DNA of 49,267 nt from a virus: positions 1 through 49,267 of the IMG/VR virus record IMGVR_UViG_3300033148_004560; one strand, written 5' to 3'. This document shows, piece by piece, positions 1 to 49,267 of the stretch. The notes beneath the pieces were generated by a model. It saw nothing but the letters and a program-made list of their open reading frames with translations. It had not been told where the DNA came from and ran no database searches. The first letter of the stretch is position 1. Every line of letters starts with the position of its first letter. A program made the translations under genes and the position numbers.

Positions 1-359
1 ACCATAATGAAGTCGGATATCCCCTTCGAGCGAATAATGATCGCGCGAAGGGCTAAGTGCGTGAATTCACACATTAATTCGTGCGTCGTTATCCCACCTC
101 GGCATCGGCGAGATCCGCGACGGGCGGGTCTGCCCAGCGGCCCGACACTGCCATCTGCTGTCGAAGATGGCCCTCAGGTCGGGTGTGGTTCAGCATCGCG
201 GTGGTCATCCCCAGGACGTGTGCATCCGGCGTGCCAACCGGGCCCACGCGCAATTCAGCGTCCTACTCGGGCGGCGATCAGGGGCAACCACGACATTGGG
301 ATCATGGGTCCAACGCGTTTTCGATGGATCCCGCAACGATTCCGCATGGTTGCGTACCG

Positions 360-373
360 TGACATTCATGTCA
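360..373. promoter_or_regulatory. Perfect 6-bp inverted repeat, operator-like
   Basis: TGACAT and ATGTCA are separated by 2 bp. The dyad is perfect and sits in non-coding DNA. A bound factor is inferred only from the symmetry. Confidence 0.3.
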
Positions 374-738
374 TGATCGCCCGGATGATGTGCATAGCGA
401 TTGCGGGCGCTAGGATGCCCCATTACGCGATCCGTGTGGTTGTCCATTGGGTGGGGTAGCGGGCACCTAGCGGATGCCGTGACGTGGCAACGTGGGCGGG
501 GTGGAGGGACTTCAGGCCCGACATGGGCGGCATGCGGCCACGGTCGCTAGGAGGGGCCTACACGGCGCCCGATCGGGCGAGGCGTACCAATTGACCTATG
601 CGAGGGCAAAGCGCCAGGACGGGGCGGTTGCGTGGCACGGCATGGGCAAGGCGCCCCACGGACGGGATGCGGATGCGGGATGTGGGGTAGGTTCTGGAAT
701 CTCCCTCCCCAGTCACTGCGCTGGGCTCGCCGCCGGGC

Positions 739-778
739 CCCCCTCTCCGAGAACCTAAGAGGTTCTCTCTTAAGGGGG
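739..778. terminator. Two-tier hairpin
   Basis: An inner perfect stem GAGAACC/GGTTCTC (749-755 with 761-767, 5-nt loop) is enclosed by an outer stem CCCCCT/AGGGGG (739-744 with 773-778). There is no T-run after it on either strand, so a classical intrinsic terminator is not certain. An origin-associated or regulatory structure is equally possible. Confidence 0.35.
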
Positions 779-808
779 TCCCGACAGCAAAGCGGGTGCC
801 TTGGCGAT

Positions 809-842
809 ATGAGGATATTCTCATAAGTGTGCGGAATCCTTG
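809..842. promoter_or_regulatory. Dyad plus repeated 23-bp control motif
   Basis: A near-perfect 16-bp dyad (ATGAG and CTCAT arms, 809-824) runs into a 23-bp sequence (820-842). That sequence recurs at 6404-6426 with 21 of 23 bases identical. Both copies lie in non-coding DNA upstream of rightward genes and both have ATATT shortly before them. A shared promoter element or binding site is inferred. Confidence 0.45.
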
Positions 843-963
843 ATGATATACGCGTTCAGGCTTAGCGAAAAACGCCCTCTAGGCCCGAACACCACTCCAG
901 CCCACTCCTACGTCCACACATACACCCCGCTGGGCCCGGACGTACCGGTAGTGCGTGGACATT

Positions 964-1049
964 GGCCTGACGCTGGCCTGCCCTGGCCGGGCGCGGCTCC
1001 CACGGGCGCATGGCCCGGATTATTGGCCTGGCATGGCCCGGACATGGCC
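964..1049. repeat. Helically phased GGCC repeats
   Basis: GGCC occurs at 964, 975, 985, 1012, 1025, 1035 and 1046. The spacings are 11, 10, 27, 13, 10 and 11 bp, giving two triplets one helical turn apart just before the first gene of the early operon. GCATGGCCCGGA occurs twice within it (1009 and 1032). Phased binding sites are possible, but chance in GC-rich DNA is not excluded. Confidence 0.35.
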
Positions 1050-1110
1050 TGACACCCTCGGACTGGACGTGGACCGGACGTCTGGCACGGGCCTTGCTCC
1101 TTATGGCCCC

Positions 1111-1716
1111 ATGACCTACTACACGATCGCCGAGGTCGCGCGGGTTGTGCATGGCACCCAGACCCAAGTACGAGGGTGGATTCGGGACGGGCTCCCCACG
1201 CTATGTCCGTGCGGCACCATACTCGTCCGAGAGGACTCCCTGGATGTGTGGCTACGCCGGCAGCCTCCTCATGCCGCCCGCGCTGCTGGCGCGCATCTGC
1301 GAGGGTGCAATGCCACTCGCCAAGCCAAGGCGGACCGAGCCACTCAGGAGGCCCTCGCCCCAGTGTTGGGGGCTATCGAGGCAGGTAGCACGACGCTCAC
1401 TGCGATACTGGCCGCCACTAGGACGTCCCGACGGGTTGTCCGCCGGGCGCTAGACCAGCTCGTATCGGATGGGTCCCTAACGCTCACAGGAGGCATCTAC
1501 GCGCTGCCCGCGCCCCCTACGTGTGCCGTGGACCGTGCGGGTGCCAGGGTGCCCGTCTTGGCCGCGCTGACCTCGACGCTCACTCCCCGCGACCAGATCC
1601 GTGCCATCACTGGGCTACCTGAGTTGACTTTCAATGGCGCGATGGCGGATCTCGTCCAGGATCGTGTCGCGCGATATGCTGGGGGCTGCTACGCTCTCGC
1701 CGAGGTGGCATCATGA
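1111..1716 (+). CDS. MerR/excisionase-type HTH protein
   Basis: 201 aa. Residues 1-35 form a MerR/excisionase-like winged helix-turn-helix: YYTIAEVARVV, then an RGWIRDGLPT recognition segment. This suggests DNA binding. The rest is Ala/Arg rich and could hold a second winged-helix region (about 75-125). It is a paralogue of the protein at 6994-7602, which has the same N-terminal architecture. The frame is open from an ATG at 955, but the HTH begins at 1111, which is chosen as the start. No Shine-Dalgarno is visible; a GGGCC/GGCCC hairpin (1089-1109) ends one base before the ATG. First gene of a chain of 4-nt-overlapping genes. Likely an early regulator; the target is unknown. Confidence 0.75.
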   Translation: MTYYTIAEVARVVHGTQTQVRGWIRDGLPTLCPCGTILVREDSLDVWLRRQPPHAARAAGAHLRGCNATRQAKADRATQEALAPVLGAIEAGSTTLTAILAATRTSRRVVRRALDQLVSDGSLTLTGGIYALPAPPTCAVDRAGARVPVLAALTSTLTPRDQIRAITGLPELTFNGAMADLVQDRVARYAGGCYALAEVAS

Positions 1717-1931
1717 GCCCCCTCGCAGTGGAGCGGTGTCGCTGGATGGCCGCGAGCTATCTGCGCCAGGCCTACGCAGACCCAGTGGACGCCTCATACT
1801 GCCGCATAGTGGCCTCCACGTATGACATGCTGGCTGACGGCATGCTGCCTGGGGACGTCATGGCAGCCACACCACGCGGGTGGCAGCTATACGTGCTAGA
1901 TGTGGTACACTCCGTGCATGGGTGGTCATGA
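1713..1931 (+). CDS. Small hypothetical protein
   Basis: 72 aa, not recognised. It starts with an ATGA overlap on the preceding stop, after GAGGTGG. It is aromatic- and Ala-rich with predicted helical character and no membrane segment. It belongs to the coupled early operon between the HTH protein and the PhoH ATPase. Confidence 0.65.
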   Translation: MSPLAVERCRWMAASYLRQAYADPVDASYCRIVASTYDMLADGMLPGDVMAATPRGWQLYVLDVVHSVHGWS

Positions 1932-2140
1932 CTCCAGGCGAATTATTTGATGCAGTCCTCGCGCAGCACCCTGGCGCCGACTCAGTCACGTGCCGAGTGG
2001 TGGGCGGTGTCGCCAAGGTGAGCGCCCGATATGGGGAGATGTGCATGGGCGCATCCGAGTCACTATATGCCCTGGACCGGACGCGAGTGTCCCCCGCGTT
2101 CCTGGCCGAGTACCTGCTACCCAAGGAGATTGACACATGA
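1928..2140 (+). CDS. Small hypothetical protein
   Basis: 70 aa, not recognised. The ATG at 1928 overlaps the previous stop (ATGA) and is preferred over the upstream ATG at 1880. The N-terminus (MTPGELFDAVLAQ) looks helical. It is translationally coupled to the PhoH gene downstream by another ATGA overlap. Confidence 0.65.
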   Translation: MTPGELFDAVLAQHPGADSVTCRVVGGVAKVSARYGEMCMGASESLYALDRTRVSPAFLAEYLLPKEIDT

Positions 2141-2925
2141 TGATCACAGTAGACCTATCCGACGCTGCTCTCGCCCTGTACTATGCCACTGGCGAGCACA
2201 TCCCCACGCCCGCCCCGGAGCCCCACGCGTGCGTTCAACTGACTGCCCCTGGTGGCAGCGCTCTAGGCAGGTACGACGCCTCCCAGGGGTGTGTGGTGCC
2301 CCTGCGAGTGCCTGAGGACATCCTCGGCATCCGCGCCCGCAATCGCGAGCAGCGGTTCGCCCTCGACTTGCTCCTCGATGACTCGGTGCAGCTCGTGACA
2401 CTCGTGGGCAAGGCAGGCACGGGCAAGACGCTGCTGGCGCTCGCGGCCGCCGTCTCCCGCACGTCCGCCGGGGCCTACGACCATGTGCTCGTGAGTCGCC
2501 CGATCGTGCCGATGGGGCGCGACCTCGGCTACCTGCCTGGCACCGTGGACGAGAAGCTCAACCCGTGGATCCAACCGATCCACGACAATCTCGCGGCGCT
2601 GCGTGGCGACCACTCAGATCAGGTGCAGGTGGAGCCCCTGACGTACATCCGAGGCCGGTCACTGCCACGTCAGTACCTCATCGTGGACGAGGCGCAGAAC
2701 CTCACGCACCATGAGGTGAAGACCATCATCACGCGGGCAGGCGCCGGGACCAAGGTAGTCCTCACTGGTGACCCCGCGCAGATCGACTTGCCGGGTGTGA
2801 CACGCTCGAACAACGGCCTGTCGATTGTGGCGAGGAGGTTCGAGGGCGTGGCGATCGCGGGCCGCGTGGAGCTGTGCAAATCGGAACGCAGCGAGCTCGC
2901 CGAGATCGCGAGCAACGTGCTATGA
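2137..2925 (+). CDS. phoH: PhoH-like P-loop ATPase
   Basis: 262 aa. Contains Walker A GKAGTGKT (residues 91-98), Walker B LIVDEAQN (181-188) and the family motif LTGDPAQID (209-217). This is the typical PhoH core: an ATPase, probably acting on RNA or nucleic acid. The roughly 60-residue N-terminal part is not conserved in an obvious way. PhoH-like proteins are common in phages and their role there is unsettled. Starts by ATGA overlap (two adjacent ATGs, 2137 and 2140) and ends in ATGA overlap with the next gene. Confidence 0.92.
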   Translation: MMITVDLSDAALALYYATGEHIPTPAPEPHACVQLTAPGGSALGRYDASQGCVVPLRVPEDILGIRARNREQRFALDLLLDDSVQLVTLVGKAGTGKTLLALAAAVSRTSAGAYDHVLVSRPIVPMGRDLGYLPGTVDEKLNPWIQPIHDNLAALRGDHSDQVQVEPLTYIRGRSLPRQYLIVDEAQNLTHHEVKTIITRAGAGTKVVLTGDPAQIDLPGVTRSNNGLSIVARRFEGVAIAGRVELCKSERSELAEIASNVL

Positions 2926-3776
2926 GTATGTCCCGGGAGGAGAGGAATGCGCGCCAACGTGAGCGCCGCGACGCTCGCACCCCGGAGCAGATCGAGCGCA
3001 ATCGGGAACGCACTCGTGAGCGCGATCGGGCGCGCCGCGACGCTCGCACCCCGGAGCAGATCGAGCGAGATCGGGAGCGCGATCGTGAGTGCTATCGGGC
3101 GCGCCGCGACGCTCGCACCCCGGAGCAGATCGAGCGAGATCGGGAACGCACCCCGTGGCAGATCGAGCGCATCCGTGATCGCACCCGGGCGCGCCGCGAC
3201 GCGCGCACCCCGGAGCAGATCGAGCGCGATCGTGAGTGCTATCGGGCGCGCCACGACGCGCGCACCCCGGAGCAGGTTGAGCGCGATCGGGAACGTGGTC
3301 GGGCACGCTACGACGCGCGCACCCCAGAGCAGATTGAGCGAGATCGGGAACGCACTCGTGAGTGCTATCGGGCGCGCCGCGACGCGCGCACCCCGGAGCA
3401 GATCGAGCGCGATCGCGCGCGCCGAAGGTGGTACCGCGCCGCACTCACCCCAGAGCAGATCGAGCGCGATCGTGAGAGCACTCGTGAGCGCCGCGACGCT
3501 CGCACCCCGGAGCAGATCGAGCGCGATCGGGAATGTGGTCGGGAGCGTTACGCTGGGCTGACCTCGCAGCAGGCCGAGTGCGCGCGTGAATACAATCGGG
3601 ACCGCGCCCGTGAGCGCCGCGACGCGCGCACCCCGGAGCAGGTTGAGTATGACCGTGAGCGCGCCCGTGAGCGTCGCGACGCGCGCACCCCGGAGCAGGT
3701 TGGGTATGACCGTGAGCGCGACCATGAACGTTACCTAGCCAAGAAAGAGGAGAAAACCAATGCTGAAGACCGATAG
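2922..3776 (+). CDS. Arg/Glu-rich repeat protein (DARTPEQ repeats)
   Basis: 284 aa. Twelve repeat units are built on DARTPEQIERDRE, ten with an exact DARTPEQ core and two diverged (AALTPEQ, AGLTSQQ). Units are 19-30 aa apart and separated by Arg-rich linkers. Charge is extreme and alternating, consistent with one long helix or a flexible nucleic-acid-binding rod. The DNA is equally repetitive, leaving long open frames in other frames and on the other strand. The ATG at 2922 overlaps the phoH stop (ATGA). No enzymatic motif is visible. Similar TPEQ repeats occur in uncharacterised phage proteins, but no function can be assigned. Confidence 0.8.
   Translation: MSMSREERNARQRERRDARTPEQIERNRERTRERDRARRDARTPEQIERDRERDRECYRARRDARTPEQIERDRERTPWQIERIRDRTRARRDARTPEQIERDRECYRARHDARTPEQVERDRERGRARYDARTPEQIERDRERTRECYRARRDARTPEQIERDRARRRWYRAALTPEQIERDRESTRERRDARTPEQIERDRECGRERYAGLTSQQAECAREYNRDRARERRDARTPEQVEYDRERARERRDARTPEQVGYDRERDHERYLAKKEEKTNAEDR
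2969..3700 (+). repeat. Tandem coding repeats, about 57-100 bp
   Basis: The DNA behind the DARTPEQ units repeats a core close to GACGCTCGCACCCCGGAGCA. Copies have different neighbouring spacer lengths. They are coding repeats, not a CRISPR array: spacers are repetitive and in frame. Confidence 0.8.
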
Positions 3777-4335
3777 AGAATTCCGAGATTTCGCACCACC
3801 ACTGTCCGCCGACGAGCGTGCCGCGCTCGAGTCCGCGATCGCTCGCGATGGGGGCGCACACGACCCGATCATCACATGGCGAGGGTACGTGGTCGATGGC
3901 CACAATCGTTACGAGATCTGCCAGCGCCTCGGTTTGGGGTACGCCACGCGAGAGCTCGGTAGGCCCTCGCGTGACGCGGTGCTGACATGGATCTACGAAC
4001 ATCAGATCGCCCGACGCAACCTGTCCCGTGACCAGCAGATCGCATGGGCGGCACTGCGCGACGTGCCCTACGCTCACCCCTCGCTGATGACGTGGGGGTA
4101 CGCCACCCAGATGGCGACCACGGACGCTGGACGTGAGCTGCTCTCGAAGGTGCTGCGCGGTGTGACTTCGGTGGCGATCGCCTGGAACGATTACTCTCGC
4201 GCGACATGCACGACGACTCGTGCGCGCACCCGTCGGTCCCCAGTGAAGATCGCACTGGACGCTGCCATGCGTCTCAGCCCGACTGACTATGAGCAGTTCC
4301 GTGCCGAGCTGGCCGAATGGGAGGCGTCGCAGTGA
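3760..4335 (+). CDS. ParB/Srx-fold (ParB-like) protein
   Basis: 191 aa. The N-terminal ParB/sulfiredoxin-like domain is recognised from PIITWRGYVVDGHNR (motif DGHNR at 46-50). A helical stretch follows with the ARRNLSRDQ motif (84-92) typical of phage ParB-N proteins. In phages such proteins act as DNA-binding or nuclease-like factors and often accompany methyltransferases or replication genes. Good RBS (AAGAGGAG) before the ATG, which lies inside the end of the repeat-protein gene (17-nt overlap). No partner parA is present, so true partitioning is unlikely. Confidence 0.85.
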   Translation: MLKTDREFRDFAPPLSADERAALESAIARDGGAHDPIITWRGYVVDGHNRYEICQRLGLGYATRELGRPSRDAVLTWIYEHQIARRNLSRDQQIAWAALRDVPYAHPSLMTWGYATQMATTDAGRELLSKVLRGVTSVAIAWNDYSRATCTTTRARTRRSPVKIALDAAMRLSPTDYEQFRAELAEWEASQ

Positions 4336-4922
4336 CGCCCACACGATGGCTCCCGGGCGCCCCTACGCGCCGACCAGAGCTGCATGAGGCCACCCTCACG
4401 ATGAGGTCGCCATCGGTGTGCATCCAGGTGCATGTGGTCTACGAGTCTGATCACGAGCTGGACTGCGAGCCGATCGTGGAGTCCGCACTTGGCGGCCGCT
4501 CCATGGTCCTTGGCCCGGACGGGAGCGTGTCCGCGCACGCGCTGCAAGACCTCAGCGTGAGGGCGCGTACTGCGCTAGTGCGGTACGTGCACGTGCTCGC
4601 GGCTGAGGTGGTGGAGGTGAGCAAGACGCCAAGGACACGCTGGATGCCCGGCGCCCCTACGCGCCGCCCAGAGCTGCATGAGGCCACCCTCACGATGTCG
4701 GCGCCACTGCTGCGCCTACAGGTGCGGGTGGTATATGAGTCCGATCGTGAGCTGGATTGCGAGCCAATCGTCGTATTCGCGATCGGTGGTCGCCATGTGC
4801 CCTTAGCCTTGGACGGGAGGGTGACCGTGCACGCGCTGCAGGACCTCGGTGCGAGGGTGCGTGCCGTAGCATCGCGGTTCGTTCACGTGCTCGTGGCGGA
4901 TGTGGTGGAGGTGGCGAAGTGA
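4332..4922 (+). CDS. Hypothetical protein with internal tandem duplication
   Basis: 196 aa, GTG start (GTGA overlap, GGGAGG upstream). Two copies of a roughly 98-aa domain lie head to tail. Each begins with R-W-(L/M)-PGAPTRRPELHEATLTM, contains VVYESD.ELDCEPIV, and ends with VHVL.A(E/D)VVEV.K. The halves differ mostly in the middle. The beta-rich pattern has no recognised family. Function unknown. The arrangement suggests recent fusion of a duplicated gene into an intramolecular dimer. Confidence 0.8.
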   Translation: MTPTRWLPGAPTRRPELHEATLTMRSPSVCIQVHVVYESDHELDCEPIVESALGGRSMVLGPDGSVSAHALQDLSVRARTALVRYVHVLAAEVVEVSKTPRTRWMPGAPTRRPELHEATLTMSAPLLRLQVRVVYESDRELDCEPIVVFAIGGRHVPLALDGRVTVHALQDLGARVRAVASRFVHVLVADVVEVAK

Positions 4923-5317
4923 CCATGCAGCTCAGCATCGAATGGGCAGGGCATCGCGCCATGTGTATCGGGGGTGGCTCGTGGGTGCACGTTACGGCGG
5001 TCCCAGGTGAACCCGAGGCCGTCGATATGGCGCTAGCGCGTCTGTGCTCAGCTGGGATGGTGCAGCGCCAGGGTGATGAGTACCAGGTCACAACTGCGGG
5101 GCGCCAGGCGCGTGTCTGTGACGTCGCGGATGCGCTGCGCCCGCACACTGAGGTGGGGCGGTTACGCGCGAGGCTGAGGAGTCGTGGGCTAACCCGGGCC
5201 CACCTTGCCCAACAGGTAGTGGAGGCCAAAGACCGCGAGCGTGCATCCCGTAGGGCGGTCACTACGGCTATGAGCGCCCTAGAGGAATTTGACGCGCATA
5301 CGGTGCGGACGTCATGA
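4919..5317 (+). CDS. Putative winged-helix protein
   Basis: 132 aa from a GTG at 4919 (GGAGG 7 nt upstream, GTGA overlap); an ATG at 4925 is the alternative. Residues about 40-65 (ALARLCSAGMVQRQGDEYQVTTAG) resemble the recognition helix and wing of a winged-helix domain. The C-terminal half is helical and charged. The domain call is moderate; the function is unknown. Confidence 0.7.
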   Translation: MTMQLSIEWAGHRAMCIGGGSWVHVTAVPGEPEAVDMALARLCSAGMVQRQGDEYQVTTAGRQARVCDVADALRPHTEVGRLRARLRSRGLTRAHLAQQVVEAKDRERASRRAVTTAMSALEEFDAHTVRTS

Positions 5318-6267
5318 CTCCCACACCGCGTATCCCCTGGCGGGAGGAGGCCGCCATCGTCCAGCGCGCCCGCGATGGCGATCGGGGGGCCCAAGCCAGG
5401 CTGCTGACATCTGTGCTCCGACTCGTGAGGCGTGACGCCCGCCATTGGGCTGGCGATCTAGACGATCTCGTGCAGGAGGGTCTGATGGGTGTGCTGCATT
5501 CGATCCGGCGGTACGACCCCGCTCGTGGACGCTGGATCACGTACGCTGGGGTATGGTGGCGCGAATGGATCCGCCGAGCTAGCCACCGAGCGCTAGCCCA
5601 GGGGCGCAGCGGTGTACACGGCATCGTGCGGGCGAGGCGCTACGAGCTGCGTCAGGCGCTGACTGACCTCGAGCTCCACCACGACGGGGATGTATCCGCC
5701 GAGTTGGCGGCGAAGACCGGTGTGCGCCTCGACATCGCGGCGGGGTACATCGCCCTGCAGACCCGCGTGCTGTCCACTTCACTTCCCGCCCCGGGGCTAG
5801 ATGACGGTGAGGGGAGCCAGTGGATCGACTCCTTCGCGGGGCACGGCCCTACACCAGAGGATGACGTGTCGGTGGCGGAAGAGGCCCGTGAGCTGCGCGC
5901 GTGCGTCGATGGCCTACCATCCATCCTGGGCGATGTCATACGGTGGAGGTACCTCACATCACCCCCGTTGACCCATGACGCAATAGGCCAGCGCATACAT
6001 CGGACACGACAGCGGTCCTGCCAGTTGGAGAGCCAGGCATTGGCGCTGCTCCGGCTTCGCTGTCAGGCGACGGCGGGCACCATGGGCGGGCGGATCCTGA
6101 CCTTCTGCGCGGCCACATCATCGGGGACGGTCTCGGTCGGCTTGGACGTGTTCGACTTCACGTCGACGTGCTTCCACGCGCGCCAGCGGCCTCGGTTCCC
6201 TGCTCCGGGGGAGAAGGTCATGGTCACCCTACGGGCTGGCGCGGTCTTGGTGATCCACGCCGACTGA
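5314..6267 (+). CDS. Sigma-70-family-like factor
   Basis: 317 aa. Region 2 is visible at about 48-90: DLDDLVQEG, RYDPARGRWITYAG, then WWREWIRRA, matching the core-binding and -10 recognition helices. A region-3-like helix is at about 118-150 and a region 4 HTH at about 200-246 (LTHDAIGQRIHRTRQRSCQLE). It probably redirects host RNA polymerase to phage promoters. Residues about 250-317 are an extension beyond region 4 and lie exactly opposite the leftward ORF 6063-6332, so the true C-terminus deserves a check. ATGA overlap with the previous gene. Confidence 0.82.
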   Translation: MTPTPRIPWREEAAIVQRARDGDRGAQARLLTSVLRLVRRDARHWAGDLDDLVQEGLMGVLHSIRRYDPARGRWITYAGVWWREWIRRASHRALAQGRSGVHGIVRARRYELRQALTDLELHHDGDVSAELAAKTGVRLDIAAGYIALQTRVLSTSLPAPGLDDGEGSQWIDSFAGHGPTPEDDVSVAEEARELRACVDGLPSILGDVIRWRYLTSPPLTHDAIGQRIHRTRQRSCQLESQALALLRLRCQATAGTMGGRILTFCAATSSGTVSVGLDVFDFTSTCFHARQRPRFPAPGEKVMVTLRAGAVLVIHAD

Positions 6268-6332
6268 GTGCCGTAGATCGTCACTTTGGCATCCGATCCG
6301 GCGCCCAAAATTGTCACCCAAATCCCCCGCAT
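6063..6332 (-). CDS. Leftward small basic protein opposing the operon
   Basis: 89 aa. Codon use is natural and third positions are GC-rich. The sequence looks folded (VTILGAGSDAKVTIYG, then WRAWKHVDVKS), and it is basic. It overlaps the sigma-like gene tail-to-tail by about 205 bp. The two frames share wobble positions, so composition cannot decide between them. It is the only leftward gene in the left arm and faces away from 6480 across a gap with a perfect dyad. A repressor or antagonist role is conceivable but unproven. Its RBS is weak (GTGGGG). Confidence 0.45.
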   Translation of the reverse strand: MRGIWVTILGAGSDAKVTIYGTQSAWITKTAPARRVTMTFSPGAGNRGRWRAWKHVDVKSNTSKPTETVPDDVAAQKVRIRPPMVPAVA

Positions 6333-6345
6333 AAAACCCCACTTA

Positions 6346-6361
6346 GTGAACTCACGTTCAC
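6346..6361. promoter_or_regulatory. Perfect dyad, operator candidate
   Basis: GTGAAC and GTTCAC flank a 4-bp centre (TCAC). It lies 14 bp upstream of the leftward gene's ATG and in the divergent gap before 6480. The location fits an operator. Confidence 0.4.
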
Positions 6362-6403
6362 GATCCACCGCGCGCAAAACGTCACCACGCAAATATTGCA
6401 TAG

Positions 6404-6426
6404 CTCGTAAGTGTGCGGAATCATTG
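6404..6426. promoter_or_regulatory. Second copy of the 23-bp control motif
   Basis: Identical at 21 of 23 positions to 820-842. It lies in the divergent gap between the leftward ORF 6063-6332 and the rightward gene at 6480. Confidence 0.45.
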
Positions 6427-6468
6427 CGATGTCGATTTATCCAGCGCTTGGCATCCCCATTGCATTGT

Positions 6469-6474
6469 AGTCTT
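6469..6474 (+). promoter_or_regulatory. TANNNT box before an SD-less start
   Basis: TAGTCT ends 6 nt before the ATG at 6480, and no Shine-Dalgarno is present. This suggests a leaderless transcript. TTGGCA lies 14 bp upstream of the box, too close for a standard -35. Confidence 0.3.
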
Positions 6475-6479
6475 GCATC

Positions 6480-6683
6480 ATGACGAACACGAACAACACC
6501 GCCATCCACGCCCTCCGCAACGAAGCCTCCGCCGCAGGTGACGACGCCATGATCAGCACCTGCTCCGTCGCTCTCGACGAGTACAACGATGAGACTGAGT
6601 CCTACCCCTCACCGGGGGAGCGTGCAGAGGCACTGTACGCCATCGCCGACGCCCTCGCAGCCGCACGCGCCTCGGACTGCTAA
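6480..6683 (+). CDS. Small acidic hypothetical protein
   Basis: 67 aa, acidic and helical, starting MTNTNNTAIHALRNE. Not recognised. It is first in a rightward unit after the divergent gap and probably leaderless. The MTNT opening is shared with the protein at 7660. Confidence 0.6.
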   Translation: MTNTNNTAIHALRNEASAAGDDAMISTCSVALDEYNDETESYPSPGERAEALYAIADALAAARASDC

Positions 6684-6697
6684 CATCGCCCATCCCG

Positions 6698-6741
6698 ACC
6701 TCGCCCGGTAGCCCTAGCGGTTCCGGGCCACAGGTCGTATG
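6698..6741 (+). promoter_or_regulatory. RBS-sequestering leader hairpin, copy 1
   Basis: Stem GCCCGG/CCGGGC (6703-6708 with 6723-6728) closes a 14-nt loop, TAGCCCTAGCGGTT. Below it, ACCT (6698-6701) pairs with AGGT (6732-6735), the likely Shine-Dalgarno of the next gene. The ATG starts 10 nt after the upper stem. The same geometry recurs twice downstream. Confidence 0.7.
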
Positions 6742-6939
6742 ACACACGAAGAGAAGCGGCGCATGATCCTCGCCCTCGCCTACAGCGTGGCACTCTCGGA
6801 CCATATCGGTGACGTCGACGACGACGTGCGCGTGGCGGCCAGGCGGGCAGGCGTTGAAATACCTGAAACAGATGAGGGGGGTTTTGATGCGGCCGCTATC
6901 AGTAAGTCAGGGATAGAGTCTTTTTGGGAGGAGTTCTGA
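6739..6939 (+). CDS. Small acidic hypothetical protein
   Basis: 66 aa, not recognised. Helical and acidic, with a VDDDVRVAARRAG stretch. Its translation start is set by the leader hairpin, whose lower stem contains the AGGT ahead of the ATG. Confidence 0.65.
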   Translation: MTHEEKRRMILALAYSVALSDHIGDVDDDVRVAARRAGVEIPETDEGGFDAAAISKSGIESFWEEF

Positions 6940-6952
6940 CGGTCGGCATCCC

Positions 6953-6996
6953 ACCTCGCCACGTAGCCCTAGCGGTTCGTGGCCTGAGGTCGTATG
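6953..6996 (+). promoter_or_regulatory. RBS-sequestering leader hairpin, copy 2
   Basis: Stem GCCACG/CGTGGC (6958-6963 with 6978-6983) surrounds the same 14-nt loop. Relative to copies 1 and 3, two base pairs change on both sides (C-G to A-U and G-C to C-G), so pairing is kept. The lower stem ACCTC/GAGGT (6953-6957 with 6986-6990) buries the Shine-Dalgarno. The ATG is again 10 nt after the upper stem. Confidence 0.75.
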
Positions 6997-7602
6997 AAGT
7001 ACTACACCGCCGACGAAGTAGCCTTAGTCATGCACGTGTCAACGAGTACCGTGCGCTCATGGATCCGAGCTGGGCTACCCACCGTGGACATGCCGATCGT
7101 ACGCAGTGTCGACCTGGACGCCTGGGTGGTCGCGAGGCCCCCTGCGCCCGCAGGCCCCACACCCGAAGGGCTCGACATCCTACGTACGCTCAGGAGTACA
7201 GACGAGTGGATGTCACGCCGGGGGTTGGGGGCCTGTGGGGCCCCACGGATTGCACAGGCACTGGACCGACTGGTAGACGCGCGGTTAGTGCAATTTTGGT
7301 GCCAGGAGTACGCTCTGACATGTGCTGGCCGTACCGCATCGTACGAGGCCGCATGTGATGCGCTATGCGTCACCCCGGAGGAGAATCGTCCTTGGTCCCC
7401 TGCGGTAGAAGCGGGTGTGTCGATGCTGACTGGGCGCCGGTCCCCACACCGAGGTGCACCCGCCTGTGTGGCACTACGGGCGCTACGTTACGCGGGGTAC
7501 ATCCGGGACGGAAAGCCGACCGAGTCTGGGCGACAGGCCTCCTCTGCCGATGTGGAATCCGCGCTGGGCGAGTGGGAGCGCCGGGTGCGGACCCAGAGCT
7601 GA
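6994..7602 (+). CDS. MerR/excisionase-type HTH protein (paralogue of 1111-1716)
   Basis: 202 aa. The N-terminal HTH YYTADEVALVMHVSTSTVRSWIRAGLPT is followed by a DLDAWVV segment, the standard end of an excisionase-like wing. The middle and C-terminal parts hold two possible winged-helix stretches (about 65-110 and 145-190). Likely DNA-binding regulator. It shares architecture with the first gene of the early operon but is clearly diverged. Start set by leader hairpin copy 2. Confidence 0.75.
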   Translation: MKYYTADEVALVMHVSTSTVRSWIRAGLPTVDMPIVRSVDLDAWVVARPPAPAGPTPEGLDILRTLRSTDEWMSRRGLGACGAPRIAQALDRLVDARLVQFWCQEYALTCAGRTASYEAACDALCVTPEENRPWSPAVEAGVSMLTGRRSPHRGAPACVALRALRYAGYIRDGKPTESGRQASSADVESALGEWERRVRTQS

Positions 7603-7618
7603 CATCGCCATCACCTCC

Positions 7619-7662
7619 ACCTCGCCCGGTAGCCCTAGCAGTTCCGGGCCACAGGTCGTATG
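7619..7662 (+). promoter_or_regulatory. RBS-sequestering leader hairpin, copy 3
   Basis: Stem GCCCGG/CCGGGC (7624-7629 with 7644-7649), loop TAGCCCTAGCAGTT (one change from the other copies). The lower stem pairs ACCT (7619-7622) with AGGT (7653-7656). The ATG is 10 nt after the upper stem. About 50 bp around it closely match copy 1. Confidence 0.7.
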
Positions 7663-8202
7663 ACGAACACCTACACAACCGCACATGCCGACCTTGGATG
7701 GTGGACCTTCTGTCGCCGATCCCCGATCCGTAATGGTGAGCCTCGGCTGGTCGCCTCTCGGCACGAGTACGGCTGGGAGCCCGCACGCGAGCGCACACCC
7801 CGTGAGGGCTACACCTACGCCTGTCGCCACACATCAACTAAGCCCGGTGGCCCCAAGTCCGCAGAGTGGCAGTACTGGTCTCTGTGGCGCAGGCCTACCC
7901 GCCTGGTAGAGCTAGGCGCGCTGTTGCCCGCGCTGGCGGAGCTGTCGATATCCCGCTGGGATGCGATCGCGTATCGCATCCAACGGACGGGGGGCACAGG
8001 CTTCGATCGCGCCCGACTAGAGCGCGCACACGGATGGGGCGGGCGCGCGTCAGCGCAATGGACTGACGCCATCCGCTGGTGCGCCGGGGGTGAGTACGCG
8101 CGAGCCAAGCAAGCACTGCGCGATGCCCTCGCACCCGCCAAGGGGTGGGGCCACGGCGCTGCGGAGCGTGAGGCGCTGGACGCGATCGGAGTGATGGCAT
8201 GA
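7660..8202 (+). CDS. Hypothetical protein
   Basis: 180 aa, Trp- and Arg-rich, starting MTNTYTTAHADLGWW. The C-terminal half is helical (ARAKQALRDALAPAK). No family recognised. Third gene under a leader hairpin; ends in ATGA overlap with the next small gene. Confidence 0.7.
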   Translation: MTNTYTTAHADLGWWTFCRRSPIRNGEPRLVASRHEYGWEPARERTPREGYTYACRHTSTKPGGPKSAEWQYWSLWRRPTRLVELGALLPALAELSISRWDAIAYRIQRTGGTGFDRARLERAHGWGGRASAQWTDAIRWCAGGEYARAKQALRDALAPAKGWGHGAAEREALDAIGVMA

Positions 8203-8372
8203 CATTGGATCATCTGATCGCGATCGGCATCCACCACGATGAGCCCATCCAGGAGATCGCGGAGCGATGCGCCCCGGAGGATGTGGACGACGTCATGCGC
8301 CGGCTGTACGTCGCGTATCTCGAGGGCGTGGTCGCCTTTGATGGCGATGGCATGTTGAGGAGGGTGAAATGA
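8199..8372 (+). CDS. Small acidic hypothetical protein
   Basis: 57 aa, starting MTLDHLIAIGIHHDEP and ending MLRRVK. ATGA overlaps at both ends (with 8202 and 8369) support it as real. It is acidic and helical. Not recognised. Confidence 0.6.
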   Translation: MTLDHLIAIGIHHDEPIQEIAERCAPEDVDDVMRRLYVAYLEGVVAFDGDGMLRRVK

Positions 8373-8713
8373 TGGCGACGATAACGATCCCAGTAGGCAC
8401 AGACCGCACCAAGCTCTACCTCCAGCTAGTGCGTGGGGCCGACAAGGCTTTACTTATGGTGCCCTTGTGCTGGTTTGAGCGGAGGGTGACCGAGCTCTAC
8501 GGGGCGATCGTGGTAGTGCCGCACTCGTTCCGGCTGGAGGCGTTCTATCCGGATTTAGTTATAGTGGAGGCTGCAGACACCCTACTTTCGACGGATGAAC
8601 GGCGGATCAAAAGCTTCCTGGCGAGCTCAGACGCGGACGTAGTCGCAGAATCTCATCGGATATCCTCGTGGCCCGGCGGCGGGATGATCTCGAATAGGAG
8701 GGTGACGGAATGA
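8369..8713 (+). CDS. Hypothetical protein
   Basis: 114 aa, beginning MMATITIPVGTDRTK. The pattern is beta-rich in the first half. An excellent RBS (GAGGAGGG) lies inside the preceding gene. ATGA overlap with the next gene. No family recognised. Confidence 0.65.
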   Translation: MMATITIPVGTDRTKLYLQLVRGADKALLMVPLCWFERRVTELYGAIVVVPHSFRLEAFYPDLVIVEAADTLLSTDERRIKSFLASSDADVVAESHRISSWPGGGMISNRRVTE

Positions 8714-8907
8714 CGACACTGTTGGTCCCGACGACAATCGAATGTACCCACACCCATTGCGAGGATTGCAAGCATGTGCGGCCACCCCTCGACCCAAAAG
8801 ACACGGCTACTGGATGGTGCTACCTATTGCAGTCGCACCTGTACCAGCGTCGTCGATGCGACAAGTGCCTGCTAGCCGAGCTGGATGCCTACCGTCGCGG
8901 CGTCTAG
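8710..8907 (+). CDS. Small Cys-rich (zinc-binding type) protein
   Basis: 65 aa with C-x4-C-x2-C, then C, then CDKC, consistent with a zinc-binding fold. ATGA overlap upstream. It ends 36 bp inside the convergent methyltransferase gene. Function unknown; last gene of the rightward early region. Confidence 0.65.
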   Translation: MTTLLVPTTIECTHTHCEDCKHVRPPLDPKDTATGWCYLLQSHLYQRRRCDKCLLAELDAYRRGV

Positions 8908-9720
8908 GTCCGCCGTAGCCCGCGCATACCGGGCCCTACCTGCGTCCGTATCCGGACACCCACCATGCAGCCACTCTTGCTGCGACTCGACCCACCTAGC
9001 CACCCGCGTTTGATCGCGCTCGGTCAGGGGTGACTCGCATCGTGTATGCGCGAGCTCACATGCAGCCGCGTCGCGCTCGATCATGATGCAGTCGCGACCC
9101 AGCAGTCGGCAGGCTAGGCCCGTGGTGCCCGACCCGGCGCATGGATCGCACACCAGATCACCGACGTCGGAGAACCACGACACGAGTGACAGCATCAGAT
9201 CCAGGGGCTTCTCGCAGCTGTACTTGTCCCGGCCGCGAAGCGATTTCTGATCGAACGCGGTTAGCGATCCTGGCCCAGACCAGTGCTTGCGGCCGCTCGC
9301 GTGCCACATCGTAATCATCTCGGCGCCCGACGGTGGACGATCGCCGGACAGCTGCGGCTGTGACCATCTCACCCAAGGCACGCTGCGGATGTAGTCCACT
9401 CGCGTGAGCTTAGGCTCGTCGAACGCGCGCGAGCGCACGTCCCGCTCTACCGCCTGCCTCCACAGGTGCGCGGACTCGAGGTCGGAGAACACCGTGGACC
9501 ATCGCGATGCATGTCCTATCAGTCGGGCGATGTCCGCCATCATGGTACCGTCCAGCGCGGCGAACCCCAGGTCACGGTTGACTGGCCCGACACCAGCAGT
9601 GCCGTTGCTAGTGGCGCGGTCATGCACCCTATCCGCATAGGGTGGGTCCGTTATCACGGACGCGATCGGCGCCGCGAGCAACGTGGGCATGGCCGCGTGG
9701 AGGTCTGCATGTACGATCAC
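8872..9720 (-). CDS. DNA N4-cytosine/N6-adenine methyltransferase
   Basis: 282 aa from a GTG at 9720 that overlaps the upstream stop (GTGA). The frame is open further upstream, but that part matches no domain. The catalytic motif TDPPY is at 24-28 and the SAM-binding motif DPCAGSGTTG at 192-201. This order (catalytic first) is that of beta-class amino-methyltransferases. It probably modifies phage DNA against host restriction. No cognate restriction enzyme is adjacent. Target sequence unknown. Converges with the early operon. Confidence 0.88.
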   Translation of the reverse strand: MIVHADLHAAMPTLLAAPIASVITDPPYADRVHDRATSNGTAGVGPVNRDLGFAALDGTMMADIARLIGHASRWSTVFSDLESAHLWRQAVERDVRSRAFDEPKLTRVDYIRSVPWVRWSQPQLSGDRPPSGAEMITMWHASGRKHWSGPGSLTAFDQKSLRGRDKYSCEKPLDLMLSLVSWFSDVGDLVCDPCAGSGTTGLACRLLGRDCIMIERDAAACELAHTRCESPLTERDQTRVARWVESQQEWLHGGCPDTDAGRARYARATADLDAATVGIQLG

Positions 9721-10016
9721 GGGATCACCCACACTTCCGCCGCCCCGATCATGTACCCCCGGACACGTGCGTATGCACGGAATTGCTCCCACCACTCCCC
9801 CGCTTGGTCGCGCGAGTCGCGCATGATATTGGCCCATGCTTCCAGCCTCACCGGGGTGGTCTGTTGGTACAGCACGAACCCATATACGCCTCCAGCTCGC
9901 GAGGGCCGTGTCCACCATGCAGCTGCCTCGCTAGTGTCGGACCAGTACCACTCCTCGTACAGCCTCGCGATGTCGCAGGGGCACTGTGCTAGCTCGATTC
10001 CGTAAATGAACGTCAT
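9717..10016 (-). CDS. Small Trp-rich protein, paralogue A
   Basis: 99 aa, start ATG 10016 in a TGATG overlap. Shares an IYG opening and a C-terminal W-x-FR-YAR-RG-x4-A-x3-W pattern with the next gene upstream (10016-10291), so the two are tandem paralogues. No catalytic motif seen. Function unknown. Confidence 0.65.
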   Translation of the reverse strand: MTFIYGIELAQCPCDIARLYEEWYWSDTSEAAAWWTRPSRAGGVYGFVLYQQTTPVRLEAWANIMRDSRDQAGEWWEQFRAYARVRGYMIGAAEVWVIP

Positions 10017-10291
10017 CAGCAGTACCCCGCCCCTTCGACCCAAGCCTGCCCCGGTCCGAGTATGGTACCCCGCTCCCGTGCGTACTCCCGGACCGTGTCC
10101 CACACTTCCGCCGCTGCCTCAATATCCTTCGCTACCCCCAACACGAAGTGCACCCACGGCACCGTCTCTCTTCTCCCGATCGAGAAGCGGAACCCCAGCA
10201 CAGTGCCCATATCGACATCGAAGTATTGGATCTCTACCTCGTCGTTGAGGGGCAGCGCAATTCTACGCCCTACAAGTACACCGTAAATCAT
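10016..10291 (-). CDS. Small protein, paralogue B
   Basis: 91 aa, ATGA overlap with the primase-helicase gene. Tandem paralogue of 9717-10016 (common REYARERG.ILG..QAW-type end). Beta-rich N-terminal half, helical C-terminus. Function unknown. Confidence 0.65.
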   Translation of the reverse strand: MIYGVLVGRRIALPLNDEVEIQYFDVDMGTVLGFRFSIGRRETVPWVHFVLGVAKDIEAAAEVWDTVREYARERGTILGPGQAWVEGAGYC

Positions 10292-12345
10292 CGTGAGAAC
10301 CCTTCCGTTCGTCCCAACGCGGACGCCACGTCCACGTCAGATGCATCCTGTCCGGATGCGGTTAGCGCATACTCGCCCGCGCGGTAGTCCACCATGCCGA
10401 GGGCCTGTAGCCTCGCGAGCGCCTTGTTCGTTGCCGCGCTGGACTCGCCAGTCAGTGCGGTGATCTCGCGTCTACCCGTCCACGTGGCTCGTGGGATAGC
10501 CCGCATGAGATTGCACCCCGCACGGTACGCGGCCTTCGACGCTTCCAGATCGCGTCGCGGGATAGCGGCAGTGGGTGCGTCGGTGGCATCCTCTTCCCTC
10601 ACGATCCTAGCCACGAGTGACTCGCCACTCAGTGTATCCGGATGCGGTACGTCGTCCCATTGGATCCGAAATGTCTTGAACCCGCGCCGTGTCGCTCGCG
10701 CACACTGGACCTCAATCACTCTGGGCTGCTTGTCCTCGGGTCGCCTCAGCGATATTGCGGCCTGCACTGCGCCCGCAAGCGAGCCGTGTCCGCTGATCCC
10801 GCGCAAGCCTTCGCCGCCCTTGGCCGACTTATTTTCGTGCACTAGGATCATGACGAGCACACCCGTCCGCACCGACAGTCGGCCTAGTTCGTTCGCCCAC
10901 TGGCGAAACGACGAGTCATTGAAACCTCCGTCGGTCGCGGGCATCGCGGACGAGTATGTGTCAATCAACACCATGCCGATGCTGTGGTCGGTGATCGCAC
11001 GTTCGAGCTCGTCCAGGTACGCTGAGCTGAATGGGTCCGCCTCCGCCATATACATCGGCAGTGCGTCCAGGTCCACGTCCAGTCCAGCACATATCCGGAC
11101 AGCTCGCTCCTGGGTCAGCGTGCCGCCTTCGTGGTCCAGGTAGAGCACGTTGCGTTGGCGCGTGGGCATCCCAAGGAAGTCACATCCTGCAGCCACACAG
11201 AGGGCTAGCAGTAGTGCCACTGGGGTCTTGGCGGTGTAGGCAAATCCTTGGATGACGCTCACCTTGCCGGGTGCAAGCTCTAGCCCTGGCACGACGTACT
11301 CCAGCGGTGTGGGGTGTCGCCAATCGACGTACCGGATCGCGGCATACTCGTCGGTGGCAGCGCCCCGAGCGGGCGAGGCGTCAGTGGGAGCCGGTTGGCC
11401 TGCCCCAGCGTGTCGAGCGCGCCAGGGGAGCATGCATGCTTGCTCGACGATTGCCCCTACGGCCGGCGTGACGATGACGTCCAGGGCTTTGCGCCCACTG
11501 ACCTGATCAGGTGGTAGCCCCCATGCCTTGCATGCCGTGTGTACGCCCGCAGCCACGTCCACGCCAGGCTCGTCCTTGGGCAGCCACACTTTGATCAACA
11601 GGGCGCAATCATCCCTGGATAGCCCGCTGTGGTACAGCACCCCACCGAGCGCGAGGCACAGTGCGTTCTTCCGCTTATCATAGTCGGTCCACGGCCCGAT
11701 CGCGCCAATGATCGCCTGCAGTGCCGCGTCGCGTGGAGCGTTCGGCCGGGGGGCCACCCCCGCTGAGGGGACCGCCCGCATCGTATGCGCGGACAGGTCG
11801 ACCTCAGGCAGTGATGCGAGTGCGAGCGCTGCACCATCGTGGCGCCAGACCTCGCGTGGTGGGGTGTCCGTGAGACAGCCAACGAACCCGATGCGGTCCG
11901 CATTGCTGGTGCTCGGGTCGTTGGTCACGCCGAGCAACTCAGCGGTCGCAACACGCACGCGCCACACGTCCGCTGGCGGGTGCTCGGCGTCGAGACGCAC
12001 GTAGACGCGCGCCTTGCGGATGCCATCGACATCGTCCGAGGGCGTACCATGCACGATCGCGTCGACACCCAACTCCGCAATGCGTGCATGCAACGCGGGC
12101 AAGTCGAGGCCCGTGTCGACGTCGAGCATCACCACGTCCGACATGCTCTCGACGTTCGCAGTCGAGCGGTCCTTGCCCTCGACGAGGCGGTACGGCCCGA
12201 ACGCAACAAGGTTGCGCTTGTCGGTGTGCTCTGTCTCCTCGTTGCAGAGCCGCTCGATCTCGTCGCCAAGCGCGCTCCACGTCATATCGTCCCGCGCTGC
12301 TGGGGTCGCGCCTATGGCGCCACGATATACTGTGAGGTGGGTCAC
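10288..12345 (-). CDS. Primase-helicase fusion (AEP-type primase plus RecA-like ATPase)
   Basis: 685 aa, GTG start in GTGA overlap. Residues 1-175 resemble an archaeo-eukaryotic-type primase: acidic LDVD (74-77), then HGTPSDD and KARVYVRLD, and a DPS..NADR segment near 143-151. Residues about 205-285 resemble a PriCT-type helical linker. Residues about 335-560 are a RecA/RepA-like ATPase with Walker A GFAYTAKT (367-374) and Walker B MVLIDT (458-463). The canonical Gly before Lys is Ala. A winged-helix-like C-terminus (about 615-680) may contact DNA. The central replication protein together with the polymerase at 14696. Confidence 0.85.
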   Translation of the reverse strand: MTHLTVYRGAIGATPAARDDMTWSALGDEIERLCNEETEHTDKRNLVAFGPYRLVEGKDRSTANVESMSDVVMLDVDTGLDLPALHARIAELGVDAIVHGTPSDDVDGIRKARVYVRLDAEHPPADVWRVRVATAELLGVTNDPSTSNADRIGFVGCLTDTPPREVWRHDGAALALASLPEVDLSAHTMRAVPSAGVAPRPNAPRDAALQAIIGAIGPWTDYDKRKNALCLALGGVLYHSGLSRDDCALLIKVWLPKDEPGVDVAAGVHTACKAWGLPPDQVSGRKALDVIVTPAVGAIVEQACMLPWRARHAGAGQPAPTDASPARGAATDEYAAIRYVDWRHPTPLEYVVPGLELAPGKVSVIQGFAYTAKTPVALLLALCVAAGCDFLGMPTRQRNVLYLDHEGGTLTQERAVRICAGLDVDLDALPMYMAEADPFSSAYLDELERAITDHSIGMVLIDTYSSAMPATDGGFNDSSFRQWANELGRLSVRTGVLVMILVHENKSAKGGEGLRGISGHGSLAGAVQAAISLRRPEDKQPRVIEVQCARATRRGFKTFRIQWDDVPHPDTLSGESLVARIVREEDATDAPTAAIPRRDLEASKAAYRAGCNLMRAIPRATWTGRREITALTGESSAATNKALARLQALGMVDYRAGEYALTASGQDASDVDVASALGRTEGFSR

Positions 12346-13061
12346 TTGGCAGAGATCCTGTCTTCATGCGCAGCCCACACTTCGCGCGCGCATGCGGCTG
12401 CATCCGCATGAATCTCGGACCCGGTGAATCGCAAGACCATCCAGCCTGCGCGCTGCATGACGCGATCACGTTTGCGGTCCCGAGCAGCTTGCTCCTTCGT
12501 TCGCTCGTGGTACTCGTGGCCATCGGCCTCGATCACGATCTTGGATTCGGGCCAAGCGAAATCTGCGCGGTACCCCAACAGTTCGTACTGGGGCTGTAGT
12601 TGCTCTTCGTAACTGGCATGGGCCGCAGTTAGCGCGTCCCACAGTGTCGATTCAATTGGGGACTCGCACTGGGCCCGCTTGCCGGCTGCCCGGCACGTCG
12701 GACATTTTTCCCTACCTCGACCCCCATAGTCCTCCTCTGCGATGATACGTGTTCGCTCTCCGCAATGCTCACATTCCGAGTATATGTGTATTATCACGAT
12801 GCCCTCCCCTCGGTACACCTCTATCATGCACCCGGATATCCGCGCATATCCCAAGCAGCATGGGCATAGGGTAGTGCCGCCTTCGAGTTCTATCGCCGGG
12901 AACGCCACGAGTTCAGCCTGCTTTGCCGAGATACCCCCGTAGCGCGATCGCTGGAGGGCTTCATCACTCGGTGGTGCCACGCTAGCCGCTGGCGCGTCGG
13001 CGTCCGTTGGCGGCGCTATCGCCGCGAACTGTGCAGCTATCTTTGGGTCTATCCTAATCAT
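12342..13061 (-). CDS. VSR/DUF559-like nuclease with zinc fingers
   Basis: 239 aa. The N-terminus carries AQFAAIAPP (10-18), a Pro/Ala linker, then QRSRYGGI (37-44). Cys pairs at about 66-69, 97-100 and 120-123 suggest zinc binding. The C-terminal domain (about 133-230) shows the VSR-like PD-(D/E)XK pattern ESPIE, DFAW, KIVIEADGHEYH, then GW.VLRFTG. It may act as a nickase or endonuclease in recombination or host DNA breakdown. The two N-terminal motifs recur in other proteins of this phage (16843-17424 and 21691-21975). ATGA coupling on both sides. Confidence 0.82.
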   Translation of the reverse strand: MIRIDPKIAAQFAAIAPPTDADAPAASVAPPSDEALQRSRYGGISAKQAELVAFPAIELEGGTTLCPCCLGYARISGCMIEVYRGEGIVIIHIYSECEHCGERTRIIAEEDYGGRGREKCPTCRAAGKRAQCESPIESTLWDALTAAHASYEEQLQPQYELLGYRADFAWPESKIVIEADGHEYHERTKEQAARDRKRDRVMQRAGWMVLRFTGSEIHADAAACAREVWAAHEDRISAK

Positions 13062-13453
13062 TCCTCATCCCCCTCTCGTGCGAGCAAAAACAACACGTTC
13101 GTCGCCGCGTGCGCCAGATGCGGATAGCCCGTCTCAGGGTCGAGTTGCTCGCCGGTCCGCCATGCGACCATGTGCCGCATGGCCGCAGAGAAGTAGCGCT
13201 CCCGGTGGTCGGGCACATGCTGCCAGTTGTCCGCGCCATGCTTGGTCGCGCCGTACGTGAGCACGTCCACCACGTGGCACATCGCCCGCCAAGGGAGCAG
13301 GTTCCACTTAGGCTTGTCGTCCTTGCGCCCCTTGTCGGCGCGATCCACGATGGCTTGCGCGCGTACCTCCCGTACGGCCGCATCCCCTGATCGCAGTGTG
13401 TCAGGCTCGACGTCGTCGTGCCAGGACTCCCATGCTTTGCTGTCGATTGTCAT
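13058..13453 (-). CDS. dATP/dGTP diphosphohydrolase-like protein (DUF5664 type)
   Basis: 131 aa from ATG 13453 (ATGA overlap; the frame upstream is not coding). Matches the DUF5664 pattern: KWNLLPW, VLTYGATKHGADNW, RYFSAAMRHMVAW, GEQLDPETG-HLAHAATNVLFL. Family members include MazZ-like enzymes that hydrolyse dATP or dGTP to monophosphates and feed pools for modified bases. No PurZ or DatZ partner is visible here, so the role is probably nucleotide-pool adjustment rather than a known base substitution. Confidence 0.8.
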   Translation of the reverse strand: MTIDSKAWESWHDDVEPDTLRSGDAAVREVRAQAIVDRADKGRKDDKPKWNLLPWRAMCHVVDVLTYGATKHGADNWQHVPDHRERYFSAAMRHMVAWRTGEQLDPETGYPHLAHAATNVLFLLAREGDEE

Positions 13454-13980
13454 TGCGCGATCCACCACTTCCCAATGCCGACTGCATCTAAGAGATTGTG
13501 CATGTGAAATGAACTTGGATAGTAACTCGCACCTGGCTTGCCCCACCTATCACGCGCGCCCTTGCGCCGTGCGGCATCGATGGCGCGCTCGGTCTCAGCG
13601 CCACCCAGCAGCGTGCGTTCGTCATCCTGCAGGCGCATCCACATCCGCCAATGGTGCACGGGTTTGGGCACGGTGCCCTTCCACTGGCTCGGGGTGACCG
13701 GCACCACGACGGCGTTGTTGGCCCCAGCGTACAGCCCGGCTAACGTGCCACCCACAGCGGCGAGCTGGACGATGGCAGGGACCGACGTACGCGTGCGACT
13801 ATCCACTTGCGGACACTCCCACACCACCGTGCTGATGTCGTCCGCTTGAAGGAGGTCGCCCACGCGGACCGTCTCCGGGCGCGCGAAGCACACACACATC
13901 AGCCGGCATCTGGCGAAGCGCGCCACCGCGCTGCCCTTGCCCCGGGCTGCATAGCCTGGATCGATCGCGATGAAGTTCAT
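13450..13980 (-). CDS. RuvC/RNase H-fold resolvase-like nuclease
   Basis: 176 aa from ATG 13980 (ATGA overlap, GGGGTGGGG upstream). It opens with NFIAIDPGYAARGKG, the first RuvC-type acidic motif. VVWECPQ supplies a second acidic site and HNLLDAVGIGKWW a third, near the C-terminus. Likely resolves branched DNA before packaging. It sits between the exonuclease and nucleotide-pool genes, as in many phage replication modules. Confidence 0.75.
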   Translation of the reverse strand: MNFIAIDPGYAARGKGSAVARFARCRLMCVCFARPETVRVGDLLQADDISTVVWECPQVDSRTRTSVPAIVQLAAVGGTLAGLYAGANNAVVVPVTPSQWKGTVPKPVHHWRMWMRLQDDERTLLGGAETERAIDAARRKGARDRWGKPGASYYPSSFHMHNLLDAVGIGKWWIAQ

Positions 13981-14531
13981 GCGCCCCACCCCATTGCGCG
14001 GCGTGCAATGCGCGCTTCTTCAATTGTCGTGAGGATATCGGGCAACGCACGATGCGTGTTGCGCACGGGCCAAGTGACCGGATCGGGACACCATGCGTCC
14101 GCTGCCGACATCAACGCACGCACGTCGAACACGCGGTGTGACAGGTAATCCGCGAACCCGGGCAAGTGAACGCGGCACCATGCGAGATCGAAATGCACGC
14201 TCGACCCCGCCAACGTGACCGCGTGGCGCTGCCCGTTCGCGAGATCGTGTGCCAGCTGCGACAGGAATTGGTCGACCTGCTTGATCGTAGTGCGGCTCAT
14301 CTGCGCGTCGTCCCACAGCCCGTTGTTTGCGTGCATCCGCTGGACGTATGGGTCCACGTTCGCAAGATGCCCCCCGGTGAGGTGGACCACGCCGGTGTAC
14401 CGCTCCACGATCGCGAAGTCGTCACCGCGTGCATCCTCGCAGAGCACTGCCGCGAATTCGAGCACATGCCCTTGCCCAGGTATGAGTCCCGTTGTCTCCA
14501 GATCGAGCCACAGAAATTGATGCGCGGTCAT
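13977..14531 (-). CDS. DEDDh 3'-5' exonuclease, oligoribonuclease-like
   Basis: 184 aa from ATG 14531 with RBS GGGAGGATCGC; the upstream extension to 14591 belongs to the small gene before it. Motifs: FLWLDLETTGL (D-x-E), GSSVHFDLAW (second Asp), and HRALPDI (His and final Asp). Closest in pattern to oligoribonuclease, which degrades short RNA or nucleotide oligomers. Likely recycles nucleotides during infection. Confidence 0.82.
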   Translation of the reverse strand: MTAHQFLWLDLETTGLIPGQGHVLEFAAVLCEDARGDDFAIVERYTGVVHLTGGHLANVDPYVQRMHANNGLWDDAQMSRTTIKQVDQFLSQLAHDLANGQRHAVTLAGSSVHFDLAWCRVHLPGFADYLSHRVFDVRALMSAADAWCPDPVTWPVRNTHRALPDILTTIEEARIARRAMGWGA

Positions 14532-14689
14532 GCGATCCTCCCAAGGGTTAGGTACCGGCACAGCAGTCCATATCCGGTGTTCGTCCGCCACTCGTCCAGG
14601 CGGCAGAACTCGCCATCGCCCACGTTGACGATCGGGGATATGTCGCGATTGACTAGGATGTACATGATGTCATTCATAGGCAGTCCCAT
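14528..14689 (-). CDS. Small hypothetical protein
   Basis: 53 aa, starting MGLPMNDIMYILVN and ending LTLGRIA. The stop overlaps the exonuclease start (ATGA). It fills the gap between polymerase and exonuclease. An internal ATG at 14677 is an alternative start. Not recognised. Confidence 0.55.
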   Translation of the reverse strand: MGLPMNDIMYILVNRDISPIVNVGDGEFCRLDEWRTNTGYGLLCRYLTLGRIA

Positions 14690-14695
14690 GTCATC

Positions 14696-16576
14696 TCACT
14701 TTCGATATCGAAAACCAACCCAGCCCTTGGCACCGACGGGGAGTCCGGCAGCCCATGCAGGCAGAGTCGTCATGGTCTTTTTCAACTCGTCGTATGCCAC
14801 GTGCGCGCGCGCCTCTGGTACGTCACATACAATCTCGTCGTGCACGGTGAGCACGGGATTCAAACCCGCCCGCTCCGACACGAGCATCGCGTCCGCCATC
14901 ATGTCGCGACACATCGCCTGCACTGCATTCTCCACGAGCTTGCCACCGTACAGGTGCGCCCGTCCTTTTCCGGATAGGTACGACAGCGAACGCCCATCGC
15001 TGCCGATGCGGGCCTCCTGATACACGATGGGCCTACCGCTGGGGAGGTAGCATGCGACTGCCGTACCGTCGTCGCTGGGCACGTACTGCAGCGGCCCGGC
15101 GTACGTGGCTCGCCCGTGTAACGCCGCGCGGAACGCACCCTCGCACGAATACCAGAAGCTGCGGATAGGCGCATGCAGCTTCCGCCACGCGCGCACGATC
15201 GCGACTGTGTCGAGGCCGGACAGATCGATCCGGTAGACGGCGGCCATCGCGGTGAATGCGTTCGGCCCCCCCTGGTAACCGCAGGCCAGTTCTGCAGCCT
15301 TGCCTACCTGGCGTTGCGCGGGCGTGATTGCATCGTAGTCGTCGACACCGAATACGGACATGGCCGCGACACGGTAGGCGCATCGGCCTGAAGTGAACAC
15401 GGCCAACGCGGCGTCATCCTCAGCCATCCACGCGGTTGCCCGTGCCTCCACCGAGGAGTAGTCACACACCGCGAGCAGATGCCCTGGCGAGGCTGTGATG
15501 GTGGCGCGCACGAGCATCGCGACTTCCTCGCAGTCGCACTGGTGACCGTCGAGCACCATGTCCGCATATGCGTCCACGTCCACATCGTCGAATCGAGGGC
15601 TCGCGGGCCGAGGCATATTTTGCAACTGCATTCCCTTGCCGCTCCACCGGCCCGTGTGCGCGCCATAGTACAGTAGTGTGTCACGGAGTCGACCGTCCGC
15701 GTGCACACGCGCCAGGCCTGCGAGTAGCTTGCCTCTTGCGATCGATGCCAGCGCTCGGCGGGCATCCGCAAGCGGGTGGTCCAACGCTGACACGGTGGCC
15801 TTCTTCGCGTCGATCGCGCCAGTGATCTCGCAGAATTGCTTTGGCGAATTCGCGGCCGCTCGGCACGCCTCGGGTGTGATGTCGAGTTGCGCAGCTGCAG
15901 TCGCTACCGCCGCATGGCCAGCGCGCGCATCATCGTCAAGCAACCGATGGGCTAGCGCGGAATCAAAGCACACTCCGCGATCGTTGATCACGCGACTGAG
16001 TGCTTCGGCATCGGCGTCGACAGGCATCCACTGCCGCAGCCGCTCCCATGTCTGCGCCATGATCGCCACGTCCGATGCGCAGTACCGCAGCACTCGTGTC
16101 AGCGCGTCGGTGTCCACATCCGGTTGCTTGCCAAGGCGGAGCTTCGTGGGCTTGTCGAGCGTGCGCCACTCCACCACAGAGATGTGCGCCGGACGCTTCA
16201 CTGAGCTGAGCGCCTTCGTGAATTTCGATGCGACCTTGTCCTTCGGCACGTCACACCATCGGATGCCGAGCGCATCTAGCGCACCCGGCAGCCCCGCCTT
16301 GCGCGTGAGCTGGGCAGTGTCGACCCACCCGGCAGCGCCGAAGTCGTACCGGTCCGCTGCGAAACGATCGAACCCGTGCGCATTGTGCGCGGCGAGCACG
16401 CGCCCGCAATGAGGCCATTCCTGCCCCGGGTACCATGCGCCCACAGACCCGTCCGTTGTGTCGCGCCACACTACCACGAGTGCCTCGGATGAGGAGTCCT
16501 CCCAGTACCGGCGACCACCACATGTGGATAGGTCGACCCGCGATCGGGACTCGAAGTCGAGCAGCACTGGTGTCAC
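14696..16576 (-). CDS. polA: Family A DNA polymerase
   Basis: 626 aa, GTG start in GTGA overlap. A 3'-5' exonuclease domain begins at once (LLDFESRS with D7 and E9, then AHNAHGFDRF near 75). Polymerase motifs follow in order: A as VCDYSSVEARATAWMA (about 375-390), B as RQVGKAAELACGYQGG (about 425-440), and C as TVHDEIVCDVPE (about 575). There is no 5'-3' exonuclease domain, as usual for phage PolA proteins. It replicates the phage genome with the primase-helicase at 10288-12345. Confidence 0.95.
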   Translation of the reverse strand: MTPVLLDFESRSRVDLSTCGGRRYWEDSSSEALVVVWRDTTDGSVGAWYPGQEWPHCGRVLAAHNAHGFDRFAADRYDFGAAGWVDTAQLTRKAGLPGALDALGIRWCDVPKDKVASKFTKALSSVKRPAHISVVEWRTLDKPTKLRLGKQPDVDTDALTRVLRYCASDVAIMAQTWERLRQWMPVDADAEALSRVINDRGVCFDSALAHRLLDDDARAGHAAVATAAAQLDITPEACRAAANSPKQFCEITGAIDAKKATVSALDHPLADARRALASIARGKLLAGLARVHADGRLRDTLLYYGAHTGRWSGKGMQLQNMPRPASPRFDDVDVDAYADMVLDGHQCDCEEVAMLVRATITASPGHLLAVCDYSSVEARATAWMAEDDAALAVFTSGRCAYRVAAMSVFGVDDYDAITPAQRQVGKAAELACGYQGGPNAFTAMAAVYRIDLSGLDTVAIVRAWRKLHAPIRSFWYSCEGAFRAALHGRATYAGPLQYVPSDDGTAVACYLPSGRPIVYQEARIGSDGRSLSYLSGKGRAHLYGGKLVENAVQAMCRDMMADAMLVSERAGLNPVLTVHDEIVCDVPEARAHVAYDELKKTMTTLPAWAAGLPVGAKGWVGFRYRK

Positions 16577-16788
16577 TCGACCCCCACCAGGACTGCCAGT
16601 TTTTCCACCGCTTCGTCGCGCTCGACAGTGCGTATGTCGAGTTCAGCCAGCGCGTTCATGACGTCCCAGTCGGCCGCTGCGCGCAGGCGGGAGACCTCCG
16701 CGAGTAGCTCTCCCGCAGCACATCGATGCACATGGCTGTGAGAGGACAGGAGTATTGCGCGTATGTCTGCTAACGTGTGGTCGTCCAT
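16573..16788 (-). CDS. Small coiled-coil protein
   Basis: 71 aa from ATG 16788 (GAGG just upstream); an ATG at 16827 lacks an RBS. Helical throughout, with a heptad-like C-terminal half (LDIRTVERDEAVEKLAVLV). GTGA-coupled to the polymerase gene. Function unknown. Confidence 0.6.
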   Translation of the reverse strand: MDDHTLADIRAILLSSHSHVHRCAAGELLAEVSRLRAAADWDVMNALAELDIRTVERDEAVEKLAVLVGVE

Positions 16789-16842
16789 AGTGCCTCGCCC
16801 GGGATGCGATTCCGGCGTAGCGCGCATGCGCGAGGCTGTCAG

Positions 16843-17424
16843 TTAGGCTGTCTGGTGCTCGTTGTCTGGCACTGAGCCGAAGGTCAGATTGCGGAAGTAG
16901 TCCCCGCTAGGAGTGGACTTGCCGCGCGCAACGCGGATGTCCACGAGCCGCCCAACGAGTGAGGGTGAGCCGTTCTTCTGGCCCTCGGTGGCGTCCAGGA
17001 TCGCGCCGGAGTATCCACTACGCTTAGCCTCGAGATCCTCGAGTGCCTGCCATCCCTCGGCGAACAGATCGCCTGTGCTACCCGCGTTGATCTGCGCGAG
17101 TGTGGGGCCGTATCCAGCCGCGTGCACTGCGAGCTTGCGCAGCTCAGTCAGGCCAGCGGGGGTGACAAAGAACAGCATGATTGCGTCGGTGTCTGCAGGG
17201 GTTGCACTGCCCTCGGCGGCGGACTCGATGTGCACGGTCACCTTGGTGTATTCCTTGTAGGTCTTGGGCGACTTGCCTGGGACCATTGACACTACGCGAG
17301 CGCGGTACTCGCCCTCAGAGATCATGTCGTCACGATTCTGCGGACACTGGATACCTCCGTAGCGCGATCGCTGGGGGGCGGTGGCGGGGGCGGCGGCTGG
17401 TGTGTGATTTCCAAACGATGTCAT
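16843..17424 (-). CDS. Putative ssDNA-binding replication protein
   Basis: 193 aa. The N-terminus carries QRSRYGGI (18-25), shared with the nuclease at 12342-13061. Then a beta-rich core follows: GEYRARVVSMVPG, KVTVHIES, AIMLFFVT, and a late GRLVDIRVARGK...YFRNLTFG segment. These patterns resemble phage OB-fold-like ssDNA-binding proteins (DUF669-like), but the match is by eye. Position next to PolA supports it. RBS AAGGACGC. Confidence 0.55.
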   Translation of the reverse strand: MTSFGNHTPAAAPATAPQRSRYGGIQCPQNRDDMISEGEYRARVVSMVPGKSPKTYKEYTKVTVHIESAAEGSATPADTDAIMLFFVTPAGLTELRKLAVHAAGYGPTLAQINAGSTGDLFAEGWQALEDLEAKRSGYSGAILDATEGQKNGSPSLVGRLVDIRVARGKSTPSGDYFRNLTFGSVPDNEHQTA

Positions 17425-17595
17425 CTAGTTGCGTCCTTTTCCGATCACGTAATACATCCCAAGCACTGCGGCCAACGCGGCTGCAAATGCAGTGTAGTGG
17501 ATGGTTTCGTACAAGCCCCCGTCGGCGGGACTGGTGACGATCATGAGCGCGGTCATTGCCGCCGAAGTAATCCACAGCAGTACGTATGTCCTCAC
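17425..17595 (-). CDS. Small two-TM membrane protein
   Basis: 56 aa from GTG 17595, which overlaps the upstream stop (GTGA). Two hydrophobic segments (YVLLWITSAAMTALMIV and FAAALAAVLGMYYVI) suggest a hairpin membrane protein. First of three tiny membrane or membrane-associated genes read from 17923 to 17425. Function unknown; holin-like or membrane-modifying roles are possible. Confidence 0.6.
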   Translation of the reverse strand: MRTYVLLWITSAAMTALMIVTSPADGGLYETIHYTAFAAALAAVLGMYYVIGKGRN

Positions 17596-17750
17596 AGTGC
17601 GACCCCGACAGCCGCAAGCCACTGGTTGAGGGAGGCGAGTTTGGCTAATCTTGTGCGGGCAAGTGCGGCCGAACGGGCGCGGGCAATGGCCCCATTTGCT
17701 TTGAGCGTCGCGGGTAGGGCGTCGAGCCACGCCGGTGTCACTACAGTCAT
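17592..17750 (-). CDS. Small basic helical protein
   Basis: 52 aa, with an excellent RBS (AGGAGG 6 nt before ATG). Arg/Ala/Leu-rich, amphipathic (ARSAALARTRLAKLASL). Coupled on both sides by 4-nt overlaps. No family recognised. Confidence 0.6.
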   Translation of the reverse strand: MTVVTPAWLDALPATLKANGAIARARSAALARTRLAKLASLNQWLAAVGVAL

Positions 17751-17923
17751 AGCGCTCCTCCTAGGTAGATAGCCGTCGCTGCCATCAGCGACATCGTGAG
17801 CATAAGTGCCACGATGAGAGTCATTGCCAGCGCCAGCGACACGGTCAGTGATAGCGCTAGCTCGGTGTCTGTCGGTGGCGCTGGCGGCGTTTTGCGCGGG
17901 CGGTGCTTGTACGCGGGTCTCAC
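17747..17923 (-). CDS. Small single-TM membrane protein
   Basis: 58 aa from a GTG at 17923 in GTGA overlap with the Zn-ribbon gene; the stop overlaps the next ATG. A basic, Pro-rich N-terminus (KHRPRKTPPAPP) precedes a long hydrophobic segment rich in Leu, Ala and Met. The codons and overlaps at both ends support it, although it is short. Confidence 0.6.
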   Translation of the reverse strand: MRPAYKHRPRKTPPAPPTDTELALSLTVSLALAMTLIVALMLTMSLMAATAIYLGGAL

Positions 17924-18291
17924 TTGGTTGCCTCCACTGGCTCAGGGTTGGTGATCTCCACCGCAGCGAGCTCGCGCTCGTCTTCGGTGCGGTCCTTGTC
18001 CAGCTTGACGCGTGCGGCTGTGATCTCGTCTTCCACGTCCTGAGTGCACTCGCATTCGAACGTACCATCTTCTTGCTCGCGGTCGCGAAAGACCCTCAGC
18101 GTGGACCCGCGTGGGCCCGTGACGAGCCCGCAGCGGGTGCAGCTGACTAGGTCGTTGGCGTCGTCATGGATTGCGATCCCGTAGGCGCCACAGTCGACGC
18201 ACGGACGTACGGCATGGGTGTCGGGCTTGCCGCTTTGGGCGTCAACCCGGGCACGGATCCGGAGGATGGCGTCTTTGGGGCCTTTGATCAT
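17920..18291 (-). CDS. Zn-ribbon protein
   Basis: 123 aa. Cys pairs CVDCG and CTRCG about 20 residues apart form a zinc-ribbon; the C-terminal half is acidic and helical, with a further C-E-C pair. ATGA overlaps on both sides. Could bind nucleic acid or a host protein; no function assigned. Confidence 0.65.
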   Translation of the reverse strand: MIKGPKDAILRIRARVDAQSGKPDTHAVRPCVDCGAYGIAIHDDANDLVSCTRCGLVTGPRGSTLRVFRDREQEDGTFECECTQDVEDEITAARVKLDKDRTEDERELAAVEITNPEPVEATK

Positions 18292-19391
18292 AGCGTAATC
18301 CCATGCTTTGCTGCGAGGTAGGCCTTCATCTGGGCGTCTTCCGCAGCACTAGGGGCGCTGTCGTATATAACCATCTCCAGCATTGTAGCCTCCATCCCCT
18401 GGTTACTTATGCTGCTCAGGGCCACCCATGTGGACAGTGTGGGCGTAGTCACGTACACAGACTCAGTGCTGTTACCATTCTGTAACGACACTTTGGTAGG
18501 CGTGTGCTGGTACCGGATTATCTGCTTGCCCACGGGCGCGTCTATCAAGGCGCGTGCGGCTCCGTCCACGAAAATCCCGGCTTTACTTACCCCAGGGACG
18601 GACAAGTAGGGCTGCGGCGGGCTCGCACCCCCGCTGCGGGTTAGCAACGCCCGGAAGCTAGACGTTGCAAGATTCTTGTTCACTGCGAAGTAAATCGTCT
18701 GCGTGGCCGCATGCGCGATCGGTGTGCTGAAAGTGAACTGCCTGTTCTCCGCGCCGAGCAAACCAAACCGCACCCCGCCAGATGCGGCGTCCCACCACGG
18801 CTGATTCGCCGCCGTCGCCTGCAGCAGATTGCCCCCAAGCGCGCCGCCCGAGGGATGCCACTCCGTGCGGGAGAGGTTGGTGCTATCGAAGGGCGCAAAG
18901 TCCACGACCCCACTACCCGCAGTAGACCCCAAAAATAGGTTACCCCCACTGCGAGTAAAATCCGTGTCTATCTCCTGCCAGCTAGTGGACGCAGTGCCTA
19001 CCCACAGGTTCGCGCCGTCGAACACCACCGGCGCCGCAGCCCCATCGCCACGGGCCCACCCTAGCATACGCTCACGGTTCCCGACGATCCCCGTAGCCTG
19101 CACAGCCCAAAACGTGGGCGCTGTAGCTGTCACGCGTAGCGCATTCCCGCCACTGGGTGCAGCACCGGCTAGCACGCTTAGTGTCGAGTCGTTAGGTGTC
19201 CAGCCCGTGGTGCCGGCGGTAAAGTCGCCATTCACGATCACCGGTTGCGTCGCCGGCGTCAGGATGGCCGCCTCGTCCCTGCCCTCGAACCACGTCGCCA
19301 GGCCCGGGATATCCGTCGGGGCCCACGGCACCACTACCGGTGCGCGCCTACGCTTAGCCCATCCCGGTGTCAGTCCTAGTCCCAGCCTCAT
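18288..19391 (-). CDS. LamG/lectin-fold (concanavalin-like) protein
   Basis: 367 aa. After a basic start, the protein contains NGDFTAGTTGWT (a carbohydrate-binding-module-like opening, about 53-165). A C-terminal LamG-like jelly roll (about 195-350) ends with EMVIYDSAPSAAEDAQMKAYLAAKHGI, a very common end of phage lectin-fold adhesins. Probably a virion or receptor-binding protein. It is odd in lying inside the replication operon, far from the other tail genes. Confidence 0.7.
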   Translation of the reverse strand: MRLGLGLTPGWAKRRRAPVVVPWAPTDIPGLATWFEGRDEAAILTPATQPVIVNGDFTAGTTGWTPNDSTLSVLAGAAPSGGNALRVTATAPTFWAVQATGIVGNRERMLGWARGDGAAAPVVFDGANLWVGTASTSWQEIDTDFTRSGGNLFLGSTAGSGVVDFAPFDSTNLSRTEWHPSGGALGGNLLQATAANQPWWDAASGGVRFGLLGAENRQFTFSTPIAHAATQTIYFAVNKNLATSSFRALLTRSGGASPPQPYLSVPGVSKAGIFVDGAARALIDAPVGKQIIRYQHTPTKVSLQNGNSTESVYVTTPTLSTWVALSSISNQGMEATMLEMVIYDSAPSAAEDAQMKAYLAAKHGITL

Positions 19392-19513
19392 CGCAGTGCC
19401 TCCAATCTAGCAATCAGTGTCCGCACGCCATCCGCCACCGTGGCGTAGTCGTAGATTCCCACCCGCATCAACAGCCCGCGTATCACGCATAGCTCCGTCT
19501 CACTGTCGGTCAT
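19388..19513 (-). CDS. Very small hypothetical protein
   Basis: 41 aa, starting MTDSETELCVIRG. RBS GGAGAT 9 nt before the ATG; the ATG shares a base with the helicase stop (TAATG) and the stop overlaps the next gene. Helical. Not recognised. Confidence 0.5.
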   Translation of the reverse strand: MTDSETELCVIRGLLMRVGIYDYATVADGVRTLIARLEALR

Positions 19514-21189
19514 TACTCGATCTCCTTTCGCGCCCAGCGAAACTCGTTCGCGGGGGTTATGTGCGGCTCGCATCTGACGATGTCCGCTCGCAGCACTTTT
19601 TGCGTCATCGACTCGCGGTCGCGCACTCCACCTGCCTCGCCAATGGCCGTGTCGAAGGCGTCCACCGTACCACCGCTTGTCGCCAGCACGTCCACGATTA
19701 CGTGCTCGTCCTGTCCAGCGCGATGCGACCGCCCGAAGATCTGCTCCAGCCATTTCGCTGACTGCGGAGGCATCGCGATCAACTGGCGCGGCCATGCCTG
19801 CAGGTTGAACCCCTTCAGGTTCGAGCACCAAGACGAGACTAGCGATGCATCCGTCGGGGCAGTGTGCAGTTGCATCCCGCTAGCTGTGAGGCCTCGCTGT
19901 CCGTAATAGGACAGCCCCGCTTCCTTCGCCAGCGCTCGCCCGAATTCGACCGAGCCGCACCATACGATCCCGATGCCTCCCGCGTCTCGCATCTCGCGTA
20001 GCCAGTCGTGACAGGAGTCTAGCGCGGATCGGGATATCCACACGGTCTCAGTCTTGCCCGCGAACGTAGGCTTGATCGCAAGCCAGTGCTTCACGATCGC
20101 GTTCTCCGGGTATCGCCGCAGCACTTGCGCTTCGGTGTCGAGTGGCCGCGCAGCGTGCGTAGTAGTCGCGCAACGCTCACGAACGAACCTCGCAGATGCT
20201 CGACGCGCCTCGCGCCACTCCTCAGGAGGTGGTGGGTTCCAGCGTGAGTACAGCCCTAGTCCGAGTTGCCCGTCGAGCAGCCAACGTGACAGCGGGGTGC
20301 TCACAGGGATCCCGCCCGGCGTCTCTTGCTCGATCAAAAACTTTGCGAACGCGTCGTCGAGCACCCCATCTTCTCGGGCTAACCGGATCCGTATTGTCAA
20401 TGGTGCATCGCATGAGTCCTCATCCACGATCACCACTCCCGGCGTCTGCGTCAGTCTCTGTCGGTACCACTCACGAGCTGCACGTAGCGTGGCGCCAAGC
20501 GCCCCTGGCGATGCGCGACGCTGCCGATGCTCATCGATCGCCGACGCCCACATCCGCGCCTCATGCTCGACGAGCGGCATCGGTGTCCCGTCGCCTAGAC
20601 ACCATGCGAGCACATGCCAGTAGCCCATGATCGTCTTGCGCGCTGGCGTGCCCGTCATCGCTACGACTCGCACGTTGTTCTTCGGCGATCGGACGTAGCG
20701 ATCGATCCGCCTCGCAGCCGAGCGCGTTCCCGCGAGCATGTCGGACTCATCGATGATGATGAGATCCGGTGCATACTGAGTCAGCAACGAGCTACCCCCC
20801 TCGGTCTGCAGTTTCTCCCGCGTGACTACCCGCATCGGGTTAGGCGACATGCGCCACACACCCGCGTAGGAGGCGAAGTCTGCATACGTTTTTTGCACAA
20901 GCGAACCAGGCACGATCAACATCGCACGCTGAGACTGCATCGCGAGCGGTAGCAGCGCAGAGATCAACGTCTTGCCGGTGCCGACCGGGAGCGCGAGCCA
21001 CGCTCCGCCCTGCGCCACTGCCTCGGCAATCGACATCGCCTGCCAGGGACGCAGCTGCACGCCCGGGCTAAGCGCGAAGATGTCCGTCAAGAATGTCGAC
21101 CACTCGACCGCGTCTGCATGCGACAGCTTGCGCCGGGGCAGATCGCGAACGCGCTCGAACTCCGCAGTGTGGTCGACACTCAGATTCAT
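19513..21189 (-). CDS. SNF2/superfamily 2 helicase
   Basis: 558 aa. Motif I GTGKT (70-74), motif II DESD (147-150), motif III TGTPAR (about 174-179), and motif VI QIFGRSHRAGQ (near 497), with Q-motif-like RPWQ at 47-50. The R-x5-Q core and DESD box are typical of SNF2-like phage helicases. It probably remodels DNA or removes bound proteins during replication or recombination. ATGA overlap with the gene before it. Confidence 0.88.
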   Translation of the reverse strand: MNLSVDHTAEFERVRDLPRRKLSHADAVEWSTFLTDIFALSPGVQLRPWQAMSIAEAVAQGGAWLALPVGTGKTLISALLPLAMQSQRAMLIVPGSLVQKTYADFASYAGVWRMSPNPMRVVTREKLQTEGGSSLLTQYAPDLIIIDESDMLAGTRSAARRIDRYVRSPKNNVRVVAMTGTPARKTIMGYWHVLAWCLGDGTPMPLVEHEARMWASAIDEHRQRRASPGALGATLRAAREWYRQRLTQTPGVVIVDEDSCDAPLTIRIRLAREDGVLDDAFAKFLIEQETPGGIPVSTPLSRWLLDGQLGLGLYSRWNPPPPEEWREARRASARFVRERCATTTHAARPLDTEAQVLRRYPENAIVKHWLAIKPTFAGKTETVWISRSALDSCHDWLREMRDAGGIGIVWCGSVEFGRALAKEAGLSYYGQRGLTASGMQLHTAPTDASLVSSWCSNLKGFNLQAWPRQLIAMPPQSAKWLEQIFGRSHRAGQDEHVIVDVLATSGGTVDAFDTAIGEAGGVRDRESMTQKVLRADIVRCEPHITPANEFRWARKEIE

Positions 21190-21401
21190 TTCGCGCGCCC
21201 CACGAACCGCATACGACCCGCATCATTCACCGCGTAGACCCAGCACTCTATGTTATCCAGCGCCCAACACCGCAACGCCTCGTAGTCGGACGCTGCGTGC
21301 GCTGTCGCCACTGCGCTGGGGTGCCCCACCATGGCGTCGAAGGGGACACCCTCGTAGGTTCCGGGGGGCAGCAACTGGGCCATGATCAATTGATAGATCA
21401 T
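21186..21401 (-). CDS. Small hypothetical protein
   Basis: 71 aa, coupled by ATGA overlap on both sides. No motif recognised; ends in MRFVGRAK. Helicase operon. Confidence 0.55.
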   Translation of the reverse strand: MIYQLIMAQLLPPGTYEGVPFDAMVGHPSAVATAHAASDYEALRCWALDNIECWVYAVNDAGRMRFVGRAK

Positions 21402-21694
21402 GACAGCATCCCCTCTGTACCCGGGGCATTGGCCTCGGAAGCATTGGCGGCTACTTCCTCATCGTGCACCTGATCAATCGCGGAGATGGCACTGTGCATA
21501 ATCCGCAAGAGGATAGAGTTGTCGTCGGCGGATAGGAGCTCGAACAGCACACGCTCGATCAACGTGGTACGATTCTCGATGAGGGTCTGCGTACGTGTGA
21601 TGTCAGACTCGCATCCTAGGTACTCGACCGTGTTCGCTGTCTGGACAATCGCGCTGACGGCCAGCTTCGTCGCGATGTATGCGACGCGGTTCAC
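21398..21694 (-). CDS. Helical hypothetical protein
   Basis: 98 aa from GTG 21694 (GTGA overlap); the upstream ATG at 21733 lies in the shadow of the neighbouring gene. Long helices, with TLIENRTTLIERVLFELL resembling a coiled coil. Function unknown. Confidence 0.55.
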   Translation of the reverse strand: MNRVAYIATKLAVSAIVQTANTVEYLGCESDITRTQTLIENRTTLIERVLFELLSADDNSILLRIMHSAISAIDQVHDEEVAANASEANAPGTEGMLS

Positions 21695-21975
21695 GACGCC
21701 CCCGCGACTGCCTCGGCAATGCGTGAGATGCATGCTGCGACATCCGCGTTGGCTGCAGCGGCAGTGGCTTCGACTGCCGCGAGCTCTTGCTGCAAATCCA
21801 GCAACTGCGCGGCGAACGACCCTGCGACGACGGCGGTGGCGGGCTTAGCCTTCGGCTTGGCCTTCGGCTTGGGTGCAGGTGCAGGTGCAGGTGCAGGTGC
21901 AGGTGCAGGTGCATCTTGCGTGCTGGGTGGAGCGATCGCGGCGAATTGGGCACTCAGTGTTGCATCGATAGGCAT
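21691..21975 (-). CDS. Embedded in-frame ORF: tagged helical protein
   Basis: 94 aa if started at ATG 21975, which has an optimal RBS (AGGAGAG, 7-nt spacer) inside the nuclease frame. Contains AQFAAIAPP (9-17), a (Ala-Pro) linker, KPKAKPKAKP, and an Ala-rich coiled coil (LLDLQQELAAVEATAAAA). The tag is shared with the N-terminus of the nuclease at 12342-13061. It could be made both alone and as a nuclease fusion. Confidence 0.55.
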   Translation of the reverse strand: MPIDATLSAQFAAIAPPSTQDAPAPAPAPAPAPAPKPKAKPKAKPATAVVAGSFAAQLLDLQQELAAVEATAAAANADVAACISRIAEAVAGAS

Positions 21976-22884
21976 AGTCGTTCTCTCCTGTTGGCAGAGG
22001 TAGGTTCGCTTGGACGCGGCCGAGACGAATTGCTCGCTCAGTGTTGCGTCGATAGGCATAGTCTTTTTCCGGGTCTGCGCGTAGTACGCTCGTCGGGACA
22101 TGCGTGCATCGCATGGCCCACCATTCCGCTGATGGTACTGGCACCCGCCGTAGTCCCAGCAGGCGTCTGCATTCGGTTGCGCATCATCGCTACATCCGAT
22201 CGTATCGCGCTGTCGGCAGACCTCTGCCGCAGACTCAAGCACTGACCTCGCATGTGCCAGCGTCACGATCGCATCTACCGGGTGTGAGCGGCGGGCATTT
22301 TTCGACTCGAGGTACAGCCAGCGCGAGCGGACCTCAGACACGCCCAGCCGGATCGCTAGGTCGGCCACGTATATGCAGCACTGCAGATCGTCTTTGAGCG
22401 CCTCGGGTGTGAGCGCATATCGCCGGATGTTCGACGACGTTTTATAGTCGATCTGCGTCCACTCACCCTCTACCTGTACCACGAGGTCTCGGTACCCGGC
22501 CCACCGGATGCCGTGTACGACCACGCATGTCTGTGGCCTGGGCATCGGTAGCCCCGTCGGGACCGCTCCGATTGCACGCTCTACTTCGATCACATCGCAG
22601 ATCGACGGCCTGGGCAGGTGCTCTACGCCGGACATGTAGATCTGCCCTGGTAGCGTACTCCACTGTGGTTGGTCCGCCTCATCCCCACGATAGTGCGCCT
22701 CACCCACTGCATGCACAGCCTTGCCCAACGAGAATGACCGCTGTCTTGGCGTCGCCGTTACCGCACCCGATTCGATGTCCTCCCACGCGATGTCAGGATC
22801 GCGGAGCCCATCGATGTAGCAGTACGCCCATGCTCGGTCACATCGCATCTTCGCCGAGCTCGCGGAGTGGTACGGCCTACTCAT
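21691..22884 (-). CDS. Cas4-like PD-(D/E)XK nuclease with a C-terminal extension
   Basis: 397 aa. The N-terminal ~270 residues form a RecB/Cas4-like nuclease: H58 in GKAVHAVGEAH, D133 in GYRD, and D146-Y-K148. Four Cys (C15, then C242, C248, C258 in CWDYGGC...C) would hold an Fe-S cluster. The frame then runs through two copies of MPIDATLS (residues about 276 and 304) into a Pro-Ala/Lys linker and an Ala-rich helix. The second copy, ATG 21975 with RBS AGGAGAG, is a likely independent start. So this is probably a nuclease gene joined in frame to a downstream gene by an 84-bp duplication. Confidence 0.8.
   Translation of the reverse strand: MSRPYHSASSAKMRCDRAWAYCYIDGLRDPDIAWEDIESGAVTATPRQRSFSLGKAVHAVGEAHYRGDEADQPQWSTLPGQIYMSGVEHLPRPSICDVIEVERAIGAVPTGLPMPRPQTCVVVHGIRWAGYRDLVVQVEGEWTQIDYKTSSNIRRYALTPEALKDDLQCCIYVADLAIRLGVSEVRSRWLYLESKNARRSHPVDAIVTLAHARSVLESAAEVCRQRDTIGCSDDAQPNADACWDYGGCQYHQRNGGPCDARMSRRAYYAQTRKKTMPIDATLSEQFVSAASKRTYLCQQERTTMPIDATLSAQFAAIAPPSTQDAPAPAPAPAPAPAPKPKAKPKAKPATAVVAGSFAAQLLDLQQELAAVEATAAAANADVAACISRIAEAVAGAS
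21872..21913. repeat. Hexanucleotide microsatellite, 7 units
   Basis: Seven tandem copies of GGTGCA (plus strand), encoding Ala-Pro repeats on the minus strand. Slippage here would change the linker length without a frameshift. Confidence 0.9.
21953..22063. repeat. 84-bp-spaced direct repeat of a gene start
   Basis: A stretch of about 27 bp (CTCAGTGTTGC followed by TCGATAGGCATAGTC) at 21953-21979 recurs at 22037-22063 with one difference. Each encodes MPIDATLS on the minus strand. Evidence of a local duplication of a start region. Confidence 0.8.
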
Positions 22885-23104
22885 CTGACTCAGCGGGCCC
22901 GAACTGCGCGTACCTCGCTAGGCGCATCGCCGATGCGAGGTGTGCTAGCACCGCGTCGCGGGTCGGACACGGATCGATCGTCGCAACGATATCGATCGCG
23001 AGGTCATGGAACGGGCGCATCATCTCCGCGATCGCGGGAGGGCAGTCTGCGTAGGCGAATGCCGCCAAGGTCTCCTCTAGCGACTGCGGCATATTGATAC
23101 TCAT
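22877..23104 (-). CDS. Acb2-like small helical protein (putative anti-CBASS sponge)
   Basis: 75 aa from ATG 23104 (ATGA overlap). The pattern I-x6-HDLA-IDIV-T-P-x4-D-AV-AHLASAM-LARYA resembles the helical phage family (DUF7681/Acb2) whose members bind cyclic oligonucleotides and block CBASS or Thoeris defence. The match is by eye: the spacing and the Leu/Ala/Met pattern fit, but family hallmarks such as an ANAAIAR end are not exact. It overlaps the nuclease start by 8 nt. Confidence 0.45.
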   Translation of the reverse strand: MSINMPQSLEETLAAFAYADCPPAIAEMMRPFHDLAIDIVATIDPCPTRDAVLAHLASAMRLARYAQFGPAESDE

Positions 23105-23313
23105 CCGTCTTCCTCCTCGGCATACGCCTCGTTGAGATCCCCGGCAAACACGTTGCCATCCACTAATTTCTCGTGAACCTCGTACGTCAGATCGACTTGC
23201 GCGCCGTCGCCTTCCAGGGCGCGGTCTAGTGCTTCCTCCGCGCAGCAAGCCTCCACCGAATACACCACTCGTCCAGCTAGTGGGATGTGAACCAAGTAAC
23301 ATTTCTTGCTCAT
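23101..23313 (-). CDS. Small protein, tandem copy 2 (nested)
   Basis: 70 aa, starting MSKKCYLVHIPLAG, with RBS GGAGGAG 6 nt upstream. About 70% similar to the first half of the longer ORF 23101-23595. Contains VDLTYEVHEKLVDGNVFAGDLNE. Function unknown. It is in frame with copy 1, so it may also be made as the C-terminal half of a fusion. Confidence 0.65.
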   Translation of the reverse strand: MSKKCYLVHIPLAGRVVYSVEACCAEEALDRALEGDGAQVDLTYEVHEKLVDGNVFAGDLNEAYAEEEDG

Positions 23314-23595
23314 GTGTGTCTCCTCCTCCGTAGGTGTGTACCGCCATCCGGGGCGCCAGCAACATGAATCAACCCCGCATCTCCCGATCCCTGGGCGGCT
23401 CGACCGTGCGGTTGCCAAGCACCCGGCGAACACGTCACCGTCGAGCAACTTCTCGAAGAACTCGTACGTCAGGTCGACTTGCGCGACATTTCCCCCTAGG
23501 ACAAGGTCCAGCGCCTCGGCTGCGCAGCATGCGTCTACATCATATACCGCACGCCCAGCTATGGGGACGTGCACGCGGTAGCATTTCTTGCCCAT
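23101..23595 (-). CDS. Small protein, tandem copy 1 reading into copy 2
   Basis: 164 aa. Copy 1 (MGKKCYRVHVPIAG to VFAG, about 57 aa) has lost its natural stop. It reads through about 35 residues encoded by a tRNA-like stretch and straight into copy 2. The RBS GGGAGGAG before ATG 23595 matches the one before copy 2. The duplication period is 282 bp. First gene of the leftward replication operon. Whether both single and fused products are made is unknown. Confidence 0.55.
   Translation of the reverse strand: MGKKCYRVHVPIAGRAVYDVDACCAAEALDLVLGGNVAQVDLTYEFFEKLLDGDVFAGCLATARSSRPGIGRCGVDSCCWRPGWRYTPTEEETHMSKKCYLVHIPLAGRVVYSVEACCAEEALDRALEGDGAQVDLTYEVHEKLVDGNVFAGDLNEAYAEEEDG
23351..23418 (-). other. 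Degenerate tRNA-like sequence, copy 2
   Basis: On the minus strand GGCAAC can pair with GTTGCT as an acceptor-like stem, with a decayed T-arm (GCGGG, GTTGATT). It aligns with the copy at 23611-23673 around GGGAGATGCGGG. It lacks U33 in the anticodon loop and lies in the reading frame joining the two small-gene copies. A functional tRNA is unlikely. Confidence 0.3.
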
Positions 23596-23610
23596 GTGTG
23601 TCTCCTCCCT

Positions 23611-23673
23611 GGGGCAGCAGCAGGAATCGAACCCGCATCTCCCACTTCGGGGGTGGCTTGACCTATACTAGAC
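23611..23673 (-). other. Degenerate tRNA-like sequence, copy 1
   Basis: On the minus strand, GCGGG-TTCGATT-CCTGC is a good T-arm with the invariant TTCRA. TGCTGCC follows, as a 3' acceptor strand would. A GTCTAGTATAGG stretch resembles a D-arm. But no matching 5' acceptor is found, and the anticodon loop has C rather than U at 33. Most likely a decayed tRNA remnant. Confidence 0.35.
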
Positions 23674-23715
23674 AGGCGCATAATGCGCGTCTCCGTCTAG
23701 CTTAGCCTATACTGG
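23656..23715. promoter_or_regulatory. Hairpin between 16-bp direct repeats
   Basis: GCTTGACCTATACTAG (23656-23671) and GCTTAGCCTATACTGG (23700-23715) flank an 11-bp-class hairpin. Its arms are AGAC plus GCGCAT (23670-23681) and ATGCGC plus GTCT (23683-23692). CTAGAC/GTCTAG offers an alternative outer pairing. Operator or transcript-structure role inferred. Confidence 0.4.
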
Positions 23716-23738
23716 CATTGCGTCGCCGACGGGCAGGC

Positions 23739-23855
23739 TTAGTCGACAGCGTCACACGAAGCCAATGCATCCAGCGTGCCAACCAAAATCCCCAATGTTT
23801 TCACGACCAGACCAAACGTGGCTACGCAAACGACGACACCCACAGCGGGGAGCAT
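23739..23855 (-). CDS. Possible 38-aa membrane peptide
   Basis: Starts MLPAVGVVVCVATFG, continuing as a hydrophobic stretch that could span a membrane. No RBS and no overlap with neighbours. It covers the 19-bp motif shared with 221-239, so the conservation may be regulatory rather than coding. Weak call. Confidence 0.25.
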   Translation of the reverse strand: MLPAVGVVVCVATFGLVVKTLGILVGTLDALASCDAVD

Positions 23856-23887
23856 TGGCGGATTCGCTATGTGTCTCGTGGGGTTAC

Positions 23888-23916
23888 GCGGAATCGCAGA
23901 TAGTTGCGAACCCCGC
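23888..23916 (-). terminator. Hairpin after the lysis operon
   Basis: Starting 5 nt after the last lysis gene's stop (minus strand), GCGG(GGT)TCGCA pairs with TGCGA(TT)CCGC across a 6-nt loop, with GU pairs and one bulge. No U-run follows. It probably ends or attenuates the structural operon transcript. Confidence 0.4.
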
Positions 23917-23921
23917 AAAGA

Positions 23922-24338
23922 TTACAGGAGGGGTACCAGCAGTGCGGCAGCGGCCGCGAGCGCTCCGATTACGCCGATTGCGATCCCTCCCCAGGCACGC
24001 ACGCGGGACGCTGGCATCACCGAGTCATGGCGTGCACGGAGCACAGCATTGATCGCGGAGACCCACTGCCCGCGCATGCCTGACCCAGGTGTGCCTGTTG
24101 AGCAGTCCGGAGGCTCGCCAAGCAGCACCGTGATCGCACGCACGTCATCGTGTAGATCCGCGATCGCCGCATCGCTTAGACGGCGGGATGCGATCTCGTC
24201 GTCGAGCCGATGCGACATGCACAGCACCGCGCTGCGGATCTCCCGCAGCATCGACATATGCCCCTGGATGTCCGCTATGCGCTCCGCGTGTAGAGCGCGC
24301 GCGCGAGGGTAGCCATCGTCGAGCGCGGGCAGGGTCAT
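23922..24338 (-). CDS. C-terminally membrane-anchored protein (XhlA-like lysis accessory)
   Basis: 138 aa. A helical, charged body (about 1-110) is followed by one C-terminal hydrophobic segment (GGIAIGVIGALAAAAALLVPLL). This layout resembles haemolysin XhlA-type or other holin-accessory proteins. It is the last gene in the lysis cluster and ATGA-coupled. The exact family is not confirmed. Confidence 0.55.
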   Translation of the reverse strand: MTLPALDDGYPRARALHAERIADIQGHMSMLREIRSAVLCMSHRLDDEIASRRLSDAAIADLHDDVRAITVLLGEPPDCSTGTPGSGMRGQWVSAINAVLRARHDSVMPASRVRAWGGIAIGVIGALAAAAALLVPLL

Positions 24339-24625
24339 GGTCGGCGGTCACGCCGGGTAGGCGCCTCGCTCGTGGCGAAGGATGTCATCCCGCGTGCGTG
24401 CTCGATCAGATCCTGTGCTTGCGCGAGGTGCTCGTCGGCCTGGGTGTTGTCCGCACCCACGTAGGCGATGTACGCACGGAGGCACATCAGCGTGCACGCT
24501 GTCACGATCGGGACAGCTGCGGGTATGTACAGCGGGACTGCTACGCCGAAGCTCGCCAGCGCGGCGGTGAAGGCTGCGGCAAGCACACCCATGGCAGTGA
24601 TCGTCGATGCATCTTTTTGGTTCAT
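24335..24625 (-). CDS. Holin-like membrane protein
   Basis: 96 aa from ATG 24625 (GGGAGG upstream, ATGA overlap with the endolysin stop). Two hydrophobic segments (ITAMGVLAAAFTAALASFGVAV and YIPAAVPIVTACTLMCLRAYIAYVG) precede a charged C-terminus, as in class II holins. Position next to the peptidase supports a lysis role. Confidence 0.65.
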   Translation of the reverse strand: MNQKDASTITAMGVLAAAFTAALASFGVAVPLYIPAAVPIVTACTLMCLRAYIAYVGADNTQADEHLAQAQDLIEHARGMTSFATSEAPTRRDRRP

Positions 24626-25272
24626 GCGTCCTCCCAACCAATCGGGACAGTGACTTGCCCGCGATATCCGAGCAGTGCCACGTCCAGCCATCCGTACACT
24701 TCGCGCGCGCCTGAATACGTGCGGGCGTACCGCGTTGTCCAAGGGCGTTTCACGCGGTGGATCGCCTGCAGTCCGCGCGCGCCTACCTGTCCGCCTGCGA
24801 TGCATACCGCAAGTCGGGTACCGTCGTTGGCGAATTCCCAGCCGATGAGAGTCTCAGTGTGATTCGAGGGCCCGCACAGATCGATCACATCACCGACATG
24901 CGGGATCATTCCGGTGATCGGCGTGACCCACGCGGGCCTAGGAAGCAGCATGCGGGCGTAGTTGCGCGCGACTCGCATGCCCGATCCAATGTCATCCGCG
25001 TAGCCGTCACACACATCTGGACAGTCAATGCCCGCCCGACGCATTAGCCCCAACGCGACCATCGAACAGGTTGACACGCCGCCCGCACCGTACGGCATGT
25101 CGAGCCCCCACCCGCCGATCGGTGGGCCAAGCAACTCATCGAGGATAGGGCGTGTGCGTGGGTCCGCCGCCTCGACATTCATGATCGACATCGCGTTGGC
25201 GCGCATCACCTGACCCATGTCCAGGTCGGGCGTCCAGTCGATGCGAGTCAGGGGTGTGTCATAATCAATCAT
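24622..25272 (-). CDS. Putative NlpC/P60- or CHAP-like endolysin
   Basis: 216 aa. GAGGVSTCSMVALGLMRRAG places a candidate catalytic Cys (C69) at the start of a helix. GDVIDLCGPSNHTETLIGWE places a candidate His (H138) in a beta strand, in the order and spacing of papain-like peptidoglycan hydrolases. No signal peptide or cell-wall-binding repeat is seen. Neighbouring holin-like genes support the call. A virion-associated peptidase is an alternative. Confidence 0.6.
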   Translation of the reverse strand: MIDYDTPLTRIDWTPDLDMGQVMRANAMSIMNVEAADPRTRPILDELLGPPIGGWGLDMPYGAGGVSTCSMVALGLMRRAGIDCPDVCDGYADDIGSGMRVARNYARMLLPRPAWVTPITGMIPHVGDVIDLCGPSNHTETLIGWEFANDGTRLAVCIAGGQVGARGLQAIHRVKRPWTTRYARTYSGAREVYGWLDVALLGYRGQVTVPIGWEDA

Positions 25273-25447
25273 TGCCGAGCGCCTCTCGACACGCGGCCTC
25301 CGTCGCCGTGCGAGCTGCGATCATTTTCGCCTGGCGAATCGCGGTACGCCGTGGGTCAGGCGAGTGCAGTACCGCCTCGATCATGTCGGTGACAGCCTCA
25401 AGCACGGGCGCGGGGACGCGGGACAACATGGCCATGAGTTCGTTCAT
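25265..25447 (-). CDS. Small helical protein
   Basis: 60 aa from ATG 25447 (ATGA overlap; an upstream ATG at 25462 lies within the previous gene). All-helical, beginning MNELMAMLSRVP. Function unknown; lysis cluster. Confidence 0.55.
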   Translation of the reverse strand: MNELMAMLSRVPAPVLEAVTDMIEAVLHSPDPRRTAIRQAKMIAARTATEAACREALGND

Positions 25448-25689
25448 TGGCAGGCCACCCATTCGTTACGCAGGCGATCGAACTTTGCGTCGATGCCCGC
25501 GCGTGCATCGCATCGGTCGTAGGCCTGTCCGTCACAGGACACCATGACCTCGGCGACGTACCGAGATTCGATCTCCAGTAGCGCTCGATCGGAGCACGCG
25601 GGACGCTCCCTGGTTTGCAGTGCAGCGCATGATACCGCGAGCGCGATAGCCGCGATAGCGATCACATCCGTCAGATAGATTTTGATCAT
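25444..25689 (-). CDS. N-terminally anchored small protein (spanin-like)
   Basis: 81 aa. An N-terminal hydrophobic segment (DVIAIAAIALAVSCAAL) ends at a Cys in an imperfect lipobox (LAVSC). A charged, Cys-containing periplasm-type tail follows. Could be an i-spanin or an outer-membrane lipoprotein spanin subunit if the host is Gram-negative. No second nested spanin frame was found. Confidence 0.45.
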   Translation of the reverse strand: MIKIYLTDVIAIAAIALAVSCAALQTRERPACSDRALLEIESRYVAEVMVSCDGQAYDRCDARAGIDAKFDRLRNEWVACQ

Positions 25690-26933
25690 GTAGCTGTCAA
25701 TCCTGTGGTAGTCATCAAGAGCTCTAGTGCGTTCACCTTAGCTGCGAGATCGGCGAAGTTGTTGTTGATGTCGGCGTCTTCTCCACTGCCCGAGATAGCT
25801 ACGAGTGTGCCGTCAGCGGAGCCGCCAGTGCTGTCAGTGAGTTGCCCGATCACCACTGCCTGCGTCACCGGGGTAGCGCCATAGAACCCCAGCGCCATGG
25901 TCTCGCCAGTGCCAGTCATGAGCACGACGGCGCTAGCCATCCACCGATCGTCGTCAGCCGAGTACGCAAGCGAGTACGTATCAGTCCCAGCGGGCATTGC
26001 ACGCACATCGACGGAGTCCACCGTGGTGAGTGTCATCGTCTTGTCGACGTATCCATTGAGCCGCAACGAGGAACCAGTGTCGCCCGTCATGGCGAAGTCA
26101 CCCGTGAGCTCGCAGCTGGCGTCGAACGTAGCGTCTACTACGCCGGTGATAGTGACGTCATCGAACTTCCCTGAATACACGTGCAGCTGGCAATCAGTGA
26201 AGCCGTCGGGCAATGTGCCTGCGGTGAAGTCGACGTTCAGGGCTTGCGGGGAAGCGGCATCACGTAGCTCCACTACGCCGCATTCGTCGATGTCTGTGAT
26301 GCCTTCGCCGACAATCACATCCTCAGCATAGACGTAGCCACATACACGCACTGCGATTGCTGCGCGGCTTGGGTCGTCATGTGTCACGCGCACTTCGCGC
26401 AGGACCACACCTGGGGAGGTGAGTGCATAGTCGGCGGTGGACCCGTCCACGAACAGACCAGACGCGGAGGTGCCCGTGTTTACAATCCAACACCGCTCGA
26501 CCGTTAGCGAGGTCAACGCGGTAGCGCTAGTGCGGTACAACACGGACCCGCCGGTGTGCGTGATCACGGTCGACTCACCTTGCCCGCGCACAGTGCATAC
26601 CGCCACATCAGGCAACGCGAGCCCGCCCGCAAACGTACCTACACCCACGTCCACCACGTCGCCAGACTGCACCACAGCGAATGCGGCCTCCAGTGTCAGG
26701 TAAGGGAACAGTGGATTGCCTCGTACGCCAGTGGCGTTGTTCCCGCCCGCTGTCACGTACACGGTAGCGGAAGACACCAGTCCTACGGTCGGGCTGATCG
26801 TGAGCTCGATACGCCGATTGGCCTCGTTGCGCGCGGCTGTCAGCCCGCCCTTGGCATCAACGCCCGCGCCTAATTCGAGCTCGGTACCATCGTCGTAGAA
26901 GCGACCTAGGATCGCATCGAATGTGCTACCCAT
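25686..26933 (-). CDS. Tail-associated beta-helix adhesin
   Basis: 415 aa. Residues about 55-230 hold a pectate-lyase-like beta-helix opening (VYVTAGGNNATG, then PYLTLEAAFAVVQSGDVVDVGVGTF), followed by repeated short beta strands. The C-terminus is helical (DINNNFADLAAKVNALELLM), as for a trimerising tip. It shares the opening pattern with 45887-47236, its likely paralogue. Receptor binding inferred. Confidence 0.7.
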   Translation of the reverse strand: MGSTFDAILGRFYDDGTELELGAGVDAKGGLTAARNEANRRIELTISPTVGLVSSATVYVTAGGNNATGVRGNPLFPYLTLEAAFAVVQSGDVVDVGVGTFAGGLALPDVAVCTVRGQGESTVITHTGGSVLYRTSATALTSLTVERCWIVNTGTSASGLFVDGSTADYALTSPGVVLREVRVTHDDPSRAAIAVRVCGYVYAEDVIVGEGITDIDECGVVELRDAASPQALNVDFTAGTLPDGFTDCQLHVYSGKFDDVTITGVVDATFDASCELTGDFAMTGDTGSSLRLNGYVDKTMTLTTVDSVDVRAMPAGTDTYSLAYSADDDRWMASAVVLMTGTGETMALGFYGATPVTQAVVIGQLTDSTGGSADGTLVAISGSGEDADINNNFADLAAKVNALELLMTTTGLTAT

Positions 26934-26939
26934 ATCAGG

Positions 26940-27206
26940 TCAATCCAATGCAAAGACGAGTCCGAGCAACTCGCTTTCGGAAAAGGAACCACGACGCACA
27001 GCCGCGAATTCGCCGTAGATGTAATCACCCGCAAGGATCGTGTACGTGCGCCACGCATCCGCAGGATCCGATCGCAATCTGGCAGTGCATGAGCCGTCCA
27101 CGTTCGCCCGAATCGCATGCACGATCGCGGTGAAGTCATGCTCCACTCCGGCGATGACCTCGGACTCGCGAGGGATGTAGTTTTTGATTCGATATGATGT
27201 CGCCAC
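26940..27206 (-). CDS. Small tail-region protein
   Basis: 88 aa from a GTG with GGAGG upstream. Beta-rich, with RLRSDPADAWRTYTILAGDYIYGEF. Lies between two adhesin genes. Possible tail-fibre connector or chaperone; no family recognised. Confidence 0.55.
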   Translation of the reverse strand: MATSYRIKNYIPRESEVIAGVEHDFTAIVHAIRANVDGSCTARLRSDPADAWRTYTILAGDYIYGEFAAVRRGSFSESELLGLVFALD

Positions 27207-27215
27207 TGTGTCCTC

Positions 27216-28010
27216 CTATATGACGGGCGCGCCGCGCCACGTCGTGATGATTGCGATCGCCGATCCACCCGCGCCGCCAGTGCCGCCCGCGCCGCCAGTG
27301 CTGGGCACTACGCCCGTCGCACCATCGGCACCCGCGATGGCCGAAGCGGTAGACCCATACCCAGCGGCGCCACCGCCTCCGCCGCCCGCTAGGAGCACCG
27401 GGTATCCACCACCTCCCCCGCCGCCTCCTCCCGCACCGTATCCGGTCCCCTGAATCCCGCCAGACCCTTCACCAATGAAGTTGGTGTCCGCAGCGCCACC
27501 ATCGCCCGGCCAGCCACCCCCGAACACAGGGTCATAGTCCCCATCCTCCCCATCGTCAGGCGTGGCTGCATCTTGATCGCCGCCATCCCCACCGTCGATG
27601 CTGATGGTGGCGCCACCCGTGCCTCCGGCGCCGCCAGTGCCTGTCACCGCGTCGGCGCCATCGTCGCCATCCAGCGCGTTTAGATACACGTTACCCGTCG
27701 AGCGAAACAGCGTGCCCGTGGAGTCTATGACGACCGCGATATTGGTAGGGAGCGAGGATGCGGGAAGCCTCGTCTCCACGATCTGACCTGCTCCGCCACC
27801 GCCACCCCCCGCACCACCTGGACTTGCACCCACGGCGCCATCGCCTCCAGCGCCACCCGGCCCTACGAGCACCACGTCAACGTAGAGCGCGTGCGCGGGC
27901 TTGGTCCACGTGCCGCTCGAAGTGAACGTCTGCACATCCGGCACAAGCACGGCCGTTCGATTCGCGAGCTGCTCAAGCGGGGTCGAAATAGCTGCGGCAT
28001 CCACAGTCAT
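27216..28010 (-). CDS. Glycine-rich tail adhesin
   Basis: 264 aa. After about 50 residues, a WTKPA segment starts a domain rich in Gly runs (GGGGGGAG, GAGGGGGGGGGY, GGAGGTGGAGG), resembling polyglycine adhesin tips such as T2-type gp38 and other glycine-rich phage receptor-binding proteins. The usual phage glycine-rich family opening F-x3-GTWTKP is present. Likely determines host binding. ATGA overlap with 28007. Confidence 0.75.
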   Translation of the reverse strand: MTVDAAAISTPLEQLANRTAVLVPDVQTFTSSGTWTKPAHALYVDVVLVGPGGAGGDGAVGASPGGAGGGGGGAGQIVETRLPASSLPTNIAVVIDSTGTLFRSTGNVYLNALDGDDGADAVTGTGGAGGTGGATISIDGGDGGDQDAATPDDGEDGDYDPVFGGGWPGDGGAADTNFIGEGSGGIQGTGYGAGGGGGGGGGYPVLLAGGGGGGAAGYGSTASAIAGADGATGVVPSTGGAGGTGGAGGSAIAIITTWRGAPVI

Positions 28011-28969
28011 AGCGGTAAGTCTCCGTCGTCGGGTAATGTGATCGTAGCAGAAAAATCTGTATCGTCCGGTGTGTATTCGCTGCCGTCAGGCATGGTGACC
28101 GTATCGGGCCAGTCCGTGGGGTCGCCATCAATGGTTCCCAGCGAGGTAATGGACTGATTCGCCCAGTCCGTGTCGCCCGCATAATTCTTCAGCGCGGCAC
28201 GCATCGCGACGTACCTGCCATCGGGGTCGCGCGCGGGGATGTAGTCGGATCCGCTTAGCTTGCCCCACTTCAGCCAGGACGAGTCTGGCACCGGCGTGCT
28301 CCCGTCGAGCATCACGACTAGCCACTCGCCCTGTGTACCAGCGGGCAACCATCGATGCTGCCCACGGAGTAACCGCTCGATCGCACGCCAGTCCTCAGCA
28401 CTCGAACCACGTATCCCGATGCATGTACCCGCCACGCCTAGCGCGCCTCCCCAGAGCGCCGCGTCACCCCAATCCGGCTGCTCGCGAAACAGCGTCGAGC
28501 CATCGATGACTAGCCACTGCCGGGCCCATCCTGAGGTGTACCCCCAGTCCCACGTATTGCCGTACGAGTAGGACTCCGTGCCGTCCGCCGCACGCGCACG
28601 AATGTTGCCTGAGTAGTCAATGCCGTACATCGCGAGCGTGCCGCCGAAGTACTCAGAGACCTGCTCCAGCAGCGCGAACACATTGCCACGCACACGATGC
28701 CCGCGCGGATACCGCCACGCGGCCAGACGGGATGCATAGTGCGCGTCCGTCTCATCGCGACCGCGTGCGATCAGACGATCACGTCCGATCAACGACAGCG
28801 CTGCCGGCCCAGCGCGCGAAGGGAACCGCTGCTCCATCCCAGATCGTGCGCGCTCCACCTGCACATCTACCATCGCGGCAAGCGAGTACGACAGCCCACC
28901 TCCGGCCTCATCGTCGAGTGCCCAATACGGGAGCAGGAACCTCAGCAGTTGGCGGAACGATCGCATCAT
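28007..28969 (-). CDS. Baseplate wedge protein (tail protein I/Mu gp48-like)
   Basis: 320 aa. The first half has the tail-protein-I type pattern (LLRFLLPYWALDD, ERARSGMEQRFPS, and RDETDAHYASRLAAWR). The second half is longer than the usual ~200 aa family and Trp-rich. Position next to baseplate J matches the I gene in Mu/P2-like modules. It links baseplate and fibres. Confidence 0.7.
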   Translation of the reverse strand: MMRSFRQLLRFLLPYWALDDEAGGGLSYSLAAMVDVQVERARSGMEQRFPSRAGPAALSLIGRDRLIARGRDETDAHYASRLAAWRYPRGHRVRGNVFALLEQVSEYFGGTLAMYGIDYSGNIRARAADGTESYSYGNTWDWGYTSGWARQWLVIDGSTLFREQPDWGDAALWGGALGVAGTCIGIRGSSAEDWRAIERLLRGQHRWLPAGTQGEWLVVMLDGSTPVPDSSWLKWGKLSGSDYIPARDPDGRYVAMRAALKNYAGDTDWANQSITSLGTIDGDPTDWPDTVTMPDGSEYTPDDTDFSATITLPDDGDLPL

Positions 28970-30075
28970 ACCTCCGTGACTGTGACTGATCCGACAGTGA
29001 ACACAGTGCCATCTACCTCAGCTACCGATGCACCGTCCGTCAGGAGCACCGTCACATCTGTTGCGCCTGCGGCAATCAGGTATTCGTGCGCGAGCGATAC
29101 CAGCGCGGATGCGGACACGATCCCGTCGATGTCGATCGTCGCGAAATGCGCGCCCACGAGAGCCTCGATATCAGCCTCTGCTGACGCCGGGATGGCCTCC
29201 CCGCTGATCGTGTACGCCACCGTGATAGCCTCCGCGCCCGCGCTCAGCACCGTGGGGGTGACCGTGGCGGGTGTAGCCCATGTCTCGATAGCGTCCTGCA
29301 CCAAAGTCACCGTGGCGCCAGATACCTCACCGGAGGACCCAGCGATCCACTCAGTGACCGTGCCATCAACCGCATCCTCACTCGTCTTGGCGCGTGTGAC
29401 ATCCGATGTACCTGTGAGCGTGGAGTTCAGTGCTACCGCGTTGTAGGCATCGGGCGGTCCGTTTTCGGATAGTGACCCTAGTGTTGCCAGGCACTCGTCT
29501 ACCAGGGATGCATCCGCCTGTTCATCAATGCCCGTGGCAGCGGTGCTTGACGACGCGGTAACGCCAAGCATCGTCGTCACGATCTCATCGATGTCGTCAG
29601 CACCGACGCTACCCGCGCTGCCCTCGGAGTCCGCGACCAACGCGATCGTGGCGGTAGTGCCGGGCCCTGACGCCAGCGAGAGTGCATCCGTGGATCTGAA
29701 CGTCACGCCTGTCGAGGAAGCCTTTACGATCACCTCGCCCGCCGCGCGTGTGTACACGCCTCCGCCGCTGTTCGCCAGGGTAACTGTAGGCGTTGCGTAC
29801 GTTGCTGCCTCACGCGTCACGCCATACACATCCTGTGCGAGCAGCGTCAACCAGGTGCCTGAGGTAGAGCTGAGGAAGCCGGCTCGGTTCAACTCTCCGA
29901 CTTCAACATCGCGGTTGGCCAGCACCTTAGCGAGGAACTTGAAGAACGTGCGCGACGCCCCATCAACAACCCACGAATCCACAGGCAGTCCGACAGCAGC
30001 TGCGAGCTCAAGACCGATCGTCAGGATGCGCTCGGCAGTCTCGACTTGAAATAACGTGCGGATATCTACAGTCAT
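28966..30075 (-). CDS. Baseplate J-like protein
   Basis: 369 aa. Pattern typical of gpJ: N-terminal helices (IGLELAAAVGLPVDSW), LAQDVYGVTR, VTLANSGGGVYTRAAGEVIVKASSTGVTFRST, and EGSAGSV. Then DRA-like EDAVDG..TEWIAGS, and a C-terminal ATDVTVLL...VFTVGSVTV. Forms the baseplate wedge. ATGA-coupled with W and I genes. Confidence 0.88.
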   Translation of the reverse strand: MTVDIRTLFQVETAERILTIGLELAAAVGLPVDSWVVDGASRTFFKFLAKVLANRDVEVGELNRAGFLSSTSGTWLTLLAQDVYGVTREAATYATPTVTLANSGGGVYTRAAGEVIVKASSTGVTFRSTDALSLASGPGTTATIALVADSEGSAGSVGADDIDEIVTTMLGVTASSSTAATGIDEQADASLVDECLATLGSLSENGPPDAYNAVALNSTLTGTSDVTRAKTSEDAVDGTVTEWIAGSSGEVSGATVTLVQDAIETWATPATVTPTVLSAGAEAITVAYTISGEAIPASAEADIEALVGAHFATIDIDGIVSASALVSLAHEYLIAAGATDVTVLLTDGASVAEVDGTVFTVGSVTVTEV

Positions 30076-30488
30076 CCTGGCATCCCTCCTAGTACGGATA
30101 CGGTTACATCATCAACGGCCAGCGTCAGGGAGAAATCGCCAAGCTCGTTTGCGGGGGTGACCCGAATGCGATTCTCGAATGTGGTGGTACCGGCGGTGGT
30201 GGAGTGCGCCACCACGACCGACACTGCCGCGATGCGCGCGTCCTTCAGCAGCTCAGATTCGATCACTCCCGGCAACGCGGCTTGTGCCACGGTGGTCCCC
30301 ACTGCGCCCACGTAGCCGGCCAGATCGAGCCCGTACGCGCTCTCCTCAGCGCCACCATCGAGTGTCCCCCTAGGGGTAGAGAGTCTACGTAACACTGACT
30401 CCGCGAGCAACCGAACGCCGCCTACCATGCGGCCCGTGAACAGCTTGCCCGGGCATGACAGATCCGATCCAAATCCAACACCCATCAC
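30072..30488 (-). CDS. Baseplate W/gp25-like protein
   Basis: 138 aa. Starts MMGVGFGSDLSC, then SVLRRLSTPRGTLDGG-EYGLDLAGYVG, the usual gp25/W signature (RLxTPRG...YGxDL). Sheath-baseplate connector. Directly before J. Confidence 0.85.
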   Translation of the reverse strand: MMGVGFGSDLSCPGKLFTGRMVGGVRLLAESVLRRLSTPRGTLDGGAEESAYGLDLAGYVGAVGTTVAQAALPGVIESELLKDARIAAVSVVVAHSTTAGTTTFENRIRVTPANELGDFSLTLAVDDVTVSVLGGMPG

Positions 30489-31561
30489 ATCCCTGCTTTC
30501 ACGCGGATCGAACCGCTGATAATCGTTCCGCCGAAGGGTCCAGCAATCACCGGGTCAGTCATGCGCGCGACACCCAGCGTGGGCTCGTCGCCCAGCATCA
30601 GGAACAGCGGCATCCACCCGGGCTCACCAGATGCGTCGCCTGAAATCACGAACGGGCGCGAGGGATCGCCATCGCGGAACATCACGGTGACGACCGAGCC
30701 CGGGAAGTGCATCGCCTTCACTCCCGGAGCTAAGCGAACAGGGACGCTCTCGAGATCCGGCATGCCAGTGGAGGAACGAACCGGCTGCAGATTGAGAGCG
30801 TCCCCACTCTGTGTCACTACGCGATAATCGTATGCCACACGATACGCGCGCAGTGGGTCAATCGAGTCATACACACGGCGGAATGCGTCTAGCTCACGAG
30901 ACGATCTTGGTCCTCCGTATACGCGCACGGACAGACGTGTCGATGTAAGCACATACTCCACATCGGTAGCCGCCTCGAGGGCATCGACGGTCACCCCAGG
31001 CAGGATGTTGGCGATGGCGTCAGTGACTAGCTCCACACAGTCCCGCGCAGGGAGCACATCCACCCGAGTAGCCGCGCCCCCGTACGTGCTCGTAGTGCGT
31101 GCGCCGAACTGAGTTACGCCCGCGAGATCCACGTACCAGGCACGCGGCGCAAGCGCGTTGAGCAACCGTGACGCGGGCCCCGCAGTGCGTGCATAGTGCT
31201 CGTCCACCCGCCCCGACGGCGCGCTGCCGAGGGACTCCCCAACCTCGCTAGCAGCGTCGGACAGGATGCTCGATATCGCGACTCCACCACCGTTGTGGTA
31301 CCCCTTAGCGGACACTGAATTGGACCATCCGCCCGCACCTGCCACGACGCGATATGCTCCACGACCGTGTGAGGCTCCGCCGGACACTACCGCGCCCGAT
31401 AGGGTAGCATCGCCGATCGTGATCGTGACTACCTCACCCACTGCGATCGAGATAGGCGTGGCAGTCACAACGTCCGCCCACCATCTACCCCATGCAGGGA
31501 TCTGCACACGCGCGCCTGACACTACCGCGCTGTCATCAGTCGATGTGATGCGGGCGGTCAT
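30485..31561 (-). CDS. Baseplate hub-spike fusion (gpD/gp44 plus gpV/gp45-like)
   Basis: 358 aa. The first two thirds look like the hub (phage late control D/gp27 fold: strand-rich, with RLLNALAPRAWYVDLAGVTQF and DPLRAYRVAYDYRVV). The C-terminal third carries the OB-fold spike-type pattern (LAPGVKAMHFPGSVVTVMFRDGDPSRPFVISGD). In Mu these are separate proteins (gp44 and gp45); here they seem joined. ATGA overlaps on both sides. Confidence 0.65.
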   Translation of the reverse strand: MTARITSTDDSAVVSGARVQIPAWGRWWADVVTATPISIAVGEVVTITIGDATLSGAVVSGGASHGRGAYRVVAGAGGWSNSVSAKGYHNGGGVAISSILSDAASEVGESLGSAPSGRVDEHYARTAGPASRLLNALAPRAWYVDLAGVTQFGARTTSTYGGAATRVDVLPARDCVELVTDAIANILPGVTVDALEAATDVEYVLTSTRLSVRVYGGPRSSRELDAFRRVYDSIDPLRAYRVAYDYRVVTQSGDALNLQPVRSSTGMPDLESVPVRLAPGVKAMHFPGSVVTVMFRDGDPSRPFVISGDASGEPGWMPLFLMLGDEPTLGVARMTDPVIAGPFGGTIISGSIRVKAGM

Positions 31562-32106
31562 GCGTTCTTCGCCTCGTCGAGCAGTGCCTCGAGTTCGCGC
31601 TTGCGCTCCGCGTTCGGGTCGTAGTCCTCACTGTCGCTGCCTGTACCGCCAGGGTTAGCGGATCCACCACCGCCTGTAGCTGGGTTGGCAGGCTTAGGCG
31701 TGGGAGGTCGGTATTCAATGAACTTCACGATGACGGTCACGCCGCCGAGTGAATCGCGAATCGCTCCGCCGATGTGCGCGGCGCAAACCTCTGTGTAATG
31801 ATTCGCTGCCAGGTCGGGGTGGTACACCGGCAGCGCCTGCGGAGTGGGGCCGTTGATCGTCGATTCGAGAACGCGTTGGAACGCTGGCCATGCGATCTGA
31901 TCTGCGGGCGACGCGAGGAAAAACGAAGCTTGAAACTGGCCTACCGTGCTGCCGCTGAGCGTGGACGACGCACCTTGCTGGCCCTTGGCTTCTTCGATGT
32001 CCCAATTCAGATCGCGATCGTGACCGGTGAGGGTGACGGTACCTGGGGAGGTAGCCGTACCAAGCACGATTGCGGCGAACAGATCGGGGAACTCATTGGG
32101 GGTCAT
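31558..32106 (-). CDS. Tail/baseplate protein after the tape measure
   Basis: 182 aa from ATG 32106 (ATGA overlap with the tape measure). Beta-rich opening (GTVTLTGHDRDLNWDIEEA), then an acidic, Gly/Pro-rich low-complexity tail ending in a helix (AERKRELEALLDEA). Position corresponds to the baseplate gene next to the tape measure in Mu-like phages (gp43/N position). No firm family. Confidence 0.6.
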   Translation of the reverse strand: MTPNEFPDLFAAIVLGTATSPGTVTLTGHDRDLNWDIEEAKGQQGASSTLSGSTVGQFQASFFLASPADQIAWPAFQRVLESTINGPTPQALPVYHPDLAANHYTEVCAAHIGGAIRDSLGGVTVIVKFIEYRPPTPKPANPATGGGGSANPGGTGSDSEDYDPNAERKRELEALLDEAKNA

Positions 32107-34466
32107 GCTGCCGCCCCCTGTAGCGCGAGACCTTCCGCCCACTCGAGGAAGTTCTCGGCACCACTGTCTGTCCGCATCGGGACTTCGACGCGTTCGATGT
32201 AGATGGTCGTCGTCTTGGTATCTGTGCTCGACGCAGCCGAGGCCGCAGGCGAGGCCGACGCCCCAGCGCGCGGAGGCAACGCCGCCGATGCAGCTTCTAC
32301 GCTAGGCAACGTAAGCGGGCGGATCGCTGCGTGAGCAGCATCTTGGGCAGGGACGGGGTCGACCACTGCGGCCATCGCGGCTTGCGCGCCGTCGCGCCCA
32401 TCGTCTAGCGCGTTCTCGTATCCGGTTACGGTGTCGTCACCAATGTCGTACATCTTCGTCGAGGGTGACTTGATCCCAAGCACGCGCGCGGCTGCGTTCA
32501 GCGCGCCCGACGCAACGCCAACGATCGCGCTCACGACCGCGCCCGCTCCGGCTGTGATGCCGTTGACCAACCCTGCGATCAAATCAGTACCCAGCTGCAG
32601 TGCGCGTGCGGGGAGCTCCGCCAAAAACTCTAGCCCGGTGGCAAACTCTGCAGCCATCGACGCGCCTACTTCGCCTGCCTTCGCGGGGAGTGACGACATC
32701 AGATCGATCGTGGAGGTGAAGGCGCTGTAGAGCTCCCCGCCAACGTAGGCTACGAGCGCAACGAAGGAGCCAACCACTACGCCGACAGCGGCCAGCACTG
32801 CGCCGCCGAACGCGATCGCCGCCCCGGTCGCTAACAGAATCACACCGAGCACGACCCCGATGGCAACGCCGACAGCAGCGAGGATTGCGCCGATCACTAC
32901 GAGCACAGGCAGCAGCGCCTCGCCTGCTTCCGCTGCCAGATCGAGCGCCTTGTCGAGGTCGAATTCCTTGCCCTCGAGTCCTAGCAGCTCACTGATCGCA
33001 TCGATCGCAGGCGCCACTGCGATATAGATTTTCGTTGCCCCGATCAGCAGCCCTAGGACGAATGCCTCGACTACCTGGGCGGCCGCCTTGGCGTTGGCGA
33101 TGATTGGATCCATCAGTCCGGATAGCGCCTTGCGCATCGCCTTACCCGACGCTGAGTTCTTGTCAAACATTGAGACGAGCACCGCGAGACCCTCGAGCGC
33201 GGGGTCGATATCGAAAGTGAACATGTCGCTCAGATTGCGTTTGAACCTCGCGCCCTGTGCCTCGAGGCCAAGCATCTTGCGCTCGACAACGTTGCCAAAC
33301 TCGGACTCGACGGTGTTCGCGAAGTCCTGCACGGATAGCTTGCCTGCTCGCATGTCCGCGATGAACTTGTCAGCGCCGCCTGCACCCAATGCATTCTCGG
33401 CAGTTGCAGCAGCGCGCAACGCAGCAGGCAAATCCGCAGCACTGACCTTGGCCTCAGTGAGCGTAGCGGCGAGCTCGCGCAACCGTGCCGAGGCAATGCC
33501 CGTGTCGTTCGTGATCTCACGGAAGGGCAAGCCCCTCAGCGCGGGGTTGGCAATCTCAGCGGCCTCCGCGACTAGCGCAAGATCGCGAGCGGCATTCGAG
33601 GCGGAAAATGCGAACGCGACCATCGCGATCGTAACAGCGGCAAGCGCTGCGGCTACCGCGACCAACGCGGTGATGATTGCTGTCGCGACTCGCACCAATC
33701 CGAATCCGGCTACCGTTGCGATCGCGGTACCGCGCCCGAATTTCTCATTGAGATCCACGAACGCTTGCGCGGGGAACAGCATGCGCTCCCCGAGCTCCGC
33801 GACAGGCCCGCCGATATCGCCAAGTGCACCACGGTAAGCGGACAGATTCGTCGCTGCATCGCCCACGTTGTCGTTCACTCGACGCTGGAGCTTGGCCGTA
33901 CTGGCCATCGTCTTACCGAGTTTCTTCTGCGCGCTCGCAGCCTCGGTGGCCTCCTTCGTGAGCCGGTCGAGATCGCCCGCGTAGTCACGGACAGCAGCGG
34001 ACGCGGACGCGGATGCCGCTCGCGCAGCGCCTAGCCCCTTTGACGCAGCGGTTACGCGCTGCAACTTGGATGCGGCTTTCTCCGCTGCCTTCTCGAGTGT
34101 GGCGATCTCGGATGCAGCCGCGCCCGCATCGATAGCACTGGCTAGGTTGACCTGCGTTGCGTTCAGGGTGGCCCGGGCAGCGGCCAGCTTGGCATCCATT
34201 CGCTCGACTGCCTGCGCCGCACCAACGGCATCCTTCTCCAGCCGTGCGTACTTGGCCGAACCATCTGCGAGGGCAGCGTTCGACGCGGTCGTGGCCGCGC
34301 TTGCGGACTCCAGCTCGCCACTCAGTCGCGCCAGCGCATCGTCGAACATGGCAGCCTTCGCACCGTTTGCGGATAGCTGTCCCGCAAGCGAGTCAAGCTC
34401 CGATGTCGTAGCGGATACGCCACGTACTTGCGAAGCAATGTCGATTACGAAAGACGCGTCAGCCAT
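32103..34466 (-). CDS. Tail tape measure protein
   Basis: 787 aa. N-terminal long Ala-rich coiled coil (about 1-220), then three hydrophobic blocks (about 245-285, 450-475, 505-590), and a C-terminal KSPSTKMYDIGDDTVTGYENAL motif typical of tape measures. At about 1.5 angstrom per residue it would predict a tail of roughly 115-120 nm. It controls tail length and passes into the cell membrane. Its ATG overlaps the frameshifted chaperone extension by 8 nt. Confidence 0.9.
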   Translation of the reverse strand: MADASFVIDIASQVRGVSATTSELDSLAGQLSANGAKAAMFDDALARLSGELESASAATTASNAALADGSAKYARLEKDAVGAAQAVERMDAKLAAARATLNATQVNLASAIDAGAAASEIATLEKAAEKAASKLQRVTAASKGLGAARAASASASAAVRDYAGDLDRLTKEATEAASAQKKLGKTMASTAKLQRRVNDNVGDAATNLSAYRGALGDIGGPVAELGERMLFPAQAFVDLNEKFGRGTAIATVAGFGLVRVATAIITALVAVAAALAAVTIAMVAFAFSASNAARDLALVAEAAEIANPALRGLPFREITNDTGIASARLRELAATLTEAKVSAADLPAALRAAATAENALGAGGADKFIADMRAGKLSVQDFANTVESEFGNVVERKMLGLEAQGARFKRNLSDMFTFDIDPALEGLAVLVSMFDKNSASGKAMRKALSGLMDPIIANAKAAAQVVEAFVLGLLIGATKIYIAVAPAIDAISELLGLEGKEFDLDKALDLAAEAGEALLPVLVVIGAILAAVGVAIGVVLGVILLATGAAIAFGGAVLAAVGVVVGSFVALVAYVGGELYSAFTSTIDLMSSLPAKAGEVGASMAAEFATGLEFLAELPARALQLGTDLIAGLVNGITAGAGAVVSAIVGVASGALNAAARVLGIKSPSTKMYDIGDDTVTGYENALDDGRDGAQAAMAAVVDPVPAQDAAHAAIRPLTLPSVEAASAALPPRAGASASPAASAASSTDTKTTTIYIERVEVPMRTDSGAENFLEWAEGLALQGAAA

Positions 34467-34620
34467 GGGTCAGGGCAGCCTCCACGAGCTGCAAAACGTG
34501 GGCGAGTCTGAAGAACGCGGCACGAGTCTCCGGGGAAGGATCGTGGTCGAACGCGCTTAGTATTCCGTCGCCGAAGCGTCCCGCGTTCGTCTTCATATCG
34601 ACGAACACATCGGCGATCAT
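34459..34620 (-). CDS. Frameshift extension of the tail assembly chaperone
   Basis: 53 codons in the -1 frame of the upstream gene. Sequence MIADVFVDMKTNAG then HVLQLVEAALTHG. It is reached through the slippery site G-GGA-AAA at 34626-34620 (minus strand), directly before the TGA of the upstream gene. The product would be about 190 aa. This is the arrangement known for lambda G/GT and Mu-like chaperones. It could also be started at the ATG at 34620, but no RBS is visible. Confidence 0.75.
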   Translation of the reverse strand: MIADVFVDMKTNAGRFGDGILSAFDHDPSPETRAAFFRLAHVLQLVEAALTHG

Positions 34621-34626
34621 TTTCCC
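34617..34626 (-). promoter_or_regulatory. Programmed -1 ribosomal frameshift site
   Basis: The heptamer GGGAAAA in phase G-GGA-AAA is followed immediately by TGA. A -1 slip reads ATG ATC GCC and enters the 53-codon extension. Confidence 0.75.
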
Positions 34627-35033
34627 TCGGTCTGCTCCAATCCTGCCGAGAGCTGCACTGCCGCAACGCCCGCGCGAACTGCGATCCCGGGCACGGCCTC
34701 AAGCAGCGTTGTCCACTCCTCACTATCCTTAGCCGGATAGAGCAACGTCGATCCTGTGGCTTCCTCCGCAGCGGCAGCGGTGTCCGCACCCTCGCGCTTC
34801 GTCCGATCGCGGAAGCGCTTCAATTCGTTCTTGTTCAGCGACCGCACAACCACCATCGTGACCATGCCTGGAGAGTGCCGCCCGACCTCGACGGAGGCAA
34901 TGTTACCATCCCCCCGCTCGATCTCGAGTTCATTCAGCCGGGCCATGTCAACAGCACGCTGTTGGTTGCGCGCAGCATTCAGGAGTTCTTTGCGCTCGGT
35001 GCGCTCTTGTTCAATCTTCGCTAACAGATCCAT
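34617..35033 (-). CDS. Tail assembly chaperone (upstream frame)
   Basis: 138 aa from ATG 35033 (GGAGG, 5-nt spacer); ATG 35045 is in frame but without RBS. Helical N-terminus (IEQERTERKELLNAARNQQ), then beta-rich. The stop is embedded in a -1 slippery heptamer that gives a second, longer product. Lies between tube and tape measure, as expected. Confidence 0.8.
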   Translation of the reverse strand: MDLLAKIEQERTERKELLNAARNQQRAVDMARLNELEIERGDGNIASVEVGRHSPGMVTMVVVRSLNKNELKRFRDRTKREGADTAAAAEEATGSTLLYPAKDSEEWTTLLEAVPGIAVRAGVAAVQLSAGLEQTEGK

Positions 35034-35054
35034 GTGTTCCTCCACGGATAGTGA

Positions 35055-35567
35055 TTACAGCAATGCGATTCGTACGCCGTCGACTAACTTGTGCCGATCG
35101 GTAACGTGGATCTTGTAGTCCACCGTCGTTGCGTCGGTCCCCTCAGCAGGCGCTTCATTGTCGGACAGTAGGCGGCACCCTAGCAGTCGACGCTCCCAGA
35201 TCTCCGTCGTATTGGGCGGAGTGAACAGGTAGTCAAACTGAAAGAACACCAACGAGATTTGCACGACGCCACCGTCCCGAACCAGGCCTTGCGCGATGGC
35301 CGCTTCTTTCAGTGAGCGTTCGAAGATCTGTGCACCGGATAGGTACAGAGTGAACGCGCCTTCGTGAGTGATTGCCCCGGTAGTGGTCTGCTTCACGCGA
35401 CCACCCGCAAGCTGAGTGCCTACCTCAACTGCGCTCCCGCTAGTGACTGACTTCACATCACGAGCGGTGAGTAGCGCAACGTCTTGCGCTTGGATCTTGA
35501 AGTTGATGTCCGCCCACGATGGCGCGAAGCCATCCAGAAGCGGATACTCATTATTTGCTCCTGCCAT
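35055..35567 (-). CDS. Tail tube protein
   Basis: 170 aa, RBS GAGG before ATG. Pattern: NNEYPLLDGFAPSWADINFKI, then GAITHEGAFTLYLSG and LVFFQFDYLFTPP. Size and position directly after the sheath and before the chaperone fit the Mu gp40-like tube protein. Forms the inner tube of the contractile tail. Confidence 0.8.
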   Translation of the reverse strand: MAGANNEYPLLDGFAPSWADINFKIQAQDVALLTARDVKSVTSGSAVEVGTQLAGGRVKQTTTGAITHEGAFTLYLSGAQIFERSLKEAAIAQGLVRDGGVVQISLVFFQFDYLFTPPNTTEIWERRLLGCRLLSDNEAPAEGTDATTVDYKIHVTDRHKLVDGVRIALL

Positions 35568-35574
35568 TGTTACC

Positions 35575-37527
35575 TCACTGCACCACTGTCACGGTGTTGA
35601 TTGTGTGAATGGTCCCGCGCAGAGTGATCGTCAGTACGCCATTCATGATCGGCTCGGGGATATTGTATAGATCGTCGGCACCCGCGACCCACTGCACGTT
35701 GCTCACGCGTGGACCCTCGCCTTCCTTATTCGCCATCATGTCGTTAGCCAGCGACGTGTTGACGAAGGATTCGATTTCCTTGAGCGATGCGCTTGTCGCC
35801 GTGCCGTCGGAATTCAGGATCAGGCTACGCCCGATCGCATCCTCTGTGGCAGCTTGGCACACTGCGCGTGCACGTTGCACGACCGCTGTATTGTGCGTCT
35901 GCACGAGCAGCGAGGAGTCATCAGCGCGGGTCAACGAATTCGCGATGAACGCTCCATTAGGCCCATTCGCCCACGACCGGAACGAAGTGAATCGAGCTGC
36001 GCTAGCGGCGCCTCCGTCCACACGATCGTCATACTCGGTGAGCTGTCCTTCACTGTCATATAGGCTCCACCCGGTTGGGCCGTCGGACTTGCGCCACGTG
36101 TCAATGTGCAGGTCGTGGCGGTACTCTCGCAGGCTCGCAGCCCATGCAGCGGGCGCCCGGAGATGCCATGTCGAAAACGTTGAGAACTTGCGCGCCTTAC
36201 CAGCGGACAAGTCGATGTGATGGTCGCCGTCGATCGTCGAGAACTCGGATGTGATGGCGGCCATCCACACGGCCTTGGTCTGTCCGGCAGCGACTGTCGG
36301 CACCGTGATGCCGATCACTTCGTCGGCGAGGTCGGTGGACTCAAACGTGATCGTGGTAGCGGTAACAGCGGTAACCGTAAACGTACCATCGTTCGACGCA
36401 GTGTCTGCGAACGTGACGGAGTCCCCAACGCGGAAGCCATCGTCCAACCAAGACCCGGGCGAGCCACCCGCACGGATGACAGTGTCTGCTGAATCACTGA
36501 ATGTGAGCGAGGGCTCACCAACGATCGACACGTTCGACACGGGGCCCTCATCCGTCAGGTCGTCGGTGTCAAGGGTGATGACGGTAGCGCTCGTGACTGT
36601 GCACGTCGTGGTGTGTACCGCGTTGTTCGAGGTGGATCCGGTTACGGTCAGTAGATCGCCAGTGGCGAAGCCGTCGCTAGTCCACGATCCAGTGGCGCGT
36701 GTGATCGTGTCGCCCGTCGCGCCAACCTCTGCGAACGTAACTGCAGTAGTTGACATGCGATGCGTGACACTCGACAGCGTCGCCAGGGGCAACCGGTCGA
36801 GCACGCTAGCGCGACCGTAGATGAACCTGTCATCCGAGGTCTCGTAAGCGTTGAGCAGCACGAGCAGCGCGGCAGCTTCCGCGTCGGTCTGCAGGTCCCC
36901 AAGGAACATCGCGGAGCGAACCTGACGAGCTTGCGCGGCGAGGCCTTCGAACGCCGATGTCCAACCAGCGGAGCCCGCGAGCGGACCGGACCCGTGCCAC
37001 GTATGCACCGTGTCGCCTGTGACCAACGTCCCGGCTGCGAAGGATGCTGTCGCGCCGAAGTACGGGATCACATAGCTCGTGGCTGTCCCAAGACGGATAC
37101 GCTTCTGTGATGTGCCGCCGTCCATTGATAGACCCAGGATGATTTGGTCAGAGCCGATCGTCCCGCCGGTGAGCACCACGAGTACGCCGTCGTGCTCCAT
37201 TAGCACGCCGTCGGAACCGGCAGTAACGGTCGTCACAGACGTTCCACTGTTGCCGCTCGTGTCGTGGCGTCCGATCACGCCGGGTGTCGCGATCGGGATA
37301 CCGACGAACAGCATCGAATTGCCCGTCTCCTCGGAATGGTAATTCGCGTATTCGACTCCCTCACTATACCCATGCTGTGCATAGATCGCGGAAGCGGATC
37401 CATACAGACGCGGGACAGCGTCAGCATTACTGGGGACGGGAGCGATCACGGTGATCAACTTCGCGCCGCCGACGGACGCGGACGCACCGGCGGCTAGTGT
37501 GTTACTCGCACCAGGCAACGTTGCCAT
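35575..37527 (-). CDS. Contractile tail sheath protein
   Basis: 650 aa, longer than Mu gpL (~495 aa). Sheath hallmarks: an N-terminal GGAKLITVIAPVPSNADAVPRLYGS, and LAAQARQVRSAMFLGDLQTDAEAAALL. The C-terminal part has TTLRGTIHTINTVTVVQ-type strands. Two extra Ig-like or beta insertions rich in Thr/Val/Asp occur at about 265-415. RBS GGAGGT before ATG. Confidence 0.88.
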   Translation of the reverse strand: MATLPGASNTLAAGASASVGGAKLITVIAPVPSNADAVPRLYGSASAIYAQHGYSEGVEYANYHSEETGNSMLFVGIPIATPGVIGRHDTSGNSGTSVTTVTAGSDGVLMEHDGVLVVLTGGTIGSDQIILGLSMDGGTSQKRIRLGTATSYVIPYFGATASFAAGTLVTGDTVHTWHGSGPLAGSAGWTSAFEGLAAQARQVRSAMFLGDLQTDAEAAALLVLLNAYETSDDRFIYGRASVLDRLPLATLSSVTHRMSTTAVTFAEVGATGDTITRATGSWTSDGFATGDLLTVTGSTSNNAVHTTTCTVTSATVITLDTDDLTDEGPVSNVSIVGEPSLTFSDSADTVIRAGGSPGSWLDDGFRVGDSVTFADTASNDGTFTVTAVTATTITFESTDLADEVIGITVPTVAAGQTKAVWMAAITSEFSTIDGDHHIDLSAGKARKFSTFSTWHLRAPAAWAASLREYRHDLHIDTWRKSDGPTGWSLYDSEGQLTEYDDRVDGGAASAARFTSFRSWANGPNGAFIANSLTRADDSSLLVQTHNTAVVQRARAVCQAATEDAIGRSLILNSDGTATSASLKEIESFVNTSLANDMMANKEGEGPRVSNVQWVAGADDLYNIPEPIMNGVLTITLRGTIHTINTVTVVQ

Positions 37528-38100
37528 TTAGTCTACCTCCTCAAACATTTCGCCGTACTCATCTTCATTCCGTGTCAGCAGCACCGAGGTGTTGGTGCTG
37601 AAGACCACTCCAGTGTCAGCGCCGGAGCCATCGTAGTCGACGCGATTGACAGACCGGCCCATGCGGATCTGCAGTACGTATCCGGCTACCTGAGAAGCTT
37701 CGGCGGCTTGCAGCTCTTCCGTTGTCAGCATGCGTCCGCTCAGGGGCTGCAGGATCGAGCCTTGCGCTTGCGCCCAGTCAGCGAGCGCTACGAGCACGCC
37801 GTCGACGACGCGCTGCACTTCGACTTCATGCTCCCACGCTTGCGCACCGGCCTGGGGCTCGAACGCATAGATCATGACCGAGTATCCAACGTACCTCGAG
37901 AATATGCGCGAAGGGTTGATCTTCGATCCGATAGGCGCCGTGATCTGATCGCCGATCGAGCGGTCATGATCGATCACAACGCGATGTCGCTGGCGACTCG
38001 CCCCAAGCGCGAGCGGACGGTCCTTGCCAACGGATACGGACACAGGGAATTTGCGTGCCAGTAGGTTCGCGCGCAGTCCTTCGCGGATGGCAAAGATCAT
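37528..38100 (-). CDS. Head-tail joining protein (gp37-like position)
   Basis: 190 aa from ATG 38100 (ATGA overlap). Contains AIREGLRANLLARKFPVSVSVG and a C-terminal TNTSVLLTRNEDEYGEMFEEVD. Between sheath and head-tail genes, it may be a tail terminator. The stop codon directly abuts the sheath ATG (TAA-ATG). No firm family. Confidence 0.6.
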   Translation of the reverse strand: MIFAIREGLRANLLARKFPVSVSVGKDRPLALGASRQRHRVVIDHDRSIGDQITAPIGSKINPSRIFSRYVGYSVMIYAFEPQAGAQAWEHEVEVQRVVDGVLVALADWAQAQGSILQPLSGRMLTTEELQAAEASQVAGYVLQIRMGRSVNRVDYDGSGADTGVVFSTNTSVLLTRNEDEYGEMFEEVD

Positions 38101-38510
38101 GCTGCACGCTTCCATTCACTCGCGAGCACTCGCGCGACGATGCCATCCAAGGAGCGCTTCCACTTCGGTGGGATGTCTGTACGATCGCCCGACGGAAGCA
38201 CCTGGTATTTGCCCACCAAGTACTTTGCCCACGGAGTGGTAAGCACCGCGCGCATCACTGTTCCCTGCGAGCTGAACCCGAGTGTCGCGCGCGTCGCGCC
38301 CGTAGCGACCAACGACAGTGGGCCATTGACACCAGACGGACGCGGTGCACCATATGCGGTCAGACCTGAATCGAAATCCGCACGCGCTGCCGCAGTCAAT
38401 TCCGGTGCTGCTTGCGATGCAACGATTTGCGCGGCGGACACTGTCATCGCCTGCACGCGGTCGCGGAAGCTTCGCAATGACCCACCACCGATGCGACGTA
38501 CCCTGCTCAT
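38097..38510 (-). CDS. Head-tail joining/neck protein
   Basis: 137 aa from ATG 38510 (ATGA overlap); the frame further upstream is not coding. Starts MSRVRRIGGGSLRSFRDRV. Position corresponds to the small neck genes between major head and sheath. Size fits Mu gp37/gp38-class proteins. Confidence 0.6.
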   Translation of the reverse strand: MSRVRRIGGGSLRSFRDRVQAMTVSAAQIVASQAAPELTAAARADFDSGLTAYGAPRPSGVNGPLSLVATGATRATLGFSSQGTVMRAVLTTPWAKYLVGKYQVLPSGDRTDIPPKWKRSLDGIVARVLASEWKRAA

Positions 38511-39139
38511 GCGATGCCCCCATACGTGCGCCAGGGGGACGCGGTAGTAGTGGATGTACGTGCGCTTCGTTGCGCAGTCGGAGGAGCGTTCTCGCCACGG
38601 ACAGGGGCGTTGCGGGCCCACCGCTCAACACGCTTCCGGGCCGCATCGTAGATCGTAGTCAGCGAGACTGACTGTCCTCCGGTGCGCGCCAGCAGATCGG
38701 CGGCAGCAAGCTCCGCTGTCGTCATCCGGATAATGTCCGCAACCGGATCCTCTAGTGGGATCACATGCGCGGGCAGCATGTCATCGATCATGCGTGAGGC
38801 TTTGGCGATCGCGGCGGTGACGGGCATTGGAGCGAGCACCAAAAATGTGGTGCCCGTAGTGGTCAGGTTGATCGCGGCGCCGCCTTCCGATGCCGCGATC
38901 TGAAACGCCCAGTCGCTAGACGGGATGGCGTAATAGGACGTTCCCTCCGCTACGGGCGAGGGCAGTCCGCCGCCACCAGCGGTGCGGAACTGAAGCTCCG
39001 CATCCGTCTCAAATCCGTGTGCGTCAAGTTCAAAAGTATCGCCCGACACGCTAACCGAATCCACAAGCCTACCAGGCGACGCGAGCGCGCCACGCGGTAG
39101 ACCATATAGGTACAGGTCAGCTGCCAAGCAGTACGTCAT
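38507..39139 (-). CDS. Head completion protein (Mu gp36/DUF1320-like)
   Basis: 210 aa. The C-terminal half has the DUF1320-type pattern (AKASRMIDDMLPAHVIPLEDPVADIIRM, then LAAADLLARTGG). A beta-rich segment (about 25-105) appears inserted after the first 20 residues (MTYCLAADLYLYG). Connects capsid and tail. ATGA overlap with the major head gene. Confidence 0.7.
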   Translation of the reverse strand: MTYCLAADLYLYGLPRGALASPGRLVDSVSVSGDTFELDAHGFETDAELQFRTAGGGGLPSPVAEGTSYYAIPSSDWAFQIAASEGGAAINLTTTGTTFLVLAPMPVTAAIAKASRMIDDMLPAHVIPLEDPVADIIRMTTAELAAADLLARTGGQSVSLTTIYDAARKRVERWARNAPVRGENAPPTAQRSARTSTTTASPWRTYGGIA

Positions 39140-40194
39140 GGTGTGAGATCGATCCGGACAATCGCATGTGGGAGCGCTGCAGTAGCGGCCGCGCGAATGA
39201 CGAACTTGACACCAACGAGTCCACTGTTCTTGTACAACTCGTCAGTCTTGTCGTATCGGATCTCCTCAGGTGACCCGCGCCGCTGCACAACCCATGGTGG
39301 TGGAGTCATACCACCCGACTTCACACCAAACGCGTATACAATATCCTCATCGCCGGAGTTGCCCGAGGGCAGCGTGCCAGTGAGCTCATCCGCGACTGTG
39401 ACCGGAGTCCCGAAGTGCCTATTCGGCATGACACCGGCAGCGACATTCTCCGACCCGGCAACGTTCTGCAATGCCTCGAGAACCACGTTGCGGGAGAACG
39501 CATCCAGCGCATCCTCCTCATGTGCGGCCGACACCAAGAACCCACCGAAGCGCAATCCCATCGGTCTACCGTTCGGGCCTTTGATCGATCGGAAATGTCG
39601 ACGGCACTGCGATACCAGCGTTGCGTTCAACACTGCGGGAACCGTCGCACCCTGCACTGTGTCGCCTGCATCCCAGTCGTTGTCGAACGTCCCGAACCCG
39701 GAGTCGAGCACGTTCTGTGGGTGATCCGCCGCGAACAGCGCGCGTGCACTGGCGACCGACCCGCCGGGGTACTCGACGCGGTAGAAGTCCAGATTCGGAT
39801 TGGAGTTGAGCATGTCCGCTACGAGCACGTTCGGGTGACGCAAGGCTTCCATTGCCATCGCGGCGGGCTCATTCGACCAGCCGATGAAGTCCCCTGTGTC
39901 CGCCTCGAGGATGTCGGCCTTCTCGTAGACGCCGTCGTACCACTCGAGAGGAATCATAGACAGTGAGCGCTCGTACAGCCGACGCATCTTGTCGTCGCCG
40001 TCGCGCTTCTGGTATCCCGCCGTGGACAGTGGGATCGGGAACGTCGTCCGGATCGCGTCGCTCACGTGCGTGGTACCAAGTAGACTAGACCATTGATCAA
40101 TGTCGCCTAGAGCGAAGGCCTTGTCAAATTGTGACGAGAAATCCGTCAGCGCGATTTGCACATCGCGTGGCATCAAGTGGTAAATCGAGGGCAT
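39136..40194 (-). CDS. Major head protein (Mu T-like)
   Basis: 352 aa, RBS GGAGATG. Pattern of Mu gpT: a helical start with FSSQFDKAFA, then MIPLEWYDGVYEKADILEADTGDFIGW, and VADMLNSNPNLDFYRVEYPG. The middle contains ALFAADHPQNVLDSGFGTFDN and RFGGFLVSAAHEEDALD. Slightly longer than Mu gpT (~305). Forms the capsid shell. Confidence 0.88.
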   Translation of the reverse strand: MPSIYHLMPRDVQIALTDFSSQFDKAFALGDIDQWSSLLGTTHVSDAIRTTFPIPLSTAGYQKRDGDDKMRRLYERSLSMIPLEWYDGVYEKADILEADTGDFIGWSNEPAAMAMEALRHPNVLVADMLNSNPNLDFYRVEYPGGSVASARALFAADHPQNVLDSGFGTFDNDWDAGDTVQGATVPAVLNATLVSQCRRHFRSIKGPNGRPMGLRFGGFLVSAAHEEDALDAFSRNVVLEALQNVAGSENVAAGVMPNRHFGTPVTVADELTGTLPSGNSGDEDIVYAFGVKSGGMTPPPWVVQRRGSPEEIRYDKTDELYKNSGLVGVKFVIRAAATAALPHAIVRIDLTP

Positions 40195-40204
40195 CAGTCA
40201 TCTC

Positions 40205-41206
40205 CTATGAGGACAGCGTGCGGGCGAATTCGATCACCACGCCGTGTAGATTGAAATCGTCGGAGTTCAGTAATGCCGTCGTCGGCATGAGCGACAGCGA
40301 CAGGAGTACGGGTGACGCGGGCACGTCGGCCGCATCCAGAGTGACCGTCTTCTCTACGATCAACGTGGTAGCCTCACTGATAGCGGCAGTGTCGCCCCCA
40401 CAATCCGCGTCTGCGTCATAGGCGTCGCCAGCGGACAAGAAGTAAGCGCCGACCTCGACTACGACATCCGTATCAGTAGCACCCTCGCGAGAGGCGAGCA
40501 GTCTCACGATGACATCCTCGCCGCCGTCGGTATAGCCAGGCATCGGGATCGTCGTCCAGATCGGGGTAGTCGTATCCACGTTCCAGCGGAACATGATCCC
40601 CTCATCAGTCACAAGGCCGTCCGCGACCCCGTCGTTGAACGCGATCAGAGGGGCGCCCGCTGCAAGGGTGAACGCCGTGACCGGAATGAAGATCCGCTCA
40701 ATCGCCACGTCCGTCTGGAGAAGGACAATGTCCGCTTGTGCAGTCACGAGCTTCGCGGCTTCGGATGCGGCGATCACGATCTGCCCAACGACGGACGGAC
40801 CCATCAGTGTCCAGCAAAGACTCTCCCGCAACTCGGTGCAGTAACCCGCGATGCCCCGAGCGCCACTATCCGAATCCGTACTCACCGTTTGGTTGTCGAC
40901 GGTGTACACGACTTGGCCAGCTTCAGGAGCGGTCCCAGTGTACGCCCAACCGAAGATGCCGAACACGACCTCGGTATTCAGCGCGTCAGCCGCGCCGCCC
41001 TCGGGAGCGGTAGTGCGGTTGTCCGTGGTCGCCAACGCCATGCCAGCGGCGTTCTGCCCGGCAGTGACTACATCGGATCGGCCAGCAGCGTCGATCGAGA
41101 CGATCGTACCGCCGATAATCAACGTGTTGGTTGCTTGCCCGTATGTGCCCTTCGCAGGCATTAGCCCAGCGAACTTGGTCATGCGCGGAACGGTCGTGGC
41201 AGTCAT
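40205..41206 (-). CDS. Head decoration/cement protein, two-domain
   Basis: 333 aa. The N-terminal ~130 residues have the capsid-cement (DUF2190-like) pattern of small beta proteins (FAGLMPAKGTYGQA, then EAGQVVYTVDNQTVS). A further ~200-residue beta-sandwich-like domain follows (DVAIERIFIPVTAFTLAAG to FARTLSS). Unusually long for a cement protein; the C-terminal domain could display on the capsid surface. Confidence 0.65.
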   Translation of the reverse strand: MTATTVPRMTKFAGLMPAKGTYGQATNTLIIGGTIVSIDAAGRSDVVTAGQNAAGMALATTDNRTTAPEGGAADALNTEVVFGIFGWAYTGTAPEAGQVVYTVDNQTVSTDSDSGARGIAGYCTELRESLCWTLMGPSVVGQIVIAASEAAKLVTAQADIVLLQTDVAIERIFIPVTAFTLAAGAPLIAFNDGVADGLVTDEGIMFRWNVDTTTPIWTTIPMPGYTDGGEDVIVRLLASREGATDTDVVVEVGAYFLSAGDAYDADADCGGDTAAISEATTLIVEKTVTLDAADVPASPVLLSLSLMPTTALLNSDDFNLHGVVIEFARTLSS

Positions 41207-42315
41207 CGGCTAGTCTCCCTGGACAGACGCAGCGCGATGAACCTATCGCGGGCGGCGGCGTCGGTGATGGTTTCAGCACGCGCTTGGTCGCCATCGGACA
41301 GCGCAACAGCCGCACGCTTCGGCGGCGTGGCATTGGCGCGTGCCGTGGGTGACGCGCGGAAGGCTTCCACGCGGGAGCGTAGGGCGGCCATCGGCATGTC
41401 GCGTAGGGTGTCCACGGGGCGGAAGGTATCCGCATCAGCCCATGCGGTAGCCGGTAGCTCCGCACCCAGCTTCACGAGCTCGCCGACGAGTGACACGCGC
41501 TCGTTCTGTTCGTCCGCATCGCGGGACAATTTCAGTGAATCGATTTCGGCCTGCATGCGCTTGACCGATGCGAGTACCTCGCGTGGGGTCTCAACGCGTA
41601 GTGTGGATCGCAATGCATTCGCCATAGCGGCAGCTTCCTTCTCTTTCTCTTCATCCCCCTCATCATCGGCGTCTTCTGGCTCGGCGGTCATCTCCTCGGG
41701 AGCCGCATCGGGAGTCTCAGCGGTGGCTTCGGAGGACTCGCCTGACGCGAGCTCTACCAGGATCTTTTTCAGGATTTCGGACGCGGCATCCGCGTCGCCA
41801 GCAGACAGCGCGTCTAGCGCGCCCTTGATCAGCTCTTCAGACATTGGTGTCCTTATGCGGCTAGCGACTAGCGCTGGCACATTGTCCATTGCTGGCATCG
41901 ACACCAGCGCGAGATTGAATATTTCGCTAACCGCATTCGTGTCCGCATCAAGCAACACGATGGGTGAGATGTATCGTTGGGTGCGGTTGGTCAGGCGTGC
42001 GGTGCCATCGGGGGTCCACGTTGCGCGCACGCCCCAGAGGTCACCGTTGCGCAGCTCTAGCTTGCACCAACCTCGGGCGTCCGCAGCGTCGGACCGCTTC
42101 GACATTGCGTCGCGGTTGATCGAGTCGTGTTGCAGATCGATCGCGATGTCCACGCCATGCAGCTCGTATGCGGCCATCACCGCAACGGCAGCGGCCTCAT
42201 CAAACACAAGTGGACCCTTCGTAGTCGTGTTCACGCCAGCGCGCAAAATGCGAAACTCCGTCGGGAGCCCGCCTTCGGCATCAAGCGTGATCAGATTTGC
42301 GAAGCGTCGATACAT
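41203..42315 (-). CDS. Prohead protease-scaffold (Mu I-like)
   Basis: 370 aa from ATG 42315; an upstream ATG at 42372 would add 19 residues. Mu protease pattern: FRILRAGVNTTTKGP, then DIAIDLQHDSINRD, and RTQRYISPIVLLDADTNAVSEIFNLALVSMPAMDN. The C-terminal third (about 175-290) is a highly acidic coiled-coil scaffold (EPEDADDEGDEEKEKEAA). 42315 is preferred because it lacks an SD but has TACCGT 7 nt upstream, like other putative leaderless starts here. Confidence 0.8.
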   Translation of the reverse strand: MYRRFANLITLDAEGGLPTEFRILRAGVNTTTKGPLVFDEAAAVAVMAAYELHGVDIAIDLQHDSINRDAMSKRSDAADARGWCKLELRNGDLWGVRATWTPDGTARLTNRTQRYISPIVLLDADTNAVSEIFNLALVSMPAMDNVPALVASRIRTPMSEELIKGALDALSAGDADAASEILKKILVELASGESSEATAETPDAAPEEMTAEPEDADDEGDEEKEKEAAAMANALRSTLRVETPREVLASVKRMQAEIDSLKLSRDADEQNERVSLVGELVKLGAELPATAWADADTFRPVDTLRDMPMAALRSRVEAFRASPTARANATPPKRAAVALSDGDQARAETITDAAARDRFIALRLSRETSR

Positions 42316-42403
42316 GCGATCTACGGTATCCCCCAACGGATAGCGAAGCGCAAGGTTAGTTCGCGCGTGCATCGTGAACCGAGCGTGCTAAGTTGACACG
42401 CAA
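42316..42403. promoter_or_regulatory. Divergent promoter region
   Basis: 88 bp between the leftward protease start and the rightward portal start. Leftward: TTGCGC (42353-42348), 17 bp, GATACC, 9 nt, ATG. The overlapping hexamer TACCGT is a TANNNT box 7 nt from the ATG. Rightward: TGC-TAAGTT (42386-42394), 9 nt, ATG. Neither gene has a Shine-Dalgarno, so both transcripts may be leaderless. Confidence 0.45.
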
Positions 42404-43993
42404 ATGAACACACAACTGACACAAGAGCGAATCGATGAGATCCAAAGCGTTGTATCCGAGCATGGACTGCGCAAAACATCTGAGGTACATGGCGTGTCAA
42501 TCGGCACACTACGCCGTGCCATCCGAGGCAAAGCCCTGTCGAAAAAAATCGTCGCGGCGCTAGGTAATGTGCCAGCGAGCAAGCGCACGGCCAAGGACTT
42601 CCCCCGCGCGCCGAAGGTGGTTCCCCCTCAGTCACGGGACACCTCGCTGTCGTGGTCGCTCGCAATGATCCGTGCAGCGATCGAAGCGCAAATGGTCGGG
42701 AACTTCGCTACCCCTAAACGGCTAGCAGAGGCCATGCGCCGAGACGATGCGATCTTCGTCGCACGGTCGAACCGCATCGCACCGATCCAGAGTGTGGCCA
42801 CGCGGATCGTTCCACAGGACTCGGACCGTGGACGTGCGCTAGCTCGCAAAGCGCCTGGGTCCGTGACCATCTCACGTACCACGCTCACCGGCCTGACAGG
42901 CACGCTGGTAGACCACGCGGTCGCCATCGGATACAACGGCCACACCACGAACGACAGCGGCACTCGAATCAACTTCAGCCTGCGCGAGTGGCCTATCGAA
43001 CACGTTAGTTGGAACCCCTCCACTGAGACGCTGGAGACGCAGACACGGGACGGGGTGACTGTCCCGATCGTGCATGGCGACGGACGCTGGACGGTCTTCC
43101 GTCGCTACGCGGAGATGCCATGGCGCGAGGATGCTTGCCTCCTACCTGCGGCGTTCGTCTGGGCAGCGCATGCCGAAGGCGTAAGCGACTGGGCATCTGG
43201 ATCACGCGCGCACGGCCTCGCGAAAATCATCGGCGAGCTACCAGAGGGCAGCGGGATCAACGACGTGAGTGGAGAGCTGGAGACAGACGCAGACGAGTTT
43301 CTGAAAATGATGGCAGACATCGCGAATGGCGACAGCCCCGCAAATATCAAGCCCCGTGGCAGCGTTGTCGAGTTCATGTCGTCGAACAGCAATGCATGGC
43401 AGGTCTTCAAAGAAAATATCTTGTCGAGAGAGAAGGCCGCCGCGCGAATCTACCTCGGCACAGACGCAACGCTAGGCTCCGTCGGTGGCGCTCCGGGCGT
43501 CGACATCGCCACACTGTTCGGGGTGCTGACTACGAAGATCCAAGGTGACTTCGCGGCGATCGAAGCGGGGCTACTGTCGGGCGTGTACGAGCCTTGGGCA
43601 GCGATCAATTTCGGTGACAGTCGCTATGCGCCACAGCTCGAACTGCTGCTACCGGATCCGGATGAAGACCTCAACCGCAAGCAAGCCGCAGAGAACCGCA
43701 AGCTCCTATCGGAGACGATCGCGAGCATGCGCGAGCAGAAGCTTGAAGTCACGCAAGCGACAGTGGAGCGCGTGGCAAACGAACTGGGTGTGGAGCCTAC
43801 GCCGAGGCTCGCGGCGATCGATCAACAGGTCGCTACTATCGAACTCGCGCCTACCGATGTTGCAAAGGTGGTACTCGTCCGCGAAGCGCGCAGTGCACAG
43901 GGCCTGCCCCCGTTGGGGGACGCACGGGACAACATGACGATCACTCAGCTAGACGCTTTCGTCGCGGCGCAATCAGCAACGGCTGGCGCATGA
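42404..43993 (+). CDS. Portal protein (Mu gp29-like) with N-terminal HTH
   Basis: 529 aa. From about residue 80 it follows the DUF935 portal family: SWSLAMIRAAIEAQMVGNFATPKRLAEAMRRDD, then REWPIEHVSWN, HAEGVSDWASGSRAHGLAKIIGELPEGSGIN, and VEFMSSNSNAWQVFKE. The extra N-terminus (about 8-50, LRKTSEVHGVSIGTLRRAIRGKALS) looks like a helix-turn-helix DNA-binding domain, which portals do not normally carry. No SD; TAAGTT 9 nt upstream. ATGA overlap with the large terminase. Confidence 0.85.
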   Translation: MNTQLTQERIDEIQSVVSEHGLRKTSEVHGVSIGTLRRAIRGKALSKKIVAALGNVPASKRTAKDFPRAPKVVPPQSRDTSLSWSLAMIRAAIEAQMVGNFATPKRLAEAMRRDDAIFVARSNRIAPIQSVATRIVPQDSDRGRALARKAPGSVTISRTTLTGLTGTLVDHAVAIGYNGHTTNDSGTRINFSLREWPIEHVSWNPSTETLETQTRDGVTVPIVHGDGRWTVFRRYAEMPWREDACLLPAAFVWAAHAEGVSDWASGSRAHGLAKIIGELPEGSGINDVSGELETDADEFLKMMADIANGDSPANIKPRGSVVEFMSSNSNAWQVFKENILSREKAAARIYLGTDATLGSVGGAPGVDIATLFGVLTTKIQGDFAAIEAGLLSGVYEPWAAINFGDSRYAPQLELLLPDPDEDLNRKQAAENRKLLSETIASMREQKLEVTQATVERVANELGVEPTPRLAAIDQQVATIELAPTDVAKVVLVREARSAQGLPPLGDARDNMTITQLDAFVAAQSATAGA

Positions 43994-45402
43994 TCTCGCC
44001 GCTGCATGCGCTCGCGTTCATGCACCCAGAAGCATTGGACGCCATGTCGCCGGAAGACCTCGCGCTGCTCGCATACTCGCCAGGGATGTCGCTACGACCG
44101 GAGCAAGTCATACCACCTGGCAACTGGCGCTCGTTCGGCTACGCGACCGGACGCGGATACGGCAAGACCCACGCAATCGCATGTGAGATCAATCGACGTG
44201 TCGCGTCCGGTGAATGCATGCGTCCCGCGCTCATGGCTCCTACCTCGGACCGGGTAGACGATGTGCAGGTCGCGGCGTTGCTGGAGACGGCCACGGTGGG
44301 CTGTCAGTGCGTCGAATACGAGGGTGGAGTGAGATGGGAAAATGGTGTCACCGCTGGCGCGCTCACTGCGGAGATCGAGCGGCCAGCGTCGGGATCGAAT
44401 TTCGATCTGGTGTGGATGACAGAGATCGTCCGCTGGAATCCGAACACGCGCATGCTTGCGTTTCGTGATGTCACGACCGCGTGCCGTCTGGGGCGCCGCC
44501 CGCAGTTCCTGTGGGACACTACGTCCAGCGGGAAGAACGATGTGATCCAATTCCTGCTAGCGCAGCACGATACGGATCCGGATACACACCGAGTAGTGCG
44601 CGGGACCATGTTCGACAACCCGCTACTGCCTCGTCTGTACCTACGTGAGGAAGCGCGCAAGTACGTACGCGGGACTCGACAGTACGACGAGGAAATCCTC
44701 GGACTCGTGTTCACCGAATCCGCCGGAGCGCTGTGGGTGCAAGACTGGATCGATGCACGGCGCGTGCACGCCGCGCCCGGGGCGTACGTCGTGGCGGTGA
44801 TGGGGCTGGACCCCGCGCTGTCAGGCGACAAGACCGCCGACGAAGTCGGGCTCGCCAAGGGCTACCGCACTGCGGACGGCCACATATATCTGACCGACCT
44901 CAGCGATCGAATGTCGCCTGAGGACTACGCCGTGATCGTGGTGCGCGAGTGCCGCAGCGATTGCTCGGGCGTCGTGGTCGAACGCAACCACGTAGGGCAG
45001 CATGCCCGCGATCTGATCCGCGTGCACGCCAAACTCGCGGGCATGCGGGTCGAGCTGCTACCTGATCCAAAGCTGCCATTCCCCGCGCGTAGACCGGGCA
45101 CCATTTTCATCCGTGAAATCGTGTCACACACGGCCAAGGAGACGCGAGCGGCGCCAGCAGCGGCACTCTACAAGGCAGGAAAGGTGCACCATATCGGGAC
45201 ACTGGCGCGGCTGGAGAACGAGCAGACAACGTGGGAGCCAGGGACCCGGCGGTCCCCGAACAGACTGGACGCAGCGGTGTTCGCCATCAGCGAGCTGGGC
45301 AACGTGACGCTGGCTACACCTAGGGATGCGCACGCGGACATATCGCGAGCGCGTCTGGCGGCAGAGCGACTGCGGCATTCGATCGGGCAGCGGGTGCTAT
45401 GA
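43990..45402 (+). CDS. Terminase large subunit
   Basis: 470 aa. Walker A GRGYGKT (54-60). The Walker B region is LVWMTEIV (140-147), where the usual Asp is Thr (T144) and the Glu (E145) is kept. Nuclease-type motifs follow: MGLDPALSGDKTADEVGLAKG (D274), VVVERNHVG, and RLDAAVFAISEL. Pumps and cuts DNA with the portal. It ends convergently with, and 6 nt inside, the leftward gene at 45397. Confidence 0.88.
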   Translation: MISPLHALAFMHPEALDAMSPEDLALLAYSPGMSLRPEQVIPPGNWRSFGYATGRGYGKTHAIACEINRRVASGECMRPALMAPTSDRVDDVQVAALLETATVGCQCVEYEGGVRWENGVTAGALTAEIERPASGSNFDLVWMTEIVRWNPNTRMLAFRDVTTACRLGRRPQFLWDTTSSGKNDVIQFLLAQHDTDPDTHRVVRGTMFDNPLLPRLYLREEARKYVRGTRQYDEEILGLVFTESAGALWVQDWIDARRVHAAPGAYVVAVMGLDPALSGDKTADEVGLAKGYRTADGHIYLTDLSDRMSPEDYAVIVVRECRSDCSGVVVERNHVGQHARDLIRVHAKLAGMRVELLPDPKLPFPARRPGTIFIREIVSHTAKETRAAPAAALYKAGKVHHIGTLARLENEQTTWEPGTRRSPNRLDAAVFAISELGNVTLATPRDAHADISRARLAAERLRHSIGQRVL

Positions 45403-45642
45403 TGGCGGCGCGATCCCTAGCTCGTAGCTGCGGACTAGCTCCGCTCGCCCTGGGGACAGCATCACCTCAGAGTACACACGATTGGACCACAGGACTTCTA
45501 CGCGCAGCTGGTTGCTCTCGACTTGTTCCCGTGGCACTAAGGCCAGGACATGCTGGCCAATCGCAACGTTGAAAAACTCCACGATGTCCCGATCGGGGTC
45601 GTCAGTGCGCATGACTTCGACGCGCAATAGGGCAGTAATCAT
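45397..45642 (-). CDS. Small beta-rich protein, paralogue B
   Basis: 81 aa, MITALLRVEV start. Tandem paralogue of the gene before it: both have a LVP...VE...LRVEVL..N...SEV....G....LVR core. ATGA overlap. Possibly a fibre accessory or chaperone for the adhesin at 45887-47236. Function unknown. Confidence 0.6.
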   Translation of the reverse strand: MITALLRVEVMRTDDPDRDIVEFFNVAIGQHVLALVPREQVESNQLRVEVLWSNRVYSEVMLSPGRAELVRSYELGIAPPS

Positions 45643-45890
45643 TCAGGCACCTCCAATAGTGAGTGTAGGTCTGTGTTACGGACGAACGCGGTAAGCCCGA
45701 GGGCAATCTGCACCTCGGACATTGCGTCATTGTACGCCAGCACTTCGACGCGCAACCGCCCGCCCTCGACCAAAGCGGATGGCACAAGCACGTGCTCGAT
45801 AGCGTCAGAGTCCGCGTCGAAGTAGTACACCGTGGTCAGTAGACCCGAGTATGACACGCTGCCAGTTAACGTGAGCAACGCGGTAATCAT
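45639..45890 (-). CDS. Small beta-rich protein, paralogue A
   Basis: 83 aa from ATG 45890 (ATGA overlap); the upstream ATG at 45929 is inside the adhesin gene. MITALLTLTG start and the same beta pattern as 45397-45642. Function unknown. Confidence 0.6.
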   Translation of the reverse strand: MITALLTLTGSVSYSGLLTTVYYFDADSDAIEHVLVPSALVEGGRLRVEVLAYNDAMSEVQIALGLTAFVRNTDLHSLLEVPE

Positions 45891-47236
45891 GCAGCCTCCA
45901 CGAACCCATCGTCGGACTCGGGGGCCCACCGGAGATACCAGTGTATCTCGCCCGACGATGCGCCCGTAGTCGTGTGAGTAAACCGCACGTACGTAGCCAC
46001 GTGCGCTCCTCCTGTGCGGTCCTCACCTAGGCGGATGCCCTCCACCGTAGGGTCGATACCCTCCACTAAAAATCCAGCATCCGCGTTGTGGAATGCCAGC
46101 ACCCTCGAGGCAAGATCGAGCTTGCCGATGAACGAACCTTCCAGCGCTGCATTCAGCGTGAGTGTCAGATTCTTGGACAGGCTGTCGCCACCATTCACTG
46201 ACGCTATGTCTAGGTAACAGTTCGTGTTGGTGCCTGCTAGCGTGTCCTCTACCACGGCTACGAGGTAAAGCAACTTCACAACACCGGTGACCTTGAAAAG
46301 CTCATAGGTGTGGGTCCCCGCGCCTCCTTGCGCGATATCCAGGACAGCCTCCACCTTATCATCATATTTGATGTCAAGCTGGTTCACCTCATCGATATCG
46401 CGCCAACGCCCATCGCCTACTCCTGACGAGCAGTCGTGAGCAATCCACCCTGCTGTGCCAGTGTCGAAGTAGAACCCCGACTCCGAATGCAGCATTGATA
46501 TGCAGTTGTCCAACAGGCCTCCTACGCTTAGCACGTAGTACCCATAAGACGCGGGACCGACACCTACCGTGTTGCATTTGCGCGCGGTGATCTTGCCGCC
46601 TGTGAGGTCGAATGCCTTACCTCCCGCAGCAATGCCAGCTACCTTGTTGTCATTCAGCTCACACTCATCGCCGGTGATCCGCACCCCAGCTAGTGCGCTA
46701 TCGCCTACCACGTTGACGTGTCGGGCGACACACGCATCGCCAGACAGCAACAGCCCTACGTTGCCCGAGGTGGGCTCAATACGCATCAACGCGTCATGCT
46801 CCCCACGCACGCGAGCTCCGTCCCCTGACACCGCTAGCACCGTACCGGACGCGGGAGCGAGCGTCACGCCAGGCTGACACCACAGCTGTCCACCTATCAC
46901 GTCCAGGTCCAGGGCCACCTCGGTGTAGGTACCTTGGGCCACGGACAGAGCGTCGCCCGACGCCATCGCGGAGAACCCCGCGCCGATCGTGAGGAACGCA
47001 TCCGCTGGTGTGGTGCCTGAGTTGCCATCGTCTCCCGCTTTATTTACGTAGTAGACCGTTCCGTTGTATAGCACTCCTCCTCCTATGTAGTCCCACATAA
47101 CGTCTGCCAGCGCGTCGCAGAACTTCGTCAAGGGCTCGCCGTCCGCTGCCCCGTATGGATCAGTGTCGACGTCATGCGTACCCATGTGCGTCAGCATCGC
47201 GGCACGCAATGCGGCGGACAGTATCGATTCGCTCAT
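45887..47236 (-). CDS. Right-handed beta-helix adhesin
   Basis: 449 aa from ATG 47236 (GGAGGA upstream, TGATG overlap). After an N-terminal helix (MSESILSAALRAAML), a YVNKAGDDGNSGTTPADAFLTIGAGFSAMASGD opening starts a parallel beta-helix (about 65-260), followed by a jelly-roll-like C-terminus. Same opening scheme as 25686-26933. Likely tail spike or fibre tip. It lies away from the main tail module. Confidence 0.7.
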   Translation of the reverse strand: MSESILSAALRAAMLTHMGTHDVDTDPYGAADGEPLTKFCDALADVMWDYIGGGVLYNGTVYYVNKAGDDGNSGTTPADAFLTIGAGFSAMASGDALSVAQGTYTEVALDLDVIGGQLWCQPGVTLAPASGTVLAVSGDGARVRGEHDALMRIEPTSGNVGLLLSGDACVARHVNVVGDSALAGVRITGDECELNDNKVAGIAAGGKAFDLTGGKITARKCNTVGVGPASYGYYVLSVGGLLDNCISMLHSESGFYFDTGTAGWIAHDCSSGVGDGRWRDIDEVNQLDIKYDDKVEAVLDIAQGGAGTHTYELFKVTGVVKLLYLVAVVEDTLAGTNTNCYLDIASVNGGDSLSKNLTLTLNAALEGSFIGKLDLASRVLAFHNADAGFLVEGIDPTVEGIRLGEDRTGGAHVATYVRFTHTTTGASSGEIHWYLRWAPESDDGFVEAA

Positions 47237-47874
47237 CAGTCCTCCTCTGCCCATGACACGCGCACAGCACGATCACAGTCCGCGCAACGCAAGGGCTCAG
47301 ACGTGAGCGTCCGCATCGTGTCGCGAAGTGCCTGGACGCGCGCGGCAAGCGCAGCTCGTGGGATCGTGATCGTGCCACCATCGTGGGACTGGTCATATTG
47401 TTTCAGAGTCTTGGCCCACTTCTCCAGCGTTGCTGCCAACCGCGTGGCAGTGGTCGTATCGCGGGACTTCTCCGCGAGATCGTAACTCCGCTGGGTGCGG
47501 TGGATCATGTGCACGATCCAGCCGCGCATGTCGGTGTCCGGATCGGGTGCGTCCACATCGATCTCGTCCGCCTCCCGGGCGTGCTCTGCCAGCGCATCGA
47601 TAGCTCGGCGCACGACGGTTGCACCCGCCCCATCCAGCCGAGCGGCCAGCGTGGCTAGCTCATCCGGGAGCGCGGCGAGGGAGTCCGGCGACAGCTGTGG
47701 CGGAGGCTGGCGCATGATCGGGGGAGGCGGTCGCTCCGCCCCGACCATCTTTATCCAACGACGGATCGTGGCCTCACTCGCACCCGCATCGCGGGAAATC
47801 TGGCGAGCGGACTCACCCCCGCGATGGCGTTCGCACACGCGGCGCACTAGCTCTGGATCGGGTGGCTTCCTCAC
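47236..47874 (-). CDS. HTH protein, candidate small terminase subunit
   Basis: 212 aa from GTG 47874 (GTGA overlap, AGGGG 7 nt upstream); an upstream GTG at 47898 is possible. The N-terminal HTH is at about 1-40 (VCERHRGGESARQISRDAGASEATIRRWIK). A long helical middle follows, then a C-terminal CADCDRAVRVSW. HTH-plus-helical layout and the absence of any other candidate make TerS plausible, but a transcription factor is as possible. It is not next to the large terminase. Confidence 0.55.
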   Translation of the reverse strand: MRKPPDPELVRRVCERHRGGESARQISRDAGASEATIRRWIKMVGAERPPPPIMRQPPPQLSPDSLAALPDELATLAARLDGAGATVVRRAIDALAEHAREADEIDVDAPDPDTDMRGWIVHMIHRTQRSYDLAEKSRDTTTATRLAATLEKWAKTLKQYDQSHDGGTITIPRAALAARVQALRDTMRTLTSEPLRCADCDRAVRVSWAEED

Positions 47875-48080
47875 ACCGACACCCCTACCAGTAGCCACTC
47901 GATTTCGCTCCGCGCACTTACTATCCTGTCACGGATAGCCCCTAGGTCCGCACCTGCCTCCACCATTGCATCGATGTCCTCTAGGGCGGAATGCGCCGCT
48001 TCAAGTGCATCGGTCGTGTACTCGATGTCCACGATCTTCCGTGAGCGCGCGCGATTGCACTGATCCCTCAGGTCTGCCAT
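47871..48080 (-). CDS. Small coiled-coil protein
   Basis: 69 aa from ATG 48080. Helical and acidic (ALEAAHSALEDIDAMVEAGADLGAIRDRIVSARSEIEW). GTGA overlap downstream. Function unknown. Confidence 0.6.
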   Translation of the reverse strand: MADLRDQCNRARSRKIVDIEYTTDALEAAHSALEDIDAMVEAGADLGAIRDRIVSARSEIEWLLVGVSV

Positions 48081-48082
48081 GC

Positions 48083-48409
48083 CTACCATCGCACCGGCGG
48101 CGGGGGCTCGCGCCCCAGCGAGAATTCCATATTTAGCCCAGTCGGGCGCCGGACGGCTGCCGCGCGCAAGCGGCGGATCTCGTGATTCGCCATCTCCAGC
48201 GCACCAGCGCGATGGGCATCCGCGAGCGCCTCCCTCACCTCTTCGAGCTCGCGTTTCCACCGGGCGAAAGCGTGCTCCCGGCGTAGGAGATCCGCAGCCG
48301 CCATCTCACGTAGGATGTGCCGCTTGCGTTCACGTAATTCCTGTACGGCAGTCATCGCGGCCTGTACCGCTCGCCTGACCACACGCTCGTACTCGAGATG
48401 GTTAGCCAT
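48083..48409 (-). CDS. Coiled-coil protein built from duplicated blocks
   Basis: 108 aa from ATG 48409. MANHLEYERVVRRAVQAAM (shared with 48869-49150) is joined to VQELRERKRHILREMAAADLL and FARWKRELEEVREALADAH (shared with 48352-48642). Ends with PPPPVRW. The RBS before the ATG is weak. The exact DNA identity of its parts with neighbours marks recent duplication and reshuffling. Confidence 0.55.
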   Translation of the reverse strand: MANHLEYERVVRRAVQAAMTAVQELRERKRHILREMAAADLLRREHAFARWKRELEEVREALADAHRAGALEMANHEIRRLRAAAVRRPTGLNMEFSLGREPPPPVRW

Positions 48410-48631
48410 CTGCCGATCCACTTGGTGCTGGAGACACTGGCACCGGGCGCGGCGATCGCCGCGCGCAAGCGGCGGATCTCGTGATTCGCCATCTCCAGCG
48501 CACCAGCGCGATGGGCATCCGCGAGCGCCTCCCTCACCTCTTCGAGCTCGCGTTTCCACCGGGCGAAAGCGAGATCCGCAGCCGCCATCTCACGTAGGAT
48601 GTGCCGCTTGCGTTCACGTAATTCCTGTACG
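48159..48631. repeat. Direct repeat A (48159-48347 and 48458-48631)
   Basis: Two copies about 299 bp apart are identical over 174 bp except for a 15-bp gap (five codons) in the second. Identity without synonymous change indicates a very recent duplication. Confidence 0.9.
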
Positions 48632-48642
48632 TGGGTGCTCAT
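48352..48642 (-). CDS. Truncated duplicate of the coiled-coil protein
   Basis: 96 aa from ATG 48642 (ATGA overlap). Residues 5-61 copy the 48083-48409 protein, minus five residues (LRREH). After RLRAA the frame runs out of register over the next gene's start for 34 residues, giving a novel tail. Probably a recombination product; it may be a decaying copy. Confidence 0.45.
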   Translation of the reverse strand: MSTHVQELRERKRHILREMAAADLAFARWKRELEEVREALADAHRAGALEMANHEIRRLRAAIAAPGASVSSTKWIGRWLTISSTSVWSGERYRPR

Positions 48643-48872
48643 GATCGATCCAACGCAGCGTGCATCATGGCACGGACAAATCTCCTACGTTCCCCAGGGG
48701 GGAGCGCCGCGATCCCTGCCGATACGTCCTCAATGTACGCTAGGGATACGGTCCGGATGCAGGATACCTTGCGTTGCAGATCGCGTTCGCGTTCAACGGA
48801 TTCATCCAGCATCTCCTTCAGCTGCAGGCACTTGGTCTCTAGCGCGAATACTTCATCTGCCGGTGGGCTCAT
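48639..48872 (-). CDS. Small coiled-coil protein
   Basis: 77 aa, helical (LETKCLQLKEMLDESVERERDLQRKV), then a RRFVRAMMHAALDRS end. ATGA overlaps on both sides. Function unknown. Confidence 0.6.
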   Translation of the reverse strand: MSPPADEVFALETKCLQLKEMLDESVERERDLQRKVSCIRTVSLAYIEDVSAGIAALPPGERRRFVRAMMHAALDRS

Positions 48873-49150
48873 GGTCGCTCCAAGGAGGCAGACGCCATCG
48901 CGGCGTGAAAAATCTCCTGGATCTCGGCAGTCATCGCGGCCTGTACCGCTCGCCTGACCACACGCTCGTACTCGAGATGGTTAGCCATCTGCCGATCCAC
49001 TCGGTGCTGGAGACACCGGCACCGGGCTTCCAGCTTCGCGATCTCAGTTTGGGCTAGCGCGTCCTGCACTTCCGCTGCCACTTCCGCCGCGAGCGTATCC
49101 GGGGAAAGCCCCGCGACTCGTGCCACTACTTCATCTTCCTTACTTTTCAT
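48869..49150 (-). CDS. Coiled-coil protein, first gene of the right-end leftward operon
   Basis: 93 aa, MKSKEDEVVARVAG start. Long helix, containing the block shared with 48083-48409. No ordinary SD: the TAGGAT 9 nt upstream is a better candidate for a -10, so the transcript may be leaderless. Function unknown. Confidence 0.6.
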   Translation of the reverse strand: MKSKEDEVVARVAGLSPDTLAAEVAAEVQDALAQTEIAKLEARCRCLQHRVDRQMANHLEYERVVRRAVQAAMTAEIQEIFHAAMASASLERP

Positions 49151-49159
49151 GATCGAATC

Positions 49160-49213
49160 ATCCTAGCAAGCACCATGCCGGTGCGCAACTATGCGCGACG
49201 TTATGTGCGCAAC
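49160..49213 (-). promoter_or_regulatory. Leftward promoter with three TGCGCRAC repeats
   Basis: On the minus strand: TTGCGC (49188-49183), 17-bp spacer, extended TGC-TAGGAT (49168-49160), 9 nt, ATG. On the plus strand TGCGCAAC (49182), TGCGCGAC (49192) and TGCGCAAC (49206) overlap and flank the -35. This fits a repressed or activated promoter; origin iterons are an alternative. Confidence 0.5.
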
Positions 49214-49267
49214 AGTCAAAAACACCGGGAAAAAGGGCGATAAAAATCTGCTAAATCTGTCCAGAGG

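Follow-up and report, generated by a model that had tools for sequence, protein, structure and literature searches.

The start-associated sequences (SAS) and ESAS of cluster K mycobacteriophages are repeats found in wide spacers, where they lie right before the start codon of a non-structural gene (PMC3203893). The SAS is a 13-bp asymmetric repeat found in 11–19 copies, while the ESAS has 17-bp inverted repeats for which the authors found little support as mRNA hairpins; the function is unknown (PMC3203893). Other repeated, partly intergenic phage elements include the 17-bp dyad repeats of cluster O and the stoperators of cluster A (PMC4351075). An RNA-level mechanism has been established for T4 gp43, which represses its own mRNA via an operator hairpin that precedes the start codon by about 40 nt (PMC3014915).

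Here we compare with these systems a repeated element found in a 49,267-base virus record of an uncultured phage, the whole of which was analysed and is referred to as the window. A gene for a sigma-70-family factor precedes a cluster of + strand genes (starting at 6480, 6739, 6994, 7660, 8199, 8369 and 8710), and three intergenic spacers of 55, 54 and 57 nt, which separate genes 6480/6739, 6739/6994 and 6994/7660, are mutually homologous. The homology runs approximately from the stop codon to the ATG and ends there. The features of this region are given below; bit scores come from a covariance model built from the known copies themselves and are not independent evidence.

5314–6267: sigma-70-family factor gene, preceding the + strand cluster.
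6448–6464, + strand: sigma-54-like promoter match TTGGCATCCCCATTGCA (by consensus match only), upstream of the cluster, with ATG 6480 15 nt further on.
6684–6738, + strand: spacer element copy 1 (6679–6743 and 7598–7664 are 90% identical; 77.6 bits).
6696–6700, + strand: 5′ side of the outer helix of copy 1, CGACC, predicted by folding to pair with GGTCG at 6733–6737, overlapping AGGT.
6703–6728, + strand: hairpin copy 1, GCCCGG-TAGCCCTAGCGGTT-CCGGGC (28-mer minimum free energy −17.2 kcal/mol).
6739–6939, + strand: target gene 1, 66 aa, without a family match.
6940–6993, + strand: spacer element copy 2, from the repeat comparison (76.5 bits).
6958–6983, + strand: hairpin copy 2, GCCACG-TAGCCCTAGCGGTT-CGTGGC, with two compensated pairs.
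6994–7602, + strand: target gene 2, 202 aa, with a weak HTH_17/MerR-like N-terminus under the Pfam cut-off.
7603–7659, + strand: spacer element copy 3, from the repeat comparison (83.1 bits).
7624–7649, + strand: hairpin copy 3, GCCCGG-TAGCCCTAGCAGTT-CCGGGC, with the top pair of the inner stem lost.
7660–8202, + strand: target gene 3, 180 aa, without a family match.

From this neighbourhood we infer that the three target genes are early genes. Searches for relatives of the 202-aa HTH protein and of the sigma factor found none. The products of 1111–1716 and 6994–7602 (both + strand) are apparently paralogous, with similar HTH_17-like N-termini (YYTxxEVAxVxH...VRxWIRxGLPT); the gene at 6994–7602 sits behind a hairpin and that at 1111–1716 behind a sigma-54-like site. 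Exact sigma-54-type matches (YTGGCAY-N5-TTGCW) number two, at 1082–1098 and 6448–6464 on the + strand, each with an ATG 12–15 nt past it, an arrangement that would make the mRNAs nearly leaderless. With up to one mismatch, six matches were observed in the window versus 1.24 expected, and near-identical sites TTGGCACGC[C/T]GGATGCA at 221–237 and 23766–23782, both on the − strand, have one mismatch to the pattern.

The places, spacing and sequence changes of the three hairpins were as given in the preliminary description of this DNA when checked against the sequence. In each, a perfect stem of 6 bp encloses the conserved 14 nt, and the 10 nt that follow (CACAGGTCGT in copies 1 and 3, CTGAGGTCGT in copy 2) lead to the ATGs at 6739, 6994 and 7660. 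The hairpin that had been taken as the repeat is real, but it does not repeat alone: the repeated unit spans the entire spacer, stop codon to ATG. Copies 1 and 2 have the same head and the same tail, GGTCGTATGA, and the stem is among the most altered parts. With up to two mismatches allowed, the 14-mer occurs three times in the window versus 0.20 expected (no shuffle reached three), and nowhere in the window beyond the three spacers.

Four relatives, G001–G004, were gathered via the capsid-like and helicase proteins. G001 (IMGVR_UViG_3300025009_000176), an uncultured phage, is collinear with the window phage and mostly 50–70% identical to it in protein sequence (DNA polymerase 59%, helicase 67%, capsid-like protein 69%); G002, G003 and G004 are more distant, with helicase identities of 59, 52 and 50%. 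The window record and these four constitute a tailed phage group with a Mu-type portal, a tape measure, a Pol I-type polymerase and a helicase. The capsid-like protein (39136–40194), the 35575–37527 protein and the primase/helicase proteins gave no matches in 50,697 phage records, and the 35575–37527 protein gave no relative in genome contigs either; the group is without a close isolate among the phage records searched. Target genes 1–3 have no homologues among G001–G004. A fourth copy of the hairpin was found in G001:

L024:1731–1756 of G001, sense strand: hairpin copy 4, with the copy-2 stem and an identical 14-nt head.

After this stem TTGC replaces CTGA and a GGTCGT tail follows, and the outer helix is re-paired as CGAUC/GGUCG although the Shine-Dalgarno (SD)-like AGGT has changed to CGGT. 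The gene downstream is OB-fold ssDNA-binding-protein-like, and the DNA polymerase (polA) gene comes next. The ATG (1801) of the ssDNA-binding-protein-like gene is positioned 45 nt past the stem and has its own AAGGA, accessible and at normal spacing, with an opening cost near the median. A GTG (1765) directly past the element is in frame with this ATG and may be the start instead; the N-terminus of the homologues begins near the ATG, the start that has the AAGGA. The window homologue of this gene is 16843–17424; a five-member model of the protein (mean pLDDT 72) has its best matches in the OB-fold ssDNA-binding protein PrgE (E 6e-5) and in DUF669 proteins of phages. The two phages carry the element at unrelated positions. 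Each of the four copies immediately precedes a gene, on its sense strand, and the three window copies share their ATG spacing. G001 also carries another start-associated repeat, GGAACGGAG...CACGATGACCACCAA(A/G)CTACG, at 36551–36587 and 37326–37360, which in two genes, including the ParB-like one, takes in the ribosome-binding site and the first codons.

The element is so far known from four copies in two phages. An exact 14-mer scan of 2.9 million viral contigs returned 100 matching stretches, and among the matching records compared only G001 keeps the six-pair stem and the start-site tail, the others looking like chance. Scanning the viral contigs for the loop plus GGTC gave G001 and one stemless match only, and the loop plus GGTCG was absent from genome contigs. 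A relaxed-head scan gave G001 and five chance matches, one of which pairs fully but lies inside a 598-aa ORF. Among the four relatives only G001 has the hairpin, which is absent from G002–G004 both by pattern and by the covariance model; the four copies from which the model was built score 70–83 bits and the next best match 16. A weak match to the model at 9234–9293 of G002 (E = 0.13) was rejected, its head being different. No relative showed a retained loop with broken stems: every loop conserved in front of a gene comes with a conserved stem. A low-identity search with the element against 50,697 phage records and 72,556 plasmids found none, and Rfam 15 gave no match at the gathering threshold in the window and none up to E = 10 in 6600–7700, so the element can still be called undescribed within the Rfam and literature searches made. 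Antisense partners for the head in the window and G001 were the element itself and a single 10-mer in G001.

The 14 nt had been viewed as an open loop. Folding instead predicts, for copies 1 and 2, the 6-bp stem, a bulged U, a 4-bp AGCC/GGUU helix with one G-U pair, and a CUAGC pentaloop; in copy 3 the top pair of the inner stem is missing. An outer helix is formed by CGACC/GGUCG or, in copy 2, ACCUC/GAGGU, and these alternatives overlap. At stem positions 4 and 5, copies 1 and 3 have C-G and G-C, while copy 2 has A-U and C-G; the chance of such compensation, taken as two random substitutions in the 3′ arm of copy 1 matching the 5′ arm of copy 2, is p = 0.0075. Over the four copies 97.5% of inner-helix cells pair and two pairs change on both sides, versus no such pairs in slid controls, and in five related phage genomes a 14-nt loop closed by a Watson-Crick 6-bp stem has a frequency of 5.7e-4 per position. 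The covariation first reported is therefore present as two compensated pairs, but only two stem alleles underlie them; copy 2 and G001 have an identical stem and hence are not independent compensations. Over 56 nt, copies 1–3 have folding z-scores of −4.2, −2.8 and −1.3, the last being weak. No terminator was found by a terminator search and no U tract follows the hairpin, in agreement with the earlier view that this is not an ordinary terminator. A compensated stem around an invariant loop supports an RNA structure.

The hairpins had also been proposed to bury the ribosome-binding sites. The cost of opening positions −15 to −1 is 20.3, 19.4 and 14.8 kcal/mol for copies 1–3; in 50 other window genes the median is 6.65 and the highest value 15.1, and only one of them reaches the copy 3 value. 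For the SD proper (−10 to −4) the costs are 7.7, 6.4 and 4.4 kcal/mol (median 3.25), which is high for copies 1 and 2 and ordinary for copy 3; 16 of the 50 other genes equal or exceed copy 3. Start-region occlusion in the window phage is thus computed for all three copies, as proposed, but it is not supported as the core function, the G001 start being free. Of the pairing described between an upstream ACCT(C) and (G)AGGT, the placement of AGGT within the outer helix stands; this AGGT, 3 nt before the ATG, is however a weak SD-like sequence, and the pairing overlaps the alternative CGACC/GGUCG. Start-site burial is not a fixed property of the element, because the G001 copy leaves the ATG's own ribosome site accessible, and the conserved feature is the hairpin rather than SD burial. 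A hairpin that needs no binding factor, setting a low fixed translation rate or answering helicases or ribosome traffic from the upstream gene, would suit the strong predicted occlusion of copies 1 and 2 and their weak SD, and the very GC-rich stems speak against a thermometer. We consider such an attenuator unlikely, since it explains neither the conserved 14-nt head on a varying stem nor the G001 copy, which occludes no normal start.

We favor the prediction that the element is an RNA operator recognised through its loop and serving a small regulon in trans, and give it an even chance of being correct. An invariant head, an exchangeable stem, a sense-strand position and a fixed ATG distance are what an RNA operator predicts; the 14-nt head is identical in three of the four copies with one change in the other, and at two stem positions one Watson-Crick pair has given way to another. 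The copy in G001 speaks for something that binds, and against simple SD sequestration as the common function. The bulged hairpin would act in cis, with a trans-acting factor reading the sequence of its 14-nt head, and the stem would need only to pair, not to hold particular bases. Over each window start site the folded or bound hairpin would block ribosome loading, so that three genes of one + strand cluster might be held down or switched together, while the G001 copy, in the leader of the ssDNA-binding-protein-like and polA genes 45 nt before the ATG, would act only if bound. Here we presume transcription as one mRNA, the existence of a factor, its identity, and the direction in which it acts. 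The earlier suggestion that a phage protein may bind via the loop is plausible; no RNA-binding partner was found, and one candidate is offered by phylogenetic profile:

3760–4335, + strand: ParB-N-like protein, candidate partner from its phylogenetic profile only.

Three window ORFs are present in G001 but not in G002–G004, namely this gene and two short tail-region ORFs. The ParB-like protein is a lead from five genomes and resembles DNA-binding ParB. More tentatively, the element may belong to a new RNA-protein operator system in which one regulator reads the UAGCCCUAGCGGUU hairpin and coordinates start-site access in both phages, a proposal we hold as doubtful; its targets, proposed with similar reserve, would be several small genes in one phage and the ssDNA-binding protein and polymerase genes in the relative. 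Start-associated phage repeats had been without a mechanism, and the compensated stem changes and fixed head of this one would allow the RNA operator idea to be tested with short reporters; should a tailed phage prove to have a loop-specific RNA-protein pair, it would also serve as a useful orthogonal tether.

Other repeats were seen in these records. The + strand ORF 2874–3776 encodes an Arg/Glu/Asp-rich protein without a family match that contains many copies of a 19-residue (57-nt) repeat (RRDARTPEQIERDRER...), and the + strand ORF 4317–4922 holds two 279-nt copies that are 77% identical. Overlapping direct repeats lie by the contig end at 48143–49027 (205 nt at 90%, 103 nt at 98%). In G003 (IMGVR_UViG_3300033429_000009), minus-strand segments 43967–44026 and 44471–44533 are 84% identical and resemble tRNA 3′ halves (GGGTGGGTTCGACTCCCACCC).

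A double-stranded DNA site, operator- or stoperator-like, at which a DNA-binding protein of the phage (for instance the ParB-like product of 3760–4335) would bind, is quite unlikely in our estimate. The inverted repeats are intergenic, HTH genes lie within the same cluster, and the ParB-like gene is common only to the two element-bearing phages, but this last link is drawn from five genomes and the two short tail-region ORFs have the same profile. Moreover, for a DNA operator one would expect conserved arms and a position at a promoter, whereas here the core is conserved yet asymmetric and the symmetric arms co-change, the opposite of a dimer site. Every copy is on the sense strand, three are at a fixed ATG distance and none is at a promoter; the lack of a copy in the promoter region 6268–6479 fits RNA, not a transcription operator. 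A recombination boundary, a shared spacer where start regions or gene cassettes swap and the hairpin is incidental, would account for homology running almost exactly from stop codon to ATG, for the similar opening codons of genes 6480 and 7660 (ATGACGAACAC), for target genes without homologues in the relatives, and for the unrelated element positions in the two phages. We judge it very unlikely as the sole explanation, since homologous recombination would favor identical arms and the arms here differ yet pair. The cassette-boundary reading may nonetheless explain the stop-to-start homology, and both readings may hold because a regulatory spacer can serve recombination too. There is likewise only a slim chance of a transcript-level element, either antitermination of the nut/put type or an mRNA processing or stability hairpin. 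A conserved-head hairpin before genes, with the G001 copy preceding replication genes, would suit it, but antitermination needs no three copies in one cluster, and no lambda nut-type boxA (YGCTCTTTA) was found upstream of the hairpins, the sole boxA-like match being at 1095–1103, with one mismatch and away from them. A stem of about 10 bp is also short for RNase III, which counts against processing. An N4-type virion RNA polymerase promoter was dropped, as the largest ORF is 787 aa.

Returning to the RNA operator and the systems it can be set beside, the likeness to SAS/ESAS is in repetition and position before start codons, together with the inverted repeats of the ESAS; the sequence is unrelated and the stem changes of the present element are compensated. 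The SAS 13-bp sequence GGGATAGGAGCCC occurs in the window at chance level (9 matches with up to three mismatches versus 13.8 expected) and at none of the three starts, which upholds the original analogy of position with a different sequence. By analogy, the closest established case in mechanism would be the T4 gp43 operator: in T4/RB69 a leader hairpin likewise presents a conserved head, and the distance of about 40 nt resembles that in G001 before the ssb-like and polymerase genes. The loop there is UAAC/UAAA, while here it is CUAGC within the head UAGCCCUAGCGGUU; the polymerase here is of Pol I type (phrog_17), not T4 gp43, and the window element is not near it, so that neither a UAAC-like loop nor a T4-type DNA polymerase leader is found. 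Coat-protein operators of the MS2/PP7 type are short-looped hairpins that overlap a start site and have one base bulging from the 5′ strand. The present element shares the 5′-strand bulge, the short loop and the start-site overlap, but it belongs to a dsDNA tailed phage, the bulged base is U, the loop is CUAGC and there are three copies; to our knowledge, no coat-protein homology to MS2/PP7 is to be expected. The cluster O and cluster A elements are alike in being repeated and partly intergenic, with dyad symmetry in cluster O, where the arms are invariant and the center varies, whereas in the present element the center is invariant and the arms co-vary.
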